Positions 1 to 64,000 of a DNA stretch of 64,000 nt are shown here, piece after piece. The stretch is from a virus. The stretch covers positions 1 to 64,000 of the IMG/VR virus record IMGVR_UViG_3300020185_000041. One strand, 5' to 3'. Each line of letters begins with the position of its first letter. Within the stretch, counting starts at the first letter, position 1. Under the pieces are notes generated by a model. It had not been told where the DNA came from. It worked only from the letters and a program-made list of their open reading frames with translations, and did no database searches. Made by a program: the position numbers and the translations under genes.

Positions 1-2
1 AA

Positions 3-398
3 TGGATCACACTCGATGCGTATTACAAACTACGCCTCGAAGAATATGCAAAAGAAGATAAAGCCAACTACCTCTTCGGATCACAACTATCATCAAGCTA
101 TGTAGATCCAATGTGGAACTGGCAAATAGTAAAATATCTAGAAACCTGCGATCATCCACGCATCGCTGCACTTGCACATATCGAAGATCAACGAAGTAAA
201 AACATTACACACGGCCTCCGTAATGTCTTTCGTTTCGGTATACATCTCAAAGCAGTTAAACAAAGCGAATACTTCGTACAAGAACTAAACTGGCTTGAGC
301 GTAACTATCCAATGCTTCGATTAATAACTAATGTAAACTACTCGTTAAACGATAAAGCAAAACAGTTCATTAACGACTACATCAATCTTGCATCATGA
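3..398 (+). CDS. 5'-truncated hypothetical protein running in from the left edge
   Basis: The reading frame is open from the first bases of the window through the internal ATG at 111, so the visible 131 codons are the C-terminal part of a longer gene. The protein is soluble-looking, with many aromatic and charged residues, and no motif is recognised. It ends in an ATGA overlap with the next gene, so the two are translationally coupled. Codon style (many AAC, CTA and ACA codons) matches the genes at the right edge, which suggests one rightward module that the window boundary cuts. Function unknown. Confidence 0.65.
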   Translation, partial: WITLDAYYKLRLEEYAKEDKANYLFGSQLSSSYVDPMWNWQIVKYLETCDHPRIAALAHIEDQRSKNITHGLRNVFRFGIHLKAVKQSEYFVQELNWLERNYPMLRLITNVNYSLNDKAKQFINDYINLAS

Positions 399-760
399 AT
401 ACACCATTACCAATCAGTATCCGTAGTAAAAGAGGATTACAAAGTAAACTCAAACTAAACGATATAAATATACCAGTACATAAATCTACTCTTCGTACCT
501 ATGAACTACCTGAAAATACTGTAGCTATATCAGTATGCGACTGTTTCATAACATATCGATTCACTCAACAAACACACAAAAGTAAGTGGGGTGGTGGATC
601 AATCTATGCACAAATACAATCTCGTATGCGTGCCAATTCTCAAACAGGTGACTTCAATCTGTATTACACAGGTACAACAACAAGTGATGAAAATCACGAC
701 AAGTTCATGGAGACCTTTAGAATAATGCGTCCAGTCATGGAGCAGTTGTTCAGTCGATAG
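395..760 (+). CDS. hypothetical protein, 121 aa
   Basis: It starts with ATG inside the stop of the upstream gene (ATGA overlap) and is closed by a strong intrinsic terminator a few bases after its stop. The product is basic at the N-terminus and has no membrane segment or recognised motif. It is the last gene of the rightward unit that enters from the left edge. Function unknown. Confidence 0.65.
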   Translation: MNTPLPISIRSKRGLQSKLKLNDINIPVHKSTLRTYELPENTVAISVCDCFITYRFTQQTHKSKWGGGSIYAQIQSRMRANSQTGDFNLYYTGTTTSDENHDKFMETFRIMRPVMEQLFSR

Positions 761-772
761 CAAAATAACCTA

Positions 773-815
773 TAGCCTCGTCCGTATTGGTTACACGGGC
801 GGGGCTATTCTTTTG
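773..815 (+). terminator. Rho-independent terminator
   Basis: A 12-bp stem, TAGCCTCGTCCG paired with CGGGCGGGGCTA with a few G-U pairs, encloses an 11-base loop and is followed by TTCTTTT. It lies 13 bases after the stop of the preceding gene. Confidence 0.85.
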
Positions 816-828
816 TCCCGAGTCCTAT

Positions 829-850
829 GGCTAGCGTACTATCATACATT
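829..850 (+). repeat. copy 1 of the GGCTAGC...ACTATCAT element
   Basis: GGCTAGCGTACTATCATACA followed by TT. It matches the two copies at 61220-61243 and 61261-61284 apart from one or two central bases. All lie in or near regulatory stretches of the rightward early module. Confidence 0.5.
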
Positions 851-954
851 ACCAATATACGAATGCGTTACATCTTAAGTGTGTCCTCGCTTCGCTCGGT
901 GGGTGTTTAGATTGCTGATGCTCGATATATGCAGGCCTCCTTTGCAATCAAAAC

Positions 955-994
955 CCTCCATTCATTGCCGTGTTGCTAGATTTCATAGTGTGAT
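955..994 (+). promoter_or_regulatory. promoter-like repeat, copy A
   Basis: The core is TTGCCG, then TTGCTAGATTTCATA, then TGTGA. It shares about 33 bases with copies B (1756-1793) and C (61391-61424), with only two or three differences. Each copy lies 34-85 bases before a rightward gene. It does not fit sigma-70 spacing well, so it may be a promoter read with a phage factor, or an operator. Inference from recurrence and position. Confidence 0.55.
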
Positions 995-1076
995 CAACGA
1001 GGCTTGTTTACCTTACAGTTAGGTAAGCATGAATAATCCTTAACCAATATATTATCCTCGTTGTTCGTTCACTATC

Positions 1077-1493
1077 ATGACTATCGAAAATCAAGACATG
1101 TTCGGTTCTAACGATAACGCTACTTCAGTTGCAGACGCTTTCGACTTCGACTCCTTCATCGGTAACGACCCCATTCCAGAAGGTAAGCACGAACTCCGTT
1201 TACTTAATGTAAAAAGTAACACATCCGAGATCCGTTTAACATTCGTTCACGACGCTTACACAGGCGTAGCCACCGAAATGTTCTCCAAACTATCACCTAA
1301 GCACGGTTGGTTACTCGGTAAATGGATGCGTGTATTCGATATCGCTCGCCCAGTAAACGGTCTTACAAAAGAAGGTGTATTCGAACATTTCGAAAAGCAT
1401 CTTCAAGACTGCATCGGTCAGGATTACAACTGCGATGTCACAAAAGCAGATCAAGGCGATACGCTCTACAACGCTGTAACCCTCCAGTCTTAA
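1077..1493 (+). CDS. hypothetical acidic protein, 138 aa
   Basis: The ATG lies in a CACTATCATG context without a clear Shine-Dalgarno site. The N-terminal 30 residues are acidic and rich in D, S and N. The rest is predicted to be mainly beta strand (from about residue 38), vaguely like small phage ssDNA-binding or DUF669-type proteins. That resemblance is weak and I do not assign a function. It forms a single-gene unit, with the promoter-like repeat copy A upstream and a terminator hairpin just downstream. Confidence 0.7.
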   Translation: MTIENQDMFGSNDNATSVADAFDFDSFIGNDPIPEGKHELRLLNVKSNTSEIRLTFVHDAYTGVATEMFSKLSPKHGWLLGKWMRVFDIARPVNGLTKEGVFEHFEKHLQDCIGQDYNCDVTKADQGDTLYNAVTLQS

Positions 1494-1507
1494 CCCTTAA
1501 CCTCATC

Positions 1508-1548
1508 GGGCAGGCACGGTTCAATCCCGTGTCTGTCCATAACCTTTT
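1508..1548 (+). terminator. Rho-independent terminator with a T-arm-like loop
   Basis: A perfect 12-bp stem (GGGCAGGCACGG with CCGTGTCTGTCC, two G-U pairs) carries the 7-base loop TTCAATC and is followed after six bases by TTTTT. The loop resembles a tRNA T-loop, but no acceptor or D-arm partner exists upstream, so a terminator is the better reading. Confidence 0.7.
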
Positions 1549-1557
1549 TATACTATC

Positions 1558-1701
1558 ATGGGTACTTACTACTACTTCAATCTATGTGCTATCAAAGACG
1601 CCAAAGCAGGTTGTCCTTGGGTATACAAACATACTTCATCAAACAAAACTCTTTTACTTCTACCAACATGGAGATTGCGTCCATCATGGTTAATTAACTA
1701 A
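1558..1701 (+). CDS. small hypothetical protein, 47 aa
   Basis: The ATG sits in the same ACTATCATG context as the gene at 1077. The product is aromatic near its N-terminus (three consecutive tyrosines), contains two cysteines, and is followed 9 bases later by a strong terminator. Its position between two terminators supports a separate small gene. No family recognised. Confidence 0.5.
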   Translation: MGTYYYFNLCAIKDAKAGCPWVYKHTSSNKTLLLLPTWRLRPSWLIN

Positions 1702-1710
1702 CCCCCAAAC

Positions 1711-1747
1711 GACCTCGATACTATCACGGTATCGGGGTCTTTTTTTG
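1711..1747 (+). terminator. Rho-independent terminator, copy 1
   Basis: An 11-bp stem (GACCTCGATAC with GTATCGGGGTC) and a seven-T tail. The same 37 bases recur exactly at 2311-2347. Confidence 0.9.
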
Positions 1748-1755
1748 TCACGAGT

Positions 1756-1793
1756 CCTCCATTCGTTGCCGTATTGCTAGATTTCATAGTGTG
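1756..1793 (+). promoter_or_regulatory. promoter-like repeat, copy B
   Basis: It shares the TTGCTAGATTTCATAGTGTG core with copy A and ends 34 bases before the ATG at 1827. It lies directly after a terminator, the place where a new transcript would begin. Confidence 0.55.
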
Positions 1794-1826
1794 ACAATCA
1801 AGTCATTATTTTAACTTATACAAACT

Positions 1827-2291
1827 ATGAACAACATACAAAAACAACTGCTATCAACAAAGCTACCTCAAGAACTCAACGACGCAATCCTTGATCTTCC
1901 TCAACTATCAAATGAGAACATTGTTCAGACAGAAAAAGCGTTAAGTCTTTGGGATAACACCACTGTTAATGAAAACATTGATCGTGTAAAAGAGCTCCTG
2001 CTTACCATCTATGAAAACATTGAAATGGAAAACCACAAAGCTACATTACGCTATAAAGTAGAAAACGACTTTGGAATGTTTTGGTTCTTACCAATAGATA
2101 AAGAATTCGATGAGCTATTTGAAAAAGTCTACACCGATCTGTATTGGACAACAGACGGGTGTCACGATGAATACTATCAAGAAATAGCAAAACAGTTCAA
2201 TATGGAAGACGACAGTGCAAAGCTTGTTATCAAAATATTCAACAAATGCAACATAGCTAACTATCGCAGTCCTGTAAGCTTCATGCAATAA
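1827..2291 (+). CDS. hypothetical acidic protein, 154 aa
   Basis: A mostly helical, acidic product rich in N, E and L, with no recognised domain. It forms its own unit: promoter-like copy B upstream and a terminator 20 bases downstream. The leader is AT-rich and lacks a Shine-Dalgarno site. Function unknown. Confidence 0.7.
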   Translation: MNNIQKQLLSTKLPQELNDAILDLPQLSNENIVQTEKALSLWDNTTVNENIDRVKELLLTIYENIEMENHKATLRYKVENDFGMFWFLPIDKEFDELFEKVYTDLYWTTDGCHDEYYQEIAKQFNMEDDSAKLVIKIFNKCNIANYRSPVSFMQ

Positions 2292-2310
2292 TCGTTAACC
2301 CTTAACCAAC

Positions 2311-2347
2311 GACCTCGATACTATCACGGTATCGGGGTCTTTTTTTG
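2311..2347 (+). terminator. Rho-independent terminator, copy 2
   Basis: An exact duplicate of the terminator at 1711-1747, with an 11-bp stem and a T7 tail. It closes the 1827-2291 gene. Confidence 0.9.
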
Positions 2348-2849
2348 TTCCAAGTCCTTTAAAAGTGGTCGCTAAAGCTCCTGCCCTTAGATTGACACAA
2401 TCCTCCATTGCCACATATTTTATGACGCATAATGATTGAGGGTAAGGGACGATTGCGTCAAAGCCTGCGACCCAAGACCTTGGACTAGATTCTGAATCTA
2501 GTGTGCTGTCGACCCTAAGTCGTTGACCATCAGCATGATGCCAAGGTCAGCAGTGCCAAGTGTATCGACTTTGTATCTGACTAGAGTATCAAGTCGCATA
2601 GGTGTGGTGTAGTAGACCGCCCCCCACCTCCCACGGGGTACCAACTATCACTACCACTCGCAGTCGACTATCAATTACAGAAATAAAAAACAATCTTTTC
2701 GGGCCGCTTTCCTCTGGATCTGTCGAAAAAGAAGAAAAGTTTAAACATGTCCGGGTCGATATGTTTATGCCAGGTACATCATATCCAACCGCTAGCACCC
2801 CGGGTACCAAAAAGTTACATTGTATCGCAAAGAGGACTCCTTTCAGCGT
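2348..2849. other. 500-bp non-coding region before the packaging and late genes
   Basis: No convincing gene; the open frames on both strands here are short and mutually overlapping. It contains a 17-base dyad (CTAGATTC-TGAATCTAG) near 2484-2503, further GACC/GGTC-type short dyads between 2460 and 2560, and C-rich tracts near 2620-2640. Its place directly before the terminase small subunit makes it a candidate for a packaging recognition site or late-transcript leader. That is inference from position. Confidence 0.45.
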
Positions 2850-3242
2850 ATGCCAACTAAACAAACTACTCGATTGCGTGAAGATGTACACAAATTCATC
2901 CACGATGATGACTTTGAATTAGCTGTAGCCGCTTTGCGTGACGGGCTTAAAGCTAAACAAACCGTCCGCAGAAACCGAGAAGACGGGCAAAGAGGGGTAG
3001 AATACGAAGAAGTGGCTAGTCACACGGTTCGAATAACTGCCGCAAAGTTGCTTTTAGAGTACGGATTTGGAAAACCGGCCACCAGAGCGGAAATTACCGT
3101 CTCTAAAGACAATTCTCAAGAGATCAGCACCGGTGATATTTTGTCCAGATTTCGCAGTTCTGGCATGGATTTGAACGAAATCGTCGATGTTTACGCAGAA
3201 TCCGTAAAAGAGGAGCCTTTAACGATCGAAAATGAATCTTGA
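2850..3242 (+). CDS. terS: putative terminase small subunit
   Basis: A 130-residue, charged, helical protein located two kilobases before the large terminase, where the DNA-recognition subunit of the packaging motor usually lies. The N-terminal half is rich in R, E and D with a K/R-rich stretch near residue 40; the C-terminal half looks like an oligomerisation region. ATG 2850 is preferred over the in-frame TTG at 2820 because AGAGGA lies upstream of it. The 3' end overlaps the lysozyme gene by 11 bases. Assignment rests on position and general character, not on a clear family match. Confidence 0.6.
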   Translation: MPTKQTTRLREDVHKFIHDDDFELAVAALRDGLKAKQTVRRNREDGQRGVEYEEVASHTVRITAAKLLLEYGFGKPATRAEITVSKDNSQEISTGDILSRFRSSGMDLNEIVDVYAESVKEEPLTIENES

Positions 3243-3798
3243 AGAGTCAAAAAGGCGTGAAATTGAGGAATTATTTGAGTTAACTCCTCAATCCCAGGTT
3301 GAAAGTGTTCCTCAATGGGAGCGAGATTTGTATAAAGAGCTAAAAGCACAAGAGGGAATGCTCGAAACCACGACGGTACCCACCCGGGGGGATGTACCTA
3401 CCATCGGACACGGACATACCGGTGATCGCGCAATACCTGGAGCAAAAATTACAAAAGACGAAGCTTCTCAGCTTTTAAAACAGGACATATACGACCGCCG
3501 ACCTGAGATCCACAGCCTAATGCCTGAGTTCGAGGTCTATCCACCTGAACTTCAAGTCCCCTTAGCATCCTCGCACTTCCGGGGTAGCCTTGGTGGAAGT
3601 CCAAAAACCCTGGAACACATAAATAACGGCGAATTTATCAAGGCGGCCAATGAGTTTTTAGATAACGACGAGTATCGAGATGCCGAATCAAGGGGCAGAC
3701 CTGGTATTCGTCCTCGCATGGAAAAAACTTCCAATGCATTGCGAAAGTTCGGCACCGGCCAACATCCTTCAAACAACTTAGTATCTGGAAACCGATGA
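3232..3798 (+). CDS. GH24-type (T4-like) lysozyme / endolysin
   Basis: Muramidase that would cleave peptidoglycan between MurNAc and GlcNAc. The signature is an EG pair (Glu41, catalytic acid) followed by Asp54 and the block TIGHGHTG (57-64), matching the T4-lysozyme family's E...D...T-I-G-x-G-H pattern, though the E-to-D spacing is longer than usual. No signal peptide is seen, so export would need a holin or delivery in the virion. The first 30 residues precede the domain. The C-terminus ends in GTGQHPSNN...GNR, similar to the end of the protein at 4492-4989. It lies between the terminase subunits, 26 kb from the spanin/holin pair. Confidence 0.75.
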   Translation: MNLEESKRREIEELFELTPQSQVESVPQWERDLYKELKAQEGMLETTTVPTRGDVPTIGHGHTGDRAIPGAKITKDEASQLLKQDIYDRRPEIHSLMPEFEVYPPELQVPLASSHFRGSLGGSPKTLEHINNGEFIKAANEFLDNDEYRDAESRGRPGIRPRMEKTSNALRKFGTGQHPSNNLVSGNR

Positions 3799-3986
3799 CA
3801 CCTGAAAAACAATTTGAAAACGAATTATCTGCGGTATTTGTCCGTTGGTGGGAAGAATCTGACATTGATGAATTTGAAATGGGTCAGATTGCACTCGGTG
3901 TGGTTGATCGCTTTTGCGAGGTCGAGATTGAAAACGATGTCGAATTCGAAATGGACTTCGATTTGGACGAGGTCGACGAGGAATAA
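3795..3986 (+). CDS. small, very acidic protein, 63 aa
   Basis: It starts in an ATGA overlap with the lysozyme stop. The last 30 residues are nearly all D, E and V with interspersed F, giving a strongly negative tail. It could be a DNA mimic or a partner for the very basic proteins encoded just downstream, but no family is recognised. Confidence 0.6.
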   Translation: MTPEKQFENELSAVFVRWWEESDIDEFEMGQIALGVVDRFCEVEIENDVEFEMDFDLDEVDEE

Positions 3987-3988
3987 TC

Positions 3989-4096
3989 ATGTACGACCTA
4001 GCGACCATAAAATTTATTAACTCTGACGAGCAGATTCGCATTCGTCAGGAAAAAGCGAGGATATTGAACCGTGCCAGCAAGAAAGCCAAAAGGTAA
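3989..4096 (+). CDS. small basic protein, 35 aa
   Basis: It starts two bases after the preceding stop and overlaps the next gene. The last 18 residues are rich in K and R. It is probably a genuine member of the chain of tiny overlapping genes, although a frame this short is weak evidence alone. Confidence 0.4.
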   Translation: MYDLATIKFINSDEQIRIRQEKARILNRASKKAKR

Positions 4097-4220
4097 AAAG
4101 AGTACAACATCGAAGAAGGGACCTTGTTGGAAGGGCTACAGTGCCATTGGCATGAAGAGCAAGGGCGGTCGAAAGGTTCCAAATTGCGTACCTAAGAAAG
4201 GATCGAAAAGGGGGAAGTAA
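4071..4220 (+). CDS. small, highly basic Lys/Gly/Ser-rich protein, 49 aa
   Basis: A GTG start is used, and the stop shares a base with the ATG of the next gene (TAATG). The product is rich in K, G, S and P with two cysteines and a GMKSKGGRKVPNCVPKK segment. Similar short basic proteins sit beside terminase genes in many marine podoviruses. A DNA-binding or condensation role is plausible but unproven. Confidence 0.55.
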   Translation: MPARKPKGKKSTTSKKGPCWKGYSAIGMKSKGGRKVPNCVPKKGSKRGK

Positions 4221-4492
4221 TGCCGGCCAAAAGAAAGCCTAGTAAACCAATTCGTAAGACTACGAAGGGAAAAGGAGCTAATTACAGAACTGCTAAAGCT
4301 GGTGCTGGTATGACGAAGAAGGGTGTAGCCGCATATCGAAAAGCTAATCCCGGAAGTAAGCTCAAGACTGCTGTCACTGGTAAGGTCAAGAAGGGTAGCA
4401 AAGCGGCCGGCCGACGAAAATCATTTTGTGCAAGATCTAAGAGTTGGACTGGTGAGAGGGGCAAAGCTGCCCGCCGCCGCTGGAAGTGCTGA
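4220..4492 (+). CDS. basic phage protein, DUF5872/DUF6321-like
   Basis: A 90-residue, strongly basic protein. The pattern of a GMTKKGVAAYRKANPG block, then RRKSFCARS and a C-terminal ARRRWKC, is typical of a conserved small phage protein found next to terminase genes in marine and cyanobacterial podoviruses. I recall the family as DUF6321 or DUF5872-like. Function is unknown; the positive charge suggests nucleic-acid contact. It is coupled by one-base and four-base overlaps on either side. Confidence 0.65.
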   Translation: MPAKRKPSKPIRKTTKGKGANYRTAKAGAGMTKKGVAAYRKANPGSKLKTAVTGKVKKGSKAAGRRKSFCARSKSWTGERGKAARRRWKC

Positions 4493-4989
4493 TGGAAGAG
4501 TACGATATAGAGCCTTTCATTCCTGGGGTTAAGACTAAGGGTCGCCCCTTGAGTAGTGTTTTAAAACAAGCTGTTAAGGCTCCTTTTAAGCTTGCTGGAG
4601 CAGCAGTTAAGGCTCCTTTTAAACTTGCTGAAGGTTTAATAGAAAATATAGCCGCTCCAGTAGTTATGAAACCATACCAGTTAGCTACTGATGCGGTTGT
4701 ACGCAATAAATTAAAAAAACCGTTTGAATACCAACACGATGTAGAGTTTGCCGGACTTAATGTACCAGTAAGCCACAAACTAGACGCTAGTAAAAGCTCT
4801 GTAGATCGGGGTTTTGCGTTTAATAGAGGCGGTTTTACTACTGATTACAATTTTGTCATCGACCACGAAATCAGACTAGGTGAATCAAGACCTCTCTCCG
4901 ATCCATCAAAAGCATCGGAGTATGCTAAAAACAGCAGAGTCCCAATAAGCAAGCCCTTAGGTACTGGTCTTCACCCTCGAAACAGGTAA
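4492..4989 (+). CDS. hypothetical protein with amphipathic repeat, 165 aa
   Basis: ATG 4492 overlaps the previous stop (ATGA) and is preferred over the GTG six bases upstream. Residues 20-45 hold two copies of a KAPFKLA-type amphipathic segment, which could bind membrane or form a helical hairpin. The middle is beta-like, and the C-terminus (LGTGLHPRNR) resembles the end of the lysozyme. The stop shares its last base with the terminase start. Probably a small virion protein; no family recognised. Confidence 0.6.
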   Translation: MEEYDIEPFIPGVKTKGRPLSSVLKQAVKAPFKLAGAAVKAPFKLAEGLIENIAAPVVMKPYQLATDAVVRNKLKKPFEYQHDVEFAGLNVPVSHKLDASKSSVDRGFAFNRGGFTTDYNFVIDHEIRLGESRPLSDPSKASEYAKNSRVPISKPLGTGLHPRNR

Positions 4990-6755
4990 TGGAAGATAAA
5001 ACTAAACAGCTTGAGGATCTTATCCGTATCGATCCTGAGGTTTGGTTCAGTACATTTGCGGTAATCAAGGACAAACGGGGTAGGGATATTAAGCCCAAGC
5101 CGAATACCTTGCAGAAACGAATGTTCAATCATTATCGAAAATGTCAGATCGAGGATAAACCGTGCAAAATGATCATATTAAAGCCTCGTCAAAAGGGTGC
5201 TAGCACCTGCGCTCAGGCTTTGACATATCACCACATGCGCAAACATGCGACCCTTGCCGGATCCTTGATGGGTGATATCAGTGGAACTTCGGATAAAGTT
5301 TTTGAGATCTATCGTCGCTATGCTGAGAATGACTTATTTCCTTGGGAATCTAATGGAGCGGCTAGCGTATTGGACGGTGGATCCTTGGTTGATTTGATTA
5401 AATTAAGAAGCGGTAGTATTTATGGTAAAGAAACCGCGGGATCCAAAAATGCTGGTCGATCTGGTACCATTCAGGTTGGTAATATGACGGAGGTTGCATT
5501 CTGGCCTATGCAGGGTGAAAGAGACCCTGCTCTTGGATATTTGCAGAGTTTATATGACGGTGACAATTTATCCTTGGTTGTCGCAGACTCTACCCCTAAT
5601 GGCCCGGCCGGTTGGTTTTATCGTACCTGGGTGCAAGACAATGAATGGGCGAAGATATTCGCTGCATGGTTTGAATTTGAGGACTCCATAGTCCCATTTG
5701 AAACTGATGAACATAAACAAGACTTCATTGATACCATGACGGAGGATGAAAAGTCTGAAATGGAACGCTTTGAAGTAAATTATGAACAATTGCATTGGCG
5801 TCGTCGTGTTCTCCAGGACAAATGCAATGGGGACATTAGTAAATTTCGTCAGGAATATCCTAGTGATCCTGAAGAATGTTTCTTAATGAGTTCTCGTCCA
5901 AGATTTCACACTGCAAATCTTGATAAAATGATCAAGGCCAGCGCTAATGTAACCAGTAAAATTGGAACTCTTACCCTTCAGGGCGAAGGAAAGACCTCTA
6001 GCTTTCTTCCTGATCGTGCGGGCTCTTGGAAAATCTACGAAGAACCTGAGCATGACTCCAAATATTTAATCTCTGCGGATACATGTACCGGGGAAGACCA
6101 ACAAACCCAAGGAATCTCTGCAGATCCTGACTACCACAGCGTACAAATTTGGAAAGCCCCCTTTGAAGACTGGCATGGTAACTGGCATGTCCCCCGTTTG
6201 GTCGCGATTCACCATAGTCGTTTGGACATTGGAATCTTGGCCCAGGAGGTTGAAGCCGCATCAAAATGGTATGGTGATGCATTTATCATCCCTGAGGTTA
6301 ATAATTCTGGTCTGGCATTGTTAAAGTACCTGCTCGATATGGGATTATCTGTATATCGCCGTAGAAAATTTAATGATTCCATGGGTATGGTTGAAAAGAG
6401 CTATGGCTGGTCCACTGATAAAATTACTCGAAAGACAATTATTGATCATTTGGCCGCTGAATTGATCGAAGAAAATTTAGATATCCCGGATGAAGATGTA
6501 CTTCGCGAGATGAAAACCTTTGTAATTAATGATCGTGGCAAGCCTGAAGCTGCTCCCGGCCATCATGACGACCATGTCCTAGCTACAGCCATTGCATTGT
6601 ATAACATCGATAGTGCATCGACATACAAGAGCCCGAAAAAGAAGAAGATTACTAATCGCATGCTTCATAAAAACCCTAGCCTTCTATGTCCTGACGGCTT
6701 CATGCGCGTGCCTCTCAATGCATTGAAGAAGAATTACAAGCGGTTGAGACCATAA
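4989..6755 (+). CDS. terL: terminase large subunit
   Basis: The ATP-driven packaging motor and nuclease, 588 residues. The ATPase has a Walker A variant KPRQKGAST at residues 65-73, with the Q-K-G-A-S form common in podoviral terminases, and a Walker B-like VGNMTEVAF near 160. The C-terminal RNase-H-fold nuclease shows an acidic strand ISADTCTG near 355, a PEVNNSG segment, and HHDDHVLATAIA near 540, which supply the metal-binding acids. It acts with the small subunit and the portal to cut and load DNA. It lies in a tightly packed chain with the genes on both sides. Confidence 0.95.
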   Translation: MEDKTKQLEDLIRIDPEVWFSTFAVIKDKRGRDIKPKPNTLQKRMFNHYRKCQIEDKPCKMIILKPRQKGASTCAQALTYHHMRKHATLAGSLMGDISGTSDKVFEIYRRYAENDLFPWESNGAASVLDGGSLVDLIKLRSGSIYGKETAGSKNAGRSGTIQVGNMTEVAFWPMQGERDPALGYLQSLYDGDNLSLVVADSTPNGPAGWFYRTWVQDNEWAKIFAAWFEFEDSIVPFETDEHKQDFIDTMTEDEKSEMERFEVNYEQLHWRRRVLQDKCNGDISKFRQEYPSDPEECFLMSSRPRFHTANLDKMIKASANVTSKIGTLTLQGEGKTSSFLPDRAGSWKIYEEPEHDSKYLISADTCTGEDQQTQGISADPDYHSVQIWKAPFEDWHGNWHVPRLVAIHHSRLDIGILAQEVEAASKWYGDAFIIPEVNNSGLALLKYLLDMGLSVYRRRKFNDSMGMVEKSYGWSTDKITRKTIIDHLAAELIEENLDIPDEDVLREMKTFVINDRGKPEAAPGHHDDHVLATAIALYNIDSASTYKSPKKKKITNRMLHKNPSLLCPDGFMRVPLNALKKNYKRLRP

Positions 6756-6779
6756 TACCCCGGATCTACCCTTTCGCTT

Positions 6780-9149
6780 ATGGCAGAGAAAACCCGCGAA
6801 GAATTTCTAGCAGAGTTCGCAAAAAATATTTTTGACGAAACTTATTTCAGCACATTTACCGACGACAATGCTTTTTTTGATGCGGCGAAGTACCTTAAGG
6901 ACAACGGTATTCCGGTATCCGAGTTAGACAAGCAGTTTAAAAAGCTTCAACAAAAGTATGTAGGTTCCAGGCCGCGGGCTAAAGACAATCTGTTCGACAT
7001 TATCGGTTCCGAGTACGGAAGATCCGAGGTTAAGGGTATGCGAGATCGTTTCGGTTTTGACTCTACTAAAGAGTTTAACTCTCGAACCGAAGCTCGCAAA
7101 GAAGAGAAAGCGGCGGAAGCGCTAGAAGAACAGCCCGCCGAACCTGCCGAGGTAGCCGAAGCGGTCGAGCCTCAGGCAGAAGCAGTGCAAGCCGCTCCAA
7201 AAGAGCAAGTAGATGTAGACCAAGGACCTACTTTAGAAAATCCAGCCGGTCTTGCCGCTATGGCGGACAATCTTGGCGCTAGATTTCGCGACCCTAGGAT
7301 AAAAAGTATACCGGCAATACAGCGCCGGAACATGGAAAAAGCCCTTAACGCCCAAGCGTTAAGAGGTATAGATGAGGATATCGCAAAAAAAAGACGGGAA
7401 GACCGCACCCAAAAAATATTTGACGACCGGGACGCCGATTTAAAAGAAGCTTGGGCACGAAGCCGCACCGGTAGAAGAACAGGTCTTACTTTTGATGAGC
7501 TTGATGCGGATACCCAAGCAGATATGCGCAACAGGTATAACGATAGCCGCGAGGCAGGAGCTTATTCGGACGAAAAGTACGAAGCGTACAAAGAAAATAC
7601 TAAAGATCCTTTGGAAAAAGAGTATGAGCGTAAACTCAAAGCATTGCAGGAGAGTCGTGCATTACCCCCTCAAGATCCTTTTATTGAAGAGACTAAGACC
7701 GACGCTATGTTTACGCAGCCCAGAGGTCCGGAATCCTTCGAAATGGATCCAGCTGCAGCTGCATCCGCAAGCGCTTTCTATGACAACGCGGTGAAAAGGG
7801 CCGCAAGCCTGGAAGATCCAGCTGCATCCGCAAACGCTTTCTATGACAACGCGGTGAAAAGGGCCGCAAGCCTGGAAGGTATGCCTCCTAGTGAATCAGG
7901 TTATTCATCAGCAGATTCAAAACCTTTTCAAGTAGATACAACATCTAAAGATAAATTTGGTCCTCGTAGAGAGTATACATTTACAGATCCTACTAGGCCT
8001 GAAAAGCCTGTAGCTCCCGAATCGTTTGAATTATTCATGCCTCCTAGTGAATCAGGTTATTCATCAGCAGATTCAAAACCTTTTCAAGTAGATACAACAT
8101 CTAAAGATAAATTTGGACCCCGTAGAGAGTATGTGTTTACAGATCCTACGAGGCCTCAAAAGCCAATAGCACCTGAATCGTTTGAATTATTCATGCCTCC
8201 TAACGAAGCAGGTTATTCATCAGCAGATTCAAAACCTTTTCAAGTAGATACAACATCTAAAGATAAATTTGGTCCTCGTAGAGAGTATATGTTTACAGAT
8301 CCTACTAGGCCGGAGAAACCTATAGCTTCCGAATCATTTGAATTATTCATGCCTCCTAGTGAAGCAGGTTATTCATCATCAGATTCAAAACCTTCTCCGG
8401 TAGATACAACATCTAAAGATCCGACAGCCGCCGCAAACGCTTTCTATGACAACGCGGTGAAAAGGGCCGCAAGCCTGGAAGGTATGCCTCCTAGTGAATC
8501 AGGTTATTCATCAGCAGATTCAAAACCTTCTCCGGTAGATACAACATCTAAAGATAAATTTGGTCCTCGTAGAGAGTATACATTTACAGATCCTACTAGG
8601 CCGGAGAAACCTATAGCTTCCGAATCATTTGAATTATTCATGCCTGAAGCTAACCCGGGTAAAAGCCTTACGTCTCAGCAGCCTACTTTGGACGAGCCGG
8701 TATCAGTACCTCCTTCGCAAGATTCGCTTAAACCCAAACCTGCATATACCGCTGAAAATGCACAGCAAGATTACGACGAGATCAAAGCTATGCGTGACAT
8801 GGAAGAAGCGAAGCGAATTAGTCAGCTTAATTCTCAGATTCAATTGACCAACATGCAGAAATCTAAGGCTCAGAATATTGCAGATACTAAAGCTTATCAC
8901 AACCAGACCGCACCAACCTACGGTAAACGAAATGACGGCACTTACGGGATTATGCACGACCCCCGCAGCCCTCAAGCAATGAAAGAGCGCTCCGTCGTTA
9001 TGCAGGGTATAAACAACTCTAAATCAGGTGATCCTATGCAAGACTGGATGGACTCAAGAAAAGAAGAGGACGAGCGTAAGCGTAGGCAGCAAAAATTCGT
9101 ATCTCAGTCGAAGGCTAGTCCGTTTTACAATAAAAGTATTTTCGGGTAA
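6780..9149 (+). CDS. large repeat-containing probable virion protein, 789 aa
   Basis: The N-terminal 130 residues are helical and acidic, followed by an alanine/glutamate-rich linker. Residues 320-620 hold a tandem repeat of about 52 residues (MPPSESGYSSADSKP... to ...SFELF) interspersed with NAFYDNAVKRAASLEG segments. The C-terminal 170 residues are coiled and basic. It shares a VDQGPT motif with the N-terminus of the giant protein that follows 14 bases later, which hints that the two are packaged or ejected together. No enzymatic motif seen. The position between terminase and portal fits an internal virion protein. Confidence 0.7.
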   Translation: MAEKTREEFLAEFAKNIFDETYFSTFTDDNAFFDAAKYLKDNGIPVSELDKQFKKLQQKYVGSRPRAKDNLFDIIGSEYGRSEVKGMRDRFGFDSTKEFNSRTEARKEEKAAEALEEQPAEPAEVAEAVEPQAEAVQAAPKEQVDVDQGPTLENPAGLAAMADNLGARFRDPRIKSIPAIQRRNMEKALNAQALRGIDEDIAKKRREDRTQKIFDDRDADLKEAWARSRTGRRTGLTFDELDADTQADMRNRYNDSREAGAYSDEKYEAYKENTKDPLEKEYERKLKALQESRALPPQDPFIEETKTDAMFTQPRGPESFEMDPAAAASASAFYDNAVKRAASLEDPAASANAFYDNAVKRAASLEGMPPSESGYSSADSKPFQVDTTSKDKFGPRREYTFTDPTRPEKPVAPESFELFMPPSESGYSSADSKPFQVDTTSKDKFGPRREYVFTDPTRPQKPIAPESFELFMPPNEAGYSSADSKPFQVDTTSKDKFGPRREYMFTDPTRPEKPIASESFELFMPPSEAGYSSSDSKPSPVDTTSKDPTAAANAFYDNAVKRAASLEGMPPSESGYSSADSKPSPVDTTSKDKFGPRREYTFTDPTRPEKPIASESFELFMPEANPGKSLTSQQPTLDEPVSVPPSQDSLKPKPAYTAENAQQDYDEIKAMRDMEEAKRISQLNSQIQLTNMQKSKAQNIADTKAYHNQTAPTYGKRNDGTYGIMHDPRSPQAMKERSVVMQGINNSKSGDPMQDWMDSRKEEDERKRRQQKFVSQSKASPFYNKSIFG
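7881..8639 (+). repeat. 156-bp in-frame tandem repeats
   Basis: Units begin at 7881, 8037, 8193 and 8349 (exactly 156 bases apart), then again at 8484 after a 63-base segment. The unit at 8349 is truncated. Copies are nearly identical in DNA, which indicates recent duplication. A second segment encoding NAFYDNAVKRAASLE recurs at about 7771, 7831 and 8439. Confidence 0.9.
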
Positions 9150-9163
9150 AACCGCATTAGACT

Positions 9164-12100
9164 ATGTCCATGTTCGACGAGCTAGATCTCGGAGCTAAAG
9201 ACTACAGCGGTAAGGGCGAAGGCTCTGGCTTTGAAAAGTTTTTAAGTAAACCAAGTCCCCGACCATACCAACCTTTTGGCGGACCTATGCAGCAGGCTTA
9301 CCAGCCGCAACCCGAGCCCGTTGACTACAGCTATGGAGAAGCACCCGTTGACCAAGGACCTACGTTTTACGACGATTTAGATGCATACGAGCAGCTAAAG
9401 AATGGGCATAAGCAGATTAGTCAGTTTTCACGCGAAAACTCTAAATCCGCTAAGCGGTATGAAGACTTGTACGGAGAATTCATGGACAATGAGTTCAAAC
9501 CTTTCTTTGAAAGCGTTGGAGGTTTTGGAGACTTTGAGTCTGATGACGAATATATCTCCGCGGTTGATGAAATATATAAGTCCAATCTCAAGGCATCTCA
9601 GCAGGAGGACGGTTGGCTTGGGGCCTCTGACGAAAAAACTAGGGCATTAGAGGGTTTAAAGAATTTTCAGCAGTGGGATCACCCCAACGGTATGCGGGCC
9701 AAGTTCCTCAGGCTAAAAGCCGAAAAGGATAAGCGTCGAGAAGTTGCCGATAGAGCTAAAGATGAAGAGTTTAAATTCTTCGAACAGCTGACAAACATTT
9801 CTATCCCAGCCCGCGAGGCATTGGACGAATCTCTTAAGTCTCGTAATAAAGCTCCAGGTAGCGCCAAAAAGATGAACGAAATGCTCGACGGCATGAGCTG
9901 GGAGCAGCCTATCGTCGGATACGACGGGGAGGTACAAAATTTAGAAAGCGTAGATCCGAGAGCAAAGATCAATCCGGCCATCGGATATGACGGTCAGGGT
10001 AATAAATCTAGCAAAGCTCAGAAAGAGCGAGTTGCTGCAGCTATGCGCGGAGATATCAAAGGCGTATTATCAAGAAGGCAGCATATCGCCAAAGGGCGCC
10101 AGCTTAGGGACAAAGGATTTTTCTTTTCCGAATCTGGATTGCTTGACGGCAGACCCATAGGCATGAGCCGTCGCGATGTCGATTTACTCGATATTGATGA
10201 TATGCGTAAGGCTGGCATGACTAGCTTCCAGGGCAAACCATTGGACCAGGCTATGGCTGATCTTGGTGGTGAAGAGCGTTTGGAAATGGCTAAGGTCATG
10301 CAATCTGTATACTCGACAAAGAGTAATTACGAAGACGCTCAGTTAAAATTTCTTAAAGCGGCGGGCGGTCCTAAAGCTGACAAGTTGCGCGATGCTATGG
10401 AAGCTGCGCGTGAAGATATGCAAAAGACTATTGGTCTGGCTGCTAGCTATGGTCTGGACAACGAATTGTTCGAACAGGCAGAGACTACTGGCTGGCTCTC
10501 GGCTATGGGCAATGCTGTTCAGCGTGGTGCTCTGATGAGCGAGATGAGTAATTATACTCCTGACTTTCTGACTAATACATTGGATGCGGATGAGATGCAG
10601 CGATTTATCGAAATCGCATCGGAGATCGAGAAACTCCCGACTAGCTCCACGATGAAGCGTGTCAAAGAGACTAAGTCTGATGGCTTTCTCGATGCTATGG
10701 GAAATCTATTATTTGATAATCCCGCTGCGATTCCCGAAATGTTCGTGGAGTCACTATCATCATTTCTGCCTAGCACAATTAAATGGCTTCTTCCATCGGC
10801 TGCTGCTGGTGCAGCGGCGGGAACAATTGTTGCTCCCGGCGCAGGAACCGCGGCCGGTGCCGCAATTGGTGCTCGTGCATCCTGGGGTGTCGCATCATTT
10901 GTACTTGAAGCCTCCGGCATGGCACTTGAAGGCATGCAGGAATTAAACATCGACTGGAAGAATCCAAAAGTCTTTGCCGCTGCCTGGACGAACGAGAGCA
11001 TACGGAGCAAGATTCAAAAGAAGATGGTACAGAAGGGCACACCTATCGCCATCGCTGACATGCTTACTGGTATGATGGCTGGCAAGGTTATGGGCGTAGT
11101 TAACCATACCGGCAACGCCGTGTTCAAAGGTGGTAAGCTTTTAAATAAGGAAGCATTTAATGCGGCCAATGGAGCTGTCCCGAGGTTTAAGCTCATGCAA
11201 AAGACCCGCAATGCTGCGGCTGAGCTCGGTGCAGACTCTTTCATGGGTATGTCCGGGGAATATCTCGGACAATGGGCAAGCAAAGAACCTGGCGAAGATT
11301 GGGACTGGGATGCTATCGCTGCTGAAGGATTGGTCGGAGTTGGCCCTGGAGCTGTTGGCGCTGCACTTGAAATGCGCGGCCCGCGAGCTAATTACTTTGG
11401 CAATGCACCTATCGATATTACTGGAGAAACTCAGACAGAGACTGGATCAACAGGTACAGTAAACCGTGCCGGATATCAGGCGAATTACCAAACCTTTAAC
11501 GATCCCGAATCCATGATGGCTCATTTCGAGGATGTTGTCCCTCAGGGCACAACTCCCGAGGATCAGGATCGTAGGGCTGCCTCGCTAGACTTTACCCGTC
11601 GCTGGGTTACTACCATGTTTAAGATTCGTCCCGAAGCAATGGCTGGATTGAAGGTAGTAATTAGCGACCGTACTCCTGATGCAAATCTTAAAAATCGTGG
11701 AACTTTTGAATCTCGGGACGGTAATAACATCATCTATTTAAACGAGAAAGAATTCGCACAGGATCCCATGGGTGCAATGCTTCACGAATCTGGTCACTTC
11801 GCCCGCATCATGATGCTCAAAGACGAAGAGCTCACGAAGCTATGGGGCGGATTAAAAGAGGGTGAACAGCTCGACGCTTATACTCAATACTATACAAAGG
11901 ACTATGAGCGCAGCTTCGAGGAGCATGATGAAAAGACTCAGAAAAAGATCCGTCGTGCATTTAATAAGACTGATAATGAAGTCCTCGCGGAAGAGTGGTT
12001 TTCTTACCAGTGGGCAAGAGTTCTTAATTCAAATTACAAACCTGACAAATCTGTTAAAGGTCTTGAAAAGTTCTATTCCGGGTTAGTTCGTCCATTATTC

Positions 12101-15100
12101 GCAGAGTTTACTGGGAGCGAAAAAGCAGCGGGTGATAAGAAGGGCAATGAATTCATGCTCGATGAGCAAATCCGACAGTTCTTGGAGGATGGATTTACTC
12201 CTAGCATGCAGACCGAGATCGATAATGCTCAGGCTCAGCGAGATGCTCTTGGAGCTTTGTATGAAGAAGGTCTACCTACTCAAAAAGAGTCAAACCGAGT
12301 AGGTAAGGCTAGAAGCAAAATACCTGGCCAGCTTCAGAAAAAGCTAAAGGCCATGGGCCTCGCGCCAAAGAAAGCGGCCCAAATGGCTAGAACATTAAAC
12401 GCCATGGCGGGGGAGAAGATTTTGTCTACGGATCCATCGTTCTATACAAACATGGAGCGCGGATCCCTGAAAGCCGCTGGCGCTGATATTGAGGAGGGTA
12501 AACCAGAATCTGAAAAAAGGCCTGAGAATCAGGATCCGATGTTTATAGAATCAGCAGAAGGTCTAGCAAATGTAGAATCTGTTACAACTTTTGAAAAAGG
12601 GAGACCCAAGACTTATGAAAGTAAATCAGATAAAGAATCTCCTCGTGCTCAAGGAAGTAACCGTAAACAAGCTAGTCGTCCAGGAGCAGAGCCATACTTC
12701 GCTTCAGGCAGAGATTATGGCAGAGTTAAAGATAAGCTGGAAAAAGTTGAGAGTAAACGAGACAGGCCGTCAGCTAAAAAGACTCTCAAGAAAACAAAGA
12801 ATTTAAGCAAGGATACGCTGAAGAGACAGGCAGAATCGCTCGAGAAAAAAGCACTAAACGATAGAGTCAGGCTTGCTAAAAAATCAGGGGAGGTTAATAG
12901 ACGCAAAACAGCAGTTCAAGCCCGCGACGCGGAGATGAAAAGGTTGGATTTGTTGCTCAAGAATATGAGCAAGTCCGACAGGATTAAACTCGGGCAAGCG
13001 ATTAACGCCGCAAAAAACGCTTTCCCCGACATTGAGACCTTAGACCGTAAGCTTGATGCCGCTATGGACGAGCTAGGTCCCGAAGCCTCCTCCGGTCAGA
13101 TTATATCCAGACTTTTAAATCTGGAGGAGCTTACAGAGCTCGCCCCTCGGTCGTTTACTAAAGAGATGCGTAAACTCCTCCAGGAATCACGAGGCAAGCT
13201 CGCGAGCAATGAGGATATTGAAGATGTATCGTTCGAAATTACCGATGAAATACTCGATATTAAAGAACAGCTTAGAACACGAGTTGATGAGATTGATAAG
13301 CAGATCGCTAGCCTTCAAAAAGGCGCAAGCCAAAAGCCAAAAGCCGCAAGCCAAAAGCCGGAGGCCGGAGAGACAACAGTTGAGGCCGAAATTGACGCAC
13401 TGAAAAATGCACGAAAGTTAGTAAAAACATACCTCGAAGCAGTAGCACCTGAAGAGTTGAGTATTGAGTGGAAAGACATCCCCGCTCACGCAATTTTCTA
13501 CGCTTCTAACGGTAAGAAGTATTCAGCAGAGCCTATGACTTTAGGACAGCTTGCCGATCGCCGGGACGGATTTAAGAAAGGACAACTTTACTACAAGAAC
13601 AGCAAGGGCGAACTCGTTGAGGCCAAAAATGAAAGTCGTACCGGGCAAGAGATTTTATGGGACCATATTTCCAAGTTTGATATCGAACAAACCGGTAAGA
13701 CAACAGACTTTGGATATACTAAAGACGGTGAACTGATAAAGCCTAGAAAGTACGAGCTTATATTGGAAGCGGTTAAGGCTTCGGCATACTTCCGTAAATC
13801 TGCAGCTCCTAAAAAAGACGGCGGCGTGGGAGCGGATCCCATGGGCGTCGCACGGTTTGAGAAAACAGGGCAGGGTCAATCATCTCCCAAAGGCTATGCC
13901 CGGAAAGACCCGCAAGGCTTCGAAGTTTCTTCTACGGCGAATACTAATATCGGAAAAGCTTTCAGCGCATTTAACGCTAAACTTTCAGACGGTAAATCCA
14001 TCGAGTATCATTATCAGGTTAATGTAAAAGGGTATCCCAGCATTAAAGCGGGCAAAGGTAAGCCGCCTAAGGACACAAGTATAGATAGCTACGGGGAATA
14101 CAAAAAACTTTGGGAGCGATTTGCTAAAGAAAACCCTAAAAAGATCAAAGCTCTAAAAAAAGCGGCTGCAGGCCGTGTTCTTACAGATCGCTATGCTACA
14201 ACCGAAGTTAATCAGGCCAGAGCTTTATACGAGATACTGGCGGAACCTAGCAACAGAGAAGCCCAAAAAGGATACCCCGCAGGCTATCAATCTAATAAAG
14301 GTACAAATTACGCAGCGCTTATCGCATCTCGTTTAGGCATTCTAAATTCCATGAAGCCGTTATCGAACGATCCTAGCCCTAGTGAAATATTGGCTTTGAA
14401 GATGGCTAATGGTCGAGCACTTGAATTGTTGGGAGATCCTACTGAGACTGAGAGAGATTTTAATAAAGCTATTTATATAGCACTCCTTGAGGAATTGGGT
14501 GTTGAGCAAAGCGGTATGCTTAGTGACCCCGTACTCGTAGAAGAGAGAGATTACGCAGAGACCGAGGAGTATACTAGAGGTGCTCTGGAGAAAATATCAA
14601 ACGGTACACCTGTCGTAGCTGCGATAGCGGGTATTCCAAGCACTTCAAAACGCCAAGCTTTTCAAAGACAAGTTCGTGATGACGACGCCGCGTCTGCTCA
14701 GACCGAAATTGTAGAGTCTAAAAAGATGGATCGTCCGGACGAGACAAACCCTGTCTGGGAAGAGTATGGAAAGAAGGGCCAAGAAAAAGCGGCGCCTGAA
14801 ATTAAAAGAAAAGGGACTAGTGAGGTCGTATTAAATATTAACGGTCTCAAAGTACCTTCAGCTAGAGCTTACAAAGCCCGCAGGCCAGACGAAGATTTAG
14901 ATAAACCCGTACCAGAAACCGAGCAGCACCAATCCTTTACTAGAGGAAAAGTTTATGAAACTTTTGACGTTGTAACCTCTTTTGCCGAGGGGCGTACTAA
15001 AAGAGAGGTCGCTAAGTTTAATAAAAACCGGACTAACATTCAAAAGTCTGAAGAGTTACCGACTAATCCGATATCTATCGAGCGTGAAAATGCTGACCTG

Positions 15101-18100
15101 TTATCAACTACTGACATTAACGCGGCTGAGTTTGCCGAGTGGTATATGTCCGGAAAGCCTGAGTCGCAGATGGAAGATTTGCAACTTGTTCCGTCTTCCA
15201 AAAATAATCAGCAAGCTAAAGGTGGTTTAGGCGAAGGTTTTTTACCGTATGTATTCTTAGATTTCGCTCGAGCTATGTACAAAAAACTAGGGCTCATAGG
15301 TATAGCTGCGGAAACTATGGAGCAAGCTCGCGAAGCTGAAAAAGCCGCGGCTAAGAGTGAAAAGGGTAAGTATAGCAATTTTAAATGGAATCTTGAACAA
15401 GGCGCACTTCTTGAAAACGGAAAGATCAATCCCAAACAAAAGATTTTCACTAAGCCTGCGGATCGCATGACCCCGGTTGGAATGGCGATTATCGCTAAGC
15501 CGATTGTACAAGCAGTAATCGATGCTCGTGGTGTAGATATTTACAATCAAATAGATAGGAGCGCTTCAGTTTTATTGCAGCGAGATATCGATAGGGCTGA
15601 GCAAGAGGGTAGTCGCGAGAGTCTACAGGATGGAGCCTTTGTTGAACGGGGTGAGGAGATGCAAGAGCTTGGAGCTGTTACCCAAGATATTTTTAATCCT
15701 GACAGCGAGACTTTATCTCAAGAAGATGCTAAGAAAGGTGTAGTCTCCGCTGCGGAGAAAGCTCTAGATGAAAATCCGGATGTTCTTAAAAATAAAGACT
15801 CAGTAAGCGACGAGCTGCTTGAAGAATTGTATTACTCAAGCACTTCTAACGACCTTACTAATGCGGCAGAAAAAGAGCTTCAACGACGAGGAATTAAAGC
15901 TTTGTATGTTGTTCGAGAAGAAACTGCAGACCAGCTCAATAAAATTCTCAACTCCGACGCCGGCACAGGTGTTTGGTATCGTGGTGATACTGCGGGGAGA
16001 ACAAAAGGTCTTATAAATTTAGCCCCCAACTATGAAACTTCACTAGGTTATGCAAGGGGCGGTTATATGGACGAGGAGGCGTTTGACCTTGATGGTGATG
16101 CAATGAATGCCGAAGCCTCCAAAAATACAAAAGCATTCCGTCCGCAAATTAAGAAAACGTTAGACCTTATTAAGAGTGCCGAAGACAGAAAGGTTTTAGG
16201 GTCTTTGGATGATATGGGTTATCGTTGGGCTAAGTCAGCCATAAAGATGATACGAGATCTCGAGGAGTACCCTAATTGGTGGGCGAATACAAAGCCCAAT
16301 GCTCAAGAAGCGTGGGAAAAAGCCTTAATACCGCAGCTTAAAAAACTTGGCTACGACTCTATTTTGTTCAGAGACGATTACCACGACACTTTAGCTGTCT
16401 TTGATGTTTCTCAGCTTAAACCAGTATCCCCCAAGACCCTCAACTCCGACGCCAAGATTTTAACCAGCGACGCAGACCCAAATCTTGCGAAAGCAACCTT
16501 GCTTGGTCGGATCGCGGGCGATAGCGAGCTGATCAAAGAATTTAAGGAATGGGCCGGAGGTAAAAAGCAAAGCCTGAGCAAAGGTAGTCTTAAAATGGAT
16601 CTGGTAGACCGTGCAGACCCGCTTAATCAATTAAACAAATTATTCCTTAAAGGATTTGAAGCTGTCGGACTGGACAGTTCGAACCCGCTATATAAAGCAT
16701 TAAATGTTTATGGTAAATACTACCAGTTCTTCGGCGAGGGTGATAACAGCGTAGAGCAAGCTAGACTTGAATATTACGAGCCTATGATGGAGCTCATGCG
16801 CGAGTATAATGTCGACGAAAAGAAAATTGGGGAGTACCTAAACGCCCGGGCAGCCCCGAGTAGAAACTTACAAATCGAAGCTAAAGCTTTGGAAGCTCTA
16901 AAGGAGATGGAAAAAGATCCAGAAGGCCCCAAAAGCGAGAAGTATAAAAAGATTGAGAAGTTTTTCTTTAATACGACTGAAGATGGTAAACGTACAATCA
17001 AGCGAGACTCGGGAATTAGTACTGAGACTGCGCTCAAGGTTGTGGCTGAGATGGAGAAAGAGCCTAGGTTCGTAGAGTTCTTAGACAAGTTTCTTATAAA
17101 ATATTATAAGATGAACAAGGAAGGTTTAACTACGCTTGCTAGCACAGGTATGATCGGCCAAGACACTGTTTCAAAAGAGGGTATAAATGAAGTTGAGGCT
17201 ATGAGAAAAGCGATGTCCCGCTTTGATTTTAAAGGGGGTAAAGCTGATAAGTACGGTAATAAATATAAATCTAAAGTATCTGCACTTGAGGATAATTATT
17301 CTTACTCTCCACTCCAGGGATTCGAAGGAGAGACCGAGAATTTCTACGAGCAAGAAGCAGCCTGGGAAGAGTTTGGCGCAGGATCAAATGCAACAGGAAA
17401 AGGGTTTGATCAGAAGAAAAGCGATCTAATCCTACAAGGCGCTTTTGGTAGGTATAAGTCAGGCGCACCTGACCCATCATTGACTTTAGGAAATTCTTTT
17501 AGGCAGCATATCTCTAGCGCCATTCTAGCTCAAAAAAATACAGTGGCTCAGAAATTTGGTATGGTTTACGGAATGATGCGTGCCGTAATTTACGACAAAG
17601 ACGGTAACGAACATTTCAATGCGAACCGGCTTACTGAAGAGGATAAGAATGATCCGATATACCAAGCATACGAAGAACTAATTAAATTAAAAGAGCCCGG
17701 TAATGAGACCGCTTTTAAAAACCTAAAATCTGAGTTCGACCAAATTTTTGACCCGAAAGGTTTTGAAGAATCTGAAACGGTGACCCAATACGAACTACAT
17801 CAAACAGGAGAGATTGGAATTGTTCGCCGCGAGATGAGTCAAAAATTTAAGAATGATCCGACAGCGTTTACCTATCGAAGAAACGGGATTCCCCAATTCA
17901 TAAAATTCACAAGCAAAAGCGAAGGTCTTAGGATGGCGGATACAATGAAGAATTTAAGGTATGAGAATTTACCCCAGATCCTTCAGGGCTTTAATACAGT
18001 GACTCGTGGAATGGCCCAGATGTTTACCTCAGCCAATCCGGCTTTCATACTACCCAACTTCTTTCGAGATGTTGCAACTGCCGCGATTCATTTAGGTGAA

Positions 18101-19804
18101 GATGATAAAAAGGTTCTAATCAAAGACGCATTAAACTTTAAGAATCTTAGCGGTTTCATGAAAGAAATCTATAAGGTTGAACAAAAGATCCATAAAGGAA
18201 TCAATCCGAACACTAAAGATAAAGAGATCATGAATCTCTTAGCATCTGGAGACCCGAAAAAGATACTAGCGTCCGGAAACCGTCAGGCCATGTTCCAATA
18301 CTTTAAAGAGGCTGGTGGTAAGGTTGGATATTTTAGGCACGAATCTCTCCCTGAGAAGATTAAACAGATACAAAAAGATCTTAAAGGTAAGAAGGGATGG
18401 ACAAAGAAAGGATGGAAAGGAATGTGGCAGACCATAGATTCTATGAACACTGCCGTGGAAAACTCCATCCGTGCATCTACATTTTGGGCAGCGATTAAGG
18501 ATGGAAGATCTACTGACGAAGCAGCTCACATCTCAAGAAATGTAACCGTCGACTTTAATCAAAAGGGCAACCTCACACAGACCTTTGGCGCACTCTATGT
18601 ATTCTTTGGTGCTTCGGTAAATTCCATGCATAGATTTTATAGGACCTTAAGTCGCAGGACTCCGGCCCAAAGAGCAGCTCTTATTGGTGGAATGGCCAGT
18701 GCTGCACTTATCGTAAATCTGTTTAATCGATTAATGGACGACGATGAGGACGAAGAGATTCCAGACTACGACACTATTAGCACATATAAAAGAGATACTA
18801 ATTTTATTCTTCCTGTACCCGCTGGTCTTCCTGACTTCTTTAACGACGAGAAAGATACTGGATACTTCAGTCTGCCACTTCCCTTAGGTTACAATTTATT
18901 TTGGACAATGGGTCAGGTCATGGGAGATATGGTCGCAAAGAATGTATTTAATAGGGGAGGGATGGGCTTCTTTGGTAGTGCTACTCGTGTACAAGAAAGT
19001 TTCTTAAATGCATTCAATCCCGTTGGCGGTGCTAGTTTAATAACAGCAGCATTTCCAACAGCCGTTACTCCTCTTGTTGAATTGTACGCGAATAAAAACT
19101 TCATGAATAAACCGATCCGCTATGCTGATCGTCCATTCGAAGTACCTAAACCCGCACATATGCAGGATCCTAGGAGTACACCGGATCACTGGACTAAACT
19201 ATCCCGATCGATCAATGAATTCATGGGTGGTAGCGATGATGTAAAAGGTTCGCTCGCGGGCATGATGGGTAAAAACCCATTATACTACAATTCTGACGAG
19301 GATATAGAATTTGATATCTCAGGTAATCAGATGAAACATTTACTTTACGGATATCTTGGTGGTCCTGGTCAGATAGCTGACACTCTATTTGGTGGTATGT
19401 TTTCTGCAGCCAAAGGAGATTTATCCGTGAAAAACATTGGTGACATCCCAGTAGCTAATCGTTTCATGCGAGCCACGACCTACGGATCTGCGACCCGCAA
19501 CTCATTTCTTAATCTGCGTGACGCTACCAAGAATGCCGAGAAGGTTATCAAGTCTGCAAAGATTATAGGACCGAAGGTTTATACCACCGCACTGAACGAC
19601 AATAAAAAACTCTTACAACTATCATCGCAGATTAGTGCATTTGATAAACAGAAGAACAAGATGCGCAGACTGAAAAAACAGATCGAATCTTCTAAGGCGT
19701 TGTCTGATAACCAGAAAACGCAACGGGTGGACGAGTTGCAGAAGAAAGAGTTAACTCTTATGATTGCGGTCATAAAGAAAGCTCAGGCTCTCGGAATTTC
19801 ATAA
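9164..19804 (+). CDS. giant polyvalent ejection protein (zincin, ART-like and LPD38 domains)
   Basis: 3546 residues, one intact frame. Residues 1-420 are helical. Residues about 540-570 form an Ala/Gly-rich hydrophobic stretch that could insert in membrane. HESGH at 874-878 with a downstream AEEWF (near 945) is a zincin metallopeptidase signature. Residues 1040-1450 are charged coiled coil. YRGD near 2272 with GYDSILF and AVFDVSQLK (to about 2420) matches an ADP-ribosyltransferase fold as in the ART-PolyVal family. The last 600 residues, with NPAFILPNFFRDVATAA, NVTVDFNQKG, a DDDEDEE turn and GYFSLPLPLGYN, match large polyvalent protein domain LPD38. Such proteins are thought to enter the cell with phage DNA and act on host targets. 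Catalytic activity is inference. Confidence 0.85.
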   Translation: MSMFDELDLGAKDYSGKGEGSGFEKFLSKPSPRPYQPFGGPMQQAYQPQPEPVDYSYGEAPVDQGPTFYDDLDAYEQLKNGHKQISQFSRENSKSAKRYEDLYGEFMDNEFKPFFESVGGFGDFESDDEYISAVDEIYKSNLKASQQEDGWLGASDEKTRALEGLKNFQQWDHPNGMRAKFLRLKAEKDKRREVADRAKDEEFKFFEQLTNISIPAREALDESLKSRNKAPGSAKKMNEMLDGMSWEQPIVGYDGEVQNLESVDPRAKINPAIGYDGQGNKSSKAQKERVAAAMRGDIKGVLSRRQHIAKGRQLRDKGFFFSESGLLDGRPIGMSRRDVDLLDIDDMRKAGMTSFQGKPLDQAMADLGGEERLEMAKVMQSVYSTKSNYEDAQLKFLKAAGGPKADKLRDAMEAAREDMQKTIGLAASYGLDNELFEQAETTGWLSAMGNAVQRGALMSEMSNYTPDFLTNTLDADEMQRFIEIASEIEKLPTSSTMKRVKETKSDGFLDAMGNLLFDNPAAIPEMFVESLSSFLPSTIKWLLPSAAAGAAAGTIVAPGAGTAAGAAIGARASWGVASFVLEASGMALEGMQELNIDWKNPKVFAAAWTNESIRSKIQKKMVQKGTPIAIADMLTGMMAGKVMGVVNHTGNAVFKGGKLLNKEAFNAANGAVPRFKLMQKTRNAAAELGADSFMGMSGEYLGQWASKEPGEDWDWDAIAAEGLVGVGPGAVGAALEMRGPRANYFGNAPIDITGETQTETGSTGTVNRAGYQANYQTFNDPESMMAHFEDVVPQGTTPEDQDRRAASLDFTRRWVTTMFKIRPEAMAGLKVVISDRTPDANLKNRGTFESRDGNNIIYLNEKEFAQDPMGAMLHESGHFARIMMLKDEELTKLWGGLKEGEQLDAYTQYYTKDYERSFEEHDEKTQKKIRRAFNKTDNEVLAEEWFSYQWARVLNSNYKPDKSVKGLEKFYSGLVRPLFAEFTGSEKAAGDKKGNEFMLDEQIRQFLEDGFTPSMQTEIDNAQAQRDALGALYEEGLPTQKESNRVGKARSKIPGQLQKKLKAMGLAPKKAAQMARTLNAMAGEKILSTDPSFYTNMERGSLKAAGADIEEGKPESEKRPENQDPMFIESAEGLANVESVTTFEKGRPKTYESKSDKESPRAQGSNRKQASRPGAEPYFASGRDYGRVKDKLEKVESKRDRPSAKKTLKKTKNLSKDTLKRQAESLEKKALNDRVRLAKKSGEVNRRKTAVQARDAEMKRLDLLLKNMSKSDRIKLGQAINAAKNAFPDIETLDRKLDAAMDELGPEASSGQIISRLLNLEELTELAPRSFTKEMRKLLQESRGKLASNEDIEDVSFEITDEILDIKEQLRTRVDEIDKQIASLQKGASQKPKAASQKPEAGETTVEAEIDALKNARKLVKTYLEAVAPEELSIEWKDIPAHAIFYASNGKKYSAEPMTLGQLADRRDGFKKGQLYYKNSKGELVEAKNESRTGQEILWDHISKFDIEQTGKTTDFGYTKDGELIKPRKYELILEAVKASAYFRKSAAPKKDGGVGADPMGVARFEKTGQGQSSPKGYARKDPQGFEVSSTANTNIGKAFSAFNAKLSDGKSIEYHYQVNVKGYPSIKAGKGKPPKDTSIDSYGEYKKLWERFAKENPKKIKALKKAAAGRVLTDRYATTEVNQARALYEILAEPSNREAQKGYPAGYQSNKGTNYAALIASRLGILNSMKPLSNDPSPSEILALKMANGRALELLGDPTETERDFNKAIYIALLEELGVEQSGMLSDPVLVEERDYAETEEYTRGALEKISNGTPVVAAIAGIPSTSKRQAFQRQVRDDDAASAQTEIVESKKMDRPDETNPVWEEYGKKGQEKAAPEIKRKGTSEVVLNINGLKVPSARAYKARRPDEDLDKPVPETEQHQSFTRGKVYETFDVVTSFAEGRTKREVAKFNKNRTNIQKSEELPTNPISIERENADLLSTTDINAAEFAEWYMSGKPESQMEDLQLVPSSKNNQQAKGGLGEGFLPYVFLDFARAMYKKLGLIGIAAETMEQAREAEKAAAKSEKGKYSNFKWNLEQGALLENGKINPKQKIFTKPADRMTPVGMAIIAKPIVQAVIDARGVDIYNQIDRSASVLLQRDIDRAEQEGSRESLQDGAFVERGEEMQELGAVTQDIFNPDSETLSQEDAKKGVVSAAEKALDENPDVLKNKDSVSDELLEELYYSSTSNDLTNAAEKELQRRGIKALYVVREETADQLNKILNSDAGTGVWYRGDTAGRTKGLINLAPNYETSLGYARGGYMDEEAFDLDGDAMNAEASKNTKAFRPQIKKTLDLIKSAEDRKVLGSLDDMGYRWAKSAIKMIRDLEEYPNWWANTKPNAQEAWEKALIPQLKKLGYDSILFRDDYHDTLAVFDVSQLKPVSPKTLNSDAKILTSDADPNLAKATLLGRIAGDSELIKEFKEWAGGKKQSLSKGSLKMDLVDRADPLNQLNKLFLKGFEAVGLDSSNPLYKALNVYGKYYQFFGEGDNSVEQARLEYYEPMMELMREYNVDEKKIGEYLNARAAPSRNLQIEAKALEALKEMEKDPEGPKSEKYKKIEKFFFNTTEDGKRTIKRDSGISTETALKVVAEMEKEPRFVEFLDKFLIKYYKMNKEGLTTLASTGMIGQDTVSKEGINEVEAMRKAMSRFDFKGGKADKYGNKYKSKVSALEDNYSYSPLQGFEGETENFYEQEAAWEEFGAGSNATGKGFDQKKSDLILQGAFGRYKSGAPDPSLTLGNSFRQHISSAILAQKNTVAQKFGMVYGMMRAVIYDKDGNEHFNANRLTEEDKNDPIYQAYEELIKLKEPGNETAFKNLKSEFDQIFDPKGFEESETVTQYELHQTGEIGIVRREMSQKFKNDPTAFTYRRNGIPQFIKFTSKSEGLRMADTMKNLRYENLPQILQGFNTVTRGMAQMFTSANPAFILPNFFRDVATAAIHLGEDDKKVLIKDALNFKNLSGFMKEIYKVEQKIHKGINPNTKDKEIMNLLASGDPKKILASGNRQAMFQYFKEAGGKVGYFRHESLPEKIKQIQKDLKGKKGWTKKGWKGMWQTIDSMNTAVENSIRASTFWAAIKDGRSTDEAAHISRNVTVDFNQKGNLTQTFGALYVFFGASVNSMHRFYRTLSRRTPAQRAALIGGMASAALIVNLFNRLMDDDEDEEIPDYDTISTYKRDTNFILPVPAGLPDFFNDEKDTGYFSLPLPLGYNLFWTMGQVMGDMVAKNVFNRGGMGFFGSATRVQESFLNAFNPVGGASLITAAFPTAVTPLVELYANKNFMNKPIRYADRPFEVPKPAHMQDPRSTPDHWTKLSRSINEFMGGSDDVKGSLAGMMGKNPLYYNSDEDIEFDISGNQMKHLLYGYLGGPGQIADTLFGGMFSAAKGDLSVKNIGDIPVANRFMRATTYGSATRNSFLNLRDATKNAEKVIKSAKIIGPKVYTTALNDNKKLLQLSSQISAFDKQKNKMRRLKKQIESSKALSDNQKTQRVDELQKKELTLMIAVIKKAQALGIS

Positions 19805-19810
19805 TAGTTC

Positions 19811-21838
19811 ATGAAGGAATCAAACCTTAAGTTAAACAAGAAACAGGAAGAAAAACTCGTCGAGTATACGCTCGAACGGGTCAGACAACTTAAGGAGGAT
19901 AACCGCGAACGTATTGAGACGGATAAGATCTCTTGGAAGACATATCATAACGATCGTACAGACCGTGTGTCATACGATGGTATATTTAGTCACTCGAATC
20001 TTTCAGTACCCATGACTTCTCTTGTCGTAGATCATTTCATGGCACGGGCCGAGGATGAGATAACCGGGACGAGTCCCTACTTTAAATTCGAAGCCCAGGG
20101 AGCGAGCGACCTGGAAACTGCCGAGGGATACGACAAGTATTTCAACTGGAAGATTGAGGATCAAGCAAAGACACGCGAGCGTCTTGAAGAATCATATCTT
20201 CATTTATTTATCCAACGTGCATTAGTTCTTAAGTCTACATATCGCGAAGATATATCCGTGTGGTATGATTATGAGCGTAATGGCTTGTTCAATAATCAAA
20301 CAGGTGCATTTGAAGAGATACCCGGCGAAGGACCAATCATTGAAGGAGAATCTCAATTCATTCCCGAAATCAATCCTTTGACCGGAGAAACAGAACTTCG
20401 ACTTGCGACCGATCCAAGTTTCCAGATGATCCCTGGAGTTCATGAATTTCAACCCTTACCTCAAGGGGTTCCCACCCAACAGGTAAAGTACAGAGGTCCA
20501 AGGTCGGAGGTCATAGACTCAGACCGTTTCCTTTGCCCGAGTACCGCAGAATCTGTGGACGAGGCTGACATCGTTGTAGAATTGTACGACAAAGATTTAA
20601 AATGGGTTCGTGACATGTTCATGAATCGGGACTGGATATCATTTCCTGATTATTTAAACCTCATGAAAAAGGATGCAAATCCAAGGTCGGAGACGCAGGA
20701 AAACGAGGAGAGAAAAGAAAACTTATCTTTTGATTCCGATGAAAATCCAGTCGTTCCAATTATTGAATGTTGGATTAAACGAGATGTTCTTGGAACTGGA
20801 ACACCTCAGGAATTTTGCATCTTTATAGATACCGAGACTGAAAAGCCTATCTATTATGAATATGTTGCGAAACTAACTCCTGATAACAAAGTTCCATATA
20901 CCGCAGTTTCCATCGGGAAAGAGCGGAACAAGTGGTGCGGCGACAGTTTGCCCGAAAGAATTCGTAGCTTCCAAGAATATGTAGACCGCCAATTTAATTC
21001 TCAGAGCTATCGTAATGAACTCGCTGCTAATCCGATCATTGGAATTAATGCTCAAGCTGTAGAGGACGAGCCTGAAGATGTTGAGCTCCATGCCGGAAAG
21101 ATTTTTGAATTAAAGGATCAATATAGCATTGATGACTTTATAAACTTTGCCGCTGTCCCCAATGTCGATGTCCGAACTCAAGACTTGATTGATTTTGTAT
21201 TTGGAATTGTCCAGCTCTGGCTCGGAGTTTCTAATATGGCACAGGGAGATTATCAGGCATTAGCTCCTGCAAATACAGCAACAGGAGTGGAAGCAACCCT
21301 TCGCGAGGCGTCTAAGATTGGTCGTCGTTGGATGCGTCGAATTGTTCGTGGTTTTGAAGAGCACTTGACCAAACTCGTTCAGGTAACAATGGCAACGATC
21401 GATGAGGAAGAAGTATTTGAATATATGGAAGGTGATGTTCGTGCCTTTGGCGTGATGTCCCCAGAAGCAATTCGTGATATCGGAATAAATGTTCGAGTCA
21501 TGCTGTCTCAGGACCAAGGTCAACGGGCTATTGAAAAAGCCAATCTCGCATTGCAGACACAAGACAGATACTTCCAATCTCCTCCAGAGATGCGTCCTTT
21601 CATGCGTCCTATGCTTAAACGCATTCTTGATGCTATGGGATTCGAGAAGACCGATGAATTTTTACCTCCAGAAGCTCCTGCCGATCCAAAGAGCGAAGCA
21701 GAGATTGCCAAGATGCTTGGTGACAATGCCGCACAGGGAGAGGGTGGGGAAAGCCCAGCTCCAAGGGATGGCGTATCCGCCGTCGCAAGTGGTATGGGTA
21801 ATAGTAATCCCCAAGGAATGAATCAATATCAGCAATAA
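19811..21838 (+). CDS. portal protein
   Basis: A 675-residue portal, the dodecameric ring at the capsid vertex through which DNA is packaged and ejected. It has the usual order: a helical N-terminal clip/wing region (RQLKEDNRERIETDKISWKTY), a central beta-rich wing, the stem region with RSFQEYVDRQFNSQSYRNELAANP, and a C-terminal crown (AIEKANLALQTQDRYFQSP...). A polar, low-complexity tail follows. Its place after the ejection protein and before the scaffold and capsid fits podoviral order. The ATG starts seven bases after the giant gene's stop. Confidence 0.85.
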   Translation: MKESNLKLNKKQEEKLVEYTLERVRQLKEDNRERIETDKISWKTYHNDRTDRVSYDGIFSHSNLSVPMTSLVVDHFMARAEDEITGTSPYFKFEAQGASDLETAEGYDKYFNWKIEDQAKTRERLEESYLHLFIQRALVLKSTYREDISVWYDYERNGLFNNQTGAFEEIPGEGPIIEGESQFIPEINPLTGETELRLATDPSFQMIPGVHEFQPLPQGVPTQQVKYRGPRSEVIDSDRFLCPSTAESVDEADIVVELYDKDLKWVRDMFMNRDWISFPDYLNLMKKDANPRSETQENEERKENLSFDSDENPVVPIIECWIKRDVLGTGTPQEFCIFIDTETEKPIYYEYVAKLTPDNKVPYTAVSIGKERNKWCGDSLPERIRSFQEYVDRQFNSQSYRNELAANPIIGINAQAVEDEPEDVELHAGKIFELKDQYSIDDFINFAAVPNVDVRTQDLIDFVFGIVQLWLGVSNMAQGDYQALAPANTATGVEATLREASKIGRRWMRRIVRGFEEHLTKLVQVTMATIDEEEVFEYMEGDVRAFGVMSPEAIRDIGINVRVMLSQDQGQRAIEKANLALQTQDRYFQSPPEMRPFMRPMLKRILDAMGFEKTDEFLPPEAPADPKSEAEIAKMLGDNAAQGEGGESPAPRDGVSAVASGMGNSNPQGMNQYQQ

Positions 21839-21844
21839 TTATTT

Positions 21845-22048
21845 ATGAGAAAGTACAAAAACGGAAAAACTAAGGAGCCTAGAATCGAGCAAACCCGTGC
21901 GATCGAGCGTAGAACTAGCGCTAACCACGAAACCGTCGAGCAACAGTTCGGATCAGGCTTCCCAAAATTTGGATCCTCTCTCGGAGTATCTTTTGATGGA
22001 GCTGTTGGAAAGATTTCCAAGACCAAGCGCGCTAAATCTGTAGGATGA
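21845..22048 (+). CDS. small basic protein, 67 aa
   Basis: It starts seven bases after the portal stop and ends in an ATGA overlap with the next gene. The product is basic and polar with a glycine-rich centre (FGSGFPKFGSSLG). No family recognised; probably a minor virion or assembly protein from its place in the head operon. Confidence 0.6.
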   Translation: MRKYKNGKTKEPRIEQTRAIERRTSANHETVEQQFGSGFPKFGSSLGVSFDGAVGKISKTKRAKSVG

Positions 22049-22335
22049 GCGATCTTGTTGTCTTCGATCAACTCGCGGACATAAAAAAATTAACGGTCGA
22101 TGAAGCTTTTATCCATCTTGAAAAACGCTTTCAAAAGGAGCGAGCAAGATACCTCTCCCGTATGCTTGATAAAGATACGCAGCCGGAGGAAACTATCCAG
22201 ATTAAATCGATCATTAACGCACTTGAGGGCTTATCGCCTCTGGCTCTTGCGGAGAAAGTATTAAAGATCGAGGCTAAGAATCGTAAGGTTAAACATCCTG
22301 AATTGTTCAAGACTAGACGCAACCCAACCGGTTGA
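22045..22335 (+). CDS. hypothetical helical protein, 96 aa
   Basis: Coupled to the upstream gene by an ATGA overlap. The product is almost wholly helical and charged, with a heptad-like pattern over residues 20-85, suggesting an oligomerising or chaperone-like protein. It closes the portal operon; the next gene has its own AT-rich leader. Confidence 0.65.
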   Translation: MSDLVVFDQLADIKKLTVDEAFIHLEKRFQKERARYLSRMLDKDTQPEETIQIKSIINALEGLSPLALAEKVLKIEAKNRKVKHPELFKTRRNPTG

Positions 22336-22396
22336 TCGTTGTAACGCACAAACCTATTTTATCCTTATATAACCCAAACCTTAAAATATTTTTACT

Positions 22397-22729
22397 ATGG
22401 CTAATATAAATGTAACTTGGACCCCTGTAACAGGTTCAACCGATATCGATTCTTACGAAGTATATGTGTGTGACGGAACCTCCTCAGGTCATTTCGCCAA
22501 CGCAGCCGCTCTTCAAACTAAGCTCGACGCGATTCAAGGCGGAGCATCCGTATCGTCTCAAGGACTTGAGCTTATTGAAAGCATCACCGACCTTACCGCA
22601 ACATCCACAGCTCATTCAATAACGGGTACTGGATCTTCGGTAAATTATCACTTCGGTATCGCAGCAAAAAACCAAGGCGGCTTTAAAGTTGAAGACGACA
22701 CTGCTGTCTTCATGCTTCCCGTAACCTAA
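22397..22729 (+). CDS. fibronectin type III-like single-domain protein
   Basis: 110 residues that fit one Fn3/Ig-like beta sandwich. It opens with INVTWTPVTGSTDIDSYEVYVCDG and closes with VNYHFGIAAKNQGGF, the strand pattern of an Fn3 domain. Such small proteins often decorate phage capsids or tails and bind surface sugars. The leader is AT-rich (AAAATATTTTTACT before ATG) with no Shine-Dalgarno site. It starts the receptor-binding cluster. Confidence 0.7.
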   Translation: MANINVTWTPVTGSTDIDSYEVYVCDGTSSGHFANAAALQTKLDAIQGGASVSSQGLELIESITDLTATSTAHSITGTGSSVNYHFGIAAKNQGGFKVEDDTAVFMLPVT

Positions 22730-22919
22730 CACCCTTTGACCTATGCCCCTCGTCTCAAGATGGGGCTCCAAGGTCACTTCGGTACCTGCCCGCGAGCCCA
22801 AGGCCAACAGCCCGAAGCCAATAACTTTAACTGCTCGGCCTATACCCGTTGACCTAGAGTCAAAGGCCGAAAGCCTTGGGTCTTTGGTCGGCAGGCCTAT
22901 CCCGAAAAAACCCTAAACC

Positions 22920-23834
22920 ATGAAGTACGGAAAGGCTGTAAAAAAAGCTAAGGCGGCACGCTCTGACCATCGAAAGGCCAAACTTCCATTGGTTACATCG
23001 AGAAGACCTAAGTTAGACCCTGCTAGTTTCGTAACTGTCGAACGCCAGCACGATCCGCTCGGTCGTTTTGGCGCATCTTTGGGTACTATATTTTTTGATT
23101 CCGACGGTGATGGGTCTGAGGATACCTATGGTAGAAGAAGAAGGGTTGGATCTGTTGGTGGAGTATTAGAAGTTCCCACCTTTGGACCTATCGCTCCCCC
23201 GGTCTCTGGCCCAACCAATCTTTTAGCTGCCGAAATTCTTTCCGCTCCGGCCTCTGGCCCTAGCTCTTTAATCGCATCGATTGTCGCCCCGGCTAATGGC
23301 CCGACTAGCTTAGATGCATCCGTCAATTCTCCAATTGCTGGCCCGACAGGATTAGGCGCCTCCGTTAATGCCCCGGCTAATGGCCCAACAGGCTTAAATG
23401 CATTTGAAGGAATTCCAGACGCACCTGTTTCCGGCCCAACGGGTTTAGGTGCATCCGTCATTGCTCCGGCTAACGGCCCAACGGGTTTAGGTGCATCCGT
23501 CATTGCTCCGGCTAATGGCCCGACAGGGCTAGGCGCATCCGAAGTGTTTACCGCGCCAGCTAACGGCCCGACGGGATTAGGCGCATCCGTTAATGCTCCG
23601 GCCGAAGGTCCTACAGGGTTAGGCGCTGCTGAAGTGTTTACCGCTCCGGCTAGTGGCCCGACCGGTCTATCTGCGGCAAAGCTTACGCTTAATATTACTA
23701 TCGAAGCGAATCAGGAAACCATCGTTGCTAAGACTACCGAGCCGGCCGGAACCATTGAATATGCTTCGGATGTCGGATATCTCTTTATATATGATGGAAC
23801 CCAATGGCGCCATACTGACGGGGGTAACAGCTAA
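22920..23834 (+). CDS. tail/fibre protein with GPTxLxA repeats
   Basis: 304 residues. The N-terminus is basic (residues 1-35), followed by DSDGDGSEDTYG, a calcium-loop-like acid patch. Residues 97-253 hold eleven copies of a 14-residue unit of the form GPTGLGASVNAPAN, resembling repeated first strands of Fn3 domains. The last 50 residues (NITIEANQETIVAKT... to YLFIYDGTQWRHT) are a small beta module that recurs in several neighbouring genes. Probably a fibre or adaptor in the receptor-binding apparatus. Confidence 0.7.
   Translation: MKYGKAVKKAKAARSDHRKAKLPLVTSRRPKLDPASFVTVERQHDPLGRFGASLGTIFFDSDGDGSEDTYGRRRRVGSVGGVLEVPTFGPIAPPVSGPTNLLAAEILSAPASGPSSLIASIVAPANGPTSLDASVNSPIAGPTGLGASVNAPANGPTGLNAFEGIPDAPVSGPTGLGASVIAPANGPTGLGASVIAPANGPTGLGASEVFTAPANGPTGLGASVNAPAEGPTGLGAAEVFTAPASGPTGLSAAKLTLNITIEANQETIVAKTTEPAGTIEYASDVGYLFIYDGTQWRHTDGGNS
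23208..23680 (+). repeat. 42-48 bp coding repeats (GPTxLxA units)
   Basis: Eleven consecutive in-frame units, mostly 42 bases and some 48, each encoding GP(T/S)xLxA plus a seven-residue linker ending in AP. Related units occur at 42569-43261. Confidence 0.9.
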
Positions 23835-23841
23835 CTAAGCC

Positions 23842-24147
23842 GTGGGAGATATAAAAATATTTAATTCCGCTGGAGAGAACGATAACGAAAATACTATAAC
23901 CTCTTCTGGATCGTCTGTCGGCCGAGTAAAAGATTTATATTTACTAAAATCTGAAATGGTTGAGCTTGAAGAAAAGGTTGTGACTAATACCACAAACGTG
24001 GAAAACATTACATCTGGCGCACCTGTAGAGATGGACACCTTGAAGGAAGTTGCTGACTCTCTGGACCTTGGATCATTTTTAGATGCTTTGAACGGCCCAA
24101 AACCAGCCGCAGGCCCCTCAAATATTCAAGCAGTTCAAGTACCGTAA
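23842..24147 (+). CDS. small fibre-associated protein, 101 aa
   Basis: A GTG start lies eight bases after the previous stop. The product has an acidic, polar N-terminus, a helical middle (KDLYLLKSEMVELEEKV) and APVEMDTLKEVADSL, a pattern seen in phage tail-fibre neck regions. It ends with AAGPSNIQAVQVP, a single degenerate copy of the GPTxLxA unit found in the preceding gene. Probably a fibre component. Confidence 0.55.
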   Translation: MGDIKIFNSAGENDNENTITSSGSSVGRVKDLYLLKSEMVELEEKVVTNTTNVENITSGAPVEMDTLKEVADSLDLGSFLDALNGPKPAAGPSNIQAVQVP

Positions 24148-24200
24148 AAAAGTTCATCCATCCGATTGAGAACTATTAAATAACAAGGAATATATAGAAC

Positions 24201-24713
24201 ATGCCCAGCATTTTAGAAGCCTTAGGAACCTCTTTAAGCGGAAAGCTCGGAGAAAAATTAAATCTTGCCGGTGGTACTCTTACCGGTCCTTTAATTGTTC
24301 CCGAACCTACCGCTGCAAATCATGTAGCAACTAGTAGTCAAGTAACCACTCTTGAATCTGCTATTGGAAATTATGGAGACTTTGTAGCAAGTACTGCAGA
24401 TGTTACCGTTTCAATCTTTGATACCGCAGAAAATATCCAAGCGCGGTCAGGCGATCCAAAAGGTACCGTTGCAGTAGCTAGCGATACAAGCGCAGTATAT
24501 TATTATAAAGGCGTCTGGATATTATCCGACATTGCAAACATTCAAGCAGACAGCATTGCAGCCGCATTAACTCTTAATATTTCTGGTGATACAGAAAGTA
24601 ACATCCGGTCGCGAAGTGGAGATGCAACCGGTACCGTGATGTACGGAACAGATTCCGACAAGCTATACATCTTCGACGGATCCGAATGGCACGAATATCA
24701 ACCCGAAGCATAA
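24201..24713 (+). CDS. tail fibre-like protein, 170 aa
   Basis: The N-terminus contains LNLAGGTLTGPLIVPEPTAANHVATS, the classic collar-type motif of phage tail fibres. It is followed by two copies of the small beta module: residues 70-110 (AENIQARSGDPKGTVAVAS...YYYKGVW) and 122-168 (ESNIRSRSGDATGTVMYGT...LYIFDGSEW). The same module ends the upstream repeat protein and forms most of the inverted gene at 27751-27957. Confidence 0.7.
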   Translation: MPSILEALGTSLSGKLGEKLNLAGGTLTGPLIVPEPTAANHVATSSQVTTLESAIGNYGDFVASTADVTVSIFDTAENIQARSGDPKGTVAVASDTSAVYYYKGVWILSDIANIQADSIAAALTLNISGDTESNIRSRSGDATGTVMYGTDSDKLYIFDGSEWHEYQPEA

Positions 24714-24722
24714 TACTTTAGA

Positions 24723-25625
24723 ATGAGCGACATTAATACATACGCAGACGAAGCCGCAATTGCCGGTCTTAGCCCAATCAACGGGGATCTCGTACTTAAT
24801 CAGGCGGACAGTTCTTTATACCTCTGCACCAATGCAGACGCTACCGGGATATCTCGCTGGAAAAAATTTGCGAATGATTCTGCCGAAGCACCTAGCTTCT
24901 CAAGTAGTGCATTAAAGTTCGACGGTATTGATGACATAGCTACTGTATCGGGTAGTAGCACAGATATAGGAGCTATGTCCCTTTGGTTTAAACCTACCGA
25001 CGAGATAACAACGAGTTCGAGTCAGGCAGTTTTAATGCACACACAAAACTCCGGAATTTTTTCGGTTCGTCTCAATTTTTCTGGCAGTTTAATAACTTTT
25101 TATACCTCTAGTTCTTCCAATGCCGTACATTTTAACCCCACAACTTACAACAATAATATACCTACCGGTCAGGTAGCAGTACCGAATTCTTTTGCAGCAG
25201 GTACTTGGCAGCATTTTGTTTTAAACTACGACTCAACCGCGGGATACCAAATATATCTTAACGGTCAGAATGTTACCACCGCTAGCAAGCCATCAGTCGC
25301 TAAGACTGCTAGCTCCTATTTCGGAATAACAAGACCTCCAGGATATCCGTGGCAAAATTTCTTTAAAGGTTCGATAGATGATTTCGCTGTGTGGGATAGT
25401 GGTCTTACTTCATCTGAGATACAGAGCATATTTAATGGAACTCCTGGTACGGTTGAATCGGGTAAACCAAATGATATTAGCGGGTTGAGTATAACACAGC
25501 CCGATTACTACTATCTAATGGGTGATGCTTCGGGCGACACTGTAAGCGCTTGCGTAAACACTAAAGCAACATCTGCGGATCTTACTTTCGCTAACACACA
25601 ATCTTTCGACTCCGAGGTCTTATAA
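24723..25625 (+). CDS. LamG/concanavalin-like receptor-binding protein, 300 aa
   Basis: Residues 1-50 are a short anchor (GDLVLNQADSSLYLCTNADATGISRWKKF) of the type that starts many phage fibres. Residues 60-230 form a LamG/concanavalin A-like jellyroll: ALKFDGIDD at the start, SLWFKP, GTWQHFVLNYDSTAGYQIYLNG in the middle, and SIDDFAVWDSGLTSSEIQSIFNG at the end. Such domains bind glycans, so this is a likely receptor-binding protein. Confidence 0.8.
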   Translation: MSDINTYADEAAIAGLSPINGDLVLNQADSSLYLCTNADATGISRWKKFANDSAEAPSFSSSALKFDGIDDIATVSGSSTDIGAMSLWFKPTDEITTSSSQAVLMHTQNSGIFSVRLNFSGSLITFYTSSSSNAVHFNPTTYNNNIPTGQVAVPNSFAAGTWQHFVLNYDSTAGYQIYLNGQNVTTASKPSVAKTASSYFGITRPPGYPWQNFFKGSIDDFAVWDSGLTSSEIQSIFNGTPGTVESGKPNDISGLSITQPDYYYLMGDASGDTVSACVNTKATSADLTFANTQSFDSEVL

Positions 25626-25627
25626 AT

Positions 25628-25870
25628 ATGAATATTAAATACGTCATCGTAGACAGCAGTGATATAGGGAATATGGATTTTAATAGCCTGCTTCAAAAAT
25701 CTGAACTCTCGCTAAGATATTCGTCAGACCAGTCTAAGTTTATCGTAAAGCATGTAGGTGAAACTCCTGATTTTTTAAGCGGGTACGAGAGCCTTAACTC
25801 CGCTCAAATTTTAAGTGTGGTTAAAACATCTGAGTGGTCACCTGTAAATCCCGAGGAGGAGAATATTTAA
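25628..25870 (+). CDS. small protein between two lectin genes, 80 aa
   Basis: The ATG lies two bases after the upstream stop; the product is mixed alpha/beta and acidic. Its place directly after a receptor-binding gene resembles that of dedicated fibre chaperones, as does the gene at 27475-27747 after the second lectin. No sequence match recognised, so the chaperone idea is inference. Confidence 0.6.
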   Translation: MNIKYVIVDSSDIGNMDFNSLLQKSELSLRYSSDQSKFIVKHVGETPDFLSGYESLNSAQILSVVKTSEWSPVNPEEENI

Positions 25871-25872
25871 TC

Positions 25873-27453
25873 ATGGCAACACTTCAAACAACTGAAACCC
25901 GTCCATCCGGCGATTCTCATGCCGACGGAAAAGCATATTTCGAAACAAACACCAATAAGATGCTTGTCTGGAATGCAACCGCAGGCGCATGGATCGAGCT
26001 CGATTCCGATGACACCGGCGCGGTCTACGAAAACCGTTGGGGCTCGAGCTTTGATGGAGGTGGTGACATACTCAATTGCGGTAATATTAGTGCAATAAAC
26101 TCTGCGTCTAATGTTACAATTTCATGCTGGATAAAAGCAGACTCGTTCCCTCACAGTACATTCAACTCTATATGGGGAGGAGGTCAAGCTGGTGGCCACG
26201 CATCGCGGTTTTGGTTAAATGCTAATTCTAGTCGCTTAAACATCTATAACGGAAGTACTCAAAACTTTTCGTTTTCTACGACTGTGTCTACAGGGACTTG
26301 GTATCATACCGCAGTTGTTATAAGTGGCTCAAGTAATTTAAGTGTTTATCTAAACGGCTCACAACTTGGTTCAACAGTTACTACTTTTAATAGTTTAACA
26401 TCACAGAGTGGTGATAACTTTCAGATAGCGGGAAATCCTACTTACGTTCCGTATTTTTGGGATGGCCTAATAGATGAAGTAGCTGTGTGGGACTCCGCAT
26501 TATCCTCCCAAGATATATCAAAAATTTACAATGGAACTGCTCCAAACGGAGTACCTGTGGATCTAACCAACTCAGCCTCATACGATACCGATCGCACATC
26601 CAATCTTAAAGGATACTGGAGAATGGGAGATGATTCAAATGATACAGCAACCTCAGGCGGATCCATCGCAACCATAACCGATTCAAGCGGAAATGGAAAT
26701 GATGCAACCCAGAGCGATGTTACTAAACAGCCTACATTCAAGGCGCTTGATTCATCGACTACATCGCTTAGCTTTGATGGCTCTGATGACTCTTTTGCAT
26801 TTGCCGGTTCACAGGATATTCAGCTTGATCAAACCTATACCGCTTGCAGTTGGTTTAAAGTCAACAGTATCACTTCTACATCATCTCCAAGAGGGCTTAT
26901 TACTTGGGGGTCGGCAAGTGCAGGTAGGGGTAGGGGACTTTACATAACGGGGTCAAAAGTCGGTTCTTTTGGTTATCAAGCATTGTATAATTTAGACAGC
27001 ATTTCTACTATTTCTACGGGTGTGTGGTACCACGTCGCAGCTACTTATGATGGCACCACATTAAAGTTGTATGTAAACGGAACGCTAGACAGCACAAGGA
27101 CTCTTAATCTACCGAGTTTCACTTATACAATGACTCACATTGGAGAGTTATACTACAGTCAAAGCAATACCTACAGGCATTTTGACGGTTCTATGGATGA
27201 GCTTGCACTTTTTAATACTGCTCTATCCGCATCAGATGTCTCCTCTCTAGCAGCATCTCGCGGAGCTCATATCGTAAATGATTTAAGCTTAAGCCCTGTT
27301 GCATATTACCGCATGGGAGAAGATGACAGCTTAACCGATGGACAGACCGGAATATCTGAAATTACTGATGCATCCGGAAATGGAAATCCTGCAACTCAGA
27401 GCGATGTTACACGCCAGCCTACAGCTAGCGTTGAGCCTATAATCTACGTGTAA
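25873..27453 (+). CDS. double LamG-domain receptor-binding protein, 526 aa
   Basis: ATG 25873 follows GGAGGAG and is preferred over a GTG 39 bases upstream. Residues 1-50 are a fibre anchor (GKAYFETNTNKMLVWNATAGAWIEL). Two LamG jellyrolls follow, about residues 55-225 and 290-470. Each has SFDGG/D, W(Y/F)H(T/V)AV, and DE(V/L)A(V/L)(W/F)(D/N)(S/T)AL landmarks and ends with a LKGYWRMGDDSNDTA- or VAYYRMGEDDSLTD-type insert. The doubled domain suggests bivalent glycan binding. Confidence 0.8.
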   Translation: MATLQTTETRPSGDSHADGKAYFETNTNKMLVWNATAGAWIELDSDDTGAVYENRWGSSFDGGGDILNCGNISAINSASNVTISCWIKADSFPHSTFNSIWGGGQAGGHASRFWLNANSSRLNIYNGSTQNFSFSTTVSTGTWYHTAVVISGSSNLSVYLNGSQLGSTVTTFNSLTSQSGDNFQIAGNPTYVPYFWDGLIDEVAVWDSALSSQDISKIYNGTAPNGVPVDLTNSASYDTDRTSNLKGYWRMGDDSNDTATSGGSIATITDSSGNGNDATQSDVTKQPTFKALDSSTTSLSFDGSDDSFAFAGSQDIQLDQTYTACSWFKVNSITSTSSPRGLITWGSASAGRGRGLYITGSKVGSFGYQALYNLDSISTISTGVWYHVAATYDGTTLKLYVNGTLDSTRTLNLPSFTYTMTHIGELYYSQSNTYRHFDGSMDELALFNTALSASDVSSLAASRGAHIVNDLSLSPVAYYRMGEDDSLTDGQTGISEITDASGNGNPATQSDVTRQPTASVEPIIYV

Positions 27454-27474
27454 AATTTTTAAAAATTAAATATC

Positions 27475-27747
27475 ATGGCAACAAAATATAAATTGTTTAG
27501 CACTCCTGAGGAGTATCAGTCAAAGCGTTCAGAAATAGAAGCATTTCACAATCTTCCTGATGGAAAAGGTTCTGAAACCTATGGTGTAGATCAGCTAATG
27601 GTTGATAATCCAGAACATGCAGATTATGGATTATTTATTTTCCCGGTTTTAACCGAAGGAAAATGGAAATGTGATGATCAATTCGAAGCTTCCGAGCTTG
27701 TTGATCACGATTCTTCCTGGGCGAAGCCTCAAGAAGAACCCGTATAA
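27475..27747 (+). CDS. small acidic protein after the lectin gene, 90 aa
   Basis: The leader is AT-rich (AAAAATTAAATATC before ATG) without a Shine-Dalgarno site. The product is acidic and mixed alpha/beta with no recognised family. It parallels the small gene after the first lectin and may assist folding or attachment of the fibre. It ends three bases before the stop of the inverted gene pair, so the two converge. Confidence 0.6.
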   Translation: MATKYKLFSTPEEYQSKRSEIEAFHNLPDGKGSETYGVDQLMVDNPEHADYGLFIFPVLTEGKWKCDDQFEASELVDHDSSWAKPQEEPV

Positions 27748-27750
27748 CTC

Positions 27751-27957
27751 TTAAGCGGGGGTTGTATTAACTACGACCCAAGACCCTGAGCCTAAGTACA
27801 TATACAGTTTATCCGTATCTGTTCCTAGAGCCATACATCCCACAGGATCTTCGCTCCTACTTTTAATTTGGGCCTCTGTATCGATTATTCGAACGAGGCC
27901 CTTTTTACTTTCGACCATAAGCCGAACTGCTGTCCCGATATTTGCTACTAAGCTCAT
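27751..27957 (-). CDS. inverted small fibre-module protein, 68 aa
   Basis: Encoded against the whole late region. Residues 23-64 (IIDTEAQIKSRSEDPVGCMALGTDTDKLYMYLGSGSW, given here as a landmark range) match the small beta module of the forward fibre genes at 22920 and 24201. It starts in an ATGA overlap with the HTH gene upstream on the same strand. It may be a leftover of an inverted cassette, a spare fibre tip, or a product made at another time than its neighbours. Confidence 0.65.
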   Translation of the reverse strand: MSLVANIGTAVRLMVESKKGLVRIIDTEAQIKSRSEDPVGCMALGTDTDKLYMYLGSGSWVVVNTTPA

Positions 27958-28136
27958 TCGAAGGATACCCCCAGACTATTTTCTACATCGTTTGCGAGGT
28001 ATCGAATGACGCGAGAATTAACAAGTTTTCGTTCCCATCCATATTGTTTCGCCCATCGACGAACAGTACCGGAAGAGACATCCATCTTTTCCCTGATGAT
28101 TCTTGGCGAAAGATATCGAATTTCTTTTGCGACCAT
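27954..28136 (-). CDS. small helix-turn-helix DNA-binding protein, 60 aa
   Basis: Residues 8-40 (LSPRIIREKMDVSSGTVRRW...) form a helix-turn-helix of the kind found in terminase small subunits and MerR-like regulators. It is the first gene of a two-gene leftward unit ending at 27751. A DNA-binding regulator lying inside a receptor-binding cluster, on the opposite strand, is unusual. The target is unknown. Confidence 0.65.
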   Translation of the reverse strand: MVAKEIRYLSPRIIREKMDVSSGTVRRWAKQYGWERKLVNSRVIRYLANDVENSLGVSFE

Positions 28137-28304
28137 TTCCGATTAGTAACGATTATGAGCGCTTCTTGCGACCGGTTGGAAAACGGTAGCATCCGATTGA
28201 AAAAGCGCGCGGGTAGGCGGATTATAGGAGCACAAAGACTAGGGGGAGGAATACAAAACCCTTTTTTTAACTAAACCAAAAATAACCCAGAATATATACA
28301 TACT

Positions 28305-29426
28305 ATGTCAAACATTCTTTCACAAATCGGTGCATCCGTAAAAACCAAGGTCGACGGCGTTCAGTCAAACGTTGAAGCCGAAGCAACCGCTCGCGCGGCT
28401 GCAATCGCTGCAGAAGCAGCGGCTCGCGGAACAGCAAACACAACCTTACAAGCCAACATCGACGCAGAAGCTGCCTCAGCTCGCTCCGCAGAATCTGCTA
28501 ATGCTACCGCAATTTCCTCCGAGGAATCCGCACGTATCGCAGCAGTAACTGGTGAAGCTAGCGCAAGAACCTCGGCGGATACTACTCTTCAAGGAAATAT
28601 TGATGCAGAAGAAACCGCAAGAATTGCAGCTGACGCTACTCTTACTACCAATCTTGCATCTGAAATCACTGATCGCCAAACCGCAGTAACCGGTGAAGCT
28701 GCCGCACGTGCATCTGCTGATACCACCCTTCAAGGTAATGTTGATGCTGAAGAAACTGCTCGTATTGCAGCTGACGCTACTCTTACTACCAATCTCACAT
28801 CGGAAATCTCTGATCGTCAGACTGCAGTATCTAGTGAAGCAAGCACCCGTGCATCTGCTGATACCGCACTTCAAGGTGAAATTGACACCGAAGAAGCCGC
28901 TCGTATCGCTGCTGACGCAACTCTTACTACTAATCTCGCATCTGAAATCTCCGATCGTCAGACCGCAGTATCTGGTGAGGCTACTCTTCGTTCAAACGCT
29001 GACGCTGCATTAGACGCTGCAAAAGCTAACATTTCTGGCGCAAGCTTTACTGGACCGGTTAACGGAACTGATTTGGTACTTAGCGGTAATCTTACCGTGC
29101 AAGGTACTACCACCAGTCTCGAAACAACCAACTCCCAAGTTAAAGACTCGATCATGCTCTTAAATGACGGAGCTGCAGGCAGCGCTAACAACGGAAACGA
29201 TGTTGGATTGATCATGGAGCGCGGAAGCTCTGAGGACAATGTTGCATTGGTATTCGACGAAGGTGAAGACAAATTCGTATGCTACAAAACTTCAGCTACC
29301 GCTGCTTCGACCGACATCTCTGGTGACGACTCAAGCGCTGAGCTTATGGACATCAAAGTTAACGATGTATTCATCGGATCTGACAACCTTGGTTCCTTGG
29401 CACAGTTTGTAGCCGCTCTCGGATAA
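28305..29426 (+). CDS. tail fibre with coiled-coil repeats, 373 aa
   Basis: Residues 15-235 are a regular coiled-coil array: about five copies of a DAEETARIAADATLTTNL-type unit of roughly 35 residues, typical of trimeric phage fibre shafts. Residues 245-373 form a head region with GNLTVQGTTTSLETTN, SIMLLNDGAAG and VGLIMERGSSEDNVAL, a pattern common in cyanophage and other marine phage fibre tips. The AT-rich leader lacks a Shine-Dalgarno site. A terminator follows 40 bases after the stop. Confidence 0.8.
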   Translation: MSNILSQIGASVKTKVDGVQSNVEAEATARAAAIAAEAAARGTANTTLQANIDAEAASARSAESANATAISSEESARIAAVTGEASARTSADTTLQGNIDAEETARIAADATLTTNLASEITDRQTAVTGEAAARASADTTLQGNVDAEETARIAADATLTTNLTSEISDRQTAVSSEASTRASADTALQGEIDTEEAARIAADATLTTNLASEISDRQTAVSGEATLRSNADAALDAAKANISGASFTGPVNGTDLVLSGNLTVQGTTTSLETTNSQVKDSIMLLNDGAAGSANNGNDVGLIMERGSSEDNVALVFDEGEDKFVCYKTSATAASTDISGDDSSAELMDIKVNDVFIGSDNLGSLAQFVAALG

Positions 29427-29465
29427 AAATTCCTCCCTACACTACCAGACATTCATGACTTGAAC

Positions 29466-29498
29466 GGGGGTCGGAGGGCTATCTCTCCGGCCCCTTTT
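29466..29498 (+). terminator. Rho-independent terminator
   Basis: A 10-bp stem, GGGGTCGGAG paired with CTCCGGCCCC, with an 8-base loop and TTTT. It separates the fibre cluster from the lysis pair. Confidence 0.85.
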
Positions 29499-29503
29499 CA
29501 TCT

Positions 29504-29941
29504 ATGCGATTATTTACAACAGTTCTAGTCCTCGTTGCGATCTATATAATCGCAGCCATGACTTCGTCGTGTAGCATGAAGACCTTTGCACCAACCGCCC
29601 TGGGGGCTGTTGGTGGAGGAGTGGGCGCACTCGGAGGCCCGGGAACAGCATTTGCTGGAGCGGGTCTAGGAGCTGCCGCGGGGCAGATAATAAAAGAAAG
29701 TGATACCGTTCAATCTCAGGCTGAAAAGCTAAAAGCTTTAAGCGAGGGAGATGTATCAAAATTGGTAGAGCTTAAACTCAAAGAAGAACGCGGATGGTTC
29801 GAGAAGATGATAAATGGGGTGTACGACATCCTAATGATCGCAGCCCTGGCGATGGTCCTATACGTGGTATTCAATTTCTGGCACGGGCGGAAGCTCGTGC
29901 AAAACATAAAGAAAAGTACAAACAGTTTTTTCGACACATGA
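29504..29941 (+). CDS. probable unimolecular spanin (lipoprotein with C-terminal TM)
   Basis: A 145-residue protein with a lipoprotein-type signal: hydrophobic residues 7-19 then TSSC, with the lipidated cysteine at 23. A Gly/Ala-rich segment follows (about 33-60), then a charged helix (65-105) and a C-terminal membrane segment near 112-128. This outer-membrane lipid plus inner-membrane anchor layout is that of u-spanins such as T1 gp11, which fuse the two membranes at lysis. It overlaps the holin-like gene (ATGA). The topology is read from sequence; spanin function is inference. Confidence 0.6.
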   Translation: MRLFTTVLVLVAIYIIAAMTSSCSMKTFAPTALGAVGGGVGALGGPGTAFAGAGLGAAAGQIIKESDTVQSQAEKLKALSEGDVSKLVELKLKEERGWFEKMINGVYDILMIAALAMVLYVVFNFWHGRKLVQNIKKSTNSFFDT

Positions 29942-30105
29942 TAACAATGATTACGGACAACGCAGCAATACTAGGATGGGCCGGCACAGTCGCCACGATT
30001 TCTATCGGTCAATGGAACGAGGCAATCGCTTGCATATGCGGTGTCGTTACTACGGTATACATGATTACCAAACTGATTAATTTAATTCGAAACAAGAAAG
30101 ACTGA
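29938..30105 (+). CDS. holin-like membrane protein, 55 aa
   Basis: ATG 29938 overlaps the spanin stop. Two hydrophobic segments (about residues 8-24 and 28-50) are separated by a short polar turn (GQWNE), and the C-terminus is basic (RNKKD). This fits a small two-TM holin that would form the inner-membrane hole. No family match is claimed; the call rests on topology and on the neighbouring spanin. Confidence 0.55.
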   Translation: MITMITDNAAILGWAGTVATISIGQWNEAIACICGVVTTVYMITKLINLIRNKKD

Positions 30106-30108
30106 ATC

Positions 30109-30249
30109 ATGGCATTTAAACATTGCGAAGGTTGCCCAGAAAAAAAGAAAGCTCTGTGTGCAAAATTTAGAACCTGCTTATCTGAAAAAGGAAAAGGGAA
30201 AGCTAAGAAGGGCGAGAAAAAGCCTGTTAAAAAAGGTACCTACGGATAA
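30109..30249 (+). CDS. small Cys/Lys-rich protein, 46 aa
   Basis: It begins three bases after the holin-like gene. Four cysteines in the pattern C-x2-C-x7-C-x5-C (residues 6-23) could bind zinc, and the rest is a lysine-rich tail. No family recognised. Confidence 0.5.
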   Translation: MAFKHCEGCPEKKKALCAKFRTCLSEKGKGKAKKGEKKPVKKGTYG

Positions 30250-30301
30250 GTCCCGTTTCCAACCGGTTACATATTTGTAGCCCAATGTATATCTTCGCGG
30301 T

Positions 30302-31372
30302 ATGGAAACATCTACCGCGGAGGTTCACTCCCCGCAAATTGAAGAGGAACAGTTCAGCATTGAGAATGCGTCAACCGACGATATTCGTAATGCATTAGGA
30401 GTAACGCCGGAGACCAACGACCCGCAACCTGAGACCGTAGCCGAGGAGCAAATCCCGGAGACTGAGACCGTAGGCCAAGAGTCGCAAGTCGAAGAACTTC
30501 AGCCGGAAGCAGAGGCATTAGCCCCTGAGTCCGAGATTGGAGAAACCGAAGAGGAGAAGCTCGGGAAGAGACGAATCCGTCCCCGTAACGAGTTAGATCA
30601 GCAAGTCATCGACCTTTACAGGTCTGAGGGCTTTGGAGGATCCTTCGCCGACGCATCCCGAATAATTTACGGACAAACTGCCGAACCTGTATCTCAATCT
30701 ATTTCGCCCAATCAGGAGCAAGTCGAGGCGTCCGAGCCCGACCCAATCAGTGGCATCGATAAAGAATCTGACGAAATTCGCGCATCCATTCTGGAGCTTG
30801 AAGGATCAGTCGAGAAAGCAGCAGAAGATCTAGAGACCACCGAAGCACTTAGGCTTCAGCGTGAGATCATGAAAAAAGAACTTCAACTGCAAAACTTGAC
30901 TCTCCGTAAACAGCAAGTGGAGCAAGAAAGAGAGCAGCAAGTTTATCAATCCCATCGTTCTAAAGCGATGGATAGCCGCGACAGAGTCTACAATCGATTT
31001 CCTCAGCTGCAGGATAAACAATCCGTTTATCGTAAACAGTTTGATGATTTCGTATCGCAGGCTCAGTCCGACCCCGACTACGCCGCAGTCTTTGAATCAC
31101 CACGATGGCCAGAACTCATAGCAAGCGAATTTGCTTCGATTAACCCGATGCAGCAGGCACCGCAGGCTCAGCCCGCTCCAGCTCCTCAGGTTCCTCAGCA
31201 AACCGCTCCGCAAATGGGTACACAGGCCAAAGTATTGACGACTGGGACTACGGCACAACCTGTAAACACTCCGGCTACCCCCGAAGGTTTACTCCAACAG
31301 CTTCCCAATATGAATACTAAAGATATTTATTCGCTATTAGGATCCGCTGGAGGAGCACAGCCAAGAAGGTAG
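30302..31372 (+). CDS. capsid scaffolding protein
   Basis: A 356-residue, very acidic and helical protein directly before the major capsid gene. The first 110 residues are rich in E, P and Q. Residues 155-235 form a long coiled coil (SILELEGSVEKAAEDLETTEALRLQREIM and following). The C-terminus is P/Q/A-rich with a short conserved end that could bind the capsid. Composition and position match podoviral scaffolds, which guide prohead assembly and then leave. Confidence 0.75.
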   Translation: METSTAEVHSPQIEEEQFSIENASTDDIRNALGVTPETNDPQPETVAEEQIPETETVGQESQVEELQPEAEALAPESEIGETEEEKLGKRRIRPRNELDQQVIDLYRSEGFGGSFADASRIIYGQTAEPVSQSISPNQEQVEASEPDPISGIDKESDEIRASILELEGSVEKAAEDLETTEALRLQREIMKKELQLQNLTLRKQQVEQEREQQVYQSHRSKAMDSRDRVYNRFPQLQDKQSVYRKQFDDFVSQAQSDPDYAAVFESPRWPELIASEFASINPMQQAPQAQPAPAPQVPQQTAPQMGTQAKVLTTGTTAQPVNTPATPEGLLQQLPNMNTKDIYSLLGSAGGAQPRR

Positions 31373-31411
31373 TTAGGAGTACTAAAACCTAATCTTAAAT
31401 AAATAAATAAA

Positions 31412-32875
31412 ATGGCTGAAAAACAAATCCCAGCATCTCCAAATCCATTCGTTCAAACAAGCGATAACAATCTTGCGAATGTTGATTTGCTAACTAACAC
31501 TACTTCCTATCAAGGTCTTCTTGATGGTCCTAATTCCGACTTGCGTTCACGCCTCTGGTCCGAGCTTGTAACTCGCGACGCGAGAGAGAAAAATGTATTC
31601 GCAAAGTTCATCGGCGGCGAAGGAAGCGGTAAACCAATCACTGAAAAACGCGATCTTAGCGCAGGCGGATCTGACAAGATTACTTTCACAACTGTTGCTC
31701 CTATCCGTGGACAAGGTGTACGTGGTGAAGAAATCTTAAAGAATGCTACCGATACTCTTGATTTCGGAACATTCTCCGTTGAAATCGATCTCGTTCGTCA
31801 CGCTGTTTCCTGGACCCAAGTCCTGAAACTTATGAGATTCACCGGTAAGACCATTGACCAGCTTTCAGCTGAAGTCATGTCCGAGTGGATGTCCCGTACC
31901 GAGCAAGACCAAATTCAATATGCATTGCGTCAAATCTGCACCGCTAAAGGATCTTCAAATATTCTTTCCGGATACGGAACAGGAGCAGGCAAAGAGCTTA
32001 AATATGTTGACGGCTTAAGCACCGACATCATCCAAGAAGCTAAGCAAGCACTTATCGCCAATGGCGCTGAGCCAATGAACACTGGTGGAGACGAAAACCA
32101 AGAAATTCCTGGTTACTTGTTCTTCGCACCAGACGCATGCTTACGCCCATTGCGCTCTGATCCCGACTACTTGGAAGCAATTACTCAAGCCGACAGCCGT
32201 GGGCCAGAGAACAAATTGTTTTCCGGAAGCTATGCTAAATGGGACAACAACATAATTGCTAACCATAATGTTCTTATCGACACCGCTCGTGGACGCCAAG
32301 GTTCTCCATTACTCCCTACCTTCTACAACTTCGCACCTATCACTGACGTGACCGGTGGAATTGGTGGAACTGACGGAGACTACATGGCTAACTTCCGTGG
32401 TGTATCCATTAACATCCCTGGTGGCGGAGGAGAAACCTTCGCAGTAGATTCCGGAACTCATTATGTTCTAGGTATCGACGCACAAAGCGGTGAGTACAAA
32501 CTCTACAGCTATGAAGCATCTGCAGCTACTGTTAGCAGCACCGGTGCTTTGACCGAAGTAGGATTCGGAACCAAGACTGGCGACGCATTCGCAGAAGGTT
32601 CCTTATTCGTTCAAGCTAATTCGATCGGAACTCCTATCGGATACGCACTTGCGATGGGTAAAGACGCTATGTACTTCGCTAAAGGCAAGATCTACGGTGA
32701 ACAAATCTTCCATTACGACGACTTCGCCAACAGTGGAAACGAAGCTCATTTGAGCGCTGTTGGTGTTCAGTCCGTCTACGGTATGGCTGCTCGCAAGGAC
32801 ACACGTGGTCGCGTTCCTTCCGTACAACTCATCGAAGTTGTTCGTCAGGTTCCTGGCTTATCGCTGTCTCAATAG
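31412..32875 (+). CDS. major capsid protein, N4-gp56/DUF4043-like
   Basis: 487 residues. The block SAGGSDKITFTTVAPIRGQG (residues 83-102), followed by GEEILKN and SVEIDLVRHAVSWTQ, is the landmark of the N4-gp56 family of HK97-fold capsid proteins. WMSRTEQDQIQYALRQ then forms the spine helix region. An insertion near residues 330-390 (GGGGETFAVDSGTHYVLGIDAQ) is probably a surface domain. An AT-rich leader (AAATAAATAAATAAA) precedes ATG, and a strong terminator follows the gene, as expected for the most abundant virion protein. Confidence 0.88.
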   Translation: MAEKQIPASPNPFVQTSDNNLANVDLLTNTTSYQGLLDGPNSDLRSRLWSELVTRDAREKNVFAKFIGGEGSGKPITEKRDLSAGGSDKITFTTVAPIRGQGVRGEEILKNATDTLDFGTFSVEIDLVRHAVSWTQVLKLMRFTGKTIDQLSAEVMSEWMSRTEQDQIQYALRQICTAKGSSNILSGYGTGAGKELKYVDGLSTDIIQEAKQALIANGAEPMNTGGDENQEIPGYLFFAPDACLRPLRSDPDYLEAITQADSRGPENKLFSGSYAKWDNNIIANHNVLIDTARGRQGSPLLPTFYNFAPITDVTGGIGGTDGDYMANFRGVSINIPGGGGETFAVDSGTHYVLGIDAQSGEYKLYSYEASAATVSSTGALTEVGFGTKTGDAFAEGSLFVQANSIGTPIGYALAMGKDAMYFAKGKIYGEQIFHYDDFANSGNEAHLSAVGVQSVYGMAARKDTRGRVPSVQLIEVVRQVPGLSLSQ

Positions 32876-32921
32876 TCAGTTCTATGCCGGCTAGGATTTC
32901 TACAATCCAACCCTAAAACTT

Positions 32922-32957
32922 GGCCCCCCGTCCTGAATATTGGGCGGGGGGCTTTTT
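32922..32957 (+). terminator. Rho-independent terminator after the capsid gene
   Basis: GGCCCCCCGTC pairs with GGCGGGGGGC around an AT-rich loop, followed by TTTTTAT. It likely limits capsid mRNA read-through into the tail genes. Confidence 0.9.
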
Positions 32958-32974
32958 ATATAACAAATAAAGTC

Positions 32975-33274
32975 ATGAAAATTATAATTATTGGTAAGAG
33001 AGATCAAATGGGCACGACGCCATCCATTCGCGTAAAAGGAATGAGCCAGGTGCGATACAATTTTATATGGGATAAGGAAATTAGACATTATGCCTATGAG
33101 CCTAAGAATCAAAAAGAGGTAGATGATATCTTTCGGACTCAGGGAAGACTTTATAAAACCATGTTCTTTTCCGTTTGGCTTGCTCCCGAGCCTGAGGCCG
33201 AGGCCAAAGACCCGAAGCCAAAGGCCAAAGGTCGCAAGAAGCAACCGGTAGAGAAAGAAATACAGCCTGCGTAA
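32975..33274 (+). CDS. hypothetical protein with Pro/Lys/Glu tail, 99 aa
   Basis: The N-terminus is beta-like and basic (MKIIIIGKRD...SIRVKGMSQVRYNF), and the C-terminal third is a charged P/K/E/A tail. It lies between the capsid and the tail adaptor, where small head-completion or decoration proteins are common. No family recognised. Confidence 0.65.
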   Translation: MKIIIIGKRDQMGTTPSIRVKGMSQVRYNFIWDKEIRHYAYEPKNQKEVDDIFRTQGRLYKTMFFSVWLAPEPEAEAKDPKPKAKGRKKQPVEKEIQPA

Positions 33275-33283
33275 TATGTTACA

Positions 33284-34036
33284 ATGGCCGCCATTACATA
33301 TTTAGATCTAAAAGATCAGCTTGCGTCCATGCTGGGTGCGAGCGAAGTTTCTGATCTTCCACCTATTGACCAGAAGCGTGTTGGTATGTGCGTAAACCAA
33401 GCATACCGCGAATGCTATCTTCCAATTGATGGGAAGCGTCCAATGTGGGCACAGAAACGATTCGAAGTATCATTTCCAGAAGGTATTCCTGGGGTACAAC
33501 TATCATCAAATATTGTATCTGTTGATAAGATTCCTGAGCTCTTAGGAGAGGGACCGCTCTCTCCAATGAAAGGACCGGAGGATGAGATCCGTGCGCGTGC
33601 AATATTTAGTTGGGACTTTCGAGCACCAAGCGGGAGAGGTTTAAACTTTCCACAATTTAAAGATAATGAACCCGAGGTCGGTCGTCCAATCTGGTACTAT
33701 TTAGATAGCCGAAATCAGGGAGAGGATGGAAAAGTAATCCCTCGATTATATCTCTATCCAATTCCTGATAAAGCATATGAGGTTGAATTCTTTGCTAATG
33801 TTCTACCTTCCGAGCTTGAACTAGATACCGATGAACCACGCATGCCATCTGATACTGTATGGGATATACTATTTCCTATCGCACAGGCTAAGATGCTCGC
33901 GGATCCAAGGTACAATGGAGATAACCGGGAAGTCTTAATGCGAATAGGGGAGGAAGCTAGGAAAAGACTTAGGACTTTGGTCTCACCTCAAAAGCATAAA
34001 GGTTCTCTTCGTTTAACCAAGCGTCCGGGCTGGTAA
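33284..34036 (+). CDS. head-tail adaptor (podoviral tail adaptor-like)
   Basis: 250 residues. The N-terminal helical bundle (TYLDLKDQLASMLGASEVSDLPPIDQKRVGMCVNQAYREC, landmark range residues 4-46) and the mid-protein YLYPIPDKAYEVEFFANVLPSELELDTDEPRMPSDTVWDILFPIAQA region resemble the adaptor proteins that attach to the portal in short-tailed phages. It ends four bases before the next tail gene. Exact family not fixed. Confidence 0.65.
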   Translation: MAAITYLDLKDQLASMLGASEVSDLPPIDQKRVGMCVNQAYRECYLPIDGKRPMWAQKRFEVSFPEGIPGVQLSSNIVSVDKIPELLGEGPLSPMKGPEDEIRARAIFSWDFRAPSGRGLNFPQFKDNEPEVGRPIWYYLDSRNQGEDGKVIPRLYLYPIPDKAYEVEFFANVLPSELELDTDEPRMPSDTVWDILFPIAQAKMLADPRYNGDNREVLMRIGEEARKRLRTLVSPQKHKGSLRLTKRPGW

Positions 34037-34040
34037 GTAT

Positions 34041-35342
34041 ATGAGCAGAGACCTGACAATCAGGCTGCTCGGCCGTCCGCAGGTATCTTCTGATAAGCGT
34101 ACCGGGTTTAGCAAAGTATCTCGTCGCTATGTCGTCCAAGGCCCACGGGCTACACTTGCTGGTATTGTTGATTCTACAAACCCGTTGTTCTTACCTTATG
34201 GAAGTACGGACGAAGAATTTACAGATTACTATTTAATCGAGCAGACTCTCGCTCCTGCGAGCGGCACGCTTGATAAAGCATATCTTGTTCGCGAATTTTT
34301 ACAGATTAGTACAAGTGCGATTCAAGAGGCGTATACACAGACCAATGATTTGATTCGTGTGCGCAAACGCTTCGCTGTTCTTCGTAATAATGATACGGCT
34401 CTCGGATATGGAACATTGTGGGATTCTGTAAATGATAAGCATCCGATAACAAATTCATCATACATTGATCCATGGGAGTATGCACCTAGCTGGATAAAAT
34501 CTTCAGCGCCAGGATCAAAGAATTATAATGTCGACAATGCGGATACTGATCATGGATTTACGGATACTCCGAAGGTCGGATCCGGAAGCCTTGGAACATT
34601 TGCCGGAGCTATTGCGAGCTCAGGGAATTGGATGGAAGGATATTCTGTAATGACCCAAGCTGGTTCCGGACTAGATGTATGGACGGTTGAATGGGTAACG
34701 CATGCCGCACCATACTGGATTCTCGGTACTGGGAGCGGGAATAGGCGCAGAACTTCTTCCGTTAATGTTGTAGGCTTTGACGGTAACGGCCTGTACACCT
34801 CGGAATCCCTAGCATCTTCTGGAAGTGTTTCTTACACGACTCGGGCAATGACATATAACTTTTTTGTGCGGGCTAATTCGATCCCATCGAATCTCGCGGA
34901 GATTGGTGGTGGATCTGCATCTGTATCTTTTAGCCCAACCGTCAGCTATGATTACGCCGTTACAGATAAAGAAGATAAAACAACTTACTTTAGAAACATT
35001 ATTAAAAATAGCGTTTGGGGCGGGAACAATTCTTTGTCTATTGACGGTAAGAATGTTGGCTCTGTTTCTGGAAACTCCTTAATTCTTGACTTTACTGCGG
35101 AGCCCTCTGGTGAAGCCGGTTCTGGTGGAGTGATACCTTTTAAAGACTCCGATCACGCAAACTTTAGAGGCGCTCTCGTTAAATCTATAAAAGGAAACAT
35201 CTCTTGGACTATGACCAAAGCAGGCTATAGCTGGTCCTCCAACTCAGGAACTTTCGGCCAAACAAAAACATCAATCGCTCCTCTATTTTCAAAAGGATCT
35301 GAGAAGATCTGGAAGGTAGCCATTACATATGTTGGAGGATGA
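34041..35342 (+). CDS. putative tail protein, 433 aa
   Basis: A basic N-terminus (residues 1-35), then a largely beta-structured protein rich in S, G, T and Y. It overlaps the next gene by 14 bases and lies in the tail operon. Landmarks are IEQTLAPASGTLDKAYLVREFLQIS and several GSGS-type turns. Likely a structural tail protein; no catalytic motif seen. Confidence 0.6.
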   Translation: MSRDLTIRLLGRPQVSSDKRTGFSKVSRRYVVQGPRATLAGIVDSTNPLFLPYGSTDEEFTDYYLIEQTLAPASGTLDKAYLVREFLQISTSAIQEAYTQTNDLIRVRKRFAVLRNNDTALGYGTLWDSVNDKHPITNSSYIDPWEYAPSWIKSSAPGSKNYNVDNADTDHGFTDTPKVGSGSLGTFAGAIASSGNWMEGYSVMTQAGSGLDVWTVEWVTHAAPYWILGTGSGNRRRTSSVNVVGFDGNGLYTSESLASSGSVSYTTRAMTYNFFVRANSIPSNLAEIGGGSASVSFSPTVSYDYAVTDKEDKTTYFRNIIKNSVWGGNNSLSIDGKNVGSVSGNSLILDFTAEPSGEAGSGGVIPFKDSDHANFRGALVKSIKGNISWTMTKAGYSWSSNSGTFGQTKTSIAPLFSKGSEKIWKVAITYVGG

Positions 35343-38220
35343 TCAAAAGTTTGAAGAGCTCGAATCTAAGCTCGCAGCTTTAAGCTCGCAGGTCGAAGAC
35401 CTTGAGCAAGAGACCGAAGTCGATCCGTTCTTCGAGGACGATGTTCGTAGGGTAATAGACGATTTTAAAAGCCGTGAGCTCGCAGGTCTTGAGTCGGAGG
35501 ACGAAGATTTTGATGATGATGATGACTCTAGCTCGGATGATTTTATAAGCGTTCAGACTACAGCAGGTCCAAGCTTTAAAACTCATTGGATTGCTCCGAC
35601 ATCCTGCGGAAATATGACCCGCGACCTTGCTCGCGATGCCTTTGTCAAAGGAGCCGCGGATAGATATGGTACTAGCCAGCAAGTAAACAACGGGGATGTT
35701 CTTATTTTACTATGCCGCGAGGCTGTGGCCGAAGAGCCGGAAGAGGGTAGCGAGGCTGAGGAGCCGGAGCCCCCCAAGAAAATATGTAGATATGTTGGGT
35801 TGGCTTATAATACATTAATTCATCCAGCCTCTACCGAGCCACCTAGCGAGACCGAAGAACTAATTTCTGCACCGGTTGGAAACTATGAAATATTTGTATG
35901 GAGCTCATGCGAATGCTCGGATGAGCCTGCAGAAACCGTTGTTCTCACGTCCATATTTGAAGAATCTACCGGGTCAACATCCAATGGAAACTATGCGAGC
36001 ATTGGAGCTGACGAATCTCCAGACATGTCAAACGCTGACGGGTTATTGACTGAAGCTTCTCTAAGAAAAAGCGAATATACAGACAGTTCTAATTTAGCCA
36101 AAGGACTGTCTAACACGCTATCTAAAAACGATGCCGGCTACAAAGCTCAGCTTGTACAGCTATCCAAGGATCTTAGCAGATACCATCTAGATCAAAAAAA
36201 GAATCCGCTGAATTTTGAAGCTGATAAGACAAATCTAAACTCTCATGGATTTGGTTCGGATCTTTTTGTATCCAAAAATCTAGAGCTTTCGAACGGAGAG
36301 TGCGGTAATCTTGAAACTGTAAGTATATCAGGAGAAACCTTTGACTTAGCTTTGCTTAAAGAAGGTACTCCTAGCTTAGCTTCTACTTTTCTTTCAACAG
36401 CAAAAATTAGCTTAGGTACTGCCGTAAGTATTGGCGGAACATTTAATTTAGATGTCTACGACACTAATCCAGTATCGTTAGGATCTGACTTGGGATTAGT
36501 TACAGGAAGCACAGTATTCCTTCCGGTTATTTCGGAGACGAATGCGGATGAAATTGCTAATGCTGATACTATAGATTCGCAGGCGTTTAGCTTAACAGGT
36601 GCTAATGTTTCCTCAGATAGCTCTGGTGTAACTGTATCTATTGGAACATCTGCTAGCACAATAGCTGCAAACTACTCCTCCGGTTTATTGACGCACAAAG
36701 ATGATCCAAATGTCAGTCCTGGTAGTATCAGTTTTACTATACCCAATGCTTCGGGCGGGACGGACGGGACGAGCGACAACTACACACCTAATCTATTTAA
36801 AGCCTCAGTAAATAGTGGTACCGCGTCCGAGTTTTACGAAAAAAGCGTGTCTATATTTTCAAGCAGCGATGCATTAATCAACTTTGTAGACGGTGTCGCG
36901 GTATCGCTTTCTAACCCGTCGTATACTCGTATAAGCGGGCTATCTTTAGATGCATCTAATAAAGACGGAACTGTAGATGCTACAAAGCTATCCGATATAT
37001 CAGTTCGTGGAGTGTACGATGTAATCTATGAGTCTGAGGAGACGGGGGATGCTCGATACTACATAGATTACATATATCAAGATATTACTCTTACTATTCA
37101 GAGCGGGTTGGTTACGCAGACAGAACTCGGATCTTTGACAACGGAATCAAAAGGCCCTATAAATGTACCGGGAGCAGATTTAAAATATGGTTGCGATCCC
37201 GAATATGGCTGTCAGCCAGATCCTGCTGGTGAGTTTTTTGATTCCTCATGCGGCTCAGTGTGCGAGTCTGAAGAGTTAATTCTTTCCTACAGGCCTTCAA
37301 ATATTTGGATATATACAGAATCGTCATATGAAAATGGAGAGTTTTGTTTTAACCTTGAATCATCTCATGAATCAACTCCGGCTGGTGCGGATTTACAAAA
37401 CCAATTTTATACGAATGGCGGTCATTTAAAGGCTCAAAAGATTGCGGGTAAAAAAGTCGATAATTTCTATGTAAACAATGTTCTAATTCCGGAAAACACT
37501 ATTTATTATGCGGAGAAAGATCCGTACGATGTATGTAATGCTGTACGGTTTGAACATTCATTTAGAAGGTACCGCGAAAATATATTAGACGATGGTTCAA
37601 GATGTTGGACTTTTATTTCCGAACATATATACATGCCTGGGCAAGGAGACGATAGAACTGTAATATGTACTAATAATGGGCGAGTAGTTTCTAAATTAGA
37701 TGCCCTCGGTATAAATGTTCCCGAGTATCAAGTTAACAATTTACCTATCGGTCAGGACTTTTATGTCGATAGCACAACAGGAGATTACAACGGAATTTCT
37801 ATTCAATCTACGGCACCTGGAAATACGGAAAATCCACCGCTCGGCGAATGTTCAACAGCGGCTCAAATAGATTATCAAGCAAGCGGGAATTCTACCCCAT
37901 CTGAAATAGACCATGAAGATACAATAGTATATCCTAAAACTACATCGACTACAGATGTAAATGTAAAGTTAACACTTCCGAGCGACGGGTATATAGGCCG
38001 CTCGGGTTTGAGCGCCCTATATCTAGGTTTTACAAATTCTGACGGGTCTAAACTAGAAAATCTGGAAGCTTACCCTTATCGAGATGACGAATTAAGGGGC
38101 AAACCGGTAGAATTCACTATTCGTATACCCGAAGGAAGTACGTCTTTAACATACGAAATTAAACTGTCTCCTATAGGCCTTCCGCCCGAATCATTTATTC
38201 TTCACTTAACTTCGCAATAA
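35329..38220 (+). CDS. large tail protein with acidic N-terminus, 963 aa
   Basis: The start overlaps the upstream gene. Residues 1-75 are an acidic coiled coil ending in a run of aspartates (DEDFDDDDDSSSDDF). The bulk is beta-rich and S/T/N-rich. Cysteine pairs near residues 615-650 (YGCDPEYGCQPD, DSSCGSVCESEE) suggest a small metal-binding or disulphide-like knob. The last 120 residues again look like a beta sandwich. Probably a tail fibre or hub protein. Confidence 0.65.
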   Translation: MLEDDQKFEELESKLAALSSQVEDLEQETEVDPFFEDDVRRVIDDFKSRELAGLESEDEDFDDDDDSSSDDFISVQTTAGPSFKTHWIAPTSCGNMTRDLARDAFVKGAADRYGTSQQVNNGDVLILLCREAVAEEPEEGSEAEEPEPPKKICRYVGLAYNTLIHPASTEPPSETEELISAPVGNYEIFVWSSCECSDEPAETVVLTSIFEESTGSTSNGNYASIGADESPDMSNADGLLTEASLRKSEYTDSSNLAKGLSNTLSKNDAGYKAQLVQLSKDLSRYHLDQKKNPLNFEADKTNLNSHGFGSDLFVSKNLELSNGECGNLETVSISGETFDLALLKEGTPSLASTFLSTAKISLGTAVSIGGTFNLDVYDTNPVSLGSDLGLVTGSTVFLPVISETNADEIANADTIDSQAFSLTGANVSSDSSGVTVSIGTSASTIAANYSSGLLTHKDDPNVSPGSISFTIPNASGGTDGTSDNYTPNLFKASVNSGTASEFYEKSVSIFSSSDALINFVDGVAVSLSNPSYTRISGLSLDASNKDGTVDATKLSDISVRGVYDVIYESEETGDARYYIDYIYQDITLTIQSGLVTQTELGSLTTESKGPINVPGADLKYGCDPEYGCQPDPAGEFFDSSCGSVCESEELILSYRPSNIWIYTESSYENGEFCFNLESSHESTPAGADLQNQFYTNGGHLKAQKIAGKKVDNFYVNNVLIPENTIYYAEKDPYDVCNAVRFEHSFRRYRENILDDGSRCWTFISEHIYMPGQGDDRTVICTNNGRVVSKLDALGINVPEYQVNNLPIGQDFYVDSTTGDYNGISIQSTAPGNTENPPLGECSTAAQIDYQASGNSTPSEIDHEDTIVYPKTTSTTDVNVKLTLPSDGYIGRSGLSALYLGFTNSDGSKLENLEAYPYRDDELRGKPVEFTIRIPEGSTSLTYEIKLSPIGLPPESFILHLTSQ

Positions 38221-38221
38221 T

Positions 38222-41200
38222 ATGCCAAACTACGAATATCAAACTACTGTATCTTTGGGTGGTGAGTATAAAGAAAAAGCCCCAAGGAAAGAAGGCTTTA
38301 CCACATATGTAAACGGTACCGTGGATGTTACAACTCCTGGTGAGTATGTAATTACATACACCCACTTAAAACCTGAGCCGTTTAAATCTATAACTGAGTC
38401 TAGATTAGTTACCGTATCTAATGAAGGTTCTTTAGATGATACGCCTGAGCCTATTGTCCATCTATATGGAAATAGTGTTGAAACTATTAGCCGAGGCCAA
38501 GAATTTGTAGATCCTGGTGCTTATGCACTTAGTCATCCAAATGCTCTAAGTAGTGATGCATCAAATTTAGTTGTTAAAACTGTATCCTCTGTAGAAGAAA
38601 ATAGTTGGTCGTCCCAACCAGTTGGGAACTACACAATTTTATACTATGCGGTATCAGAAGGAAAGCGCGTAGGATTTGCCGCTAGAACAGTTATTATAGA
38701 AGTAGGCCCGACCTTGCTAGAGTTGTACGGCTGTTCGAGACTGTATATAGAATATCCAGAAGACGGTACTGTGCCTATATATGCCGGTGTGGACTATTCT
38801 GAAAGCGGTTCGCATATTACTAAAGATGCAGGCTATAATATTGAGGGATCTGACTACGATTTAAAAATATTTGTAAAGCGAGAAAGTGGTGGGAACTCGT
38901 ATATTGTTACACCTGATAATATATTTTTTACAGGCGACCCGGATTTTAGTCAGACTTTCAATATTTACTACTCGGTTACAACTTCTTCAGGCGTTCAGAA
39001 ACTAGCTATTAGAGAAGTTACTATGGTTAAGCCTGGAGAAACTGATGGAAGCATTTTATCTGGTTTAGCATTTCAAGAAGAATCTGATGACGGATGTGCA
39101 GATGTTGCGCCAATAACCTCAGAAGATACAGAATACGATGATTTGTTTGATGAACTTGGAGATGCTATAAATGACGATCCTGATTTAACAATTGGAGAGG
39201 ATTTACCAGAGCCAGAAACTAATAATTCTCTAGTAGTTCTTTGTGCGGGAGATACTGCATATAATGGAAATATTTTTCCAAGTTCTTGGACTTCAAACCC
39301 TGGAAAGATTCCAGAAACTATTGTAGAAACTCATTATACACCCGCGAATCCCACGGGGTGGGATCTTTGGTGGAGGACAAAAACTGGTATGGTATTGCCA
39401 GGAGATACTGAGCAGACCGAATGGTTTGCAGAAAAAGGTACTATACCTTGGAGACTTCATAAAGTTCATAGCGAAACAAAAGTTACATACTCCTATGGAC
39501 TGGGGGCTGGAGTAGTATTTTTTAGAAACCCATCAAAAGATTTTATATTTTCTACACTTGAACCATACTACGACGCTGCTGGAAATCGAATTGGTGATAT
39601 ATTCTACGGATTTTATGGCGCGCATATATTTACCGAAGAATATGGATGGACGACCAATCAAACTAAGAATAGTGGCACATTATTTAATAGTGGAACTTAT
39701 TGGGGTAAATCAGCTAGTTCTGTTACCCGTGTAACACAAGAGCTCAAAGACCACCATATGGAGGTACTCTCATCAGGAGATCATCAATATACAGACGATG
39801 GACAACCCTTGCGCGTTCTTAGCGATCCAAACAGTAATACGCTAACCTCTGGTCGTTATGCAGGTGTTGTATTTAACTCGCACCCTTTATGGCATGCTTT
39901 TCAAATATCTATAAATACGCAAGATACAGGCACTGTTGCGGGTGAAGATGTTATTAGTCTTAGATGGTTTGATAGAGCTGGTGGGAGAGATGTTAGTTCT
40001 TATTGCGACTATTATATCCCCAATTCTGACCCTCCCACTCTTCCTCTATTTTGTAATACTACTCGCGATAATTATTTAGGGTTTGATGGTTTTAATCCTT
40101 ATTCAGGTCATGAGTATACACCCGCCGGTCCTATTCCTGGATGCCTTGTTGAAGTTACATGGACCGATAATCCTTATTACAATACTTCACATCCTAATAA
40201 TACAACTAATTACTCCAATATTCACCCTGGGTTTGATCACTTTTCGGCAGAATTCGAACAGTTTGTCTACTGGTTTTTAAAAGAAATTTACGAGGATGAG
40301 GTGCTCTATGTAAACAATAGGGGTGATCAAAGCTGGGTGCGCATTGATTCGGAAAACCCTACAATGAATAAGTTCACCGGTTTAAAAGGTACATATTCTT
40401 GGAATCATTGGAGTGTTGCGCACCTCAGTGGTGGTGGTGAAGTTACACAGTGGGGGCTTAGATATATCAGTAATTTTAAAGCAGGCACCCGAATAATAGA
40501 AGATGACCCCGATAACAGCTTGGACAGTCTACCTGCTGGTCAAAACTACTATAAAGGTCTCGCTGTCTGGGATAAATCTAGTGCAGGAAATGCTTGGGCA
40601 AATCCACAAGTTAATCCAGCTCAAGCGGTTCCGGTATACCCGCTAATATCCGGTAATTTAGACTATTCGGTACCTCACACAATTAATCCATGCACCCCAC
40701 CTCCTCCATCCCTTCCTCTATTTTGTAATACTACAATTGATCCATATGAAGGATACGACGGAAATAATTCGTTCGCATACACACCGGGAGGCACCGTTCC
40801 TGCAATCCTTCTTGAAATTACATGGACGGATAATCCTTATCAAGGAAATCATACTTGGTCCTTGTATAAGTACTCCAACATCTCCCCGCATACCAACTAT
40901 TTCGATATGCATGGCTCTGAAACTAAATGGCTTTTGAGAGAAATTTACGAGGATAAGGTGCTTTATATTAGTCTTAGTGGAGAGCAACGTTTTGTAACGA
41001 TTGATCCGGGCGATCCTACAATGAATAAGTTCGTGGGTAGTAGAGGTACATATTCTTGGAATCATTGGAGTATGGCTTTCTACGAGGGTGTTCTTTATGG
41101 TCATAAATACCTTAGTAATTTTGAGACCGGTACTCGAATATTAGAAGATGACATTGATAACAGCTTGGGTAGTCTGGATCATTCAGGCCCGCATCAGGGT

Positions 41201-41365
41201 CAACAGTACTATAAAGGTCTCTTAGCCTTTGATAGAACCAATTCTTGTTGGGCGGATCCACAAAATAATCCCTCTAAAACGCTAAAGACATATCCGTACG
41301 GTGCTGTCGTATTCGATACTCCGCATACATACTTCATTAATGAAACAATTAATCCATGCACATAA
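38222..41365 (+). CDS. tail protein with DUF5011-like and duplicated C-terminal modules, 1047 aa
   Basis: It starts one base after the previous stop. Residues 1-270 hold three Ig-like units in the style of DUF5011/HYR domains (GEYVITYTHLKPE; GQEFVDPGAYALS...VGNYTILYYAVSEGKRVGFAARTV). Residues 280-600 are a unique region. Residues 607-1047 are two tandem copies of a 220-residue module, each starting LPLFCNTT, passing EVTWTDNPY/EITWTDNPY, (V/L)LY(V/I)...TMNKF and TYSWNHWS, and ending TINPCT. A likely surface-binding tail protein. Confidence 0.65.
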   Translation: MPNYEYQTTVSLGGEYKEKAPRKEGFTTYVNGTVDVTTPGEYVITYTHLKPEPFKSITESRLVTVSNEGSLDDTPEPIVHLYGNSVETISRGQEFVDPGAYALSHPNALSSDASNLVVKTVSSVEENSWSSQPVGNYTILYYAVSEGKRVGFAARTVIIEVGPTLLELYGCSRLYIEYPEDGTVPIYAGVDYSESGSHITKDAGYNIEGSDYDLKIFVKRESGGNSYIVTPDNIFFTGDPDFSQTFNIYYSVTTSSGVQKLAIREVTMVKPGETDGSILSGLAFQEESDDGCADVAPITSEDTEYDDLFDELGDAINDDPDLTIGEDLPEPETNNSLVVLCAGDTAYNGNIFPSSWTSNPGKIPETIVETHYTPANPTGWDLWWRTKTGMVLPGDTEQTEWFAEKGTIPWRLHKVHSETKVTYSYGLGAGVVFFRNPSKDFIFSTLEPYYDAAGNRIGDIFYGFYGAHIFTEEYGWTTNQTKNSGTLFNSGTYWGKSASSVTRVTQELKDHHMEVLSSGDHQYTDDGQPLRVLSDPNSNTLTSGRYAGVVFNSHPLWHAFQISINTQDTGTVAGEDVISLRWFDRAGGRDVSSYCDYYIPNSDPPTLPLFCNTTRDNYLGFDGFNPYSGHEYTPAGPIPGCLVEVTWTDNPYYNTSHPNNTTNYSNIHPGFDHFSAEFEQFVYWFLKEIYEDEVLYVNNRGDQSWVRIDSENPTMNKFTGLKGTYSWNHWSVAHLSGGGEVTQWGLRYISNFKAGTRIIEDDPDNSLDSLPAGQNYYKGLAVWDKSSAGNAWANPQVNPAQAVPVYPLISGNLDYSVPHTINPCTPPPPSLPLFCNTTIDPYEGYDGNNSFAYTPGGTVPAILLEITWTDNPYQGNHTWSLYKYSNISPHTNYFDMHGSETKWLLREIYEDKVLYISLSGEQRFVTIDPGDPTMNKFVGSRGTYSWNHWSMAFYEGVLYGHKYLSNFETGTRILEDDIDNSLGSLDHSGPHQGQQYYKGLLAFDRTNSCWADPQNNPSKTLKTYPYGAVVFDTPHTYFINETINPCT
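40040..41362 (+). repeat. tandem duplication of a 220-codon module
   Basis: The unit at 40040-40711 is repeated at 40712-41362. Protein copies are clearly similar (shared LPLFCNTT, WTDNPY, TYSWNHWS, DNSL, YYKGL, INPCT) but DNA has diverged, so the duplication is older than the 156-bp repeats at 7881-8639. Confidence 0.85.
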
Positions 41366-41410
41366 TGCCAAGCGATTGCTACACAATGAGAAAGCGGGGA
41401 GTATAAGGCG

Positions 41411-44400
41411 GTGAGGTTTTTCCGGATACCATCCTTCACCGGGATCGAAGCGCATCGCGATGACGCCGATCGCGGCTCCCTTCGTTTAGTCGAGGGTTGC
41501 TTACCGCACGGGCCGGGCGGTTTGCGTAGCGGTCCTGTGTGGAACAAGATCGGCGATGTTCAATATGTCGCGGATGGTGACCAAAATAAAATATCTTCCG
41601 CAGATGATGGATTAGGAAATTCTATAGTCTTTGTATCCCGACAGAACGAGGTTCACGATATAGCACTATTAACCACTGAACATACCGAGCTAGAATCTTT
41701 CACAGAGCAGGAAGAATTTACATTTGAAAATCCATCGCTTTATACCGCTGGTCCTGCAAATATTACTCCAATAGGTAATAAACTTTATGCCGTCGGAGAC
41801 GGGAGTAATGGATCAATATTTGTAGGTAAAGGCCCGGACGATACTTTTGAAGTTTTTCCAGACGAAAGTTTATACAGTCAAGAATGGTCAAGGTTTCCAA
41901 AATGTCAGTTCTTTGTTCAAGGGCCTAAGAAAACAATCTTTGCAGCAGGCAATCCAGATAAACCATTAACCGTATACATATCAGAGCCTGCAGGCCTGAC
42001 CTCTCCGTATCGAGATACTCCTTACAGTACTGAGGATACAACCTATAACCAGGGCGTTCTTTCGACCGTCGACATTTTAGGTTCGAATGCGAGCAAAATA
42101 ACCGCACTTTCAACCCGAGGAGATCAAGTAGTAGTACATACGGACAAAGGATGTCATCTTCTATATGCACCAGCTCCAGACCAAGCAAATACCGGATATC
42201 GTGTTGAACAAGCACCAGCGACTAACTTCTCAGCAGCTGTAAATTCAAAAGTTGTTTCCCGAGCATCTGGATCATTGACATATTGGGTAGGGCACGACGG
42301 CCAAGTTTACAAGGATGAGGCCGCAAGTCGTGGGTCGGAGGACTTAAGAAGTCGCGCTGATGAAGACCAAGCAAACTGGAAAAGTAAGGGCGTATGGGAA
42401 GATGAATTACCTACAGACCTTACTAAATCTTTTGCTCTGTACTCCCCACAGACCGGGATGTACTGGTTCTTTGTAGAGTCCGAGGAAAAAAAAACTTTTG
42501 ATCTAATTCCAAGAACCCCGTTGAGGGGGCCTAGGAATTTAATAGCTCGTATACTAGCCCCGTTTTTCGGACCAACAAACCTAGAGGCAGTAATCCTTCC
42601 GCCAGAGGTTGGGCCCACAAATTTAGAGGCTGAAGTTCTTCCGCCAGAAGTTGGACCAACAAACCTAGATGCAGAAGTTTTACCACCAACTGAAGGGCCT
42701 ACAAATTTAGAAGCTTTAGTACTTCCGCCGGAGGTTGGACCTACAAATCTAGAAGCTATAATTCTACCACCAGAGGTTGGACCTACAAATTTAGATGCAG
42801 AAGTTTTACCACCAGAAGTCGGACCTACAAATTTAGATGCTGAAGTTCTCCCGCCAGAAGTAGGACCTACAAATCTAGAAGCTATAATTCTACCGCCAGA
42901 AGTCGGACCTACAAACCTAGAGGCAGTAATTCTCCCGCCAACTGAAGGTCCTACAAATTTAGATGCAGAAGTTTTACCGCCAGAGGTTGGACCTACAAAT
43001 TTAGAGGTAGTAATTCTCCCGCCAGAGGTTGGACCTACAAATTTAGAAGCTATAATTCTCCCTCCAACTGAGGGTCCTACCAATTTAGAGGCAGTAATTC
43101 TCCCTCCAGAAGTCGGACCTACAAACCTAGATGTAGTAATTCTCCCGCCAGAGGTTGGACCTACAAATTTAGAAGCTATAATTCTACCGCCGGAGATTGG
43201 GCCTACAAATTTAGATGCGCTAGTACTTCCGCCGCAAGTCGGGCCAACTAATTTGCAGGCTGTTGAACTACTAGGTCCTTTCTTCGCTAATGTTGAAAAT
43301 GTTGTCGGAGGGTGGAATTTAACCGGGTATTCTTCAGTAAAAAATACAGGTAACTGGACATCGTTTTTAAATTCCTACAATTTAAGAAATAATACTGGAA
43401 CACCTGTGACTTTAAGTGTTCGGGCAGAAGTTGACAGCCAACTCGTTGACGCACATTTCCACAAAATATACATACCGCAAGAGGTTATATTTAATCCCGA
43501 TATCGATGATCCTTACTGGGATTCTGTAAACCGTTGGTACTATAAATCTGAGGTTGACGGTTTAACATATAATCAAGATGCAACCGTTGAAATAATATGG
43601 GCCGCATCAGCCGTAGCTCCTTACTTAGGACCAACAAATTTACAAGCTTCTATACCCGACGATTTTACCCCTGAACCAGAAAGTAAATATATTGTCGTAG
43701 AAATATCTGAAGAGGGTACAAACCTTGATGACTTCAACGGTTGGCAAAGTAATGAGCTCGGATACAGCGATCCTGGAGGTTTACTCACAGTTGAAGAAAC
43801 TAGATACCTTGGGACTACGAGCGAAAAATCCGGAGTAAAACACAATGTCGGAGCTCAAAGAATAGAAATCGGAGGGAGGAACGGGCATCTTAATTCCGTA
43901 TATCATCCAGGAATTCTTGTAAGAAATGATAACGGATATTTTATGAATGGATCCGCTTACACCATGTCCGCTGTGGCTAATGAAGGTTGGTCGTTTACGG
44001 GCTGGGATATTAAGCACCTAAACACTACTCCAGAGTCTGAAAGGCTTGGTACTGCTGCGGGCGAAGTGCAAATTGTTAGTGGTGCTTTAGACAACCCTAC
44101 AGATCTCACTCTTTTAGTAACTGACCATACAAACTATATAACCGTAAAAGCTGAATTTATTGACCTCGCCCCCGACGCTGATGAAGTGCCCGATCCCGGA
44201 AACAAATATAACTTAGAAAATTGCGAGTGTGTAAGCGATAGCGGGTCTGGATTGGGAGACTTTGACACGCTCCAGGAGTGCGAAGATTGGAAAGCAGCAA
44301 CTACTTTTAACTGTGTAGACGGGGAGTGTGTAGAAGATGATATGCAAATGGGTACATATTCAAGCTGCGCAGATTGCCAAGCAGCTTGCGGATCCGGCGG

Positions 44401-44497
44401 GTCTGATCCATGCGATGACATAGCTTTCGATTATGATATAAATTGTACACACATCGGACCCGACATGGGCGTTAAAACTCAATGCGACTGCCAATAA
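41411..44497 (+). CDS. tail nozzle-like protein with GPTNLEA repeats, 1028 aa
   Basis: A GTG start. Residues 1-370 look like a beta-propeller-type tail tube/nozzle domain: RGSLRLVEGCLPHGPGGLRSGPVW at the start, then repeated small strands (TPIGNKLYAVGDGSNGSIFVG; KITALSTRGDQVVVHTDKGCHLLY) as in P22-gp10 or T7-gp12-type proteins. Residues 387-615 hold 17 copies of a 14-residue unit of the form GPTNLEAVILPPEV. A beta domain, one more isolated GPTNL unit, and a cysteine-rich C-terminus (about 935-1028, some fourteen Cys) follow. Confidence 0.65.
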   Translation: MRFFRIPSFTGIEAHRDDADRGSLRLVEGCLPHGPGGLRSGPVWNKIGDVQYVADGDQNKISSADDGLGNSIVFVSRQNEVHDIALLTTEHTELESFTEQEEFTFENPSLYTAGPANITPIGNKLYAVGDGSNGSIFVGKGPDDTFEVFPDESLYSQEWSRFPKCQFFVQGPKKTIFAAGNPDKPLTVYISEPAGLTSPYRDTPYSTEDTTYNQGVLSTVDILGSNASKITALSTRGDQVVVHTDKGCHLLYAPAPDQANTGYRVEQAPATNFSAAVNSKVVSRASGSLTYWVGHDGQVYKDEAASRGSEDLRSRADEDQANWKSKGVWEDELPTDLTKSFALYSPQTGMYWFFVESEEKKTFDLIPRTPLRGPRNLIARILAPFFGPTNLEAVILPPEVGPTNLEAEVLPPEVGPTNLDAEVLPPTEGPTNLEALVLPPEVGPTNLEAIILPPEVGPTNLDAEVLPPEVGPTNLDAEVLPPEVGPTNLEAIILPPEVGPTNLEAVILPPTEGPTNLDAEVLPPEVGPTNLEVVILPPEVGPTNLEAIILPPTEGPTNLEAVILPPEVGPTNLDVVILPPEVGPTNLEAIILPPEIGPTNLDALVLPPQVGPTNLQAVELLGPFFANVENVVGGWNLTGYSSVKNTGNWTSFLNSYNLRNNTGTPVTLSVRAEVDSQLVDAHFHKIYIPQEVIFNPDIDDPYWDSVNRWYYKSEVDGLTYNQDATVEIIWAASAVAPYLGPTNLQASIPDDFTPEPESKYIVVEISEEGTNLDDFNGWQSNELGYSDPGGLLTVEETRYLGTTSEKSGVKHNVGAQRIEIGGRNGHLNSVYHPGILVRNDNGYFMNGSAYTMSAVANEGWSFTGWDIKHLNTTPESERLGTAAGEVQIVSGALDNPTDLTLLVTDHTNYITVKAEFIDLAPDADEVPDPGNKYNLENCECVSDSGSGLGDFDTLQECEDWKAATTFNCVDGECVEDDMQMGTYSSCADCQAACGSGGSDPCDDIAFDYDINCTHIGPDMGVKTQCDCQ
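42569..43261 (+). repeat. seventeen 42-bp coding repeats (GPTNLEA/DA units)
   Basis: Consecutive in-frame 42-base units encoding GPTNL(E/D)A(I/V/E)(I/V)LPP(E/T)(V/E). Variation is limited to a few alternating residues, with a small set of unit types reused in mixed order, as expected from unequal recombination. Confidence 0.95.
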
Positions 44498-44652
44498 TGA
44501 ACACAGAAAACGAAAAACCTAAGCCCGAGCCAGAGAAATCGAAAGGTCTTGGAGACTCAATTAAAAAAGTAACCAACAAGCTTGGTATAAAACAGTGCGG
44601 AGGTTGTAAGCGTAGGCAGGCAACTCTTAACAAATATTTCCCTTACAAATAA
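44497..44652 (+). CDS. small conserved phage protein with CxxC and NKYFPYK end, 51 aa
   Basis: Its ATG and stop share bases with both neighbours (TAATG at each end). The N-terminus is K/E/P-rich; the C-terminal 23 residues GIKQCGGCKRRQATLNKYFP + YK match a short motif (GCGxCxxRxxxLNxxFPY) that I recall from many phage proteins of unknown role. The CxxC could bind metal. Confidence 0.65.
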   Translation: MNTENEKPKPEPEKSKGLGDSIKKVTNKLGIKQCGGCKRRQATLNKYFPYK

Positions 44653-45332
44653 TGAGCGATTCAATTGAAGCCGCGGCTAAGCCGTCAAAATATAAAGCCT
44701 ACTGTTTTACCGAACGGAGTAGTTCACTCGCAGGGCCATTCCCGCTAGATGTAACCGCTCTCGCTATCAAGGACAACTCATCAGAGGTTTACTGTATTTC
44801 AGAGGAGAAAGAGATTCTTAAATCTGATCTCTTAGATTTAAACGATCCGGTATTTCAAAAAGTATCAGACCCTATAGATACAACCGCTAATTTTGATCCT
44901 TATACACAGACAGGAATTGTAGCCAATAAAGATGGCTCGTTTTTATACCGTGGAAAATATCTACCCAGTCCATTTACAGATGCAAGCGTAGGGAAGGGCA
45001 CCATATCGGATCCTTTATGGTTTAAAGACTGCTACCTTTCGATCGCAGAAACAAACTGGATGCATTTCGGATCTGAATCAGCGGAGAAAGAGGTTTATCG
45101 AATAGACCTTTCGTTCCATACAAATTCAATCGGACATGCTTGGCTATATATTCAAAACGATTCAGGTAAAGTATCCGGGCAGTACAAAGGACCGATCAAA
45201 GAGATCGTAAAAGTATTTACCAATCTGCGCGGTCGAAGATTTAAACTTAAACTATTTGTAGCAACCCATGAAAATTATCCATGGGCGATGCGCGAAATGG
45301 CAGTTGGTTACAACATAGGAAAATCGTTCTAG
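44652..45332 (+). CDS. conserved tail protein, 226 aa
   Basis: Beta-rich, with a C-terminal half that reads like the end of podoviral tail tube/nozzle proteins: VYRIDLSFHTNSIGHAWLYI, SGQYKGPIKE, FTNLRGRRFKLKLFVATH and PWAMREMAVGY. Coupled to the gene upstream. It may complete the nozzle together with the 1028-residue protein, as if one ancestral protein had been split by the repeat array. Confidence 0.65.
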   Translation: MSDSIEAAAKPSKYKAYCFTERSSSLAGPFPLDVTALAIKDNSSEVYCISEEKEILKSDLLDLNDPVFQKVSDPIDTTANFDPYTQTGIVANKDGSFLYRGKYLPSPFTDASVGKGTISDPLWFKDCYLSIAETNWMHFGSESAEKEVYRIDLSFHTNSIGHAWLYIQNDSGKVSGQYKGPIKEIVKVFTNLRGRRFKLKLFVATHENYPWAMREMAVGYNIGKSF

Positions 45333-45334
45333 CG

Positions 45335-45463
45335 ATGCACAATGTCCAACGCGAGATCTATTGGATTGTCGTGATGGTCATGTTCTTCCTGGAGCGCGAA
45401 GCAATCCTAGACATTATGTTCATGCTCATAAAGCTGGCCATAATTTGGTCAGGCAGCCCATAA
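45335..45463 (+). CDS. small hydrophobic membrane protein, 42 aa
   Basis: ATG 45335 lies two bases after the preceding stop. The product has two hydrophobic segments (YWIVVMVMFFL and ILDIMFMLIKLAIIW) around a charged EREA turn, a compact two-TM hairpin. It is the last gene of the late rightward run and overlaps the 3' end of the integrase by 15 bases. It could be a second holin or antiholin, a call based on topology only. Confidence 0.5.
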   Translation: MHNVQREIYWIVVMVMFFLEREAILDIMFMLIKLAIIWSGSP

Positions 45464-46639
45464 CGCTTTGATCTTATCGTTAGCCATGACATCGGCGTAA
45501 CTATCGTTAGTCGTACTTGCATCTGCATGTCTCAGGAACTTTTGAGATATGTAAATTCCTTCAGTCGTAGCTATATAAGATCCAAACAATTTTCTTAATT
45601 CGTGCAATGGACTGGATCGCTCCCACCCAATTGATCGAAGCTTTTTAATTAAATCGTCAAAGAGTACCCGTCCATAATCCGCTCGGGTATCAATTAATAA
45701 ATCATCGCCCGACGCTTTATTCAAAATCGATTTAGCGATCACCTTGCTGCCAAGAGTAAAACCTTCATGCCCACCTTTCGGCCTGAAATCTCTATCCGCA
45801 GCCACAGTAATGCGAGCCCGATCACCGTCTAAATCAAACCATTCTCTACGACAATGAAATGCTTCGTTTCTACGCAACCCGAAATGTAAGCTCAATCCAA
45901 GCATCGTAAATATGTCGCCCTCTGACTCAGAAAATAGAGTAAATGTTTTTTCAATCAGATCTTCAGCTGGTAGATGGTACTGCTTTTTTAGTTTCTTGTA
46001 GAACTCTTCAGATCTAATCGCTTCAACGAATGCCATATCATAATCTTTGAATATACGAGGCCGGGCAAAGATAGCCTTAACCTGACGCATGAGACTGTTG
46101 ACCGTTCGCTTACGACTTGCGATCTTTGACTCATCCCTAATGCCCGAAAGCGCTTGGTTTTTATATTCTCGGATAAAATCCTCGTCGATTAGAGACAGAT
46201 CAAAACTGTCGTCCGGAACTTTTCCGATGACTTGTTTAATCAACCGAGTAATCGCCTGTCTATATCCGGTCAATGTCGTATCGGTAATTCCTGCGGACAC
46301 TTGATTCATTTCTAAGGCCTCAAGACATTGGCCTAAGGTCGGAGGTTTAGGCTTGGTCAATGCGAATGCTTTTTTATTATACATCTCTTGAACCTCACGG
46401 AATGGGTGAAGGATCAAATGTGCTCGTATTTGATCTGCCAGATCGAGCGCTTTTGATTTGTCCAAACCGAGCGGGAAGTATCTGGATTTTCCAGCTACCT
46501 GGGCTTTATAATTCCACCCTCCGTTTTGGCTGCGTTTATATATTCGAGTGCCGGTTTTAGATTTGGCTCTCAGTGATGTACCTGATTTGTACCTGCGTGG
46601 TGTGTGATTCATATCACTACATTTTGTGTATTCTCTCAT
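45449..46639 (-). CDS. int: tyrosine-recombinase integrase
   Basis: 396 residues. A basic N-terminal arm-binding region (residues 10-60), a core-binding helical domain (about 95-200), and a catalytic domain with LHFGLRRNEAFHC (Arg near 255), HELRKLFG (His346, Arg349), LRHAD (His371) and nucleophile Tyr381. All five landmark positions are present, so the enzyme should be active. It would join attP at 46690-46729 to a host tRNA-Leu gene. It points leftward, against the late genes. ATG 46609 is an alternative start. Confidence 0.92.
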   Translation of the reverse strand: MREYTKCSDMNHTPRRYKSGTSLRAKSKTGTRIYKRSQNGGWNYKAQVAGKSRYFPLGLDKSKALDLADQIRAHLILHPFREVQEMYNKKAFALTKPKPPTLGQCLEALEMNQVSAGITDTTLTGYRQAITRLIKQVIGKVPDDSFDLSLIDEDFIREYKNQALSGIRDESKIASRKRTVNSLMRQVKAIFARPRIFKDYDMAFVEAIRSEEFYKKLKKQYHLPAEDLIEKTFTLFSESEGDIFTMLGLSLHFGLRRNEAFHCRREWFDLDGDRARITVAADRDFRPKGGHEGFTLGSKVIAKSILNKASGDDLLIDTRADYGRVLFDDLIKKLRSIGWERSSPLHELRKLFGSYIATTEGIYISQKFLRHADASTTNDSYADVMANDKIKALWAA

Positions 46640-46689
46640 TTTGTCTAGGGTTTTTGCATAAACACCCTACAACTAGTGCTTTATATCAA

Positions 46690-46729
46690 ATTTTGAATCC
46701 AGCGCGTCTACCAATTCCGCCATCCGGGC
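46690..46729 (-). other. attP: putative attP core: 5' half of a tRNA-Leu gene
   Basis: Read leftward, 40 bases match the 5' half of a bacterial tRNA-Leu(CAA): acceptor GCCCGGA, D-arm GGCGGAATTGGTAGACGC, anticodon stem CTGGA and loop TTCAAAA. The match stops right after the loop, and no 3' half follows. It lies 51 bases upstream of the integrase start. P-SSP7-like cyanophages carry a tRNA-Leu fragment of about 42 bp beside int, a close parallel. The site is clear; the crossover point is inferred. Confidence 0.85.
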
Positions 46730-46750
46730 AAGTTGTTGATATTCAGCAAG

Positions 46751-46779
46751 TTGACAATGGTGTGTTGCAATGTTATACT
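46751..46779 (+). promoter_or_regulatory. consensus sigma-70 promoter
   Basis: TTGACA, 17-base spacer, TATACT. It reads rightward, away from the attachment site, towards the two small genes at 46837 and 47084. Its strength suggests host polymerase use and expression from the prophage. Confidence 0.8.
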
Positions 46780-46836
46780 GTTAAAAATGGCAATATGTAC
46801 CTGATTTGTACCTACTGCAACAAAAATGGAGGGATT

Positions 46837-47115
46837 ATGAAGGATTGGTTAGAAGCTCAAAAGGCTAGTGAAAATGATATGTTAAACGCTGTATCTTTGC
46901 AGGCAAAAGAAATTGCTGAGGAGTTAATTCCACAGGTTCGATTGTGTGCATTAGAGAATGAAATGACTGCCGATATTATTTTTCGGGTGCATTTCGAATT
47001 CGATAAGGCGAGCACTGATATCTGGTCGGAAGGAGTTGTTGAATTCCCCGCCAAACAATCGGTATCTACAGCTTTTAGAATCGATGCCGAAAAAGAAGAA
47101 GCAGAAAAGTCCTGA
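46837..47115 (+). CDS. hypothetical acidic protein beside attP, 92 aa
   Basis: ATG 46837 follows GGAGG by four bases, about 58 bases after the consensus promoter. The protein is acidic and alpha/beta (AKEIAEELIPQVRLCALENEMTADIIFRVHFEFDKAS). It overlaps the HTH gene by 32 bases. Expression from a host-type promoter next to attP suggests a lysogeny-stage role, but no family is recognised. Confidence 0.65.
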   Translation: MKDWLEAQKASENDMLNAVSLQAKEIAEELIPQVRLCALENEMTADIIFRVHFEFDKASTDIWSEGVVEFPAKQSVSTAFRIDAEKEEAEKS

Positions 47116-47395
47116 GCCAAGCAAGGTCCTAGAAAAACTAGGGCTTTCAGCAGATGAAGTTCGGGCGGCGTTTTCTTTAGAGACTCCAGAGTCTCAAAAG
47201 CCTAGGAAAAAAGGATACCTATTCCTGGCGGATCAAAAGAAAATGAAAAAGCGAATGCGGTTCTATTCAAATATGATCTTCGCTCGATTCGAGGCCGGTC
47301 ACAGTCCAACTATCATAGCAGGCATTCTCGGGGTCTCCGAGGAAACCGTGCGTGTCCGCTTGCGTCGTAACGGCTATTTCTCCGTGCCCCGTTAA
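47084..47395 (+). CDS. helix-turn-helix regulator beside attP, 103 aa
   Basis: A basic N-terminus (PKKKKQKS) is followed by a C-terminal helix-turn-helix, SPTIIAGILGVSEETVRVRLRRNG (landmark at residues 74-97). It shares the consensus promoter at 46751 with the gene upstream. Its location next to integrase and attP makes it the leading candidate for a lysogeny or excision regulator. Its last 129 bases run against the 3' end of the leftward nuclease gene, an unusually long convergent overlap. Confidence 0.6.
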   Translation: MPKKKKQKSPEPSKVLEKLGLSADEVRAAFSLETPESQKPRKKGYLFLADQKKMKKRMRFYSNMIFARFEAGHSPTIIAGILGVSEETVRVRLRRNGYFSVPR

Positions 47396-47806
47396 TAAAT
47401 CCCAACGATCGCGAAAGCGTTCGTACTGCCCAACAGAGTTTTCGGCAGTAGGGTAGAGCCACATGCTAACCGACTTAAGCTCGGGGCATGGAACGATGTA
47501 CCAGATGTCAGGATCGACATGAGCTACAACAATATCGATGCGATCGCAATCGATCGCTTTCTTGCTGCTGTTCCCGGTGCCCGCGGTGATTTTATACCGA
47601 GCAGTCTTCCACTTTTTAACAGGTGTCTTAGTTCCTTTAATCTGAACCCGCAGAACTTCGTTTGCGTGATTCATGACAAGCATGTCCTGAGGCAACCCTT
47701 CCTCGATCGGACTAAAAGCGTGAAGCCCGTGCTCAAGACATTTGAGCACGAACCTCTGCTCGAACAAGGTGCCGAGCGCTTTCATTTCGGATTTAGCCAT
47801 TTCCAA
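47267..47806 (-). CDS. PD-(D/E)XK nuclease-like protein, 179 aa
   Basis: GTLFEQRFVLKCLEHGLHAF supplies the N-terminal helix with Glu. GLPQDMLVMNHANEVLRVQIKGT supplies the D...QxK core of the PD-(D/E)XK fold, as in Holliday-junction resolvase- and group I intron endonuclease-type enzymes. The lysine-rich KTPVKKWKTARYKI follows. It is the last gene of the leftward replication operon and overlaps the end of the primase-helicase gene. It may resolve branched DNA or help restrict host DNA. Confidence 0.65.
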   Translation of the reverse strand: MEMAKSEMKALGTLFEQRFVLKCLEHGLHAFSPIEEGLPQDMLVMNHANEVLRVQIKGTKTPVKKWKTARYKITAGTGNSSKKAIDCDRIDIVVAHVDPDIWYIVPCPELKSVSMWLYPTAENSVGQYERFRDRWDLLTGHGEIAVTTQADTHGFLGDPENACYDSWTVTGLESSEDHI

Positions 47807-49889
47807 AAATCTTCCAGCCGTATTGAACTTGATCGCTACGACCTACCCAATCAAAGCCTTTTGATGTCATGTGACTCAACCCCCAGCCTAGCTTCTTCGG
47901 GTTGAGCTCCTTGAGAAGTACTCGATTATTTTCATTAGCCGATAGAACAACCATCAACTCGGAACAAGTACCTTCCCAGGCATCGTCCCCGAGCGTTGCT
48001 CTGAACATAGCCAGAATCTCGATGATGTGGCTGTAGCGACTATCGGCCTTCGCAATCGCTTCAAGGCCCGGATTGATGTATGCTTGGACTCCAAACCGTA
48101 CGTCAAAGCGCTCTTGTGGAATCTCGTAGTCCAAAAGCCAACGGGCAAAGGCCGGAAGCTCTTTGGATATGACATCCTTAATACCGGGAAAGAAATCATA
48201 CCCGTCACGGCATTTGAAGACCATGAGTTTGTCCTTAATGCTCATGTCCAAATCAGGGAGAAGGCGCATCGATACCGGGTCATCATTCAGTGTGCAGCTA
48301 ATCCGTCCGCGCCAAAATACACGACCCGACTTCTTGAACTTACCATTGATCAGAAAGGTGTCATTCGCGATGTGCTCCTTGAGCTTTGCTGTAAAAGCTG
48401 TGTGCATCGCATTACTCGCGCTCGGAGCCTCGTCGTCAACGAGCCAAGCACCATACTCAAACAAATGCTCAGTCCATTCTGATTTACCGGTTAAATAATC
48501 TGATGCCTTGATCCCGCCACCAAATAACTTTCCAAGAACCTGCGTATTGAAAAATGTTTTTCCGCAGTTCGGAGGACCAACAAGGAAGTGTGCATGCCCA
48601 CGCTTAGGCTTTCCAGCGTGAGCGTTCGAATAAGAATAGGCTAACCAATCCAATTCATGATTAATCTGCTCCTCACCTAGCATGTAATTCATCCACTTCC
48701 AGATCTCGGGGAAATCCTTTTCGGGAGTAACCTCAAAATCGGTTGGGGTAATAGGTTGTACCCTTGCCGTGTTGAAATACCTACGGTTTTCATGAGTTAC
48801 AATCGGGCTCTTAATAAAACAAAAAGGAAGACCCGCCTCTACTCGTTTGCCAGTAATGATTGAGTGCAATGCTCGCTTGCTCTCGGATACATTCTCGCTC
48901 CGTCCAGGTCGTGAGCTAAGATCGTTTCGACATTGGAGGTCTAGAAGACATTCTTCCTTATTATTTACAAAGAATCCACCAGACCCGTCCTGAACATAAT
49001 AGTTTTTTCCATCGAACCAATAGCCATCAATCGCTTTACCAATCCGTCCAACTTCAAACTGACGGACAAATGCAGGGCTCAGAACCTCGCTCCATGTATA
49101 GAAACCTTTCGCCATGTTGAACACTTGCATGCCTGTATCGCGCACGATCGCAGAATTAGTAGTCTTGTGCTGTCCGCCCGGATCCCAAAAGGTGGGTCCG
49201 CGAGAGCCTTCCACAAATTCTCCAGGCCATTGATGATCAGGCCAAGCCCGCTCGACCTCTTCGAATACGGTGTTCAATGGAATCTCAGGACCTTGTCCAC
49301 GAAAGTCAGCGGATTTAGATGTTTCATACTGCCAGAAATGTAGCATGTCTGCACTGATCCGTGACTTCGGACTGACAGGTCTCCAATCTCCACCATGCAG
49401 AAGATAATGCTGCTTCTCAAAGTTTCCTAGATCAAAGCCCCGAGCAATCGCGTCCCGTCCCTCAAGCTTCAGTTCTTTGGCCAAACGCTTCAGGAATCGT
49501 GTATTGCTCTGAGATCCATGCATGAACAAGGGGGACTCGAAAAACCAAACCGCATGAATTCCACCCGAATAGCTTCGGCTGATATAATTGACTGGATATT
49601 CATGATCGATCAATCGACGGACAATCTCTTCAAACTGTTCATCCGTAAATCTAGCATCCCAATCGGCTGATACCCCGTGCAAAAATCTGACCGGGTTATT
49701 GCTCGATACTCGCTGGTTAGGGTCAATCCCTTCACAGGTACTATAAGCTAGATACCTTGTGCTCGGCCTGGCCGCCCATTGTTTATATTCGTTGCTATCC
49801 CTAAATTCTGGGAGCTCAAAATCAACCTCCCATGGTTTGCGCTTTGATACTTGGCTAGCGCTTAAATTAGGTATTGTAAATAAGTCCAT
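47793..49889 (-). CDS. primase-helicase (AEP-like primase plus SF3/D5-like helicase)
   Basis: 698 residues. The N-terminal part holds GVSADWDAR (D76, D78), the metal-binding D-x-D of archaeo-eukaryotic-type primases, and SRSYSGGIHAVW further on. The C-terminal ATPase has Walker A VGPPNCGKT near residue 440, Walker B WLVDDEAP, and a sensor-like ISCTLNDDP, matching D5/SF3-type phage helicases. It would unwind the fork and lay primers for PolA. It overlaps the kinase upstream and the nuclease downstream, fitting a polycistronic replication transcript. Confidence 0.8.
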   Translation of the reverse strand: MDLFTIPNLSASQVSKRKPWEVDFELPEFRDSNEYKQWAARPSTRYLAYSTCEGIDPNQRVSSNNPVRFLHGVSADWDARFTDEQFEEIVRRLIDHEYPVNYISRSYSGGIHAVWFFESPLFMHGSQSNTRFLKRLAKELKLEGRDAIARGFDLGNFEKQHYLLHGGDWRPVSPKSRISADMLHFWQYETSKSADFRGQGPEIPLNTVFEEVERAWPDHQWPGEFVEGSRGPTFWDPGGQHKTTNSAIVRDTGMQVFNMAKGFYTWSEVLSPAFVRQFEVGRIGKAIDGYWFDGKNYYVQDGSGGFFVNNKEECLLDLQCRNDLSSRPGRSENVSESKRALHSIITGKRVEAGLPFCFIKSPIVTHENRRYFNTARVQPITPTDFEVTPEKDFPEIWKWMNYMLGEEQINHELDWLAYSYSNAHAGKPKRGHAHFLVGPPNCGKTFFNTQVLGKLFGGGIKASDYLTGKSEWTEHLFEYGAWLVDDEAPSASNAMHTAFTAKLKEHIANDTFLINGKFKKSGRVFWRGRISCTLNDDPVSMRLLPDLDMSIKDKLMVFKCRDGYDFFPGIKDVISKELPAFARWLLDYEIPQERFDVRFGVQAYINPGLEAIAKADSRYSHIIEILAMFRATLGDDAWEGTCSELMVVLSANENNRVLLKELNPKKLGWGLSHMTSKGFDWVGRSDQVQYGWKIFGNG

Positions 49890-50415
49890 ATGTTTCCACC
49901 TCTTCGATTTTGCTGTCTACTTCCAATTCTAGATCGGTCTCGTAGCAGCTTAAGTTATTAATTGTTCCGTGTATAAAATTCTCAGACACTCCCGCCTCGG
50001 ATATGTGAGTATCATTGTTCTCGTCTAGTTTAGTCCGCCTGACTTCAAGAATTGTACCGCCGATCTCTCGTATGAACTCAGCCTCATTATCGAAGCGTAC
50101 ATCATCGATCACCGTTTTTACATGCGGGTTTATCCGTCTTCTCATCGCGGTAATCCACACATCCTGAGCAATCATATTCCTCGCAAATTCAGTACCTAGA
50201 AGTTGCATGATTTCGCGTGGGCTCTTCCCATACTCATCAAGCTTGATTTCTTTTAATACCGGATCATTAAGCTCAGAATCACGAAGACCCATAGCTCGAA
50301 GCATGTCTTTAATAGGACTTGCAAAGCTAAGAACTTCGTATCCGTATTTGCGTTCAAGTATTCGTGCGACAGAACTTTTTCCGCACCCTTTTCCACCAGC
50401 TAACCCTATAATCAT
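49867..50415 (-). CDS. deoxynucleoside monophosphate kinase
   Basis: 182 residues. P-loop GLAGGKGCGKSS at 4-15, the dNMP-kinase layout EVLSFASPIKDML, then RMxQLLGTE-like REIMQLLGTEFARN, and VIDDVRFDNEAEFI, as in T4 gp1-type enzymes that phosphorylate dNMPs for phage DNA synthesis. ATG 50415 is chosen because AAAGGAGT lies 8 bases upstream and it overlaps the PolA stop (ATGA). A 19-codon upstream extension is not needed. Confidence 0.82.
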   Translation of the reverse strand: MIIGLAGGKGCGKSSVARILERKYGYEVLSFASPIKDMLRAMGLRDSELNDPVLKEIKLDEYGKSPREIMQLLGTEFARNMIAQDVWITAMRRRINPHVKTVIDDVRFDNEAEFIREIGGTILEVRRTKLDENNDTHISEAGVSENFIHGTINNLSCYETDLELEVDSKIEEVETYGLIYNT

Positions 50416-52313
50416 TTCGTGTACTCCTTTGAGATGATCGCATCGCTGCTGAGTGGTACATCTTTCATCCACTCCGGCCCGGTCATCATGATTTTTTGAA
50501 TTTCGTTTTTTATCTCCTCAGCGTTCTCCTCTTCTACCTCAACGACGACTTCATCATGAACATGCAAAACAACGTCATACCCACCATCGTAGAGATTTTT
50601 TAGAATGAACCCGAAGCAGTCCCTCGCAAGCGCTTGGACAGAATTTTGAAACAAGTTAGCACCGTACATTTTTGTCCGTCTGATGCTTCCCTTCTGAGTT
50701 GCACAGGTAACTCCGTCCGGTTCATGACGACAGCGGAAATAATTTAATGTCCGTCCGCTCGGGATTTCTATTTTAAAATCATCACCTTCATTAGCAGAGG
50801 TCTTCAGACGCTTATCTAAATTCTTCCAAGAGGATGTAATCTTTGGGTTTTTGTCCCGGAAATCTTGAACCTGAATGTATGCATTAACCCATTGGCGACG
50901 CTCGTCTGCACTTAAGTTAGAATAGGCCGAGAACTTACCCGGCTGATACTTCTTGGCAAATTCCTGGAATCTTAATTCGTCCTGACGGCTGAAGCTGGAA
51001 TCTAGAATCTGGGTCTGTCCATATGCCTTAACTGTCTCGGCAAATTTAAACCATCCACTCCCGTATCCAAGTTGAAGAACACGAACCTTAGCCAAAAGAT
51101 AGAGCTCGGGATCTTCATCCTTTAATTTTCCACCAGTCCATCCCATTGTCTGACGAGCGTGCGCTTCATACGGGCTCATGCCTTTGGACACGAGCTCAAG
51201 GAAATCATCATCGCCAGCGAGGAATGCAGTCAATCTCGGCTCGATTTGAGATAAATCAGATATGACTAAGGTCTTTCCTTTGGCCGGGGATACGACATTA
51301 CGAATGTTAACTCCGTATTTAGTATCCCGTGGCATATTCTGTACATTGAAGCCGGCGTCACCTGACCATCTTCCGGTAGCATCTGCTCCGAAATATTTCA
51401 GATTGTAACTCATGCGACCTTCGTCAGTTAATCTATCCTTAACAGATTTGGTCCTCTGCAAGTGCATGTTTATGCGATTATAATTTTGCATGGCGGATAC
51501 AAAGGTGAGCTTGTCTCCATGCTCTTTGATCCAATCGGCTAGCTCTTCGCTGTCCTTGGCGAGGCTCTTAGGAGGTTCTACACCAGCCTTGCGGCACTCA
51601 ATTGCCATAGCTTTCTTAGAATAGACAACATACTCCTTCTTGGTATCCGGATCGATCTCTCCATACCATGGAAGACTGGTCTTAGCCTCGAATAAATGTC
51701 CTTCTAATTTATCTACTCCGTCTTCTACCTTTCGTAGATCAACAGGCAATCCGCGATAAGCCATTGTCCGTGTTTGATGGGACAACAGTCTTTCGGTCTC
51801 AGGCCAAAGGGGCCAAAGCTTTTCCCAGATTTGATATGTGTATTTCGCATCGTCCAGGGCGTACTGAAGGACAGCTTTGCTTTCATCCATGGCAATCATG
51901 TCATCCCATGTCTTACCCTTCATGTTATTGCGGACCTCTTTGTCCATGGATACGCCAAGGATTTCCTTAGCCGAGCCCTTTAGGTTTCTTTGATATTGAA
52001 AATATACGCACATATCTGCCGTGCAGACCCATGAAACATCAATGTCGGGTATGATCCCGAGCTCCTGGCAACGCTCAAAACAGCGCTGATCGAATGATGC
52101 GTTGTGTGCGATAAAAGTATAGCCTTCGAATTTCTTCCAATCCTTAAATTCATCGGTTCGCCCGACATAACTATGTTCGGGGCTCCATATTGAAACTAGA
52201 TAGGCATCGAATTCTGGGTGATGCACGTACTGGTAGGTGCTACTACCTTGGATGCTATAGTCCTTCGAATAAAAGGTTTCAAAGTCTAATGCTGCAAATT
52301 TTTGTTTACTCAT
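50412..52313 (-). CDS. polA: DNA polymerase I, family A, with 3'-5' exonuclease
   Basis: 633 residues. The exonuclease has ALDFETF (D10, E12), FIAHNASFDQ and YALDDAKYTYQIW. The polymerase has motif A SDLSQIEPRLTAFLAG, the O-helix KVRVLQLGYGSG and motif C HVHDEVVVEVE. At the position equal to E. coli Phe762 the residue is Leu. In viral PolA surveys Leu762 goes with temperate or slow-replicating phages, which agrees with the integrase here. No 5'-3' exonuclease domain. The leader carries a hairpin and a CCACACACCA motif. Confidence 0.93.
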   Translation of the reverse strand: MSKQKFAALDFETFYSKDYSIQGSSTYQYVHHPEFDAYLVSIWSPEHSYVGRTDEFKDWKKFEGYTFIAHNASFDQRCFERCQELGIIPDIDVSWVCTADMCVYFQYQRNLKGSAKEILGVSMDKEVRNNMKGKTWDDMIAMDESKAVLQYALDDAKYTYQIWEKLWPLWPETERLLSHQTRTMAYRGLPVDLRKVEDGVDKLEGHLFEAKTSLPWYGEIDPDTKKEYVVYSKKAMAIECRKAGVEPPKSLAKDSEELADWIKEHGDKLTFVSAMQNYNRINMHLQRTKSVKDRLTDEGRMSYNLKYFGADATGRWSGDAGFNVQNMPRDTKYGVNIRNVVSPAKGKTLVISDLSQIEPRLTAFLAGDDDFLELVSKGMSPYEAHARQTMGWTGGKLKDEDPELYLLAKVRVLQLGYGSGWFKFAETVKAYGQTQILDSSFSRQDELRFQEFAKKYQPGKFSAYSNLSADERRQWVNAYIQVQDFRDKNPKITSSWKNLDKRLKTSANEGDDFKIEIPSGRTLNYFRCRHEPDGVTCATQKGSIRRTKMYGANLFQNSVQALARDCFGFILKNLYDGGYDVVLHVHDEVVVEVEEENAEEIKNEIQKIMMTGPEWMKDVPLSSDAIISKEYTK

Positions 52314-52382
52314 TTGTGGTGTGATTTGGTGTGTGGTTAAAAGCTCCGCGGTGTGGGAGGGCAGGGGATTGCCCCGCCCTCC
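52314..52382 (-). promoter_or_regulatory. polA leader: strong hairpin plus CCACACACCA motif
   Basis: Read leftward, GGAGGGCGGGG pairs with CCCC-T-GCCCTCC around a GCAAT-type loop (52353-52382). About 16-19 bases later comes AACCACACACCA (52328-52340), then ATG at 52313. There is no Shine-Dalgarno site. The hairpin lacks a U-tract, so it is unlikely to be a plain terminator. Confidence 0.65.
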
Positions 52383-52419
52383 GTATTCTCACACCACATG
52401 AGATTAGCTGTCCTATGAA

Positions 52420-53136
52420 TCAGCTAAAATCCTTGAGCCATTCGACGAACTTTTTGTCGTGTCTAGATCCCTTGCGAAGCTTAGGAGCATGGACGACATT
52501 GTTCCCGGCTTTTACCTTTTGAGTAGTAAGCTGGAACGATCCGACATTGATGCCGTCACGATAATACATTTTCGCAGCCGTAAAGATAGGTACCGCAGCA
52601 TGCTTATATGCAGTTCCTTTAATTCTCCAGATTGCGAAGGCATAATTATTCCCGTCGAATTCGAATGGAAAGTTAGTTGGATCCTCGCCCTTAATGCAGA
52701 CAAGTGCATCAGCGATTGGTTTCCAGCTCGCCGGTGTGCCATCCGCCCAGACGAAGGTAGCTTCCGGATCTGCTTCGAGTACCTCAGCCTTGCTGTTAAA
52801 GATCCGTGGAATCTCGCCGGAATCCCATTCGATATTCTCTTCGAACATCTTACCGATCCGGCAGACAGTAATCTCTACATCGCTCGTTCCATCACTAATA
52901 TCGAACTCGCCATCGAGAACGATGGTTCCTTTCTTGAATGTCTCAGACAGCGCGCCAACACCCTGAGCAATTTGCAGCTTAGGAAAGCTGATATCGCTAG
53001 CATCGAAGTCACCCACCAATCCCGCGCCGGGCTGAATCGTCAATGATGCAGTAGGACTGCCCTCAATGATGTCACCGCTCGCGTTTGTTAATGCAGTCTC
53101 TTCGGACTGCTTTTCTGATAATGCTGTTTTAGCCAT
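52420..53136 (-). CDS. putative ssDNA-binding or replication accessory protein, 238 aa
   Basis: A 25-residue acidic, disordered N-terminus, then a beta-rich domain with DISFPKLQIAQGVGALSETFKKGTIVL and VEITVCRIGKMFEENIEW, and a second beta segment with FEFDGNNYAFAIWRIKGTAYKHAAVPI. The layout and the place between PolA and a Cas4-like nuclease suggest an OB-like ssDNA-binding protein, but no named family is certain. A good Shine-Dalgarno site (AAAAGGAG) lies before ATG, unlike most early genes. Confidence 0.6.
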   Translation of the reverse strand: MAKTALSEKQSEETALTNASGDIIEGSPTASLTIQPGAGLVGDFDASDISFPKLQIAQGVGALSETFKKGTIVLDGEFDISDGTSDVEITVCRIGKMFEENIEWDSGEIPRIFNSKAEVLEADPEATFVWADGTPASWKPIADALVCIKGEDPTNFPFEFDGNNYAFAIWRIKGTAYKHAAVPIFTAAKMYYRDGINVGSFQLTTQKVKAGNNVVHAPKLRKGSRHDKKFVEWLKDFS

Positions 53137-53200
53137 TTTATATCTCCTTTTATTATTTGTTATTGTATTGTATGTGAAATGTTATACACGGAATTCAAAA

Positions 53201-54046
53201 CTAAAGGTTTCTACTTTTCCGTAAATATGGACTCCGATCCCGATCCTCTTCTGCTGGCAATATTCCTGACTCTTCAAGGCTCGATTCTATAGTGCCCCGA
53301 GCGGTCTTCTTTTCTCCGCGAGGTAATTTCTCTGAGTATTTCTTAGCAAGCTTCGGAAGGCTAATATCGCAAGCATTCATGAATTCATCAGGGCTGAGCA
53401 AATGTTCAACCGCATCGTATGCACCTTGAGTATCTTCAATCTTCAAGCTAGCAGTTCGATAATGTAGATCGTACCCTGGAATCTCTTCACCCTGTTCGAC
53501 CGCCAATTTTGTTGCCTGTTTCTTTGCAGCAGCCTGCCATTTATCCACAACCTGTGCGACATTGAGCATCTTGGCTAGGACGACAGGATTCTCAACATTT
53601 TCCGGGCTGTAACTATCCCATAGGCTCATCTCAAAGTCTTCAACACTCGCGCTATATTTCTTAGCCAATGGAAGCATCTTTTCAGATAGGGCAGGGCATG
53701 AAAGTTTGTGCTTACAGTACCTACAACCTTCGGTATTAGGTATCGCTTCGGCGGTCTCAAGCTCGGCCTTTTCAACTATCATGTTTATGCGCAGTCGAAT
53801 ATCTTCCATGTCCGAACGGCTATAATCATGAGTCAATACCTCATCACGGCGCGGTATTATAAAATGAACCGTAGCAGTCTGTAACTCTGGGAATTTATCC
53901 ATGACCCCAAGAAGATACGCCTGCCCCTGTATGTTCACATCAGCATCGTCAATTTCTCCAACGCCGAATTTAAAATCAACCAAGTCAACATGAGTACCTT
54001 TAATGATTACTCGATCAACTGTTCCAAATATCTTGTCGCTACTCAT
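53201..54046 (-). CDS. C-terminal half of a split Cas4/DUF2800-like nuclease
   Basis: 281 residues that start directly at the catalytic core: GTVDRVIIKGTHVDLVDFKFG gives the D...DxK acids and lysine, IQGQAYLLGVM is the QxxxY motif, and CRYCKHKLSC gives three cysteines of an Fe-S cluster. The N-terminal part of this family (helix with GTxxH and the first cysteine) is absent here but is encoded by the gene at 54220-54492. The C-terminal 120 residues are helical. It would act as an exonuclease subunit in replication or recombination. Confidence 0.75.
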   Translation of the reverse strand: MSSDKIFGTVDRVIIKGTHVDLVDFKFGVGEIDDADVNIQGQAYLLGVMDKFPELQTATVHFIIPRRDEVLTHDYSRSDMEDIRLRINMIVEKAELETAEAIPNTEGCRYCKHKLSCPALSEKMLPLAKKYSASVEDFEMSLWDSYSPENVENPVVLAKMLNVAQVVDKWQAAAKKQATKLAVEQGEEIPGYDLHYRTASLKIEDTQGAYDAVEHLLSPDEFMNACDISLPKLAKKYSEKLPRGEKKTARGTIESSLEESGILPAEEDRDRSPYLRKSRNL

Positions 54047-54233
54047 ACCAAGCCTCCAGGTTATCTTTTAATAATCTCATTAATTCTTTTTCCATTTTGA
54101 ATGCGTACACAGGTAGCACATCGTCAGGAGTATTAATATAAAGCCCGTCAACGCGCCGTATAATCCCAGAAGCCAACACAGGACTTCGATCAAAGAGAAG
54201 GACAAGTCGATATCCATCGTTACTCTCCTCCAT
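54039..54233 (-). CDS. small protein inserted between the nuclease halves, 64 aa
   Basis: The frame overlaps the N-half gene by 14 bases and the C-half gene by 8 bases, so all three are coupled. The product is mixed alpha/beta and acidic with a helical C-terminus (EKELMRLLKDNLEAWYE). No Shine-Dalgarno site precedes ATG 54233. A competing 45-codon hydrophobic frame starts at ATG 54217 behind GGAGGAG, so which frame is used needs proof. Function unknown. Confidence 0.5.
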   Translation of the reverse strand: MEESNDGYRLVLLFDRSPVLASGIIRRVDGLYINTPDDVLPVYAFKMEKELMRLLKDNLEAWYE

Positions 54234-54492
54234 GACGAATGGTTGTTCGTAATTCTTTATAGATATCATCTGCGGCATCCTCCAAGGGTTGAATATAATC
54301 AAGGCAGGATACGACCAATCGAATCTGCTCGTCGTTTAAACCATCCATATTTCCGGTCTCTGCAGCCGAGTGAAGCATCGTACCTTCCTCAGCAAATATG
54401 TTGGTCTCATTACTGCTTCTATAGCTAGGGCAGATCTCTACATATTTTAATGTGCTCGGCCCGAGCTCATGATGTTCTTCAGGACTGCTCAC
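54220..54492 (-). CDS. N-terminal half of a split Cas4/DUF2800-like nuclease
   Basis: 90 residues. GTG 54492 is chosen because GGAGGT lies 8 bases upstream. HELGPSTLKYVEICPSYRSS followed by AEEGTMLHSAAETG is the N-terminal part of Cas4/RecB-like DUF2800 proteins: a helix ending in C-P (first Fe-S cysteine) and the G-T-x-x-H motif. It ends where the family continues into the GT-x-D strand, which is encoded by the gene at 53201-54046. The two products probably assemble into one active nuclease. Confidence 0.7.
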   Translation of the reverse strand: MSSPEEHHELGPSTLKYVEICPSYRSSNETNIFAEEGTMLHSAAETGNMDGLNDEQIRLVVSCLDYIQPLEDAADDIYKELRTTIRHGGE

Positions 54493-54670
54493 TATTAAAT
54501 ACCTCCGATATTGCCCAGTCATTGGGGATTATTTCTTGGTCGACAGTCACAGGATGAAAGCCGGCGGCCACAAGCAAACCTTTCACAGCAATTAAGACCT
54601 GATCAAGGGCACAGTCGTCTGCGATATCCGCACTAAATTCAGCACCTAGATTCTCAATTGTTATCTTCAT
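54479..54670 (-). CDS. conserved small phage protein, 63 aa
   Basis: ATG 54670 is chosen over a longer upstream frame. The pattern MKITIENLG...ADDCALDQVLIAVKGLLVAAGFHPVTVDQ is a common small phage protein beginning MKI.IE and ending in GLL.A.GFHP.TV. Function unknown. It overlaps both neighbours by 14-17 bases. Confidence 0.65.
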   Translation of the reverse strand: MKITIENLGAEFSADIADDCALDQVLIAVKGLLVAAGFHPVTVDQEIIPNDWAISEVFNSEQS

Positions 54671-54920
54671 CGCTCGCCTCCTCCTTATCTCCGTACTTCT
54701 CAACAAACTCCTCAAGCCCACGACGAATAGCGATCTCAGCATATTCATCATCGGTAGCAATCTCTTTACCCCATGATACGAGCATGGCCTTGGTATCATC
54801 CTCCATTTCAAGGTCCATATGGGTGTACATTTCATCCCAAGTCTTACCAATTCGAATGACCGGAAGATCGCCCTTCATGATCTCTGATAACTCCGCCTTT
54901 TTTTCCGCATCCATAGTCAT
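54654..54920 (-). CDS. hypothetical acidic helical protein, 88 aa
   Basis: Starts at or two codons after ATG 54920, right beside the stop of the upstream gene. The product is charged and helical (TWDEMYTHMDLEMEDDTKAMLVSWG) with an acidic tail ending DEDNN. Part of the coupled chain of small early genes. No family recognised. Confidence 0.6.
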   Translation of the reverse strand: MTMDAEKKAELSEIMKGDLPVIRIGKTWDEMYTHMDLEMEDDTKAMLVSWGKEIATDDEYAEIAIRRGLEEFVEKYGDKEEASDEDNN

Positions 54921-55259
54921 CTATTTAGCCTCCCCGTCTTTGTCGCGTTTACTATCTATTGCTTTAGCCAGCATTAAAAGCATGCCGTGGATCTGTTTAA
55001 CCTCTTGCTGCAAATGCATGATTTGAAGTTCTTGAAAAGCAGTATAAGTAACCGCGCTATCTCGCTCGGGTTTAATCTTTTCTTCGTGCTCGGTCATCTC
55101 ATTGATGCGAGTCCGTAGCTCTTCAAGCTGCTCCTTGTGCTCGTCAGGTAATTCGCTCAGGGTATCTATTACCCGGTTCTTACTCTCGACTAATAATTCA
55201 TCCAAGCCAACTTCTTCAGGCTCTTCAGATGGTTCAAAAAAATCTGGATTAAATCTCAT
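54921..55259 (-). CDS. hypothetical coiled-coil protein, 112 aa
   Basis: ATG 55259 is chosen because it directly follows CCCACACACCATT and because the upstream extension looks like leader. The protein is acidic with two heptad-like segments (residues 35-65 and 75-105), suggesting a dimer or scaffold. It opens a unit whose leader has a CTGCAA-loop hairpin. Confidence 0.65.
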   Translation of the reverse strand: MRFNPDFFEPSEEPEEVGLDELLVESKNRVIDTLSELPDEHKEQLEELRTRINEMTEHEEKIKPERDSAVTYTAFQELQIMHLQQEVKQIHGMLLMLAKAIDSKRDKDGEAK

Positions 55260-55302
55260 AATGGTGTGTGGGTTTTTAGGTTTTGCCCAGTTGCAGCCGG
55301 GC
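55260..55302 (-). promoter_or_regulatory. leader with CTGCAA-loop hairpin and CCACACACCAT motif
   Basis: Read leftward: GCCCGG-CTGCAA-CTGGGC (55285-55302), a 12-base A-rich spacer, CCCACACACCATT, then ATG 55259. No Shine-Dalgarno site. A TATAAC -10-like sequence at 55315-55320 within a TGTATAACA motif could start the transcript. Confidence 0.65.
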
Positions 55303-55449
55303 GATTTGTTAAGTGTTATACATATGCAGAACAAATGCAATTATAAAAATGGTCTTTCTAAAGGTTTTTCTTCTTTGGCCAAAAGTCGACGGCTGAAGGT
55401 TAAAAGTTTTTTAATTAGGTGGTATATTTTATATTTCATAATTTAATAA

Positions 55450-55525
55450 TGGAGCTCCCAATCAGATTCGAACTGATGACCCCATCCTTACCATGGATGT
55501 GCTCTACCAACTGAGCTATGGGAGC
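55450..55525 (-). tRNA. tRNA-Thr (anticodon GGT)
   Basis: A full cloverleaf of 76 bases with encoded CCA: acceptor GCTCCCA/TGGGAGC, D-stem GCTC/GAGC, anticodon stem CATCC/GGATG with loop ATGGTAA, T-stem ATCAG/CTGAT with loop TTCGAAT. Anticodon GGT reads ACC and ACT. It lies between the helicase gene and a CACACC-led gene in the leftward operon. Confidence 0.95.
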
Positions 55526-55536
55526 GAATTTAAATT

Positions 55537-55612
55537 TGGTGGAGCCAGACGGGATCGAACCGACGACCTCCTGAATGCAAATCAGGCGCTCTTCCAACTG
55601 AGCTATGGCCCC
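55537..55612 (-). tRNA. tRNA-Ala (anticodon TGC)
   Basis: 76 bases with encoded CCA: acceptor GGGGCCA/TGGCTCC (one G-U), D-stem GCTC/GAGC, anticodon stem CCTGA/TCAGG with loop TTTGCAT, and T-arm with loop TTCGATC and one T-T mismatch in the stem. Reads GCA. Eleven bases separate it from the tRNA-Thr gene, so they are likely co-transcribed. Confidence 0.93.
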
Positions 55613-55647
55613 AAGGTGTTTCATGATATCAGAAGTGCAGCAAAGTG

Positions 55648-56964
55648 CTATAGGATCGGGTTGAGCTCATCATCATTAATGAGATCTAAATTATCGAGCT
55701 TACGCTTAACCAATTTGCAGACGCGCATCTCAACTGTTCCTTCCGCAAACACAATCTTTTGAACAGCAGGACTCTTAGCTCCGGCTCGATGAATCCGTCC
55801 AAGAGTCTGTTTGAAATCAATCGCAGAAAAGGTAGGGGATATCAAAGATACCCGAGGATGATTGCCATTTATATCGTGCAAAGAAACGCCAGTTCCTCCC
55901 GCTTGAATTGTACATATCATGATTCGGGCAGCATCATTTTGAAATCCTAAGCATTGAAGCTCACGCTCAGTCTCTGTCTGTCCGCCATGAATCATTCGAA
56001 TTTCACACAGACCAGCAAGCCGACGAAGCAAAACTTCCATGGTCTCACGAAAATTTACAAAGATTGCTACGCTATTTCCAGACTCATACGCATCCCGGGC
56101 AAGCTCTTCAAATAATGGAACCTTTAACAATTCAATTTCCTGACGAGCACGAAGCTGAGCAACCAATGGATTATCAGTATCAGTATATTTCTTACCTTCG
56201 AGCGCAGTTAATTCAGCCTTCAAATCACTATAGATCAAATCAATGTCAGAACGGCCGGAAATATCATATCCCTGGGCAATGATATTAGAATTAGGAAAGG
56301 CACCGGGGGGCAGGTCTGCAATTTTGATCCTGCTCCCCCGAGCACCATTCTTATATATATGATCATGTAAGCGTTTGAGAACTGCTTTGGATCCTTTGAA
56401 CTCAAGGCCTCCAAACAATCCACGCTTACAACCATTTTTAAGCGACCAACGCCACCAACCCTTATCATCATGCAGATCGAGAACATAACCCAGTGCTCTC
56501 ATCTCTGTAGGATTGGTACAACTAGTCGCACCTAGACAAAGTATATTTAAGCCAGCACGCTTTGCCGCTATCATCATCTTTGCATTCTTGGATTTATTCC
56601 CTTTGCATCGATGGTCCTCATCAAATATGACCAAGGCCTTCTTGGGATTAAGAAGCCATTTAGACCCGTCATAAAACTCGGTACTTCCACGAATCATTTT
56701 CTCGTAGGTATAGGCATGCTGATCAGTAGGCTCATAGCCATAGCTAAGCATCGTATCTTTCCAGCTCGGGACAACGGACTTAGGACAAAGGACGAAGGGC
56801 ACAAGCCCCATCTTCTTAGCCAAATAAAGCGCGACAAAGGTCTTACCGGTTCCGGTATCAGATCCATCCTTAGCATAGCCATGATTAAGCAGCGAAGTCA
56901 TTAAGACTTTCGCATGAAAAATCTGCCAATCAAATAGAGTCGGGGTAGTAGACTGTTGGGTCAT
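55648..56964 (-). CDS. SNF2/SF2-type DNA helicase
   Basis: 438 residues. Motif I SDTGTGKTFVAL near 35-46, motif II VIFDEDH near 112, motif III LGATSC, and in the second RecA-like lobe VAIFVNFRETMEVL, MICTIQAGGTGVSLHD and QTLGRIHRAGA (motifs V and VI). This is the compact SNF2-like helicase seen in many phages, likely for remodelling or branch migration during replication. The start overlaps the end of the sigma-like gene by 35 bases. Confidence 0.85.
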   Translation of the reverse strand: MTQQSTTPTLFDWQIFHAKVLMTSLLNHGYAKDGSDTGTGKTFVALYLAKKMGLVPFVLCPKSVVPSWKDTMLSYGYEPTDQHAYTYEKMIRGSTEFYDGSKWLLNPKKALVIFDEDHRCKGNKSKNAKMMIAAKRAGLNILCLGATSCTNPTEMRALGYVLDLHDDKGWWRWSLKNGCKRGLFGGLEFKGSKAVLKRLHDHIYKNGARGSRIKIADLPPGAFPNSNIIAQGYDISGRSDIDLIYSDLKAELTALEGKKYTDTDNPLVAQLRARQEIELLKVPLFEELARDAYESGNSVAIFVNFRETMEVLLRRLAGLCEIRMIHGGQTETERELQCLGFQNDAARIMICTIQAGGTGVSLHDINGNHPRVSLISPTFSAIDFKQTLGRIHRAGAKSPAVQKIVFAEGTVEMRVCKLVKRKLDNLDLINDDELNPIL

Positions 56965-57271
56965 CGCCTTTATGTTCTGTTAATCCGTTTATCCAATCCG
57001 ACTCCTCTAAATCCTCGCGCATATTAATGCTTCGAATAAGCCGCCATAATTTACGAAGCGCAGCCTCTTCAATCTGACGAACACGCTCACGGGTAACTCC
57101 CATGACGGTGCCAATCTCTTCAAGAGTATAGCTGCGATTCTCATTAGGTTCGTACAAGCTTTCACTACCATCTTTCTCAAGCAGTGTACGCTCACGAAGC
57201 ATGAACTCGCGCAATCGCTGATCAGCATCGGTAGCATCGAAATCAAATTGAGATTCAATACGAGCACGCAA
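56930..57271 (-). CDS. sigma-70 region 4-like protein
   Basis: YTLEEIGTVMGVTRERVRQI is the -35-binding helix-turn-helix of sigma-70 region 4.2, continued by EEAALRKLWRLI. Regions 1-3 are absent, so it cannot open promoters alone. It could bind host core polymerase or act with another factor to redirect transcription. The start is uncertain. The frame stays open to 57481 with a Lys/Pro-rich stretch, but that would overlap the zinc-ribbon gene by 197 bases; TTG 57271 or ATG 57202 avoid this. The promoter-like repeats at 955, 1756 and 61391 are possible targets. Confidence 0.7.
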   Translation of the reverse strand: MRARIESQFDFDATDADQRLREFMLRERTLLEKDGSESLYEPNENRSYTLEEIGTVMGVTRERVRQIEEAALRKLWRLIRSINMREDLEESDWINGLTEHKGDDPTVYYPDSI

Positions 57272-57284
57272 TTCATCCTGAGAT

Positions 57285-57497
57285 TTAGGCTGCGGCTTGG
57301 GCTTGGGTTTTTTGGTACGCTTTGCGGAGCCTTTGGACTTCTTGCATGATGATTTTGAATTCTTCCGCCGGTATTTCTTTCGTAGTAAACCGGCATCCGC
57401 AAGAAGGGCATGAACGACGTCGTCGGGTATACCGCTTATTGGCTGGCCGACGGGTTTCTTTGGTGTATGTATCTGTTCCACACTTAGGACAATTCAT
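57285..57497 (-). CDS. NrdR-like zinc-ribbon protein, 70 aa
   Basis: MNCPKCGTDTYTKETRR...RRRRSCPSCGCRFTTKE is a clear four-cysteine zinc ribbon of the type that begins NrdR, the ribonucleotide-reductase repressor. The ATP-cone of NrdR is missing; a short helical, Q/A-rich tail follows instead. It lies directly before the sigma-4-like gene, so the pair may be a transcription-control unit. Confidence 0.7.
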   Translation of the reverse strand: MNCPKCGTDTYTKETRRPANKRYTRRRRSCPSCGCRFTTKEIPAEEFKIIMQEVQRLRKAYQKTQAQAAA

Positions 57498-57500
57498 TGG

Positions 57501-57734
57501 TTATACCGTACGCTCTTGAAAGCGTGTGCTCCCTTTACGAATCTCGCTACGAATGTAATCGAGATCAGCAGGACGAGAAGATACAAGCGCCCGGTCAGCA
57601 TCGACATAAAGCGCGCTCCCCGAGGTTGCCTTTTTTAATCGAGTCTCGAACGCATTCATGCGATCAAGAAGCCCTTCCACTACAACCTCTAGTTGTTCCA
57701 TTTTATTTTCTAATATTTCCGCCGACATTTTCAT
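57501..57734 (-). CDS. hypothetical coiled-coil protein, 77 aa
   Basis: Residues 4-38 form a strong coiled coil (ILENKMEQLEVVVEGLLDRMNAFETRLKKA). The rest is polar and charged. The stop lies three bases before the zinc-ribbon start. No family recognised. Confidence 0.6.
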   Translation of the reverse strand: MKMSAEILENKMEQLEVVVEGLLDRMNAFETRLKKATSGSALYVDADRALVSSRPADLDYIRSEIRKGSTRFQERTV

Positions 57735-57743
57735 TTTATATTT

Positions 57744-57929
57744 CTATTTGTAATTTTTTTGGTGATTGAAATCTATGCAGGGCGCACGATCATTATCGAT
57801 GATCCGTGCCATCTGCTTATAAACTTCGGATACATGCTCCGGGCCTTTGGCCGATAGCTCGTCAAGCCAACGCTCCAAGCGCATGAGAATAAGGTTATAT
57901 TCCCGATCGGTATAAAGATCCTCGCTCAT
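57744..57929 (-). CDS. hypothetical helical protein, 61 aa
   Basis: Overlaps the upstream gene's stop by four bases. The product is helical and charged (EYNLILMRLERWLDELSAKGPEHVSEVYKQMARII). No family recognised; part of the early leftward operon. Confidence 0.6.
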   Translation of the reverse strand: MSEDLYTDREYNLILMRLERWLDELSAKGPEHVSEVYKQMARIIDNDRAPCIDFNHQKNYK

Positions 57930-58171
57930 GCCGCATCGATGAGATTCATGACCTCATCATAGGATTCTAAAACATTGACCATCTCAGGGCGGACAACCTT
58001 AGCAGTATCAAGCATGGCTACAGGCATGCCCGAAAATATTATTGTACTCTTTACTCCAGCCCGATTCTTATCCTCCGGGATATTGACCGGCAGGACCATG
58101 GCAATATGCCTCGGGTTGACAGCCAAAGGTCGTTGGCTGGAGTTCGTAAGCTTTATGAATTTTTCTGTCAT
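57926..58171 (-). CDS. small beta protein, weakly FlbD-like, 81 aa
   Basis: First gene of a unit with the CTGCAA hairpin and CCCACACACCAT leader. The sequence FIKLTNSSQRPLAVNPRHIAMVLPV...TIIFSGMPVAMLDTAKVVRPEMVNVLESYDEVMNLI reads as a short beta barrel followed by a helix, vaguely like FlbD-type proteins, which are sometimes found in phages. Function unknown. Confidence 0.6.
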   Translation of the reverse strand: MTEKFIKLTNSSQRPLAVNPRHIAMVLPVNIPEDKNRAGVKSTIIFSGMPVAMLDTAKVVRPEMVNVLESYDEVMNLIDAA

Positions 58172-58217
58172 ATGGTGTGTGGGTTATTGATTTTAAGATC
58201 CCCGGTTGCAGCCGGGG
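58172..58217 (-). promoter_or_regulatory. leader with CTGCAA-loop hairpin and CCACACACCAT motif
   Basis: Read leftward: CCCCGG-CTGCAA-CCGGGG (58200-58217), a 16-base spacer, CCCACACACCAT, then ATG 58171. The stem is perfect. The same order recurs at 55260-55302 and 61104-61154. Confidence 0.75.
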
Positions 58218-58241
58218 CATGCCTCATGCATGTTCCACCAA

Positions 58242-58269
58242 TGTATACACAATGTTATACACCAGTCAA
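58242..58269 (-). promoter_or_regulatory. sigma-70-like promoter
   Basis: Read leftward: TTGACT, 16-base spacer, TATACA. The spacer contains TGTATAACA. It would start the transcript about 60 bases before the ATG at 58171, so the hairpin and CACACC motif would be in the 5' UTR. Confidence 0.65.
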
Positions 58270-58370
58270 ACAGTTATTCAAAAAAATGTTAGTGCTCCCT
58301 CATTGATACACAAATAAGTTTATCAATCATTTTTCTAACCTTTGAGGCGCAAAGGGCCGAAGCCCTTTAT

Positions 58371-58625
58371 CTAAGCGGAATCCCGACGAGCAATTCGTTC
58401 AATCAATCCGGCACGGATGCCCGAGGATAATAAATCAACCTCAGAAAATACCTCGCTGCCGTACTTAATAAGCTGCCCAGCAAGATCATCATCAATCTCC
58501 AATTCCAAATGATATGGACGAGGAGCCCCATCCTCATGATCAATCCGGATGACATCAATTGATCCAACAATCTCATGCCCGGTACGCCCATCTATTCTAG
58601 ACTCTTCTACTATATTATCGTTCAT
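58371..58625 (-). CDS. hypothetical acidic protein, 84 aa
   Basis: Overlaps the upstream gene by 11 bases. Acidic, with a beta N-terminal half (GSIDVIRIDHEDGAPRPYHLELEID) and a helical C-terminal half. No family recognised. The 100 bases after its stop hold the promoter described at 58242-58269. Confidence 0.6.
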   Translation of the reverse strand: MNDNIVEESRIDGRTGHEIVGSIDVIRIDHEDGAPRPYHLELEIDDDLAGQLIKYGSEVFSEVDLLSSGIRAGLIERIARRDSA

Positions 58626-58824
58626 AATTTAAAAATACATAGATCGGCGTGTCCTCCCCGACATAAGCCCCATCTATATTATACCAAAAATAATCCACCG
58701 CATCCTCATGCGTCATATCATCGCGAACAACCAAGGTCTCTATCATAGCATCCGCATCATAGATCGCTCGGTCCTTCGAATCCTTGCCAATTAGGCAGCT
58801 ATCAAATCCATCAGCGGTAATCAT
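58615..58824 (-). CDS. conserved small phage protein, 69 aa
   Basis: The pattern IYDADAMIETLVVRDDMTHEDAVDYFWYNIDGAYVGEDTPIYV is a widespread small phage protein whose hallmark is MT.E.A.....N..GA..GE.TP. I know it as a family without function. The ATG overlaps the stop of the tiny membrane peptide upstream. Confidence 0.7.
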   Translation of the reverse strand: MITADGFDSCLIGKDSKDRAIYDADAMIETLVVRDDMTHEDAVDYFWYNIDGAYVGEDTPIYVFLNYER

Positions 58825-58889
58825 AAAATATCAGCTAGAAACATGGAGACTATTAATACGCAAAATAGAACTGCCCAGAGCTCAAGCAT
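58821..58889 (-). CDS. 22-residue membrane micropeptide
   Basis: MLELWAVLFCVLIVSMFLAD then IL. The ATG lies inside the end of the resolvase gene (8-base overlap) and the stop overlaps the next ATG (ATGA), so it sits in a coupled chain with no spare bases. It is one transmembrane helix. Very short, but the exact fit between two genes supports it. Confidence 0.5.
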   Translation of the reverse strand: MLELWAVLFCVLIVSMFLADIL

Positions 58890-59340
58890 CGCGATTCAAT
58901 TTCCAATCCATGATCATTACAGCATCCGCATTGGCGTTAGTAATTTTAAGACCGGGATATAATCGCGCAGCATTATCTTTAATCGTACGCTTGCGATCAG
59001 TATATCCCATCTTAGGCTTCAACCCCCGCAAGCCTTTCTGCCATTCCCGAGGCTTAACTAATTCGACCGGAAAGCGACGAGCCCGCAATGCTCCAACCAA
59101 GAATCCAAAATTATACCCAAGCTTAAATGAACTAGCATTACTAGTCATAGAGGAAACATAGGCCGGTACGTCTTCGACAATCGCAGTATATCCAGCGGGA
59201 TTTATAGGATCCAAAAATTCTAAGAACTCAGTCTCAGTCCTCCAGGCATATACAGACATATCATCGCTGTTAGGCGCAAGCCATGCCCATCCACCGGATA
59301 CGCCTGGGTCAAAGGCCAACAGCCCTCGGCCGGAGGTCAT
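58882..59340 (-). CDS. RuvC-like Holliday-junction resolvase
   Basis: 152 residues with the RNase-H-fold acids of RuvC: LLAFDPGVSGGWAW (D11), AIVEDVP (E56) and NADAVMIMD near the C-terminus. It would cut four-way junctions formed during replication or before packaging. The ATG overlaps the stop of the RHH gene. The window has two other junction-type nucleases, so resolution may be divided among them. Confidence 0.82.
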   Translation of the reverse strand: MTSGRGLLAFDPGVSGGWAWLAPNSDDMSVYAWRTETEFLEFLDPINPAGYTAIVEDVPAYVSSMTSNASSFKLGYNFGFLVGALRARRFPVELVKPREWQKGLRGLKPKMGYTDRKRTIKDNAARLYPGLKITNANADAVMIMDWKLNRDA

Positions 59341-59474
59341 TGGTCGCGGAGGTATAAGGTCACTGCCTTGCGCACAAGTTGACTAGGTGTAGTAACCTCA
59401 ACTTCTGCCTGCTTCTTCAACGCTTCCACTAAGGAGGATTCAACCCGTATATTTAACTGCGTATCTTTCGACAT
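59337..59474 (-). CDS. ribbon-helix-helix regulator, 45 aa
   Basis: TQLNIRVESSLVEALKKQAE + VEVTTPSQLVRKAVTLYL is a minimal Arc/CopG ribbon-helix-helix dimer. It is the first gene of the leftward early operon. Its promoter (TTGCAT, 18-base spacer, TATAAC) ends six bases before the ATG, so the mRNA is probably leaderless. It faces a second RHH gene across a short divergent promoter region, a layout suited to a regulatory switch. Confidence 0.75.
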   Translation of the reverse strand: MSKDTQLNIRVESSLVEALKKQAEVEVTTPSQLVRKAVTLYLRDQ

Positions 59475-59480
59475 TCAACT

Positions 59481-59510
59481 GTTATACATTACATAGTCAT
59501 TGTTATGCAA
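59481..59510 (-). promoter_or_regulatory. leftward promoter of the early operon
   Basis: TTGCAT, 18-base spacer, TATAAC, read leftward. The -10 lies within a TGTATAACA motif and only six bases before the ATG, implying a leaderless transcript. Confidence 0.55.
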
Positions 59511-59574
59511 CTGGTTGGAATTGCACTATTCAACGGGGATGCACTAGGTGTAGTACAAAAAGTCAATAAATATT

Positions 59575-59602
59575 TTGCAAAGCACTACATTTTGTGTATA
59601 CA
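59575..59602 (+). promoter_or_regulatory. rightward promoter of the second RHH gene
   Basis: TTGCAA, 16-base spacer, TATACA. A second TGTTATACA follows at 59604-59612, then CCACACACC at 59613, so operator, promoter and translation leader are packed into 50 bases. Confidence 0.6.
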
Positions 59603-59630
59603 TTGTTATACACCACACACCCTAATCCCT

Positions 59631-59912
59631 ATGAAAAATACAAAAAAAAGTAAAAAACCCCCCTCAAAATCGCTCGGTCTAGACCGGGAGCATAAAGACA
59701 TAACCTGTGCCGTAAGACTTCCAAGGTCGATGTACGAGGCCTTAGGTCAATGCGCGAAGGTCGAAAATACTTCGCTCTCGGACGTAATTCGCGAGGCTCT
59801 GGTCGAAAAAATGAGCCAAGTCGAAGAGAAGGAAAGACAGCGTGTTTTAAAAGAGGCTGAATACGAGGCGCGACTCCGTGAGCTTGGTGTTGACCCTCGG
59901 AAGACAGCCTGA
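59631..59912 (+). CDS. ribbon-helix-helix regulator, 93 aa
   Basis: ATG 59631 is chosen because the CCACACACC leader lies just upstream and the promoter at 59575 would exclude the longer frame. A basic N-terminus is followed by ITCAVRLPRSMYEALGQCAKVENTSLSDVIREALVEKM, a CopG/Arc-type RHH fold, then a charged helix. It diverges from the 45-residue RHH gene. Likely a transcriptional repressor of the early region. Confidence 0.72.
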   Translation: MKNTKKSKKPPSKSLGLDREHKDITCAVRLPRSMYEALGQCAKVENTSLSDVIREALVEKMSQVEEKERQRVLKEAEYEARLRELGVDPRKTA

Positions 59913-60484
59913 GGCCTTTTAGGCCCCTTCCTGCGCCTCGAACCGGTGTTCCCGTCGATATGTGGACAGGTACAGGTTCGAAAGTCTCAGGTCGGAGGTC
60001 GGAGGTATCAAATATGGTTCCTACTCGAACCTCGAAAGTAAAAGCATTTTCATAAGTCGTTGATAATCAACATAGCTACAAATGCAATATGGTTTTATGG
60101 TTTTATATTTAATATTCTATAGAAAGTATATATTATATATAGGGGATGGAGGATACCCTCCCCGGTGGGGCTCCCCCAGGTCACAGGGTAAAACATAAAC
60201 CATAAACCATAAAACCATATTTCTTTCGTAAGTACTTGAATATCAAGCACTCGTAAATATGGTTTCACTTTTTTGAGGCGGTTTGATACCATATTTGGGC
60301 AAAATAGAACCCTAAGCTGGTATATTTACTTAAACCAACTAAGTTTGGATTTAGCGACCATTATGAGTGTGGTCGGCCAATCGATATGTGGTAATTTTGA
60401 GTAAACTACCAAAACATAGCCGTTATCGTGATCCGCAAACACATGAGTATGAGTTGCGAACTCCGGCTTTTGACCTAAGTCCAC
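59913..60484. other. 572-bp non-coding, iteron-like AT-rich region (candidate origin)
   Basis: No gene on either strand. Copies of AAATATGGTT or its complement occur near 60009, 60085, 60211, 60255 and 60287, with extra ATGGTTTTAT / CATAAACC units beside them, around an AT-rich core at 60101-60145. Two dyads, GTTGA-TAA-TCAAC (60059-60071) and CTTGA-ATA-TCAAG (60236-60248), share flanking AAGT and CA. The mix of iterons, dyads and an AT-rich segment beside replication genes suggests an origin or operator cluster. Confidence 0.5.
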
Positions 60485-60748
60485 TTACTTGCGTTTTTTA
60501 GGAGCAGCCTTTTTCTTTGGTCTGGAAAAGCTTCTATTTTTGCTTTTTGAAACGACTCTTAGATTCTTTGATCTATTGTCTGCGGTGTTTCGATTCTTAT
60601 GATCGACATCTTTGCCGTCACCTTTTCGAGCACGCCCAGCTTTTACCATTTTTGACCTCGCACTATTTCGCTGAGCCCTTCGCTTCTTTTGCTTTGGTTT
60701 AGCGTGGTACGTTTTGTACTCTTTCTTATAGTTCCGTGGTGCTGGCAT
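60485..60748 (-). CDS. small HNH-type phage protein, 87 aa
   Basis: ATG 60748 gives MPAPRNYKKEYKTYHAKP, the usual beginning of a widespread small phage protein. The end holds GDGKDVDHKNRNTADNRSKN, a short HNH-like D-H...N...N motif, in a very basic background. It could nick DNA or bind it structurally. Isolated on the minus strand between the iteron-like region and an RHH gene. Confidence 0.7.
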   Translation of the reverse strand: MPAPRNYKKEYKTYHAKPKQKKRRAQRNSARSKMVKAGRARKGDGKDVDHKNRNTADNRSKNLRVVSKSKNRSFSRPKKKAAPKKRK

Positions 60749-60868
60749 GTTATACATATTCGAGCAATGTTCTACTAGTATCAATCGAATGTGCGCCGAG
60801 TGTATAACATCGTTGAATTGCTTGTTAACACTTGCAACTACTAAACTTTAACTCATTTCCTTTGACCT

Positions 60869-61087
60869 ATGAAAAAGAAACCATCGACTTCGGATGTTAT
60901 CCGGGTCTCCGTAACAATGGAGAGAGAGTTAAAGCAGAAATACGCCCGGCTTGCTGTTGAACTCGACCTTTCATTCTCTCAATTAGTGCGTTACTCCCTT
61001 CGCCGTGTTGCCGATGGCTTTGAGGATTTCAATAGCATTGAAAAGCGTAACAGAAATCAAGCTGATGGACATGATATGTCCACCTAA
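60869..61087 (+). CDS. ribbon-helix-helix protein, 72 aa
   Basis: DVIRVSVTMERELKQKYARL + AVELDLSFSQLVRYSLRRVADGF is a third RHH domain in the window, followed by a polar tail. It is separated from the next gene by a hairpin with a CTGCAA loop. Probable regulator of the rightward module or of plasmid-like maintenance. Confidence 0.72.
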   Translation: MKKKPSTSDVIRVSVTMERELKQKYARLAVELDLSFSQLVRYSLRRVADGFEDFNSIEKRNRNQADGHDMST

Positions 61088-61103
61088 CATGATATAAAAA
61101 GAT

Positions 61104-61154
61104 GGGGCCAAGCCTGCAAGCTTGACCCCGTGCATCAGTCTAACCACACACCAT
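61104..61154 (+). promoter_or_regulatory. leader with CTGCAA-loop hairpin and CCACACACCAT motif
   Basis: GGGGCCAAGC-CTGCAA (61104-61119) pairs with GCTTGACCCC (to 61129) with one mismatch; a 14-base spacer follows, then CCACACACCAT at 61144-61154 and ATG 61155. Third instance of the same leader architecture, on the opposite strand from the other two. Confidence 0.7.
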
Positions 61155-61316
61155 ATGTTGCTATCAGATACAACCCCCGAAATAGTTTGTAAAATACCCC
61201 CCGTCAACCGCATTCGATCGGCTAGCAACTATCATACATTTGCTGGGGGTCACTGCCATTGGCTAGCAACTATCATGCATTTGCATGGTATTGTCCAAAT
61301 ATACAGCTCTCAGTAA
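61155..61316 (+). CDS. small hypothetical protein behind a CACACC leader, 53 aa
   Basis: The ATG follows CCACACACCAT directly. The product is short, with several H, C and I residues and no known motif. Much of the coding part is made of the two 24-base repeats at 61220 and 61261, so this may be a leader peptide or a regulatory stretch rather than a stable protein. Confidence 0.4.
   Translation: MLLSDTTPEIVCKIPPVNRIRSASNYHTFAGGHCHWLATIMHLHGIVQIYSSQ
61220..61284 (+). repeat. two copies of GGCTAGCAACTATCAT-type repeat
   Basis: GGCTAGCAACTATCATACAT plus TTGC at 61220-61243 recurs at 61261-61284 with one substitution (A to G). A third, slightly diverged copy is at 829-850. Confidence 0.8.
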
Positions 61317-61390
61317 GCCAACCTACCATTACAATATGTGATCTGTATGCTGTGTGGGTGCTGGGTTGTTGCTTGGGTTTGGTATGCTGC

Positions 61391-61424
61391 GTTCGTTGCC
61401 GTGTTGCTAGATTTCATATTGTGA
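61391..61424 (+). promoter_or_regulatory. promoter-like repeat, copy C
   Basis: The same TTGCTAGATTTCATA core as copies A (955-994) and B (1756-1793), ending 42 bases before the HNH gene at 61467. Located at the opposite end of the window from the other two, but in the same rightward module. Confidence 0.55.
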
Positions 61425-61466
61425 AGTTCGAGGCATTGGGTCTCGGGCAAGTAACCAAATGTAACC

Positions 61467-62327
61467 ATGAAAATGTGTAAAAATAAAATGCAAAGCCTAC
61501 AAACAAGTAGACCAAAAGGTACCTTCAAAATTCGTGACACACATCCCACAGATCCAAACTACATCTTTATAGCTTGGAGAGCAGACCGTAGATATAACGA
61601 ATACTGGAGACTAAAAAGTAACAACCACCTAACCAAAATAAGCGATCGTTACAAAAACAGAATTCTTCAAACAAGTACACAAACAAATAAACCTATAGGT
61701 ACTTTCAAACGCAAAGACCCTCATCCAACTGTACCAAATCTTTTCTTCCAATCATGGAACCACAAAAAAAATCAAGAACGCTGGGCTACACAAAAAACAT
61801 TAGATCACGAAGATCAAAGAAAATCTAATTGGGTACAAAAAATTGGAAAAGAAAAGAAAAAAGAAAAATATGCAAACGACCCAAAATACAAAGAACATAT
61901 TAAAGAAGTTAGTAGAAGAAACAAAGCTAAACCAAAAAACAGAGCCCAAGCTAACAAAACAGAAAAAAAGCGTAGACTTAGACTTGGTAAAAAACATCTC
62001 CAAGCCGTTCAAAAAAGAGCAATGGCTAAAAATCCAGAACACTACCAAGAAATGGCTAGGATCAATTCTCTTAAATATAACTACAGAAGAGGGGTTAATA
62101 ATCGTATATTAACTAAAAATCAAAAAAAAGAAATGCGTGTAGTATATACTCAAGCAAGACGCATATCTAAATGCTTACAAATACCGTTCGATGTAGATCA
62201 CATAATACCACTAAGTAAAAGCGGTCTTCACGAACCTACTAATATCCAACCAGTACCGTCTTCATGGAACAGATCTAAACAAAACAAACACTGCGAACCT
62301 TGGACTGCCTGGCAACAAGCCGCATAA
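61467..62327 (+). CDS. HNH endonuclease with duplicated DNA-binding motif, 286 aa
   Basis: The C-terminus has PFDVDHIIPLSKSGLHEPTN and then IQPVPSSWNRSKQN, a complete HNH motif. The first 110 residues hold two related units (LQTSRPKGTFKIRDTHPTDP...W and TNKPIGTFKRKDPHPTVP...W), resembling small repeated DNA-binding modules of homing endonucleases. The middle is extremely lysine-rich. A free-standing homing-type nuclease is likely. It has the promoter-like copy C upstream. Confidence 0.8.
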   Translation: MKMCKNKMQSLQTSRPKGTFKIRDTHPTDPNYIFIAWRADRRYNEYWRLKSNNHLTKISDRYKNRILQTSTQTNKPIGTFKRKDPHPTVPNLFFQSWNHKKNQERWATQKTLDHEDQRKSNWVQKIGKEKKKEKYANDPKYKEHIKEVSRRNKAKPKNRAQANKTEKKRRLRLGKKHLQAVQKRAMAKNPEHYQEMARINSLKYNYRRGVNNRILTKNQKKEMRVVYTQARRISKCLQIPFDVDHIIPLSKSGLHEPTNIQPVPSSWNRSKQNKHCEPWTAWQQAA

Positions 62328-62343
62328 CCAACCACACACCATA

Positions 62344-62406
62344 ATGACATACGACATATTGATACTGATCATACCGTGGGCCTTCGCTCTCTACATCATT
62401 AACTAA
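62344..62406 (+). CDS. 20-residue membrane micropeptide
   Basis: MTYDILILIIPWAFALYIIN. The ATG directly follows AACCAACCACACACCATA, the same leader used by the larger genes around it, which is the main argument that it is translated. One hydrophobic helix. The next leader starts at its stop codon. Confidence 0.5.
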   Translation: MTYDILILIIPWAFALYIIN

Positions 62407-62418
62407 CCACACACCATC

Positions 62419-62538
62419 ATGAAAGAACTACTAGAAGAACTACAAACACTTCAAGCCCGCCTCAAAAATGCAGGTGGAGGCAAGATCACTATCACATCAA
62501 CCAACTTCGACATCAGGCTAGGACCTGAACATGAATAA
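62419..62538 (+). CDS. small hypothetical protein, 39 aa
   Basis: The ATG follows CTAACCACACACCATC. A leucine-rich helix (KELLEELQTLQARLKNA) followed by a short beta segment (KITITSTNFDIRLG). The leader supports real translation. Function unknown. Confidence 0.55.
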   Translation: MKELLEELQTLQARLKNAGGGKITITSTNFDIRLGPEHE

Positions 62539-62554
62539 CTAACCGCACACCAAA

Positions 62555-62773
62555 ATGCAAATAACACTAACACCGAATCTAACAATGTCCGTAATAAACG
62601 GCGGCAGTAGCTACTCAGACCACAACTCAGTTGAAATAGGATTCCCAAGCAAAGAAATTCCGGAGCTAAATCCATACAAAGTAGGCGATGGTGATCCAAG
62701 AGAATCAGTCTACTCCGATGTACCGCTAAGCGTACTTGCACTAATAATCAACAAATACCACACACCATCATGA
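62555..62773 (+). CDS. small hypothetical protein, 72 aa
   Basis: The ATG follows CTAACCGCACACCAAA, a variant of the leader. Beta-rich, with ESVYSDVPLSVLALIINKYH at the end. Its last codons themselves contain the next gene's CCACACACCATC leader, and it ends in an ATGA overlap. Confidence 0.6.
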   Translation: MQITLTPNLTMSVINGGSSYSDHNSVEIGFPSKEIPELNPYKVGDGDPRESVYSDVPLSVLALIINKYHTPS

Positions 62774-63348
62774 TCGACTATAAAAACCCGCAAAAATTCA
62801 CTCGCTCAGTAGGCGAGCTCACAGAATTCTTGCTATGGACAACCGTTACTCCAGGTAAAAAATCATCAACCATAACACCCAGATTCAACAAACTTATTGA
62901 AGAAGAGCCTGCAACTAGTGTTATACGCTCGCATGGCAATCGTATACGCTCGTTACTCAAAAAAAATGGTATCGGTCAATACGAACGCTTAATCAAATGC
63001 TGGCAAACTATCGGCTTTGGCGAGCTTGATGGCGTACGCATTCGATCAGGTGACTTCCTTCGAAATGCGACCAGAGAGCAGCTAACTATCATCCCCGGCC
63101 TAGGACTCAAAACTGCATCCTTCTACATGGTAAATACCAGACCCTGGGCAGAAGTAGCTGTTCTAGATGTACACATACTTCGCTGGCTTGCTCGAGAATT
63201 CCCCAAATATCCAGTACCTGAACAAACGCCTCAAGATCCAGACGAATATGCTCGTCTTGAAGCTATGTTCCTAGGTGCTTCATGCAAATTCAACATGTCT
63301 CCTGCAGATCTTGACATCGAACTATGGAAAGAATCCGCAGCAGCATAA
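62770..63348 (+). CDS. HhH-GPD DNA glycosylase
   Basis: 192 residues. LTIIPGLGLKTASFYMV is the helix-hairpin-helix with catalytic Lys114, followed 19 residues later by AVLDVHILRWL with Asp133. This is the Lys/Asp pair of bifunctional EndoIII/OGG-type glycosylase-lyases. The Fe-S cluster of EndoIII is absent, so it resembles OGG-like enzymes more. It would excise damaged or modified bases; a role in removing host-imposed or phage-specific modifications is possible. Confidence 0.75.
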   Translation: MIDYKNPQKFTRSVGELTEFLLWTTVTPGKKSSTITPRFNKLIEEEPATSVIRSHGNRIRSLLKKNGIGQYERLIKCWQTIGFGELDGVRIRSGDFLRNATREQLTIIPGLGLKTASFYMVNTRPWAEVAVLDVHILRWLAREFPKYPVPEQTPQDPDEYARLEAMFLGASCKFNMSPADLDIELWKESAAA

Positions 63349-63384
63349 ACAACAACCAAATAACTAATAAAAATCACACACCAT

Positions 63385-63768
63385 ATGCATCGACAAAAAC
63401 TACTACAACTACTCAAAAGTTTCGGATCTAAAATCTTTTGGGTGCAATATATAAAAGTAGATGGAACCTATCGTGAAGATAATGTCAGACTATCTGTACG
63501 CAAACATGTCAAGGGTAAGGGCAAGAGCCCAAGCAAACCAACCAACGACATCATTACTGCGTATAGAATGTTCAATATATCTGGTCATGAATTCACAGGA
63601 TATCGTCCATCAAATAAACAATATTTCAGCTTAAAACTGTCAAATATTGTTCAAGTAAAGTGTGGTGGGCACACTTACAAAATCGTTCCCGAACCAATCA
63701 GAGATCTTATTGATCTATCTGATTCGTTCAAAACCGTAGATGACAATGTCATCGCAATATCAGCATAA
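63385..63768 (+). CDS. SH3-like beta-barrel protein (DUF2693-like), 127 aa
   Basis: The ATG follows TCACACACCAT. The pattern KIFWVQYIKVDGTYREDNVRLSVRKHVKG (landmark range residues 16-44), then NDIITAYRMFN and QYFSLKLSNIVQVKCGGHTYKI, is that of a small SH3-fold protein common in phages of Bacteroidota and others. Such proteins often bind nucleic acid. Function unproven. Confidence 0.6.
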   Translation: MHRQKLLQLLKSFGSKIFWVQYIKVDGTYREDNVRLSVRKHVKGKGKSPSKPTNDIITAYRMFNISGHEFTGYRPSNKQYFSLKLSNIVQVKCGGHTYKIVPEPIRDLIDLSDSFKTVDDNVIAISA

Positions 63769-63792
63769 AAATAAACACACACCATATAACAA

Positions 63793-64000
63793 ATGAAAAT
63801 AAATAAATCACACGCAGTCGACTACGAGACTATCATCCAATCAGCAACGCCCCAAGCTACCAATACTTGGCGTCCTGTACCTCATTCAGATGTAATGAAT
63901 ACGGTTATTGAAGAAGCGTTACACCGTGATCTCAATGTTCGTGAGATCAAGTATCAACTCGTTGATGTCTATGACAAAAAAGTACGCCAACCATATCAAG
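63793..64000 (+). CDS. DUF932-like protein, 3'-truncated by the window edge
   Basis: Follows CACACACCATATAACAA. The first 69 residues, with TNTWRPVPHSDVMNTVIEEALHRDLNVREIKYQLVDVYDKKV, match the beginning of DUF932 proteins, phage and plasmid proteins of unknown function that start RPVPHSEV. The gene runs off the right edge. Confidence 0.6.
   Translation, partial: MKINKSHAVDYETIIQSATPQATNTWRPVPHSDVMNTVIEEALHRDLNVREIKYQLVDVYDKKVRQPYQ

What the first reader, a model, noticed from the sequence alone, without database searches (positions are those of the whole stretch)
9164..19804. 3546-residue polyvalent protein combining a zinc protease motif, an ART-like domain and LPD38
HESGH with a downstream AEEWF, an ADP-ribosyltransferase-type YRGD...GYDSILF...AVFD block, and a C-terminal LPD38 domain lie in one frame with Gly/Ala-rich hydrophobic stretches. 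Polyvalent proteins with many effector domains are known from phages and conjugative elements (Iyer and co-workers), and are thought to travel with the DNA into the host. This combination would give the phage both a protease and a host-modifying enzyme from the first moment of infection.
Basis: partly seen in the sequence, partly recalled or inferred. Interest (0 to 1): 0.72.

Follow-up and report, generated by a model that had tools for sequence, protein, structure and literature searches.

The report
Cysteine-free phage giant with swappable cargo
This phage gene encodes one huge protein, almost certainly carried in the virus particle and pushed into the host cell, whose ends are fixed while the enzyme-bearing middle (here probably including an ADP-ribosyltransferase) is exchanged between phages like a cassette, and whose whole family avoids the amino acid cysteine.

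Summary
One 3546-aa ORF (9164-19804) carries HESGH/AEEWF, the YRGD...GYDSILF...AVFD block and LPD38 (90 bits). It is a polyvalent protein of a portal-terminase phage. The C-arm is homologous to the giants of Bcep22-like and Stx podoviruses; JC1 gp69 is abundant in purified virions. Zincin: HExxH is invariant in 23 family sequences and the AF2 model resembles M34/lethal-factor-like phage peptidases. ART: weak for this protein (17.4 bits, E 0.008, only the last third of ART-PolyVal), but the same slot in relatives holds ART-PolyVal domains (up to 35 bits).

(1) Zero Cys in 3546 aa and 2 Cys in 94,160 aa of 38 dereplicated relatives, the signature of N4 vRNAP and other podovirus ejection proteins. 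The adjacent 789-aa gene is Cys-free too.
(2) Versus three other contigs the arms are 97-98% identical in DNA, but residues 1092-2425 are a different cassette.
(3) Short recurring peptides (KILSTD, LNSDAG, LTSDA) sit at the seams and bracket modules. One slot holds ARTs, zincin-like modules, a helical module or nothing.

Best reading: a Cys-free injection chassis with exchangeable effector cassettes, possibly self-processed at the linkers.

The parts
9164..19804 (+). Giant polyvalent protein ORF, 3546 aa, 0 Cys
   Evidence: TGT+TGC 0 in frame against 63-141 in the other five frames
9164..12436 (+). N-arm (aa 1-1091), 97% DNA identity to L002/L003/L004
10790..10924 (+). Gly/Ala-rich hydrophobic stretch (aa 543-587), possible membrane-interacting segment
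   Evidence: weak DUF6861 match, E 0.0023
11441..12193 (+). Zincin-like (M34/lethal-factor-like) domain, aa 760-1010; HESGH 11783-11797, AEEWF 11987-12001
   Evidence: alignment of 23 sequences, AF2 model pLDDT 84.6, Foldseek viral top E 9e-4
12413..12436 (+). Left seam, peptide EKILSTDP (aa 1084-1091), where DNA identity to relatives ends
12437..16438 (+). Exchanged central cassette (aa 1092-2425)
   Evidence: no other contig with this allele found in the scan
13907..14245 (+). Module homologous to a stand-alone ~120-aa protein of phiKZ-like jumbo phages (aa 1582-1694)
   Evidence: phrog_9995 E 6.9e-26; tblastn 39-47% identity, best E 3e-17
15947..15964 (+). Linker copy 1, LNSDAG (aa 2262-2267)
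15965..16432 (+). ART-PolyVal-like module (aa 2268-2423)
   Evidence: PF18760 E 0.0079, 17.4 bits; hhalign 37.4 against a shuffle maximum of 20.1
16439..16453 (+). Linker copy 2, LNSDA (aa 2426-2430)
16460..16474 (+). LTSDA at the start of the C-arm (aa 2433-2437)
16439..19801 (+). C-arm (aa 2426-3546), conserved in 61 viral contigs
   Evidence: hhalign to BcepMigl giant prob 99.8, E 1.3e-27
18761..19447 (+). LPD38 domain (aa 3200-3428)
   Evidence: PF18857, 90.4 bits
6780..9149 (+). Neighbour gene, 789 aa, 0 Cys, also polymorphic; probable co-ejected partner
4989..6755 (+). Terminase large subunit
   Evidence: phrog_24361 and phrog_2
19811..21838 (+). Portal protein
   Evidence: phrog_1216 E 2.9e-24

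Best explanation
The ORF encodes a virion-packaged, injected polyvalent protein of a (probably short-tailed) phage, built as a delivery chassis with a replaceable payload. The N-arm (Gly/Ala-rich hydrophobic segments plus a zincin) and the C-arm (LPD38 region) are the conserved chassis for packaging and delivery [inferred]. Cysteine is excluded from the whole polypeptide, as in N4 vRNAP, so that it can thread through the tail and the oxidising periplasm without disulfides [exclusion shown; reason inferred from published proposals]. The centre is a cassette exchanged between phages by recombination [shown]. Its last slot, bounded by LNSDA peptides, holds an ART-PolyVal-like module here, other effector-type modules in relatives, or nothing [shown as sequence; ART activity inferred]. 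The payload then acts on host targets or defences at once, and the zincin may cut the chassis at the recurring linkers to release modules [inferred, not shown].
For: Cys: 0/3546 here with 0 Cys codons in frame but 63-141 Cys triplets in the other frames; 2 Cys in 94,160 aa of 38 dereplicated relatives; 117 Cys in 13,114 aa of other window ORFs. Known ejection proteins checked here: N4 gp50-52, T7 gp15/gp16 and P22 gp7/20/16 have 0 Cys, T7 gp14 has 1, and P1 DarB/DdrB/DarA have 9/2/1. Published link of Cys absence to tail/periplasm passage. Virion presence of the homologue JC1 gp69, 51 unique peptides, whose group's C-arm matches at E 1.3e-27 (BcepMigl). Position between terminase and portal. 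Cassette exchange: arms 97-98% DNA identity, seams at 12435 and 16433; L077 shows a second recombinant with the L014 cassette at 98-99.6% beside a divergent zincin stretch. Slot contents: ART-PolyVal in L036 (35.2 bits) and L019 (23.7 bits), zincin-like modules in L020, helical in L016, empty in L014/L015. Zincin.
Against: No proteomics on this phage; host and morphology unknown. The ART score for this protein is below the curated threshold and covers only the last third of the profile; its structure prediction failed. The zincin has no significant PDB match and no sequence similarity to the N4 MPTase. This particular cassette was seen only in this contig. Cleavage at the linkers is not shown.
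Confidence: 0.72

Rival explanations
1. An ordinary polyvalent protein as already described: the domain mix and mosaicism are general, cysteine scarcity is incidental, and the linkers are unstructured spacers without function.
For: MPTase + ART + LPD combinations and N4-like relatives are in Iyer et al.; LNSD is short.
Against: 0 Cys codons in frame with normal counts off frame; LNSD 2-4 copies against 0.05-0.07 expected in members with a filled slot, at module edges; the seams of the exchange coincide with the motif.
Confidence: 0.2
2. The linkers are DNA-level recombination seams (short shared sequence that lets cassettes swap), not protein-level signals.
For: Two copies in this ORF share 15 identical nt (CTCAACTCCGACGCC); L016 copies share 18 nt; exchange seams lie at the motif.
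Against: The third copy in L020 (TTA AAT TCA GAT) and the LTSD copies (ACC AGC against AAT TCC) keep the peptide with different codons, as do the LGSS copies in L049 and L042.
Confidence: 0.3
3. A structural tail or injection-channel protein only (like T7 gp16), with the enzyme-like motifs inactive remnants.
For: Cys-free like T7 gp15/16 and P22 ejection proteins; hydrophobic segments.
Against: HExxH and the downstream acidic residue are conserved across 23 divergent sequences; relatives carry several different effector-type domains (ART-PolyVal, cpYpsA) in the variable region.
Confidence: 0.1

Closest known systems
Bcep22-like podovirus 'DarB-like' giants (JC1 gp69, BcepMigl) and Stx-phage giants (phrog_616)
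   Same: Homologous C-arm (hhalign E 1.3e-27 to BcepMigl), giant size, virion protein in JC1, 0-2 Cys in the members checked
   Different: N-arm and cassette not shared in the searches made; 'DarB-like' methyltransferase/helicase parts not found here
Phage N4 virion RNA polymerase (gp50)
   Same: About 3500 aa, Cys-free; N4 has Cys-free neighbours gp51/52 as here; contains a zincin according to Iyer et al.
   Different: No RNA polymerase domain hit; no detectable sequence similarity of zincin or C-arm
Polyvalent proteins (Iyer et al. 2017)
   Same: Zincin, ART-like and LPD domains in one polypeptide, portal-terminase phage
   Different: Cys exclusion and recurring linkers are not mentioned in that paper's text (no occurrence of 'cysteine' or 'linker'); cassette exchange between near-identical arms was not seen in the passages read
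T4 Alt and MuF-ART head proteins
   Same: Head-packaged ADP-ribosyltransferase idea
   Different: Here the ART would be one exchangeable module of a giant protein

Membership tests
Polyvalent protein (Iyer et al.) | Several disparate domains in one polypeptide, with LPD domain(s) | tested here: met
   LPD38 90.4 bits; zincin-like fold; phiKZ-like module
Polyvalent protein (Iyer et al.) | Encoded in a portal-terminase phage | tested here: met
   terminase 4989-6755, portal 19811-21838
Polyvalent protein (Iyer et al.) | Packaged and injected | not testable with these tools
   Only indirect: JC1 gp69 in virions, Cys exclusion
ART-PolyVal (PF18760) | Score above the curated threshold (31.2 bits) | tested here: not met
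   Window slot 17.4 bits, E 0.0079; the L036 slot reaches 35.2. Hence 'ART-like', not filed as a member
ART-PolyVal (PF18760) | All three ART motifs (NAD-binding H/R, middle strand, C-terminal block) | tested here: inconclusive
   C-terminal block aligned; YRGD and APNYETSLGYA matched by eye only; model failed
Zincin MPTase of polyvalent proteins (M34/LF-like) | HExxH plus downstream acidic ligand, conserved | tested here: met
   H-E-x-x-H invariant; E at >=90% in A[ED][ED]WF of 23 sequences
Zincin MPTase of polyvalent proteins (M34/LF-like) | Zincin fold | tested here: inconclusive
   BFVD top E 9e-4, prob 0.99, with M34 endopeptidase, 'lethal factor' and polyvalent proteins among the hits, but low TM; no PDB match below E 0.1, though metallopeptidases recur
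N4-type virion RNA polymerase | Single-subunit RNAP domain | tested here: not met
   No RNAP family hit in Pfam or PHROGs
N4-type virion RNA polymerase | No cysteine | tested here: met
   0/3546 here; N4 gp50 0/3500
P1 DarB | Adenine methyltransferase and helicase domains | tested here: not met
   No such Pfam hit in the window protein
Bcep22/Stx podovirus giant family | Homologous C-terminal region | tested here: met
   hhalign prob 99.8, E 1.3e-27 to BcepMigl; phrog_616 E 1.5e-45

The most novel reading that the evidence does not exclude
The family is a self-processing, cysteine-free delivery polyprotein: LNSD-type (in another clade LGSS-type) peptides are cleavage sites read by the protein's own zincin, which frees interchangeable effector modules after injection. 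Phages swap payload cassettes at these sites while keeping the delivery arms, giving a natural plug-in protein delivery system.
Probability: 0.27. Interest if true: 0.82.

Novelty: new variant of a known kind. Interest (0 to 1): 0.62.

Why it matters
It ties the polyvalent-protein idea to a measurable signature. Cysteine exclusion, so far noted for N4-like vRNAPs, extends to a large family of unrelated giants and to their neighbour gene, which gives a simple way to predict ejected proteins in metagenomic phages. The near-identical contigs with swapped payloads, including an empty slot, show where the chassis ends and the cargo begins, so delivery and cargo can be tested separately. The recurring linkers make the earlier proposal of zincin self-processing directly testable.

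Tried and rejected
Pfam/NCBIfam on the whole protein gave no ART or zincin; PF18760 six-frame search of the virus record gave nothing. Relatives of the ART segment or of the cassette by single-sequence scan of viral contigs: none. AF2 of the ART slot: pLDDT 39, not used. PDB fold search of the zincin: no significant match. A scan of genome contigs for the C-arm found no relative, so no host could be named. hhalign of zincin and C-arm to N4 vRNAP: negative, so it is not filed as an N4 vRNAP relative. The first hhalign of the ART slot (prob 92) was inflated by the LNSDA linker (the control L016 reached 54) and was redone without linkers: 37.4 against a shuffle maximum of 20.1. One of 150 decoys exceeded it, and that one looks like an ART itself by eye (L064). 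Chance occurrence of HESGH was rejected (0.014 expected, and conserved).

Full report
OBSERVATION. The ORF at 9164-19804 (+) is intact, 3546 aa. The window is bases 1-64000 of a 68,875-base IMG/VR virus record. The gene is preceded by a terminase large subunit (4989-6755) and a 789-aa gene (6780-9149) and followed by the portal gene (19811-21838), with the major capsid protein at 31412-32875.

RELATIVES. The C-terminal third finds 61 viral contigs and, at lower identity, the giants of Vibrio podovirus 252E42.2, Stx phages, Burkholderia Bcep22-like podoviruses, Bacteroides phage BS-TP4, Methanosarcina virus MetMV and Aeromonas phage phiARM81mr. Profile comparison with the BcepMigl giant gives probability 99.8, E 1.3e-27 over 569 columns to near the C-terminus. 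In JC1, a Bcep22-like podovirus, this protein (gp69, 4515 aa; tblastn E 4e-14) was found in CsCl-purified virions with 51 unique peptides, second by score only to the major capsid protein; the product of the preceding gene (gp68) was found too (PMC9144972). BS-TP4 has the same giant-then-portal order.

CYSTEINE EXCLUSION. The protein has no cysteine. TGT/TGC triplets occur 0 times in frame but 63-141 times in each of the other five frames. The other window ORFs have 117 Cys in 13,114 aa, so about 32 would be expected. The giants of 61 relatives hold 4 Cys in 143,564 aa; 38 representatives dereplicated at 90% hold 2 in 94,160 aa. The same is true of known podovirus ejection proteins that I checked: N4 gp50-52 0/4294, T7 gp15 and gp16 0/2065, P22 gp7/20/16 0/1309; T7 gp14 has 1 Cys. 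P1 DarB, DdrB and DarA, from a contractile-tailed phage, have 9, 2 and 1. Absence of Cys in N4-like vRNAPs has been reported and linked to passage through tail and periplasm (PMC3715699, PMC3915230, PMC2784036). The neighbour gene 6780-9149 is Cys-free here and in the five relatives examined. More distant giants are low but not always zero: phi296 2, MetMV 3, BS-TP4 4 (incomplete), BcepMigl 0 (incomplete), phiARM81mr 0. I infer that this family is ejected through the tail; delivery itself is not shown for this phage.

CASSETTE EXCHANGE. Against L002, L003 and L004 (three different metagenomes) DNA identity is about 97% over the N-arm up to position 12435 and 97-98% from 16433 onward, but the centre (aa 1092-2425) is a different sequence, at best about 34-41% identical in three blocks. 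L077 is an independent recombinant: it carries the L003/L014 cassette at 98-99.6% next to a divergent zincin stretch, with a 44-bp conserved block ending at 12435. The neighbour Cys-free gene is polymorphic too: L005's copy is 91% identical for 281 aa and then unrelated. I found no other contig with this window's cassette, so chimeric assembly cannot be excluded from sequence alone; the intact 3546-codon frame with no Cys codon argues against it.

LINKERS AND SLOT. The left seam reads EKILSTDP, the right one KTLNSDAKILTSDADP. LNSDAG occurs also at aa 2262, so the last module of the cassette is bracketed by LNSDA peptides. The same arrangement is seen in L016, L036, L048, L019 and L020 (four LNSD copies), while L014/L015 have a single copy and no module, an empty slot. 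LNSD is expected 0.02-0.08 times per protein. Another clade shows LGSS peptides (L049 and L042, three copies each) with different synonymous codons. Codon differences between copies (L020 copy 3; LTSD against LNSD) point to selection on the peptide, whereas the 15-18 nt identity of some copies would also suit a recombination seam; both may be true. That they are protease sites is a hypothesis.

ART. The slot of L036 is ART-PolyVal above the curated threshold (35.2 bits) and that of L019 scores 23.7 bits over almost the whole profile. The window's slot scores 17.4 bits, E 0.0079, over profile positions 89-135 only. With linkers removed, hhalign against the relatives' ARTs scores 37.4; the best of 150 shuffles is 20.1, and the only one of 150 real decoys above it looks like an ART by eye. 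AF2 failed (pLDDT 39). I therefore call it ART-like. Other relatives carry different cargo: L020 two HExxH modules, L011 a cpYpsA SLOG domain (E 9.5e-24) and by eye a NADAR-like stretch, L048 DUF4326, L016 a helix-rich-looking module. SLOG and NADAR domains have been proposed to counter NAD+/ADP-ribose defences (PMC9503650).

ZINCIN. H-E-x-x-H is invariant and A[ED][ED]WF nearly so in 23 sequences. The model has pLDDT 84.6. In the viral structure library the best match has E 9e-4 (prob 0.99), with an M34 endopeptidase, 'lethal factor' and polyvalent proteins among the hits, though TM-scores are low; PDB gives metallopeptidases (MATCAP, an SprT-type protease, BlaR1, lethal factor) without significance. 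Iyer et al. propose that such MPTases process polyvalent proteins before, during or after delivery (PMC5512222).

MECHANISM. Shown: conserved arms, exchanged centre, linker pattern, Cys exclusion; published: a homologue in virions. Inferred: packaging and injection here, threading as the reason for Cys exclusion, ART activity, release of modules by the zincin. Known already: the polyvalent class, the MPTase+ART+LPD combination and Cys-free vRNAPs. Not found described in the papers searched (the library lacks most subscription papers): Cys exclusion across non-polymerase giants, linker-bracketed effector slots, and cassette exchange between near-identical arms.

Noticed in passing
window 6780-9149: 789-aa Cys-free gene directly upstream of the giant, polymorphic between near-identical relatives (L005 91% for 281 aa, then unrelated); no Pfam or PHROG hit. 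Probably a co-ejected partner.
   Followed up: partly
window 13907-14245: Cassette module (aa 1582-1694) 39-47% identical to a stand-alone ~120-aa protein of phiKZ-like jumbo phages (phrog_9995, PHIKZ082.1).
   Followed up: partly
window 23244-23642 and 28542-29002: Two structural-region genes with internal direct repeats (42-nt-register repeats; three 141-nt-spaced copies); repeats also match out of register in L003.
   Followed up: partly
window 24723-27453: Laminin-G/concanavalin-like lectin domain gene followed by a gene matching virion structural families; likely receptor-binding parts.
   Followed up: no
window 45449-46639 (-): Integrase-family gene (phrog_1, E 8e-19), and tRNA-Thr/tRNA-Ala at 55450-55612, suggesting a temperate lifestyle or relics of it.
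   Followed up: no
L011 aa ~1460-1760: A relative's cassette holds a cpYpsA SLOG domain (E 9.5e-24) next to a NADAR-like stretch (by eye), both NAD+/ADP-ribose-linked.
   Followed up: partly
L013 aa 1938 and 2153: Vibrio phage giant has AQFSQN and VMFSKE at what look like module edges, possibly another lineage-specific linker.
   Followed up: no
window 22920-23834, 30302-31372, 34041-35342: Three further ORFs of 304-433 aa without cysteine; may be other virion or ejected proteins.
   Followed up: no

Follow-up and report, generated by a model that had tools for sequence, protein, structure and literature searches.

A phage-type nuclease gene recovered in an IMG/VR virus record is divided into two separately encoded halves, with a third, small gene (M) lodged between them and overlapping both. 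The upstream half (N-half) carries one cysteine and the first catalytic motif, while the downstream half (C-half) carries the remaining catalytic motifs and three further cysteines. It is probable that the two separately translated chains form a single PD-(D/E)XK exonuclease of the Cas4/AddB type, with M most likely an accessory component. Nucleases of this type are described as being held by an Fe-S staple that joins both ends of one chain. In the arrangement reported here, such a staple would link two polypeptides.

Layout of the locus

The analysed stretch, referred to here as the window, comprises 64,000 nucleotides (positions 1 to 64,000) of the 68,875-base record IMGVR_UViG_3300020185_000041. 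Three overlapping minus-strand frames occupy 53201-54492 in the order N-half, M, C-half:

54220..54492, minus strand: N-half of the DUF2800/Cas4-like nuclease, 90 aa, with C21, the AEEGTMLH motif and strand beta-1 (KELRTTIRHGGE)
54039..54233, minus strand: middle gene M, 64 aa, a conserved family with a predicted small beta-barrel
53201..54046, minus strand: C-half of the nuclease, 281 aa, with FGTVD, DFK, QxxxY and CxxCx5C
54501..54506, minus strand: GGAGGT, ribosome-binding site of the N-half, read from the sequence
54053..54057, minus strand: GGAGG, ribosome-binding site of the C-half, read from the sequence and lying inside the M coding sequence

The N-half begins with GTG at 54492, where most relatives have ATG at the same codon, and ends with TAA (54222-54220). 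M runs from ATG at 54233 to TAG (54041-54039), and the C-half from ATG at 54046 to 53201. The N-half and M overlap by 14 nt, M and the C-half by 8 nt. An earlier note on this DNA had given the coordinates of the two halves, a 64-codon gene at the junction overlapping both halves, and a GGAGGT belonging to the N-half itself; all hold on the sequence, the GGAGGT lying at 54506-54501, 8 nt upstream of the GTG.

Catalytic and cysteine motifs divided between two chains

The C-half matches DUF2800 (Pfam PF10926) with 80.8 bits (E 1e-22; curated cut-off 21) and the PHROG 69 exonuclease with an E-value of 4e-30. The N-half alone matches PHROG 69 weakly (E 0.014). The RecB-type motifs (GTxxH, D, DxK, QxxxY) are all present but divided over the two halves. 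The cysteines follow a layout of one N-terminal residue (C21, N-half) and three C-terminal residues (C108, C111 and C117, C-half). Across 18 aligned N-halves, C21, E36-G37-T38 and H41 do not vary; the same is true of FGTVD, D24, K26, Q40, Y44, C108, C111 and C117 across 18 aligned C-halves. Counting split and intact forms together, each motif is kept in at least 60 of 62 members; the QxxxY pattern is missing from one deep split lineage, L170. Values of dN/dS for both halves lie mostly between 0.01 and 0.08, indicating strong purifying selection on each throughout the clade.

These data uphold the reading of the earlier note, which was largely right about the split enzyme: a Cas4-like nuclease in two parts, the N-half with the first cysteine and GTxxH, and the C-half with GTVD, DxK, QxxxY and the three remaining cysteines. 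Because the invariant cysteines and motifs divide between the halves, any four-cysteine cluster must draw on two chains, and an Fe-S cluster, if formed, would need two proteins. The nuclease would thus be made as two chains that most likely co-fold into an active enzyme of the phage replication-recombination module. The N chain would supply the first Fe-S cysteine and EGTxLH, and the C chain the three further cysteines along with the catalytic D, DxK and QxxxY.

Conservation of the split

Searching viral contigs with the C-half recovered 32 relatives (61-99% identity), and N, M and C are separate overlapping frames in every such relative with readable upstream sequence. Profile searches found the same order in 33 other distinct sequences of the main clade and in six deeper lineages (L093, L176, L170, L171, L172 and L174). 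The order recurs in a Tara Red Sea MAG contig (L199), which was assembled separately and came from a scan of genome contigs. Independent, near-identical contigs all retain the split. The earlier note had considered a sequencing error unlikely, and error or chance is ruled out by the many independent contigs sharing the three-gene layout.

Searches among isolated phages gave no example of the split; for the C-half, the best matches among isolates reach about 35% identity at most. The isolate search gave one weak match for the N-half and no match for the likely capsid protein of the window. The carriers of the split form a family of uncultured bacterial viruses that are apparently marine.

Intact relatives and the position of the break

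Alignment to intact relatives, which the earlier note had proposed as a check, shows that L168, L072, L078 and others fuse the same N and C segments at the same joint. The N-half is therefore the true N-terminus of a Cas4-like enzyme, and its membership in an unrelated family is excluded. In L168 (3300020438_000053), both segments lie in a single frame with the joint KVVY-REDGSS-IFGTVD; its N segment is about 70% and its C segment about 61% identical to the halves in the window, and it matches DUF2800 with 103 bits. L072 is intact as well, and its linker is longer, at about 23 residues. In L070, a sister of L072, N and C overlap directly without M, or the short contig contains a single frame error. 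As L168 is a close intact relative, the split is not indispensable.

A structural model of L168 (mean pLDDT 85) has hairpin strands at residues 76-86 and 93-104 flanking the split point. By this model, the split forms are broken at the tip of the beta-1/beta-2 hairpin, a position occupied in L168 by a short turn. The modelled fold is that of an AdnA/Cas4/RecE-type nuclease, matching AdnA (Z 15.3), the Argonaute-associated Cas4-family protein ACE1 (Z 11.4), AddA (Z 11), the SSO0001 Cas4 (Z 10.1) and RecE (Z 10); this assignment of the overall fold is drawn from L168 only. The Fe-S region is poorly predicted, pLDDT falling below 50 for residues 192-196 and 201-210, and the model is therefore silent on the cysteines coming together.

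Genomic neighbourhood

The genes around the nuclease resemble a known phage module in which DUF2800 lies beside gp2.5 and polA (PMC8093625):

55648..56964, minus strand: SNF2/DEAD-like helicase, a few genes upstream of the nuclease; the helicase that is fused to the nuclease in a sister clade shares its Pfam domain (Helicase_C)
55450-55612, minus strand: two tRNA genes, Thr(ggt) and Ala(tgc), between the helicase and nuclease genes
52420..53136, minus strand: 238-aa protein in the usual place of gp2.5, with no Pfam match
50412..52313, minus strand: family A DNA polymerase; together with the intervening gene and the nuclease, it resembles the duf2800-gp2.5-polA module

Elsewhere in the window, a single plus-strand frame at 9164-19804 encodes 3546 aa, very long for a phage of this size. 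Two plus-strand frames on the structural-gene side (41411-44497 and 22920-23834) encode proteins with long runs of PPEVGPTNLEA-type repeats, which also hold open an antisense frame at 42307-43083.

The middle gene

In the collection scanned, the M family occurs only between N and C. The main-clade M profile matches the M genes of L170 (4e-12), L176 (2e-8) and L093 (6e-7). Once these three are added to the profile, the M of L171 is matched at 1e-4 and likely belongs to the family. For the M-like frames of L172 and L174, homology is suggested by position more than by sequence. M evolves faster than N or C, with dN/dS of 0.08-0.53 in pairs of moderate divergence, the closest pairs having too few changes to judge. 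M is nevertheless under purifying selection, which rules it out as a junk frame.

Searches with M against Pfam, PHROG and PDB sequences gave no convincing match, the PDB hits being mostly designed 'Cake' repeat proteins over 24 aligned positions. A 75-aa model (mean pLDDT 83) predicts four strands and a helix, weakly resembling SH3, Tudor and Sm/Hfq barrels (best Foldseek E 0.15, to Hfq; best Z 4.1, to an SH3-like fold). A homing endonuclease was considered and rejected, given the small modelled barrel and the lack of any Pfam or convincing PHROG match.

Three further features of the M region were considered. The conserved C-terminal Trp is not safe as a protein motif, because its codon overlaps the IFGT codons of the C-half in one subgroup and adjoins the C-half start in the other. 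A GAGTARCGA-like repeat at both junctions in the window is too short and too variable to be taken as a target duplication. A 45-aa hydrophobic, membrane-like frame (54080-54217, minus strand) lies inside M in its +1 frame; it stays open in the subclade of the window and in L064, and the dN/dS of M is higher in that subclade. This frame may be a by-product of the codons of M.

M could simply be a passenger, a small gene in a permissive loop that is kept for an unrelated purpose by a nuclease that tolerates the split, a reading with a substantial chance of being correct. Its faster evolution would fit, as would the layout of intact relatives. No M lies between the nuclease segments of L168, L072 or L070, and a search of the L168 and L072 records found none elsewhere; M is therefore not needed for the nuclease in general. 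A passenger is harder to reconcile with a single family held at a single place, and only there, over great divergence.

Further evidence on this question comes from the sister clade (L074-L092), where the nuclease is fused behind a helicase in one frame of about 814-830 codons. An example of this natural helicase-nuclease fusion is the 824-codon frame L078:2336-4807, which joins a Helicase_C helicase to the DUF2800 nuclease. In about half of the sister-clade sequences, the nuclease is cut just before strand beta-1 (...RRKTGV* / MTTIAKDLREIRVKIDLG). Examples are L074:3100-4819, L075, L076, L084 and L088. The gap of roughly 320-1000 nt holds 1-3 other small, variable genes and not M; a search for an intron gave no Rfam match. 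This cut falls at another loop, so that two different loops of the enzyme have been sites of splitting; M is kept only in the clade of the window. The variable contents of the second gap are in keeping with a passenger.

That M serves the nuclease as an adaptor or accessory subunit is the weakest step of the proposed mechanism, and the choice between accessory and passenger is roughly an even one. A more elaborate version is less likely than not. It would have a three-chain nuclease whose split halves share one Fe-S cluster, with M as a dedicated third subunit that sits at the broken hairpin and links the nuclease to the helicase or a DNA-binding partner, and with assembly and activity tied to translation of N, M and C.

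Evolutionary history

On a tree of the joined N and C segments, intact L168 and L072 are nested inside the split group, and a topology that makes all split forms one group is rejected (AU p 1e-71). This nesting makes one old split followed by two re-fusions the simplest history, requiring three changes, in which the split and its M are gained once and lost twice. The split thus has apparently been long retained and undone at least twice. The order of one gain and then two losses is likely rather than proven, because the root rests on a long branch.

That long branch, together with the position of L168 at the base of the main clade, leaves some room for separate origins, with related M genes inserted repeatedly at the same site and L168 and L072 as ancestral intact forms. 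Such a history is unlikely. It would require four gains rather than one gain and two losses, and a homologous M would have to land at the same place every time, the M genes of L170, L093 and L176 being recognisably of the main-clade family (E 4e-12 to 6e-7).

Translation of the three frames

The strength of each ribosome-binding site was taken as the pairing energy upstream of the start, for which the window background has a mean of -3.5. The GGAGGT of the N-half in the window reaches -10.9. Among 18 relatives, mean energies are -8.2 for C starts, -6.0 for N starts and -4.1 for M starts. C mostly starts with a strong site inside M, and M mostly starts without any; in the window, M has no clear site of its own. 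As the pairing energy of M starts is near background, translation of M probably begins by coupling to the end of N, while the 3′ end of M carries the ribosome-binding site of C.

The overlapping frames could in principle be joined, M being +1 relative to N and C +1 relative to M in most members, so that programmed +1 frameshifting or bypassing might yield one polypeptide with M as an inserted domain. This is very improbable: most members provide C with an ATG and a ribosome-binding site of its own, the relative frames vary (C and M overlap by 4 nt in L027, and M starts 2 nt past the end of N in L170), and junctions inspected by eye have no common slippery sequence. A group I intron or intein was also rejected, as the insert of about 190 nt is almost all M coding sequence, and the N stop and C start have their own codons. 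Least credible of all is a decaying pseudogene whose halves no longer cooperate, for although the coding sequence is interrupted, the catalytic and cysteine motifs are all kept and both halves remain under strong purifying selection across the clade.

Comparison with known split enzymes

Phage enzymes that are split by inserted genes and still work are already known, as is the DUF2800 module. In Aeromonas phage Aeh1, an inserted gene likewise divides an enzyme at a functionally critical place (nrdA-a / mobE / nrdA-b), and the two NrdA chains work as one enzyme, as the nuclease halves most likely do. In Aeromonas phages 25 and 44RR, the DNA polymerase gene 43 is similarly encoded in two separate parts (43A/43B) that make up one active enzyme, and the phage 25 split is associated with an inserted gene (PMC2988022). 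The split NrdA of Aeh1 is fully functional, and in phage 25 the two gene 43 products purify together and are active (PMC2988022).

The locus described here differs in several respects. The Aeh1 insert is an HNH homing endonuclease, whereas M, kept clade-wide, is predicted to be a small beta-barrel and has no match to a nuclease, and the divided enzyme here is an Fe-S-type nuclease. Gene 43 encodes a different enzyme again, and what intervenes there is either an untranslated spacer or a homing endonuclease of the seg type (PMC2988022).

Like the Cas4/AddB/AdnA/Dna2 family, the split nuclease has the PD-(D/E)XK motifs and four cysteines, and the modelled fold of its intact relative matches that family. 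In Cas4 and AddB, the one N-terminal and three C-terminal cysteines are all on one chain (PMC3466216), but here they are divided 1+3 over two. The C-half and its gene neighbourhood agree with the duf2800-gp2.5-polA module; DUF2800 is, however, one gene in intact relatives and in the isolate annotations examined, and here it is two with M between. A search for a split Cas4 or split exonuclease gave no relevant paper in the literature library covered. New in this case are an Fe-S-type nuclease as the divided enzyme, the distribution of its cysteines over two chains, an insert other than a homing endonuclease, the long retention of the arrangement and its apparent repeated reversal.

Two phage clades have the same nuclease chain cut, each at a different loop, and in one of them a single small gene family has occupied the cut over great divergence. 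The arrangement is a natural experiment in whether two distinct polypeptides can be kept together by an Fe-S cluster, and it provides a naturally split nuclease open to study in laboratory strains.
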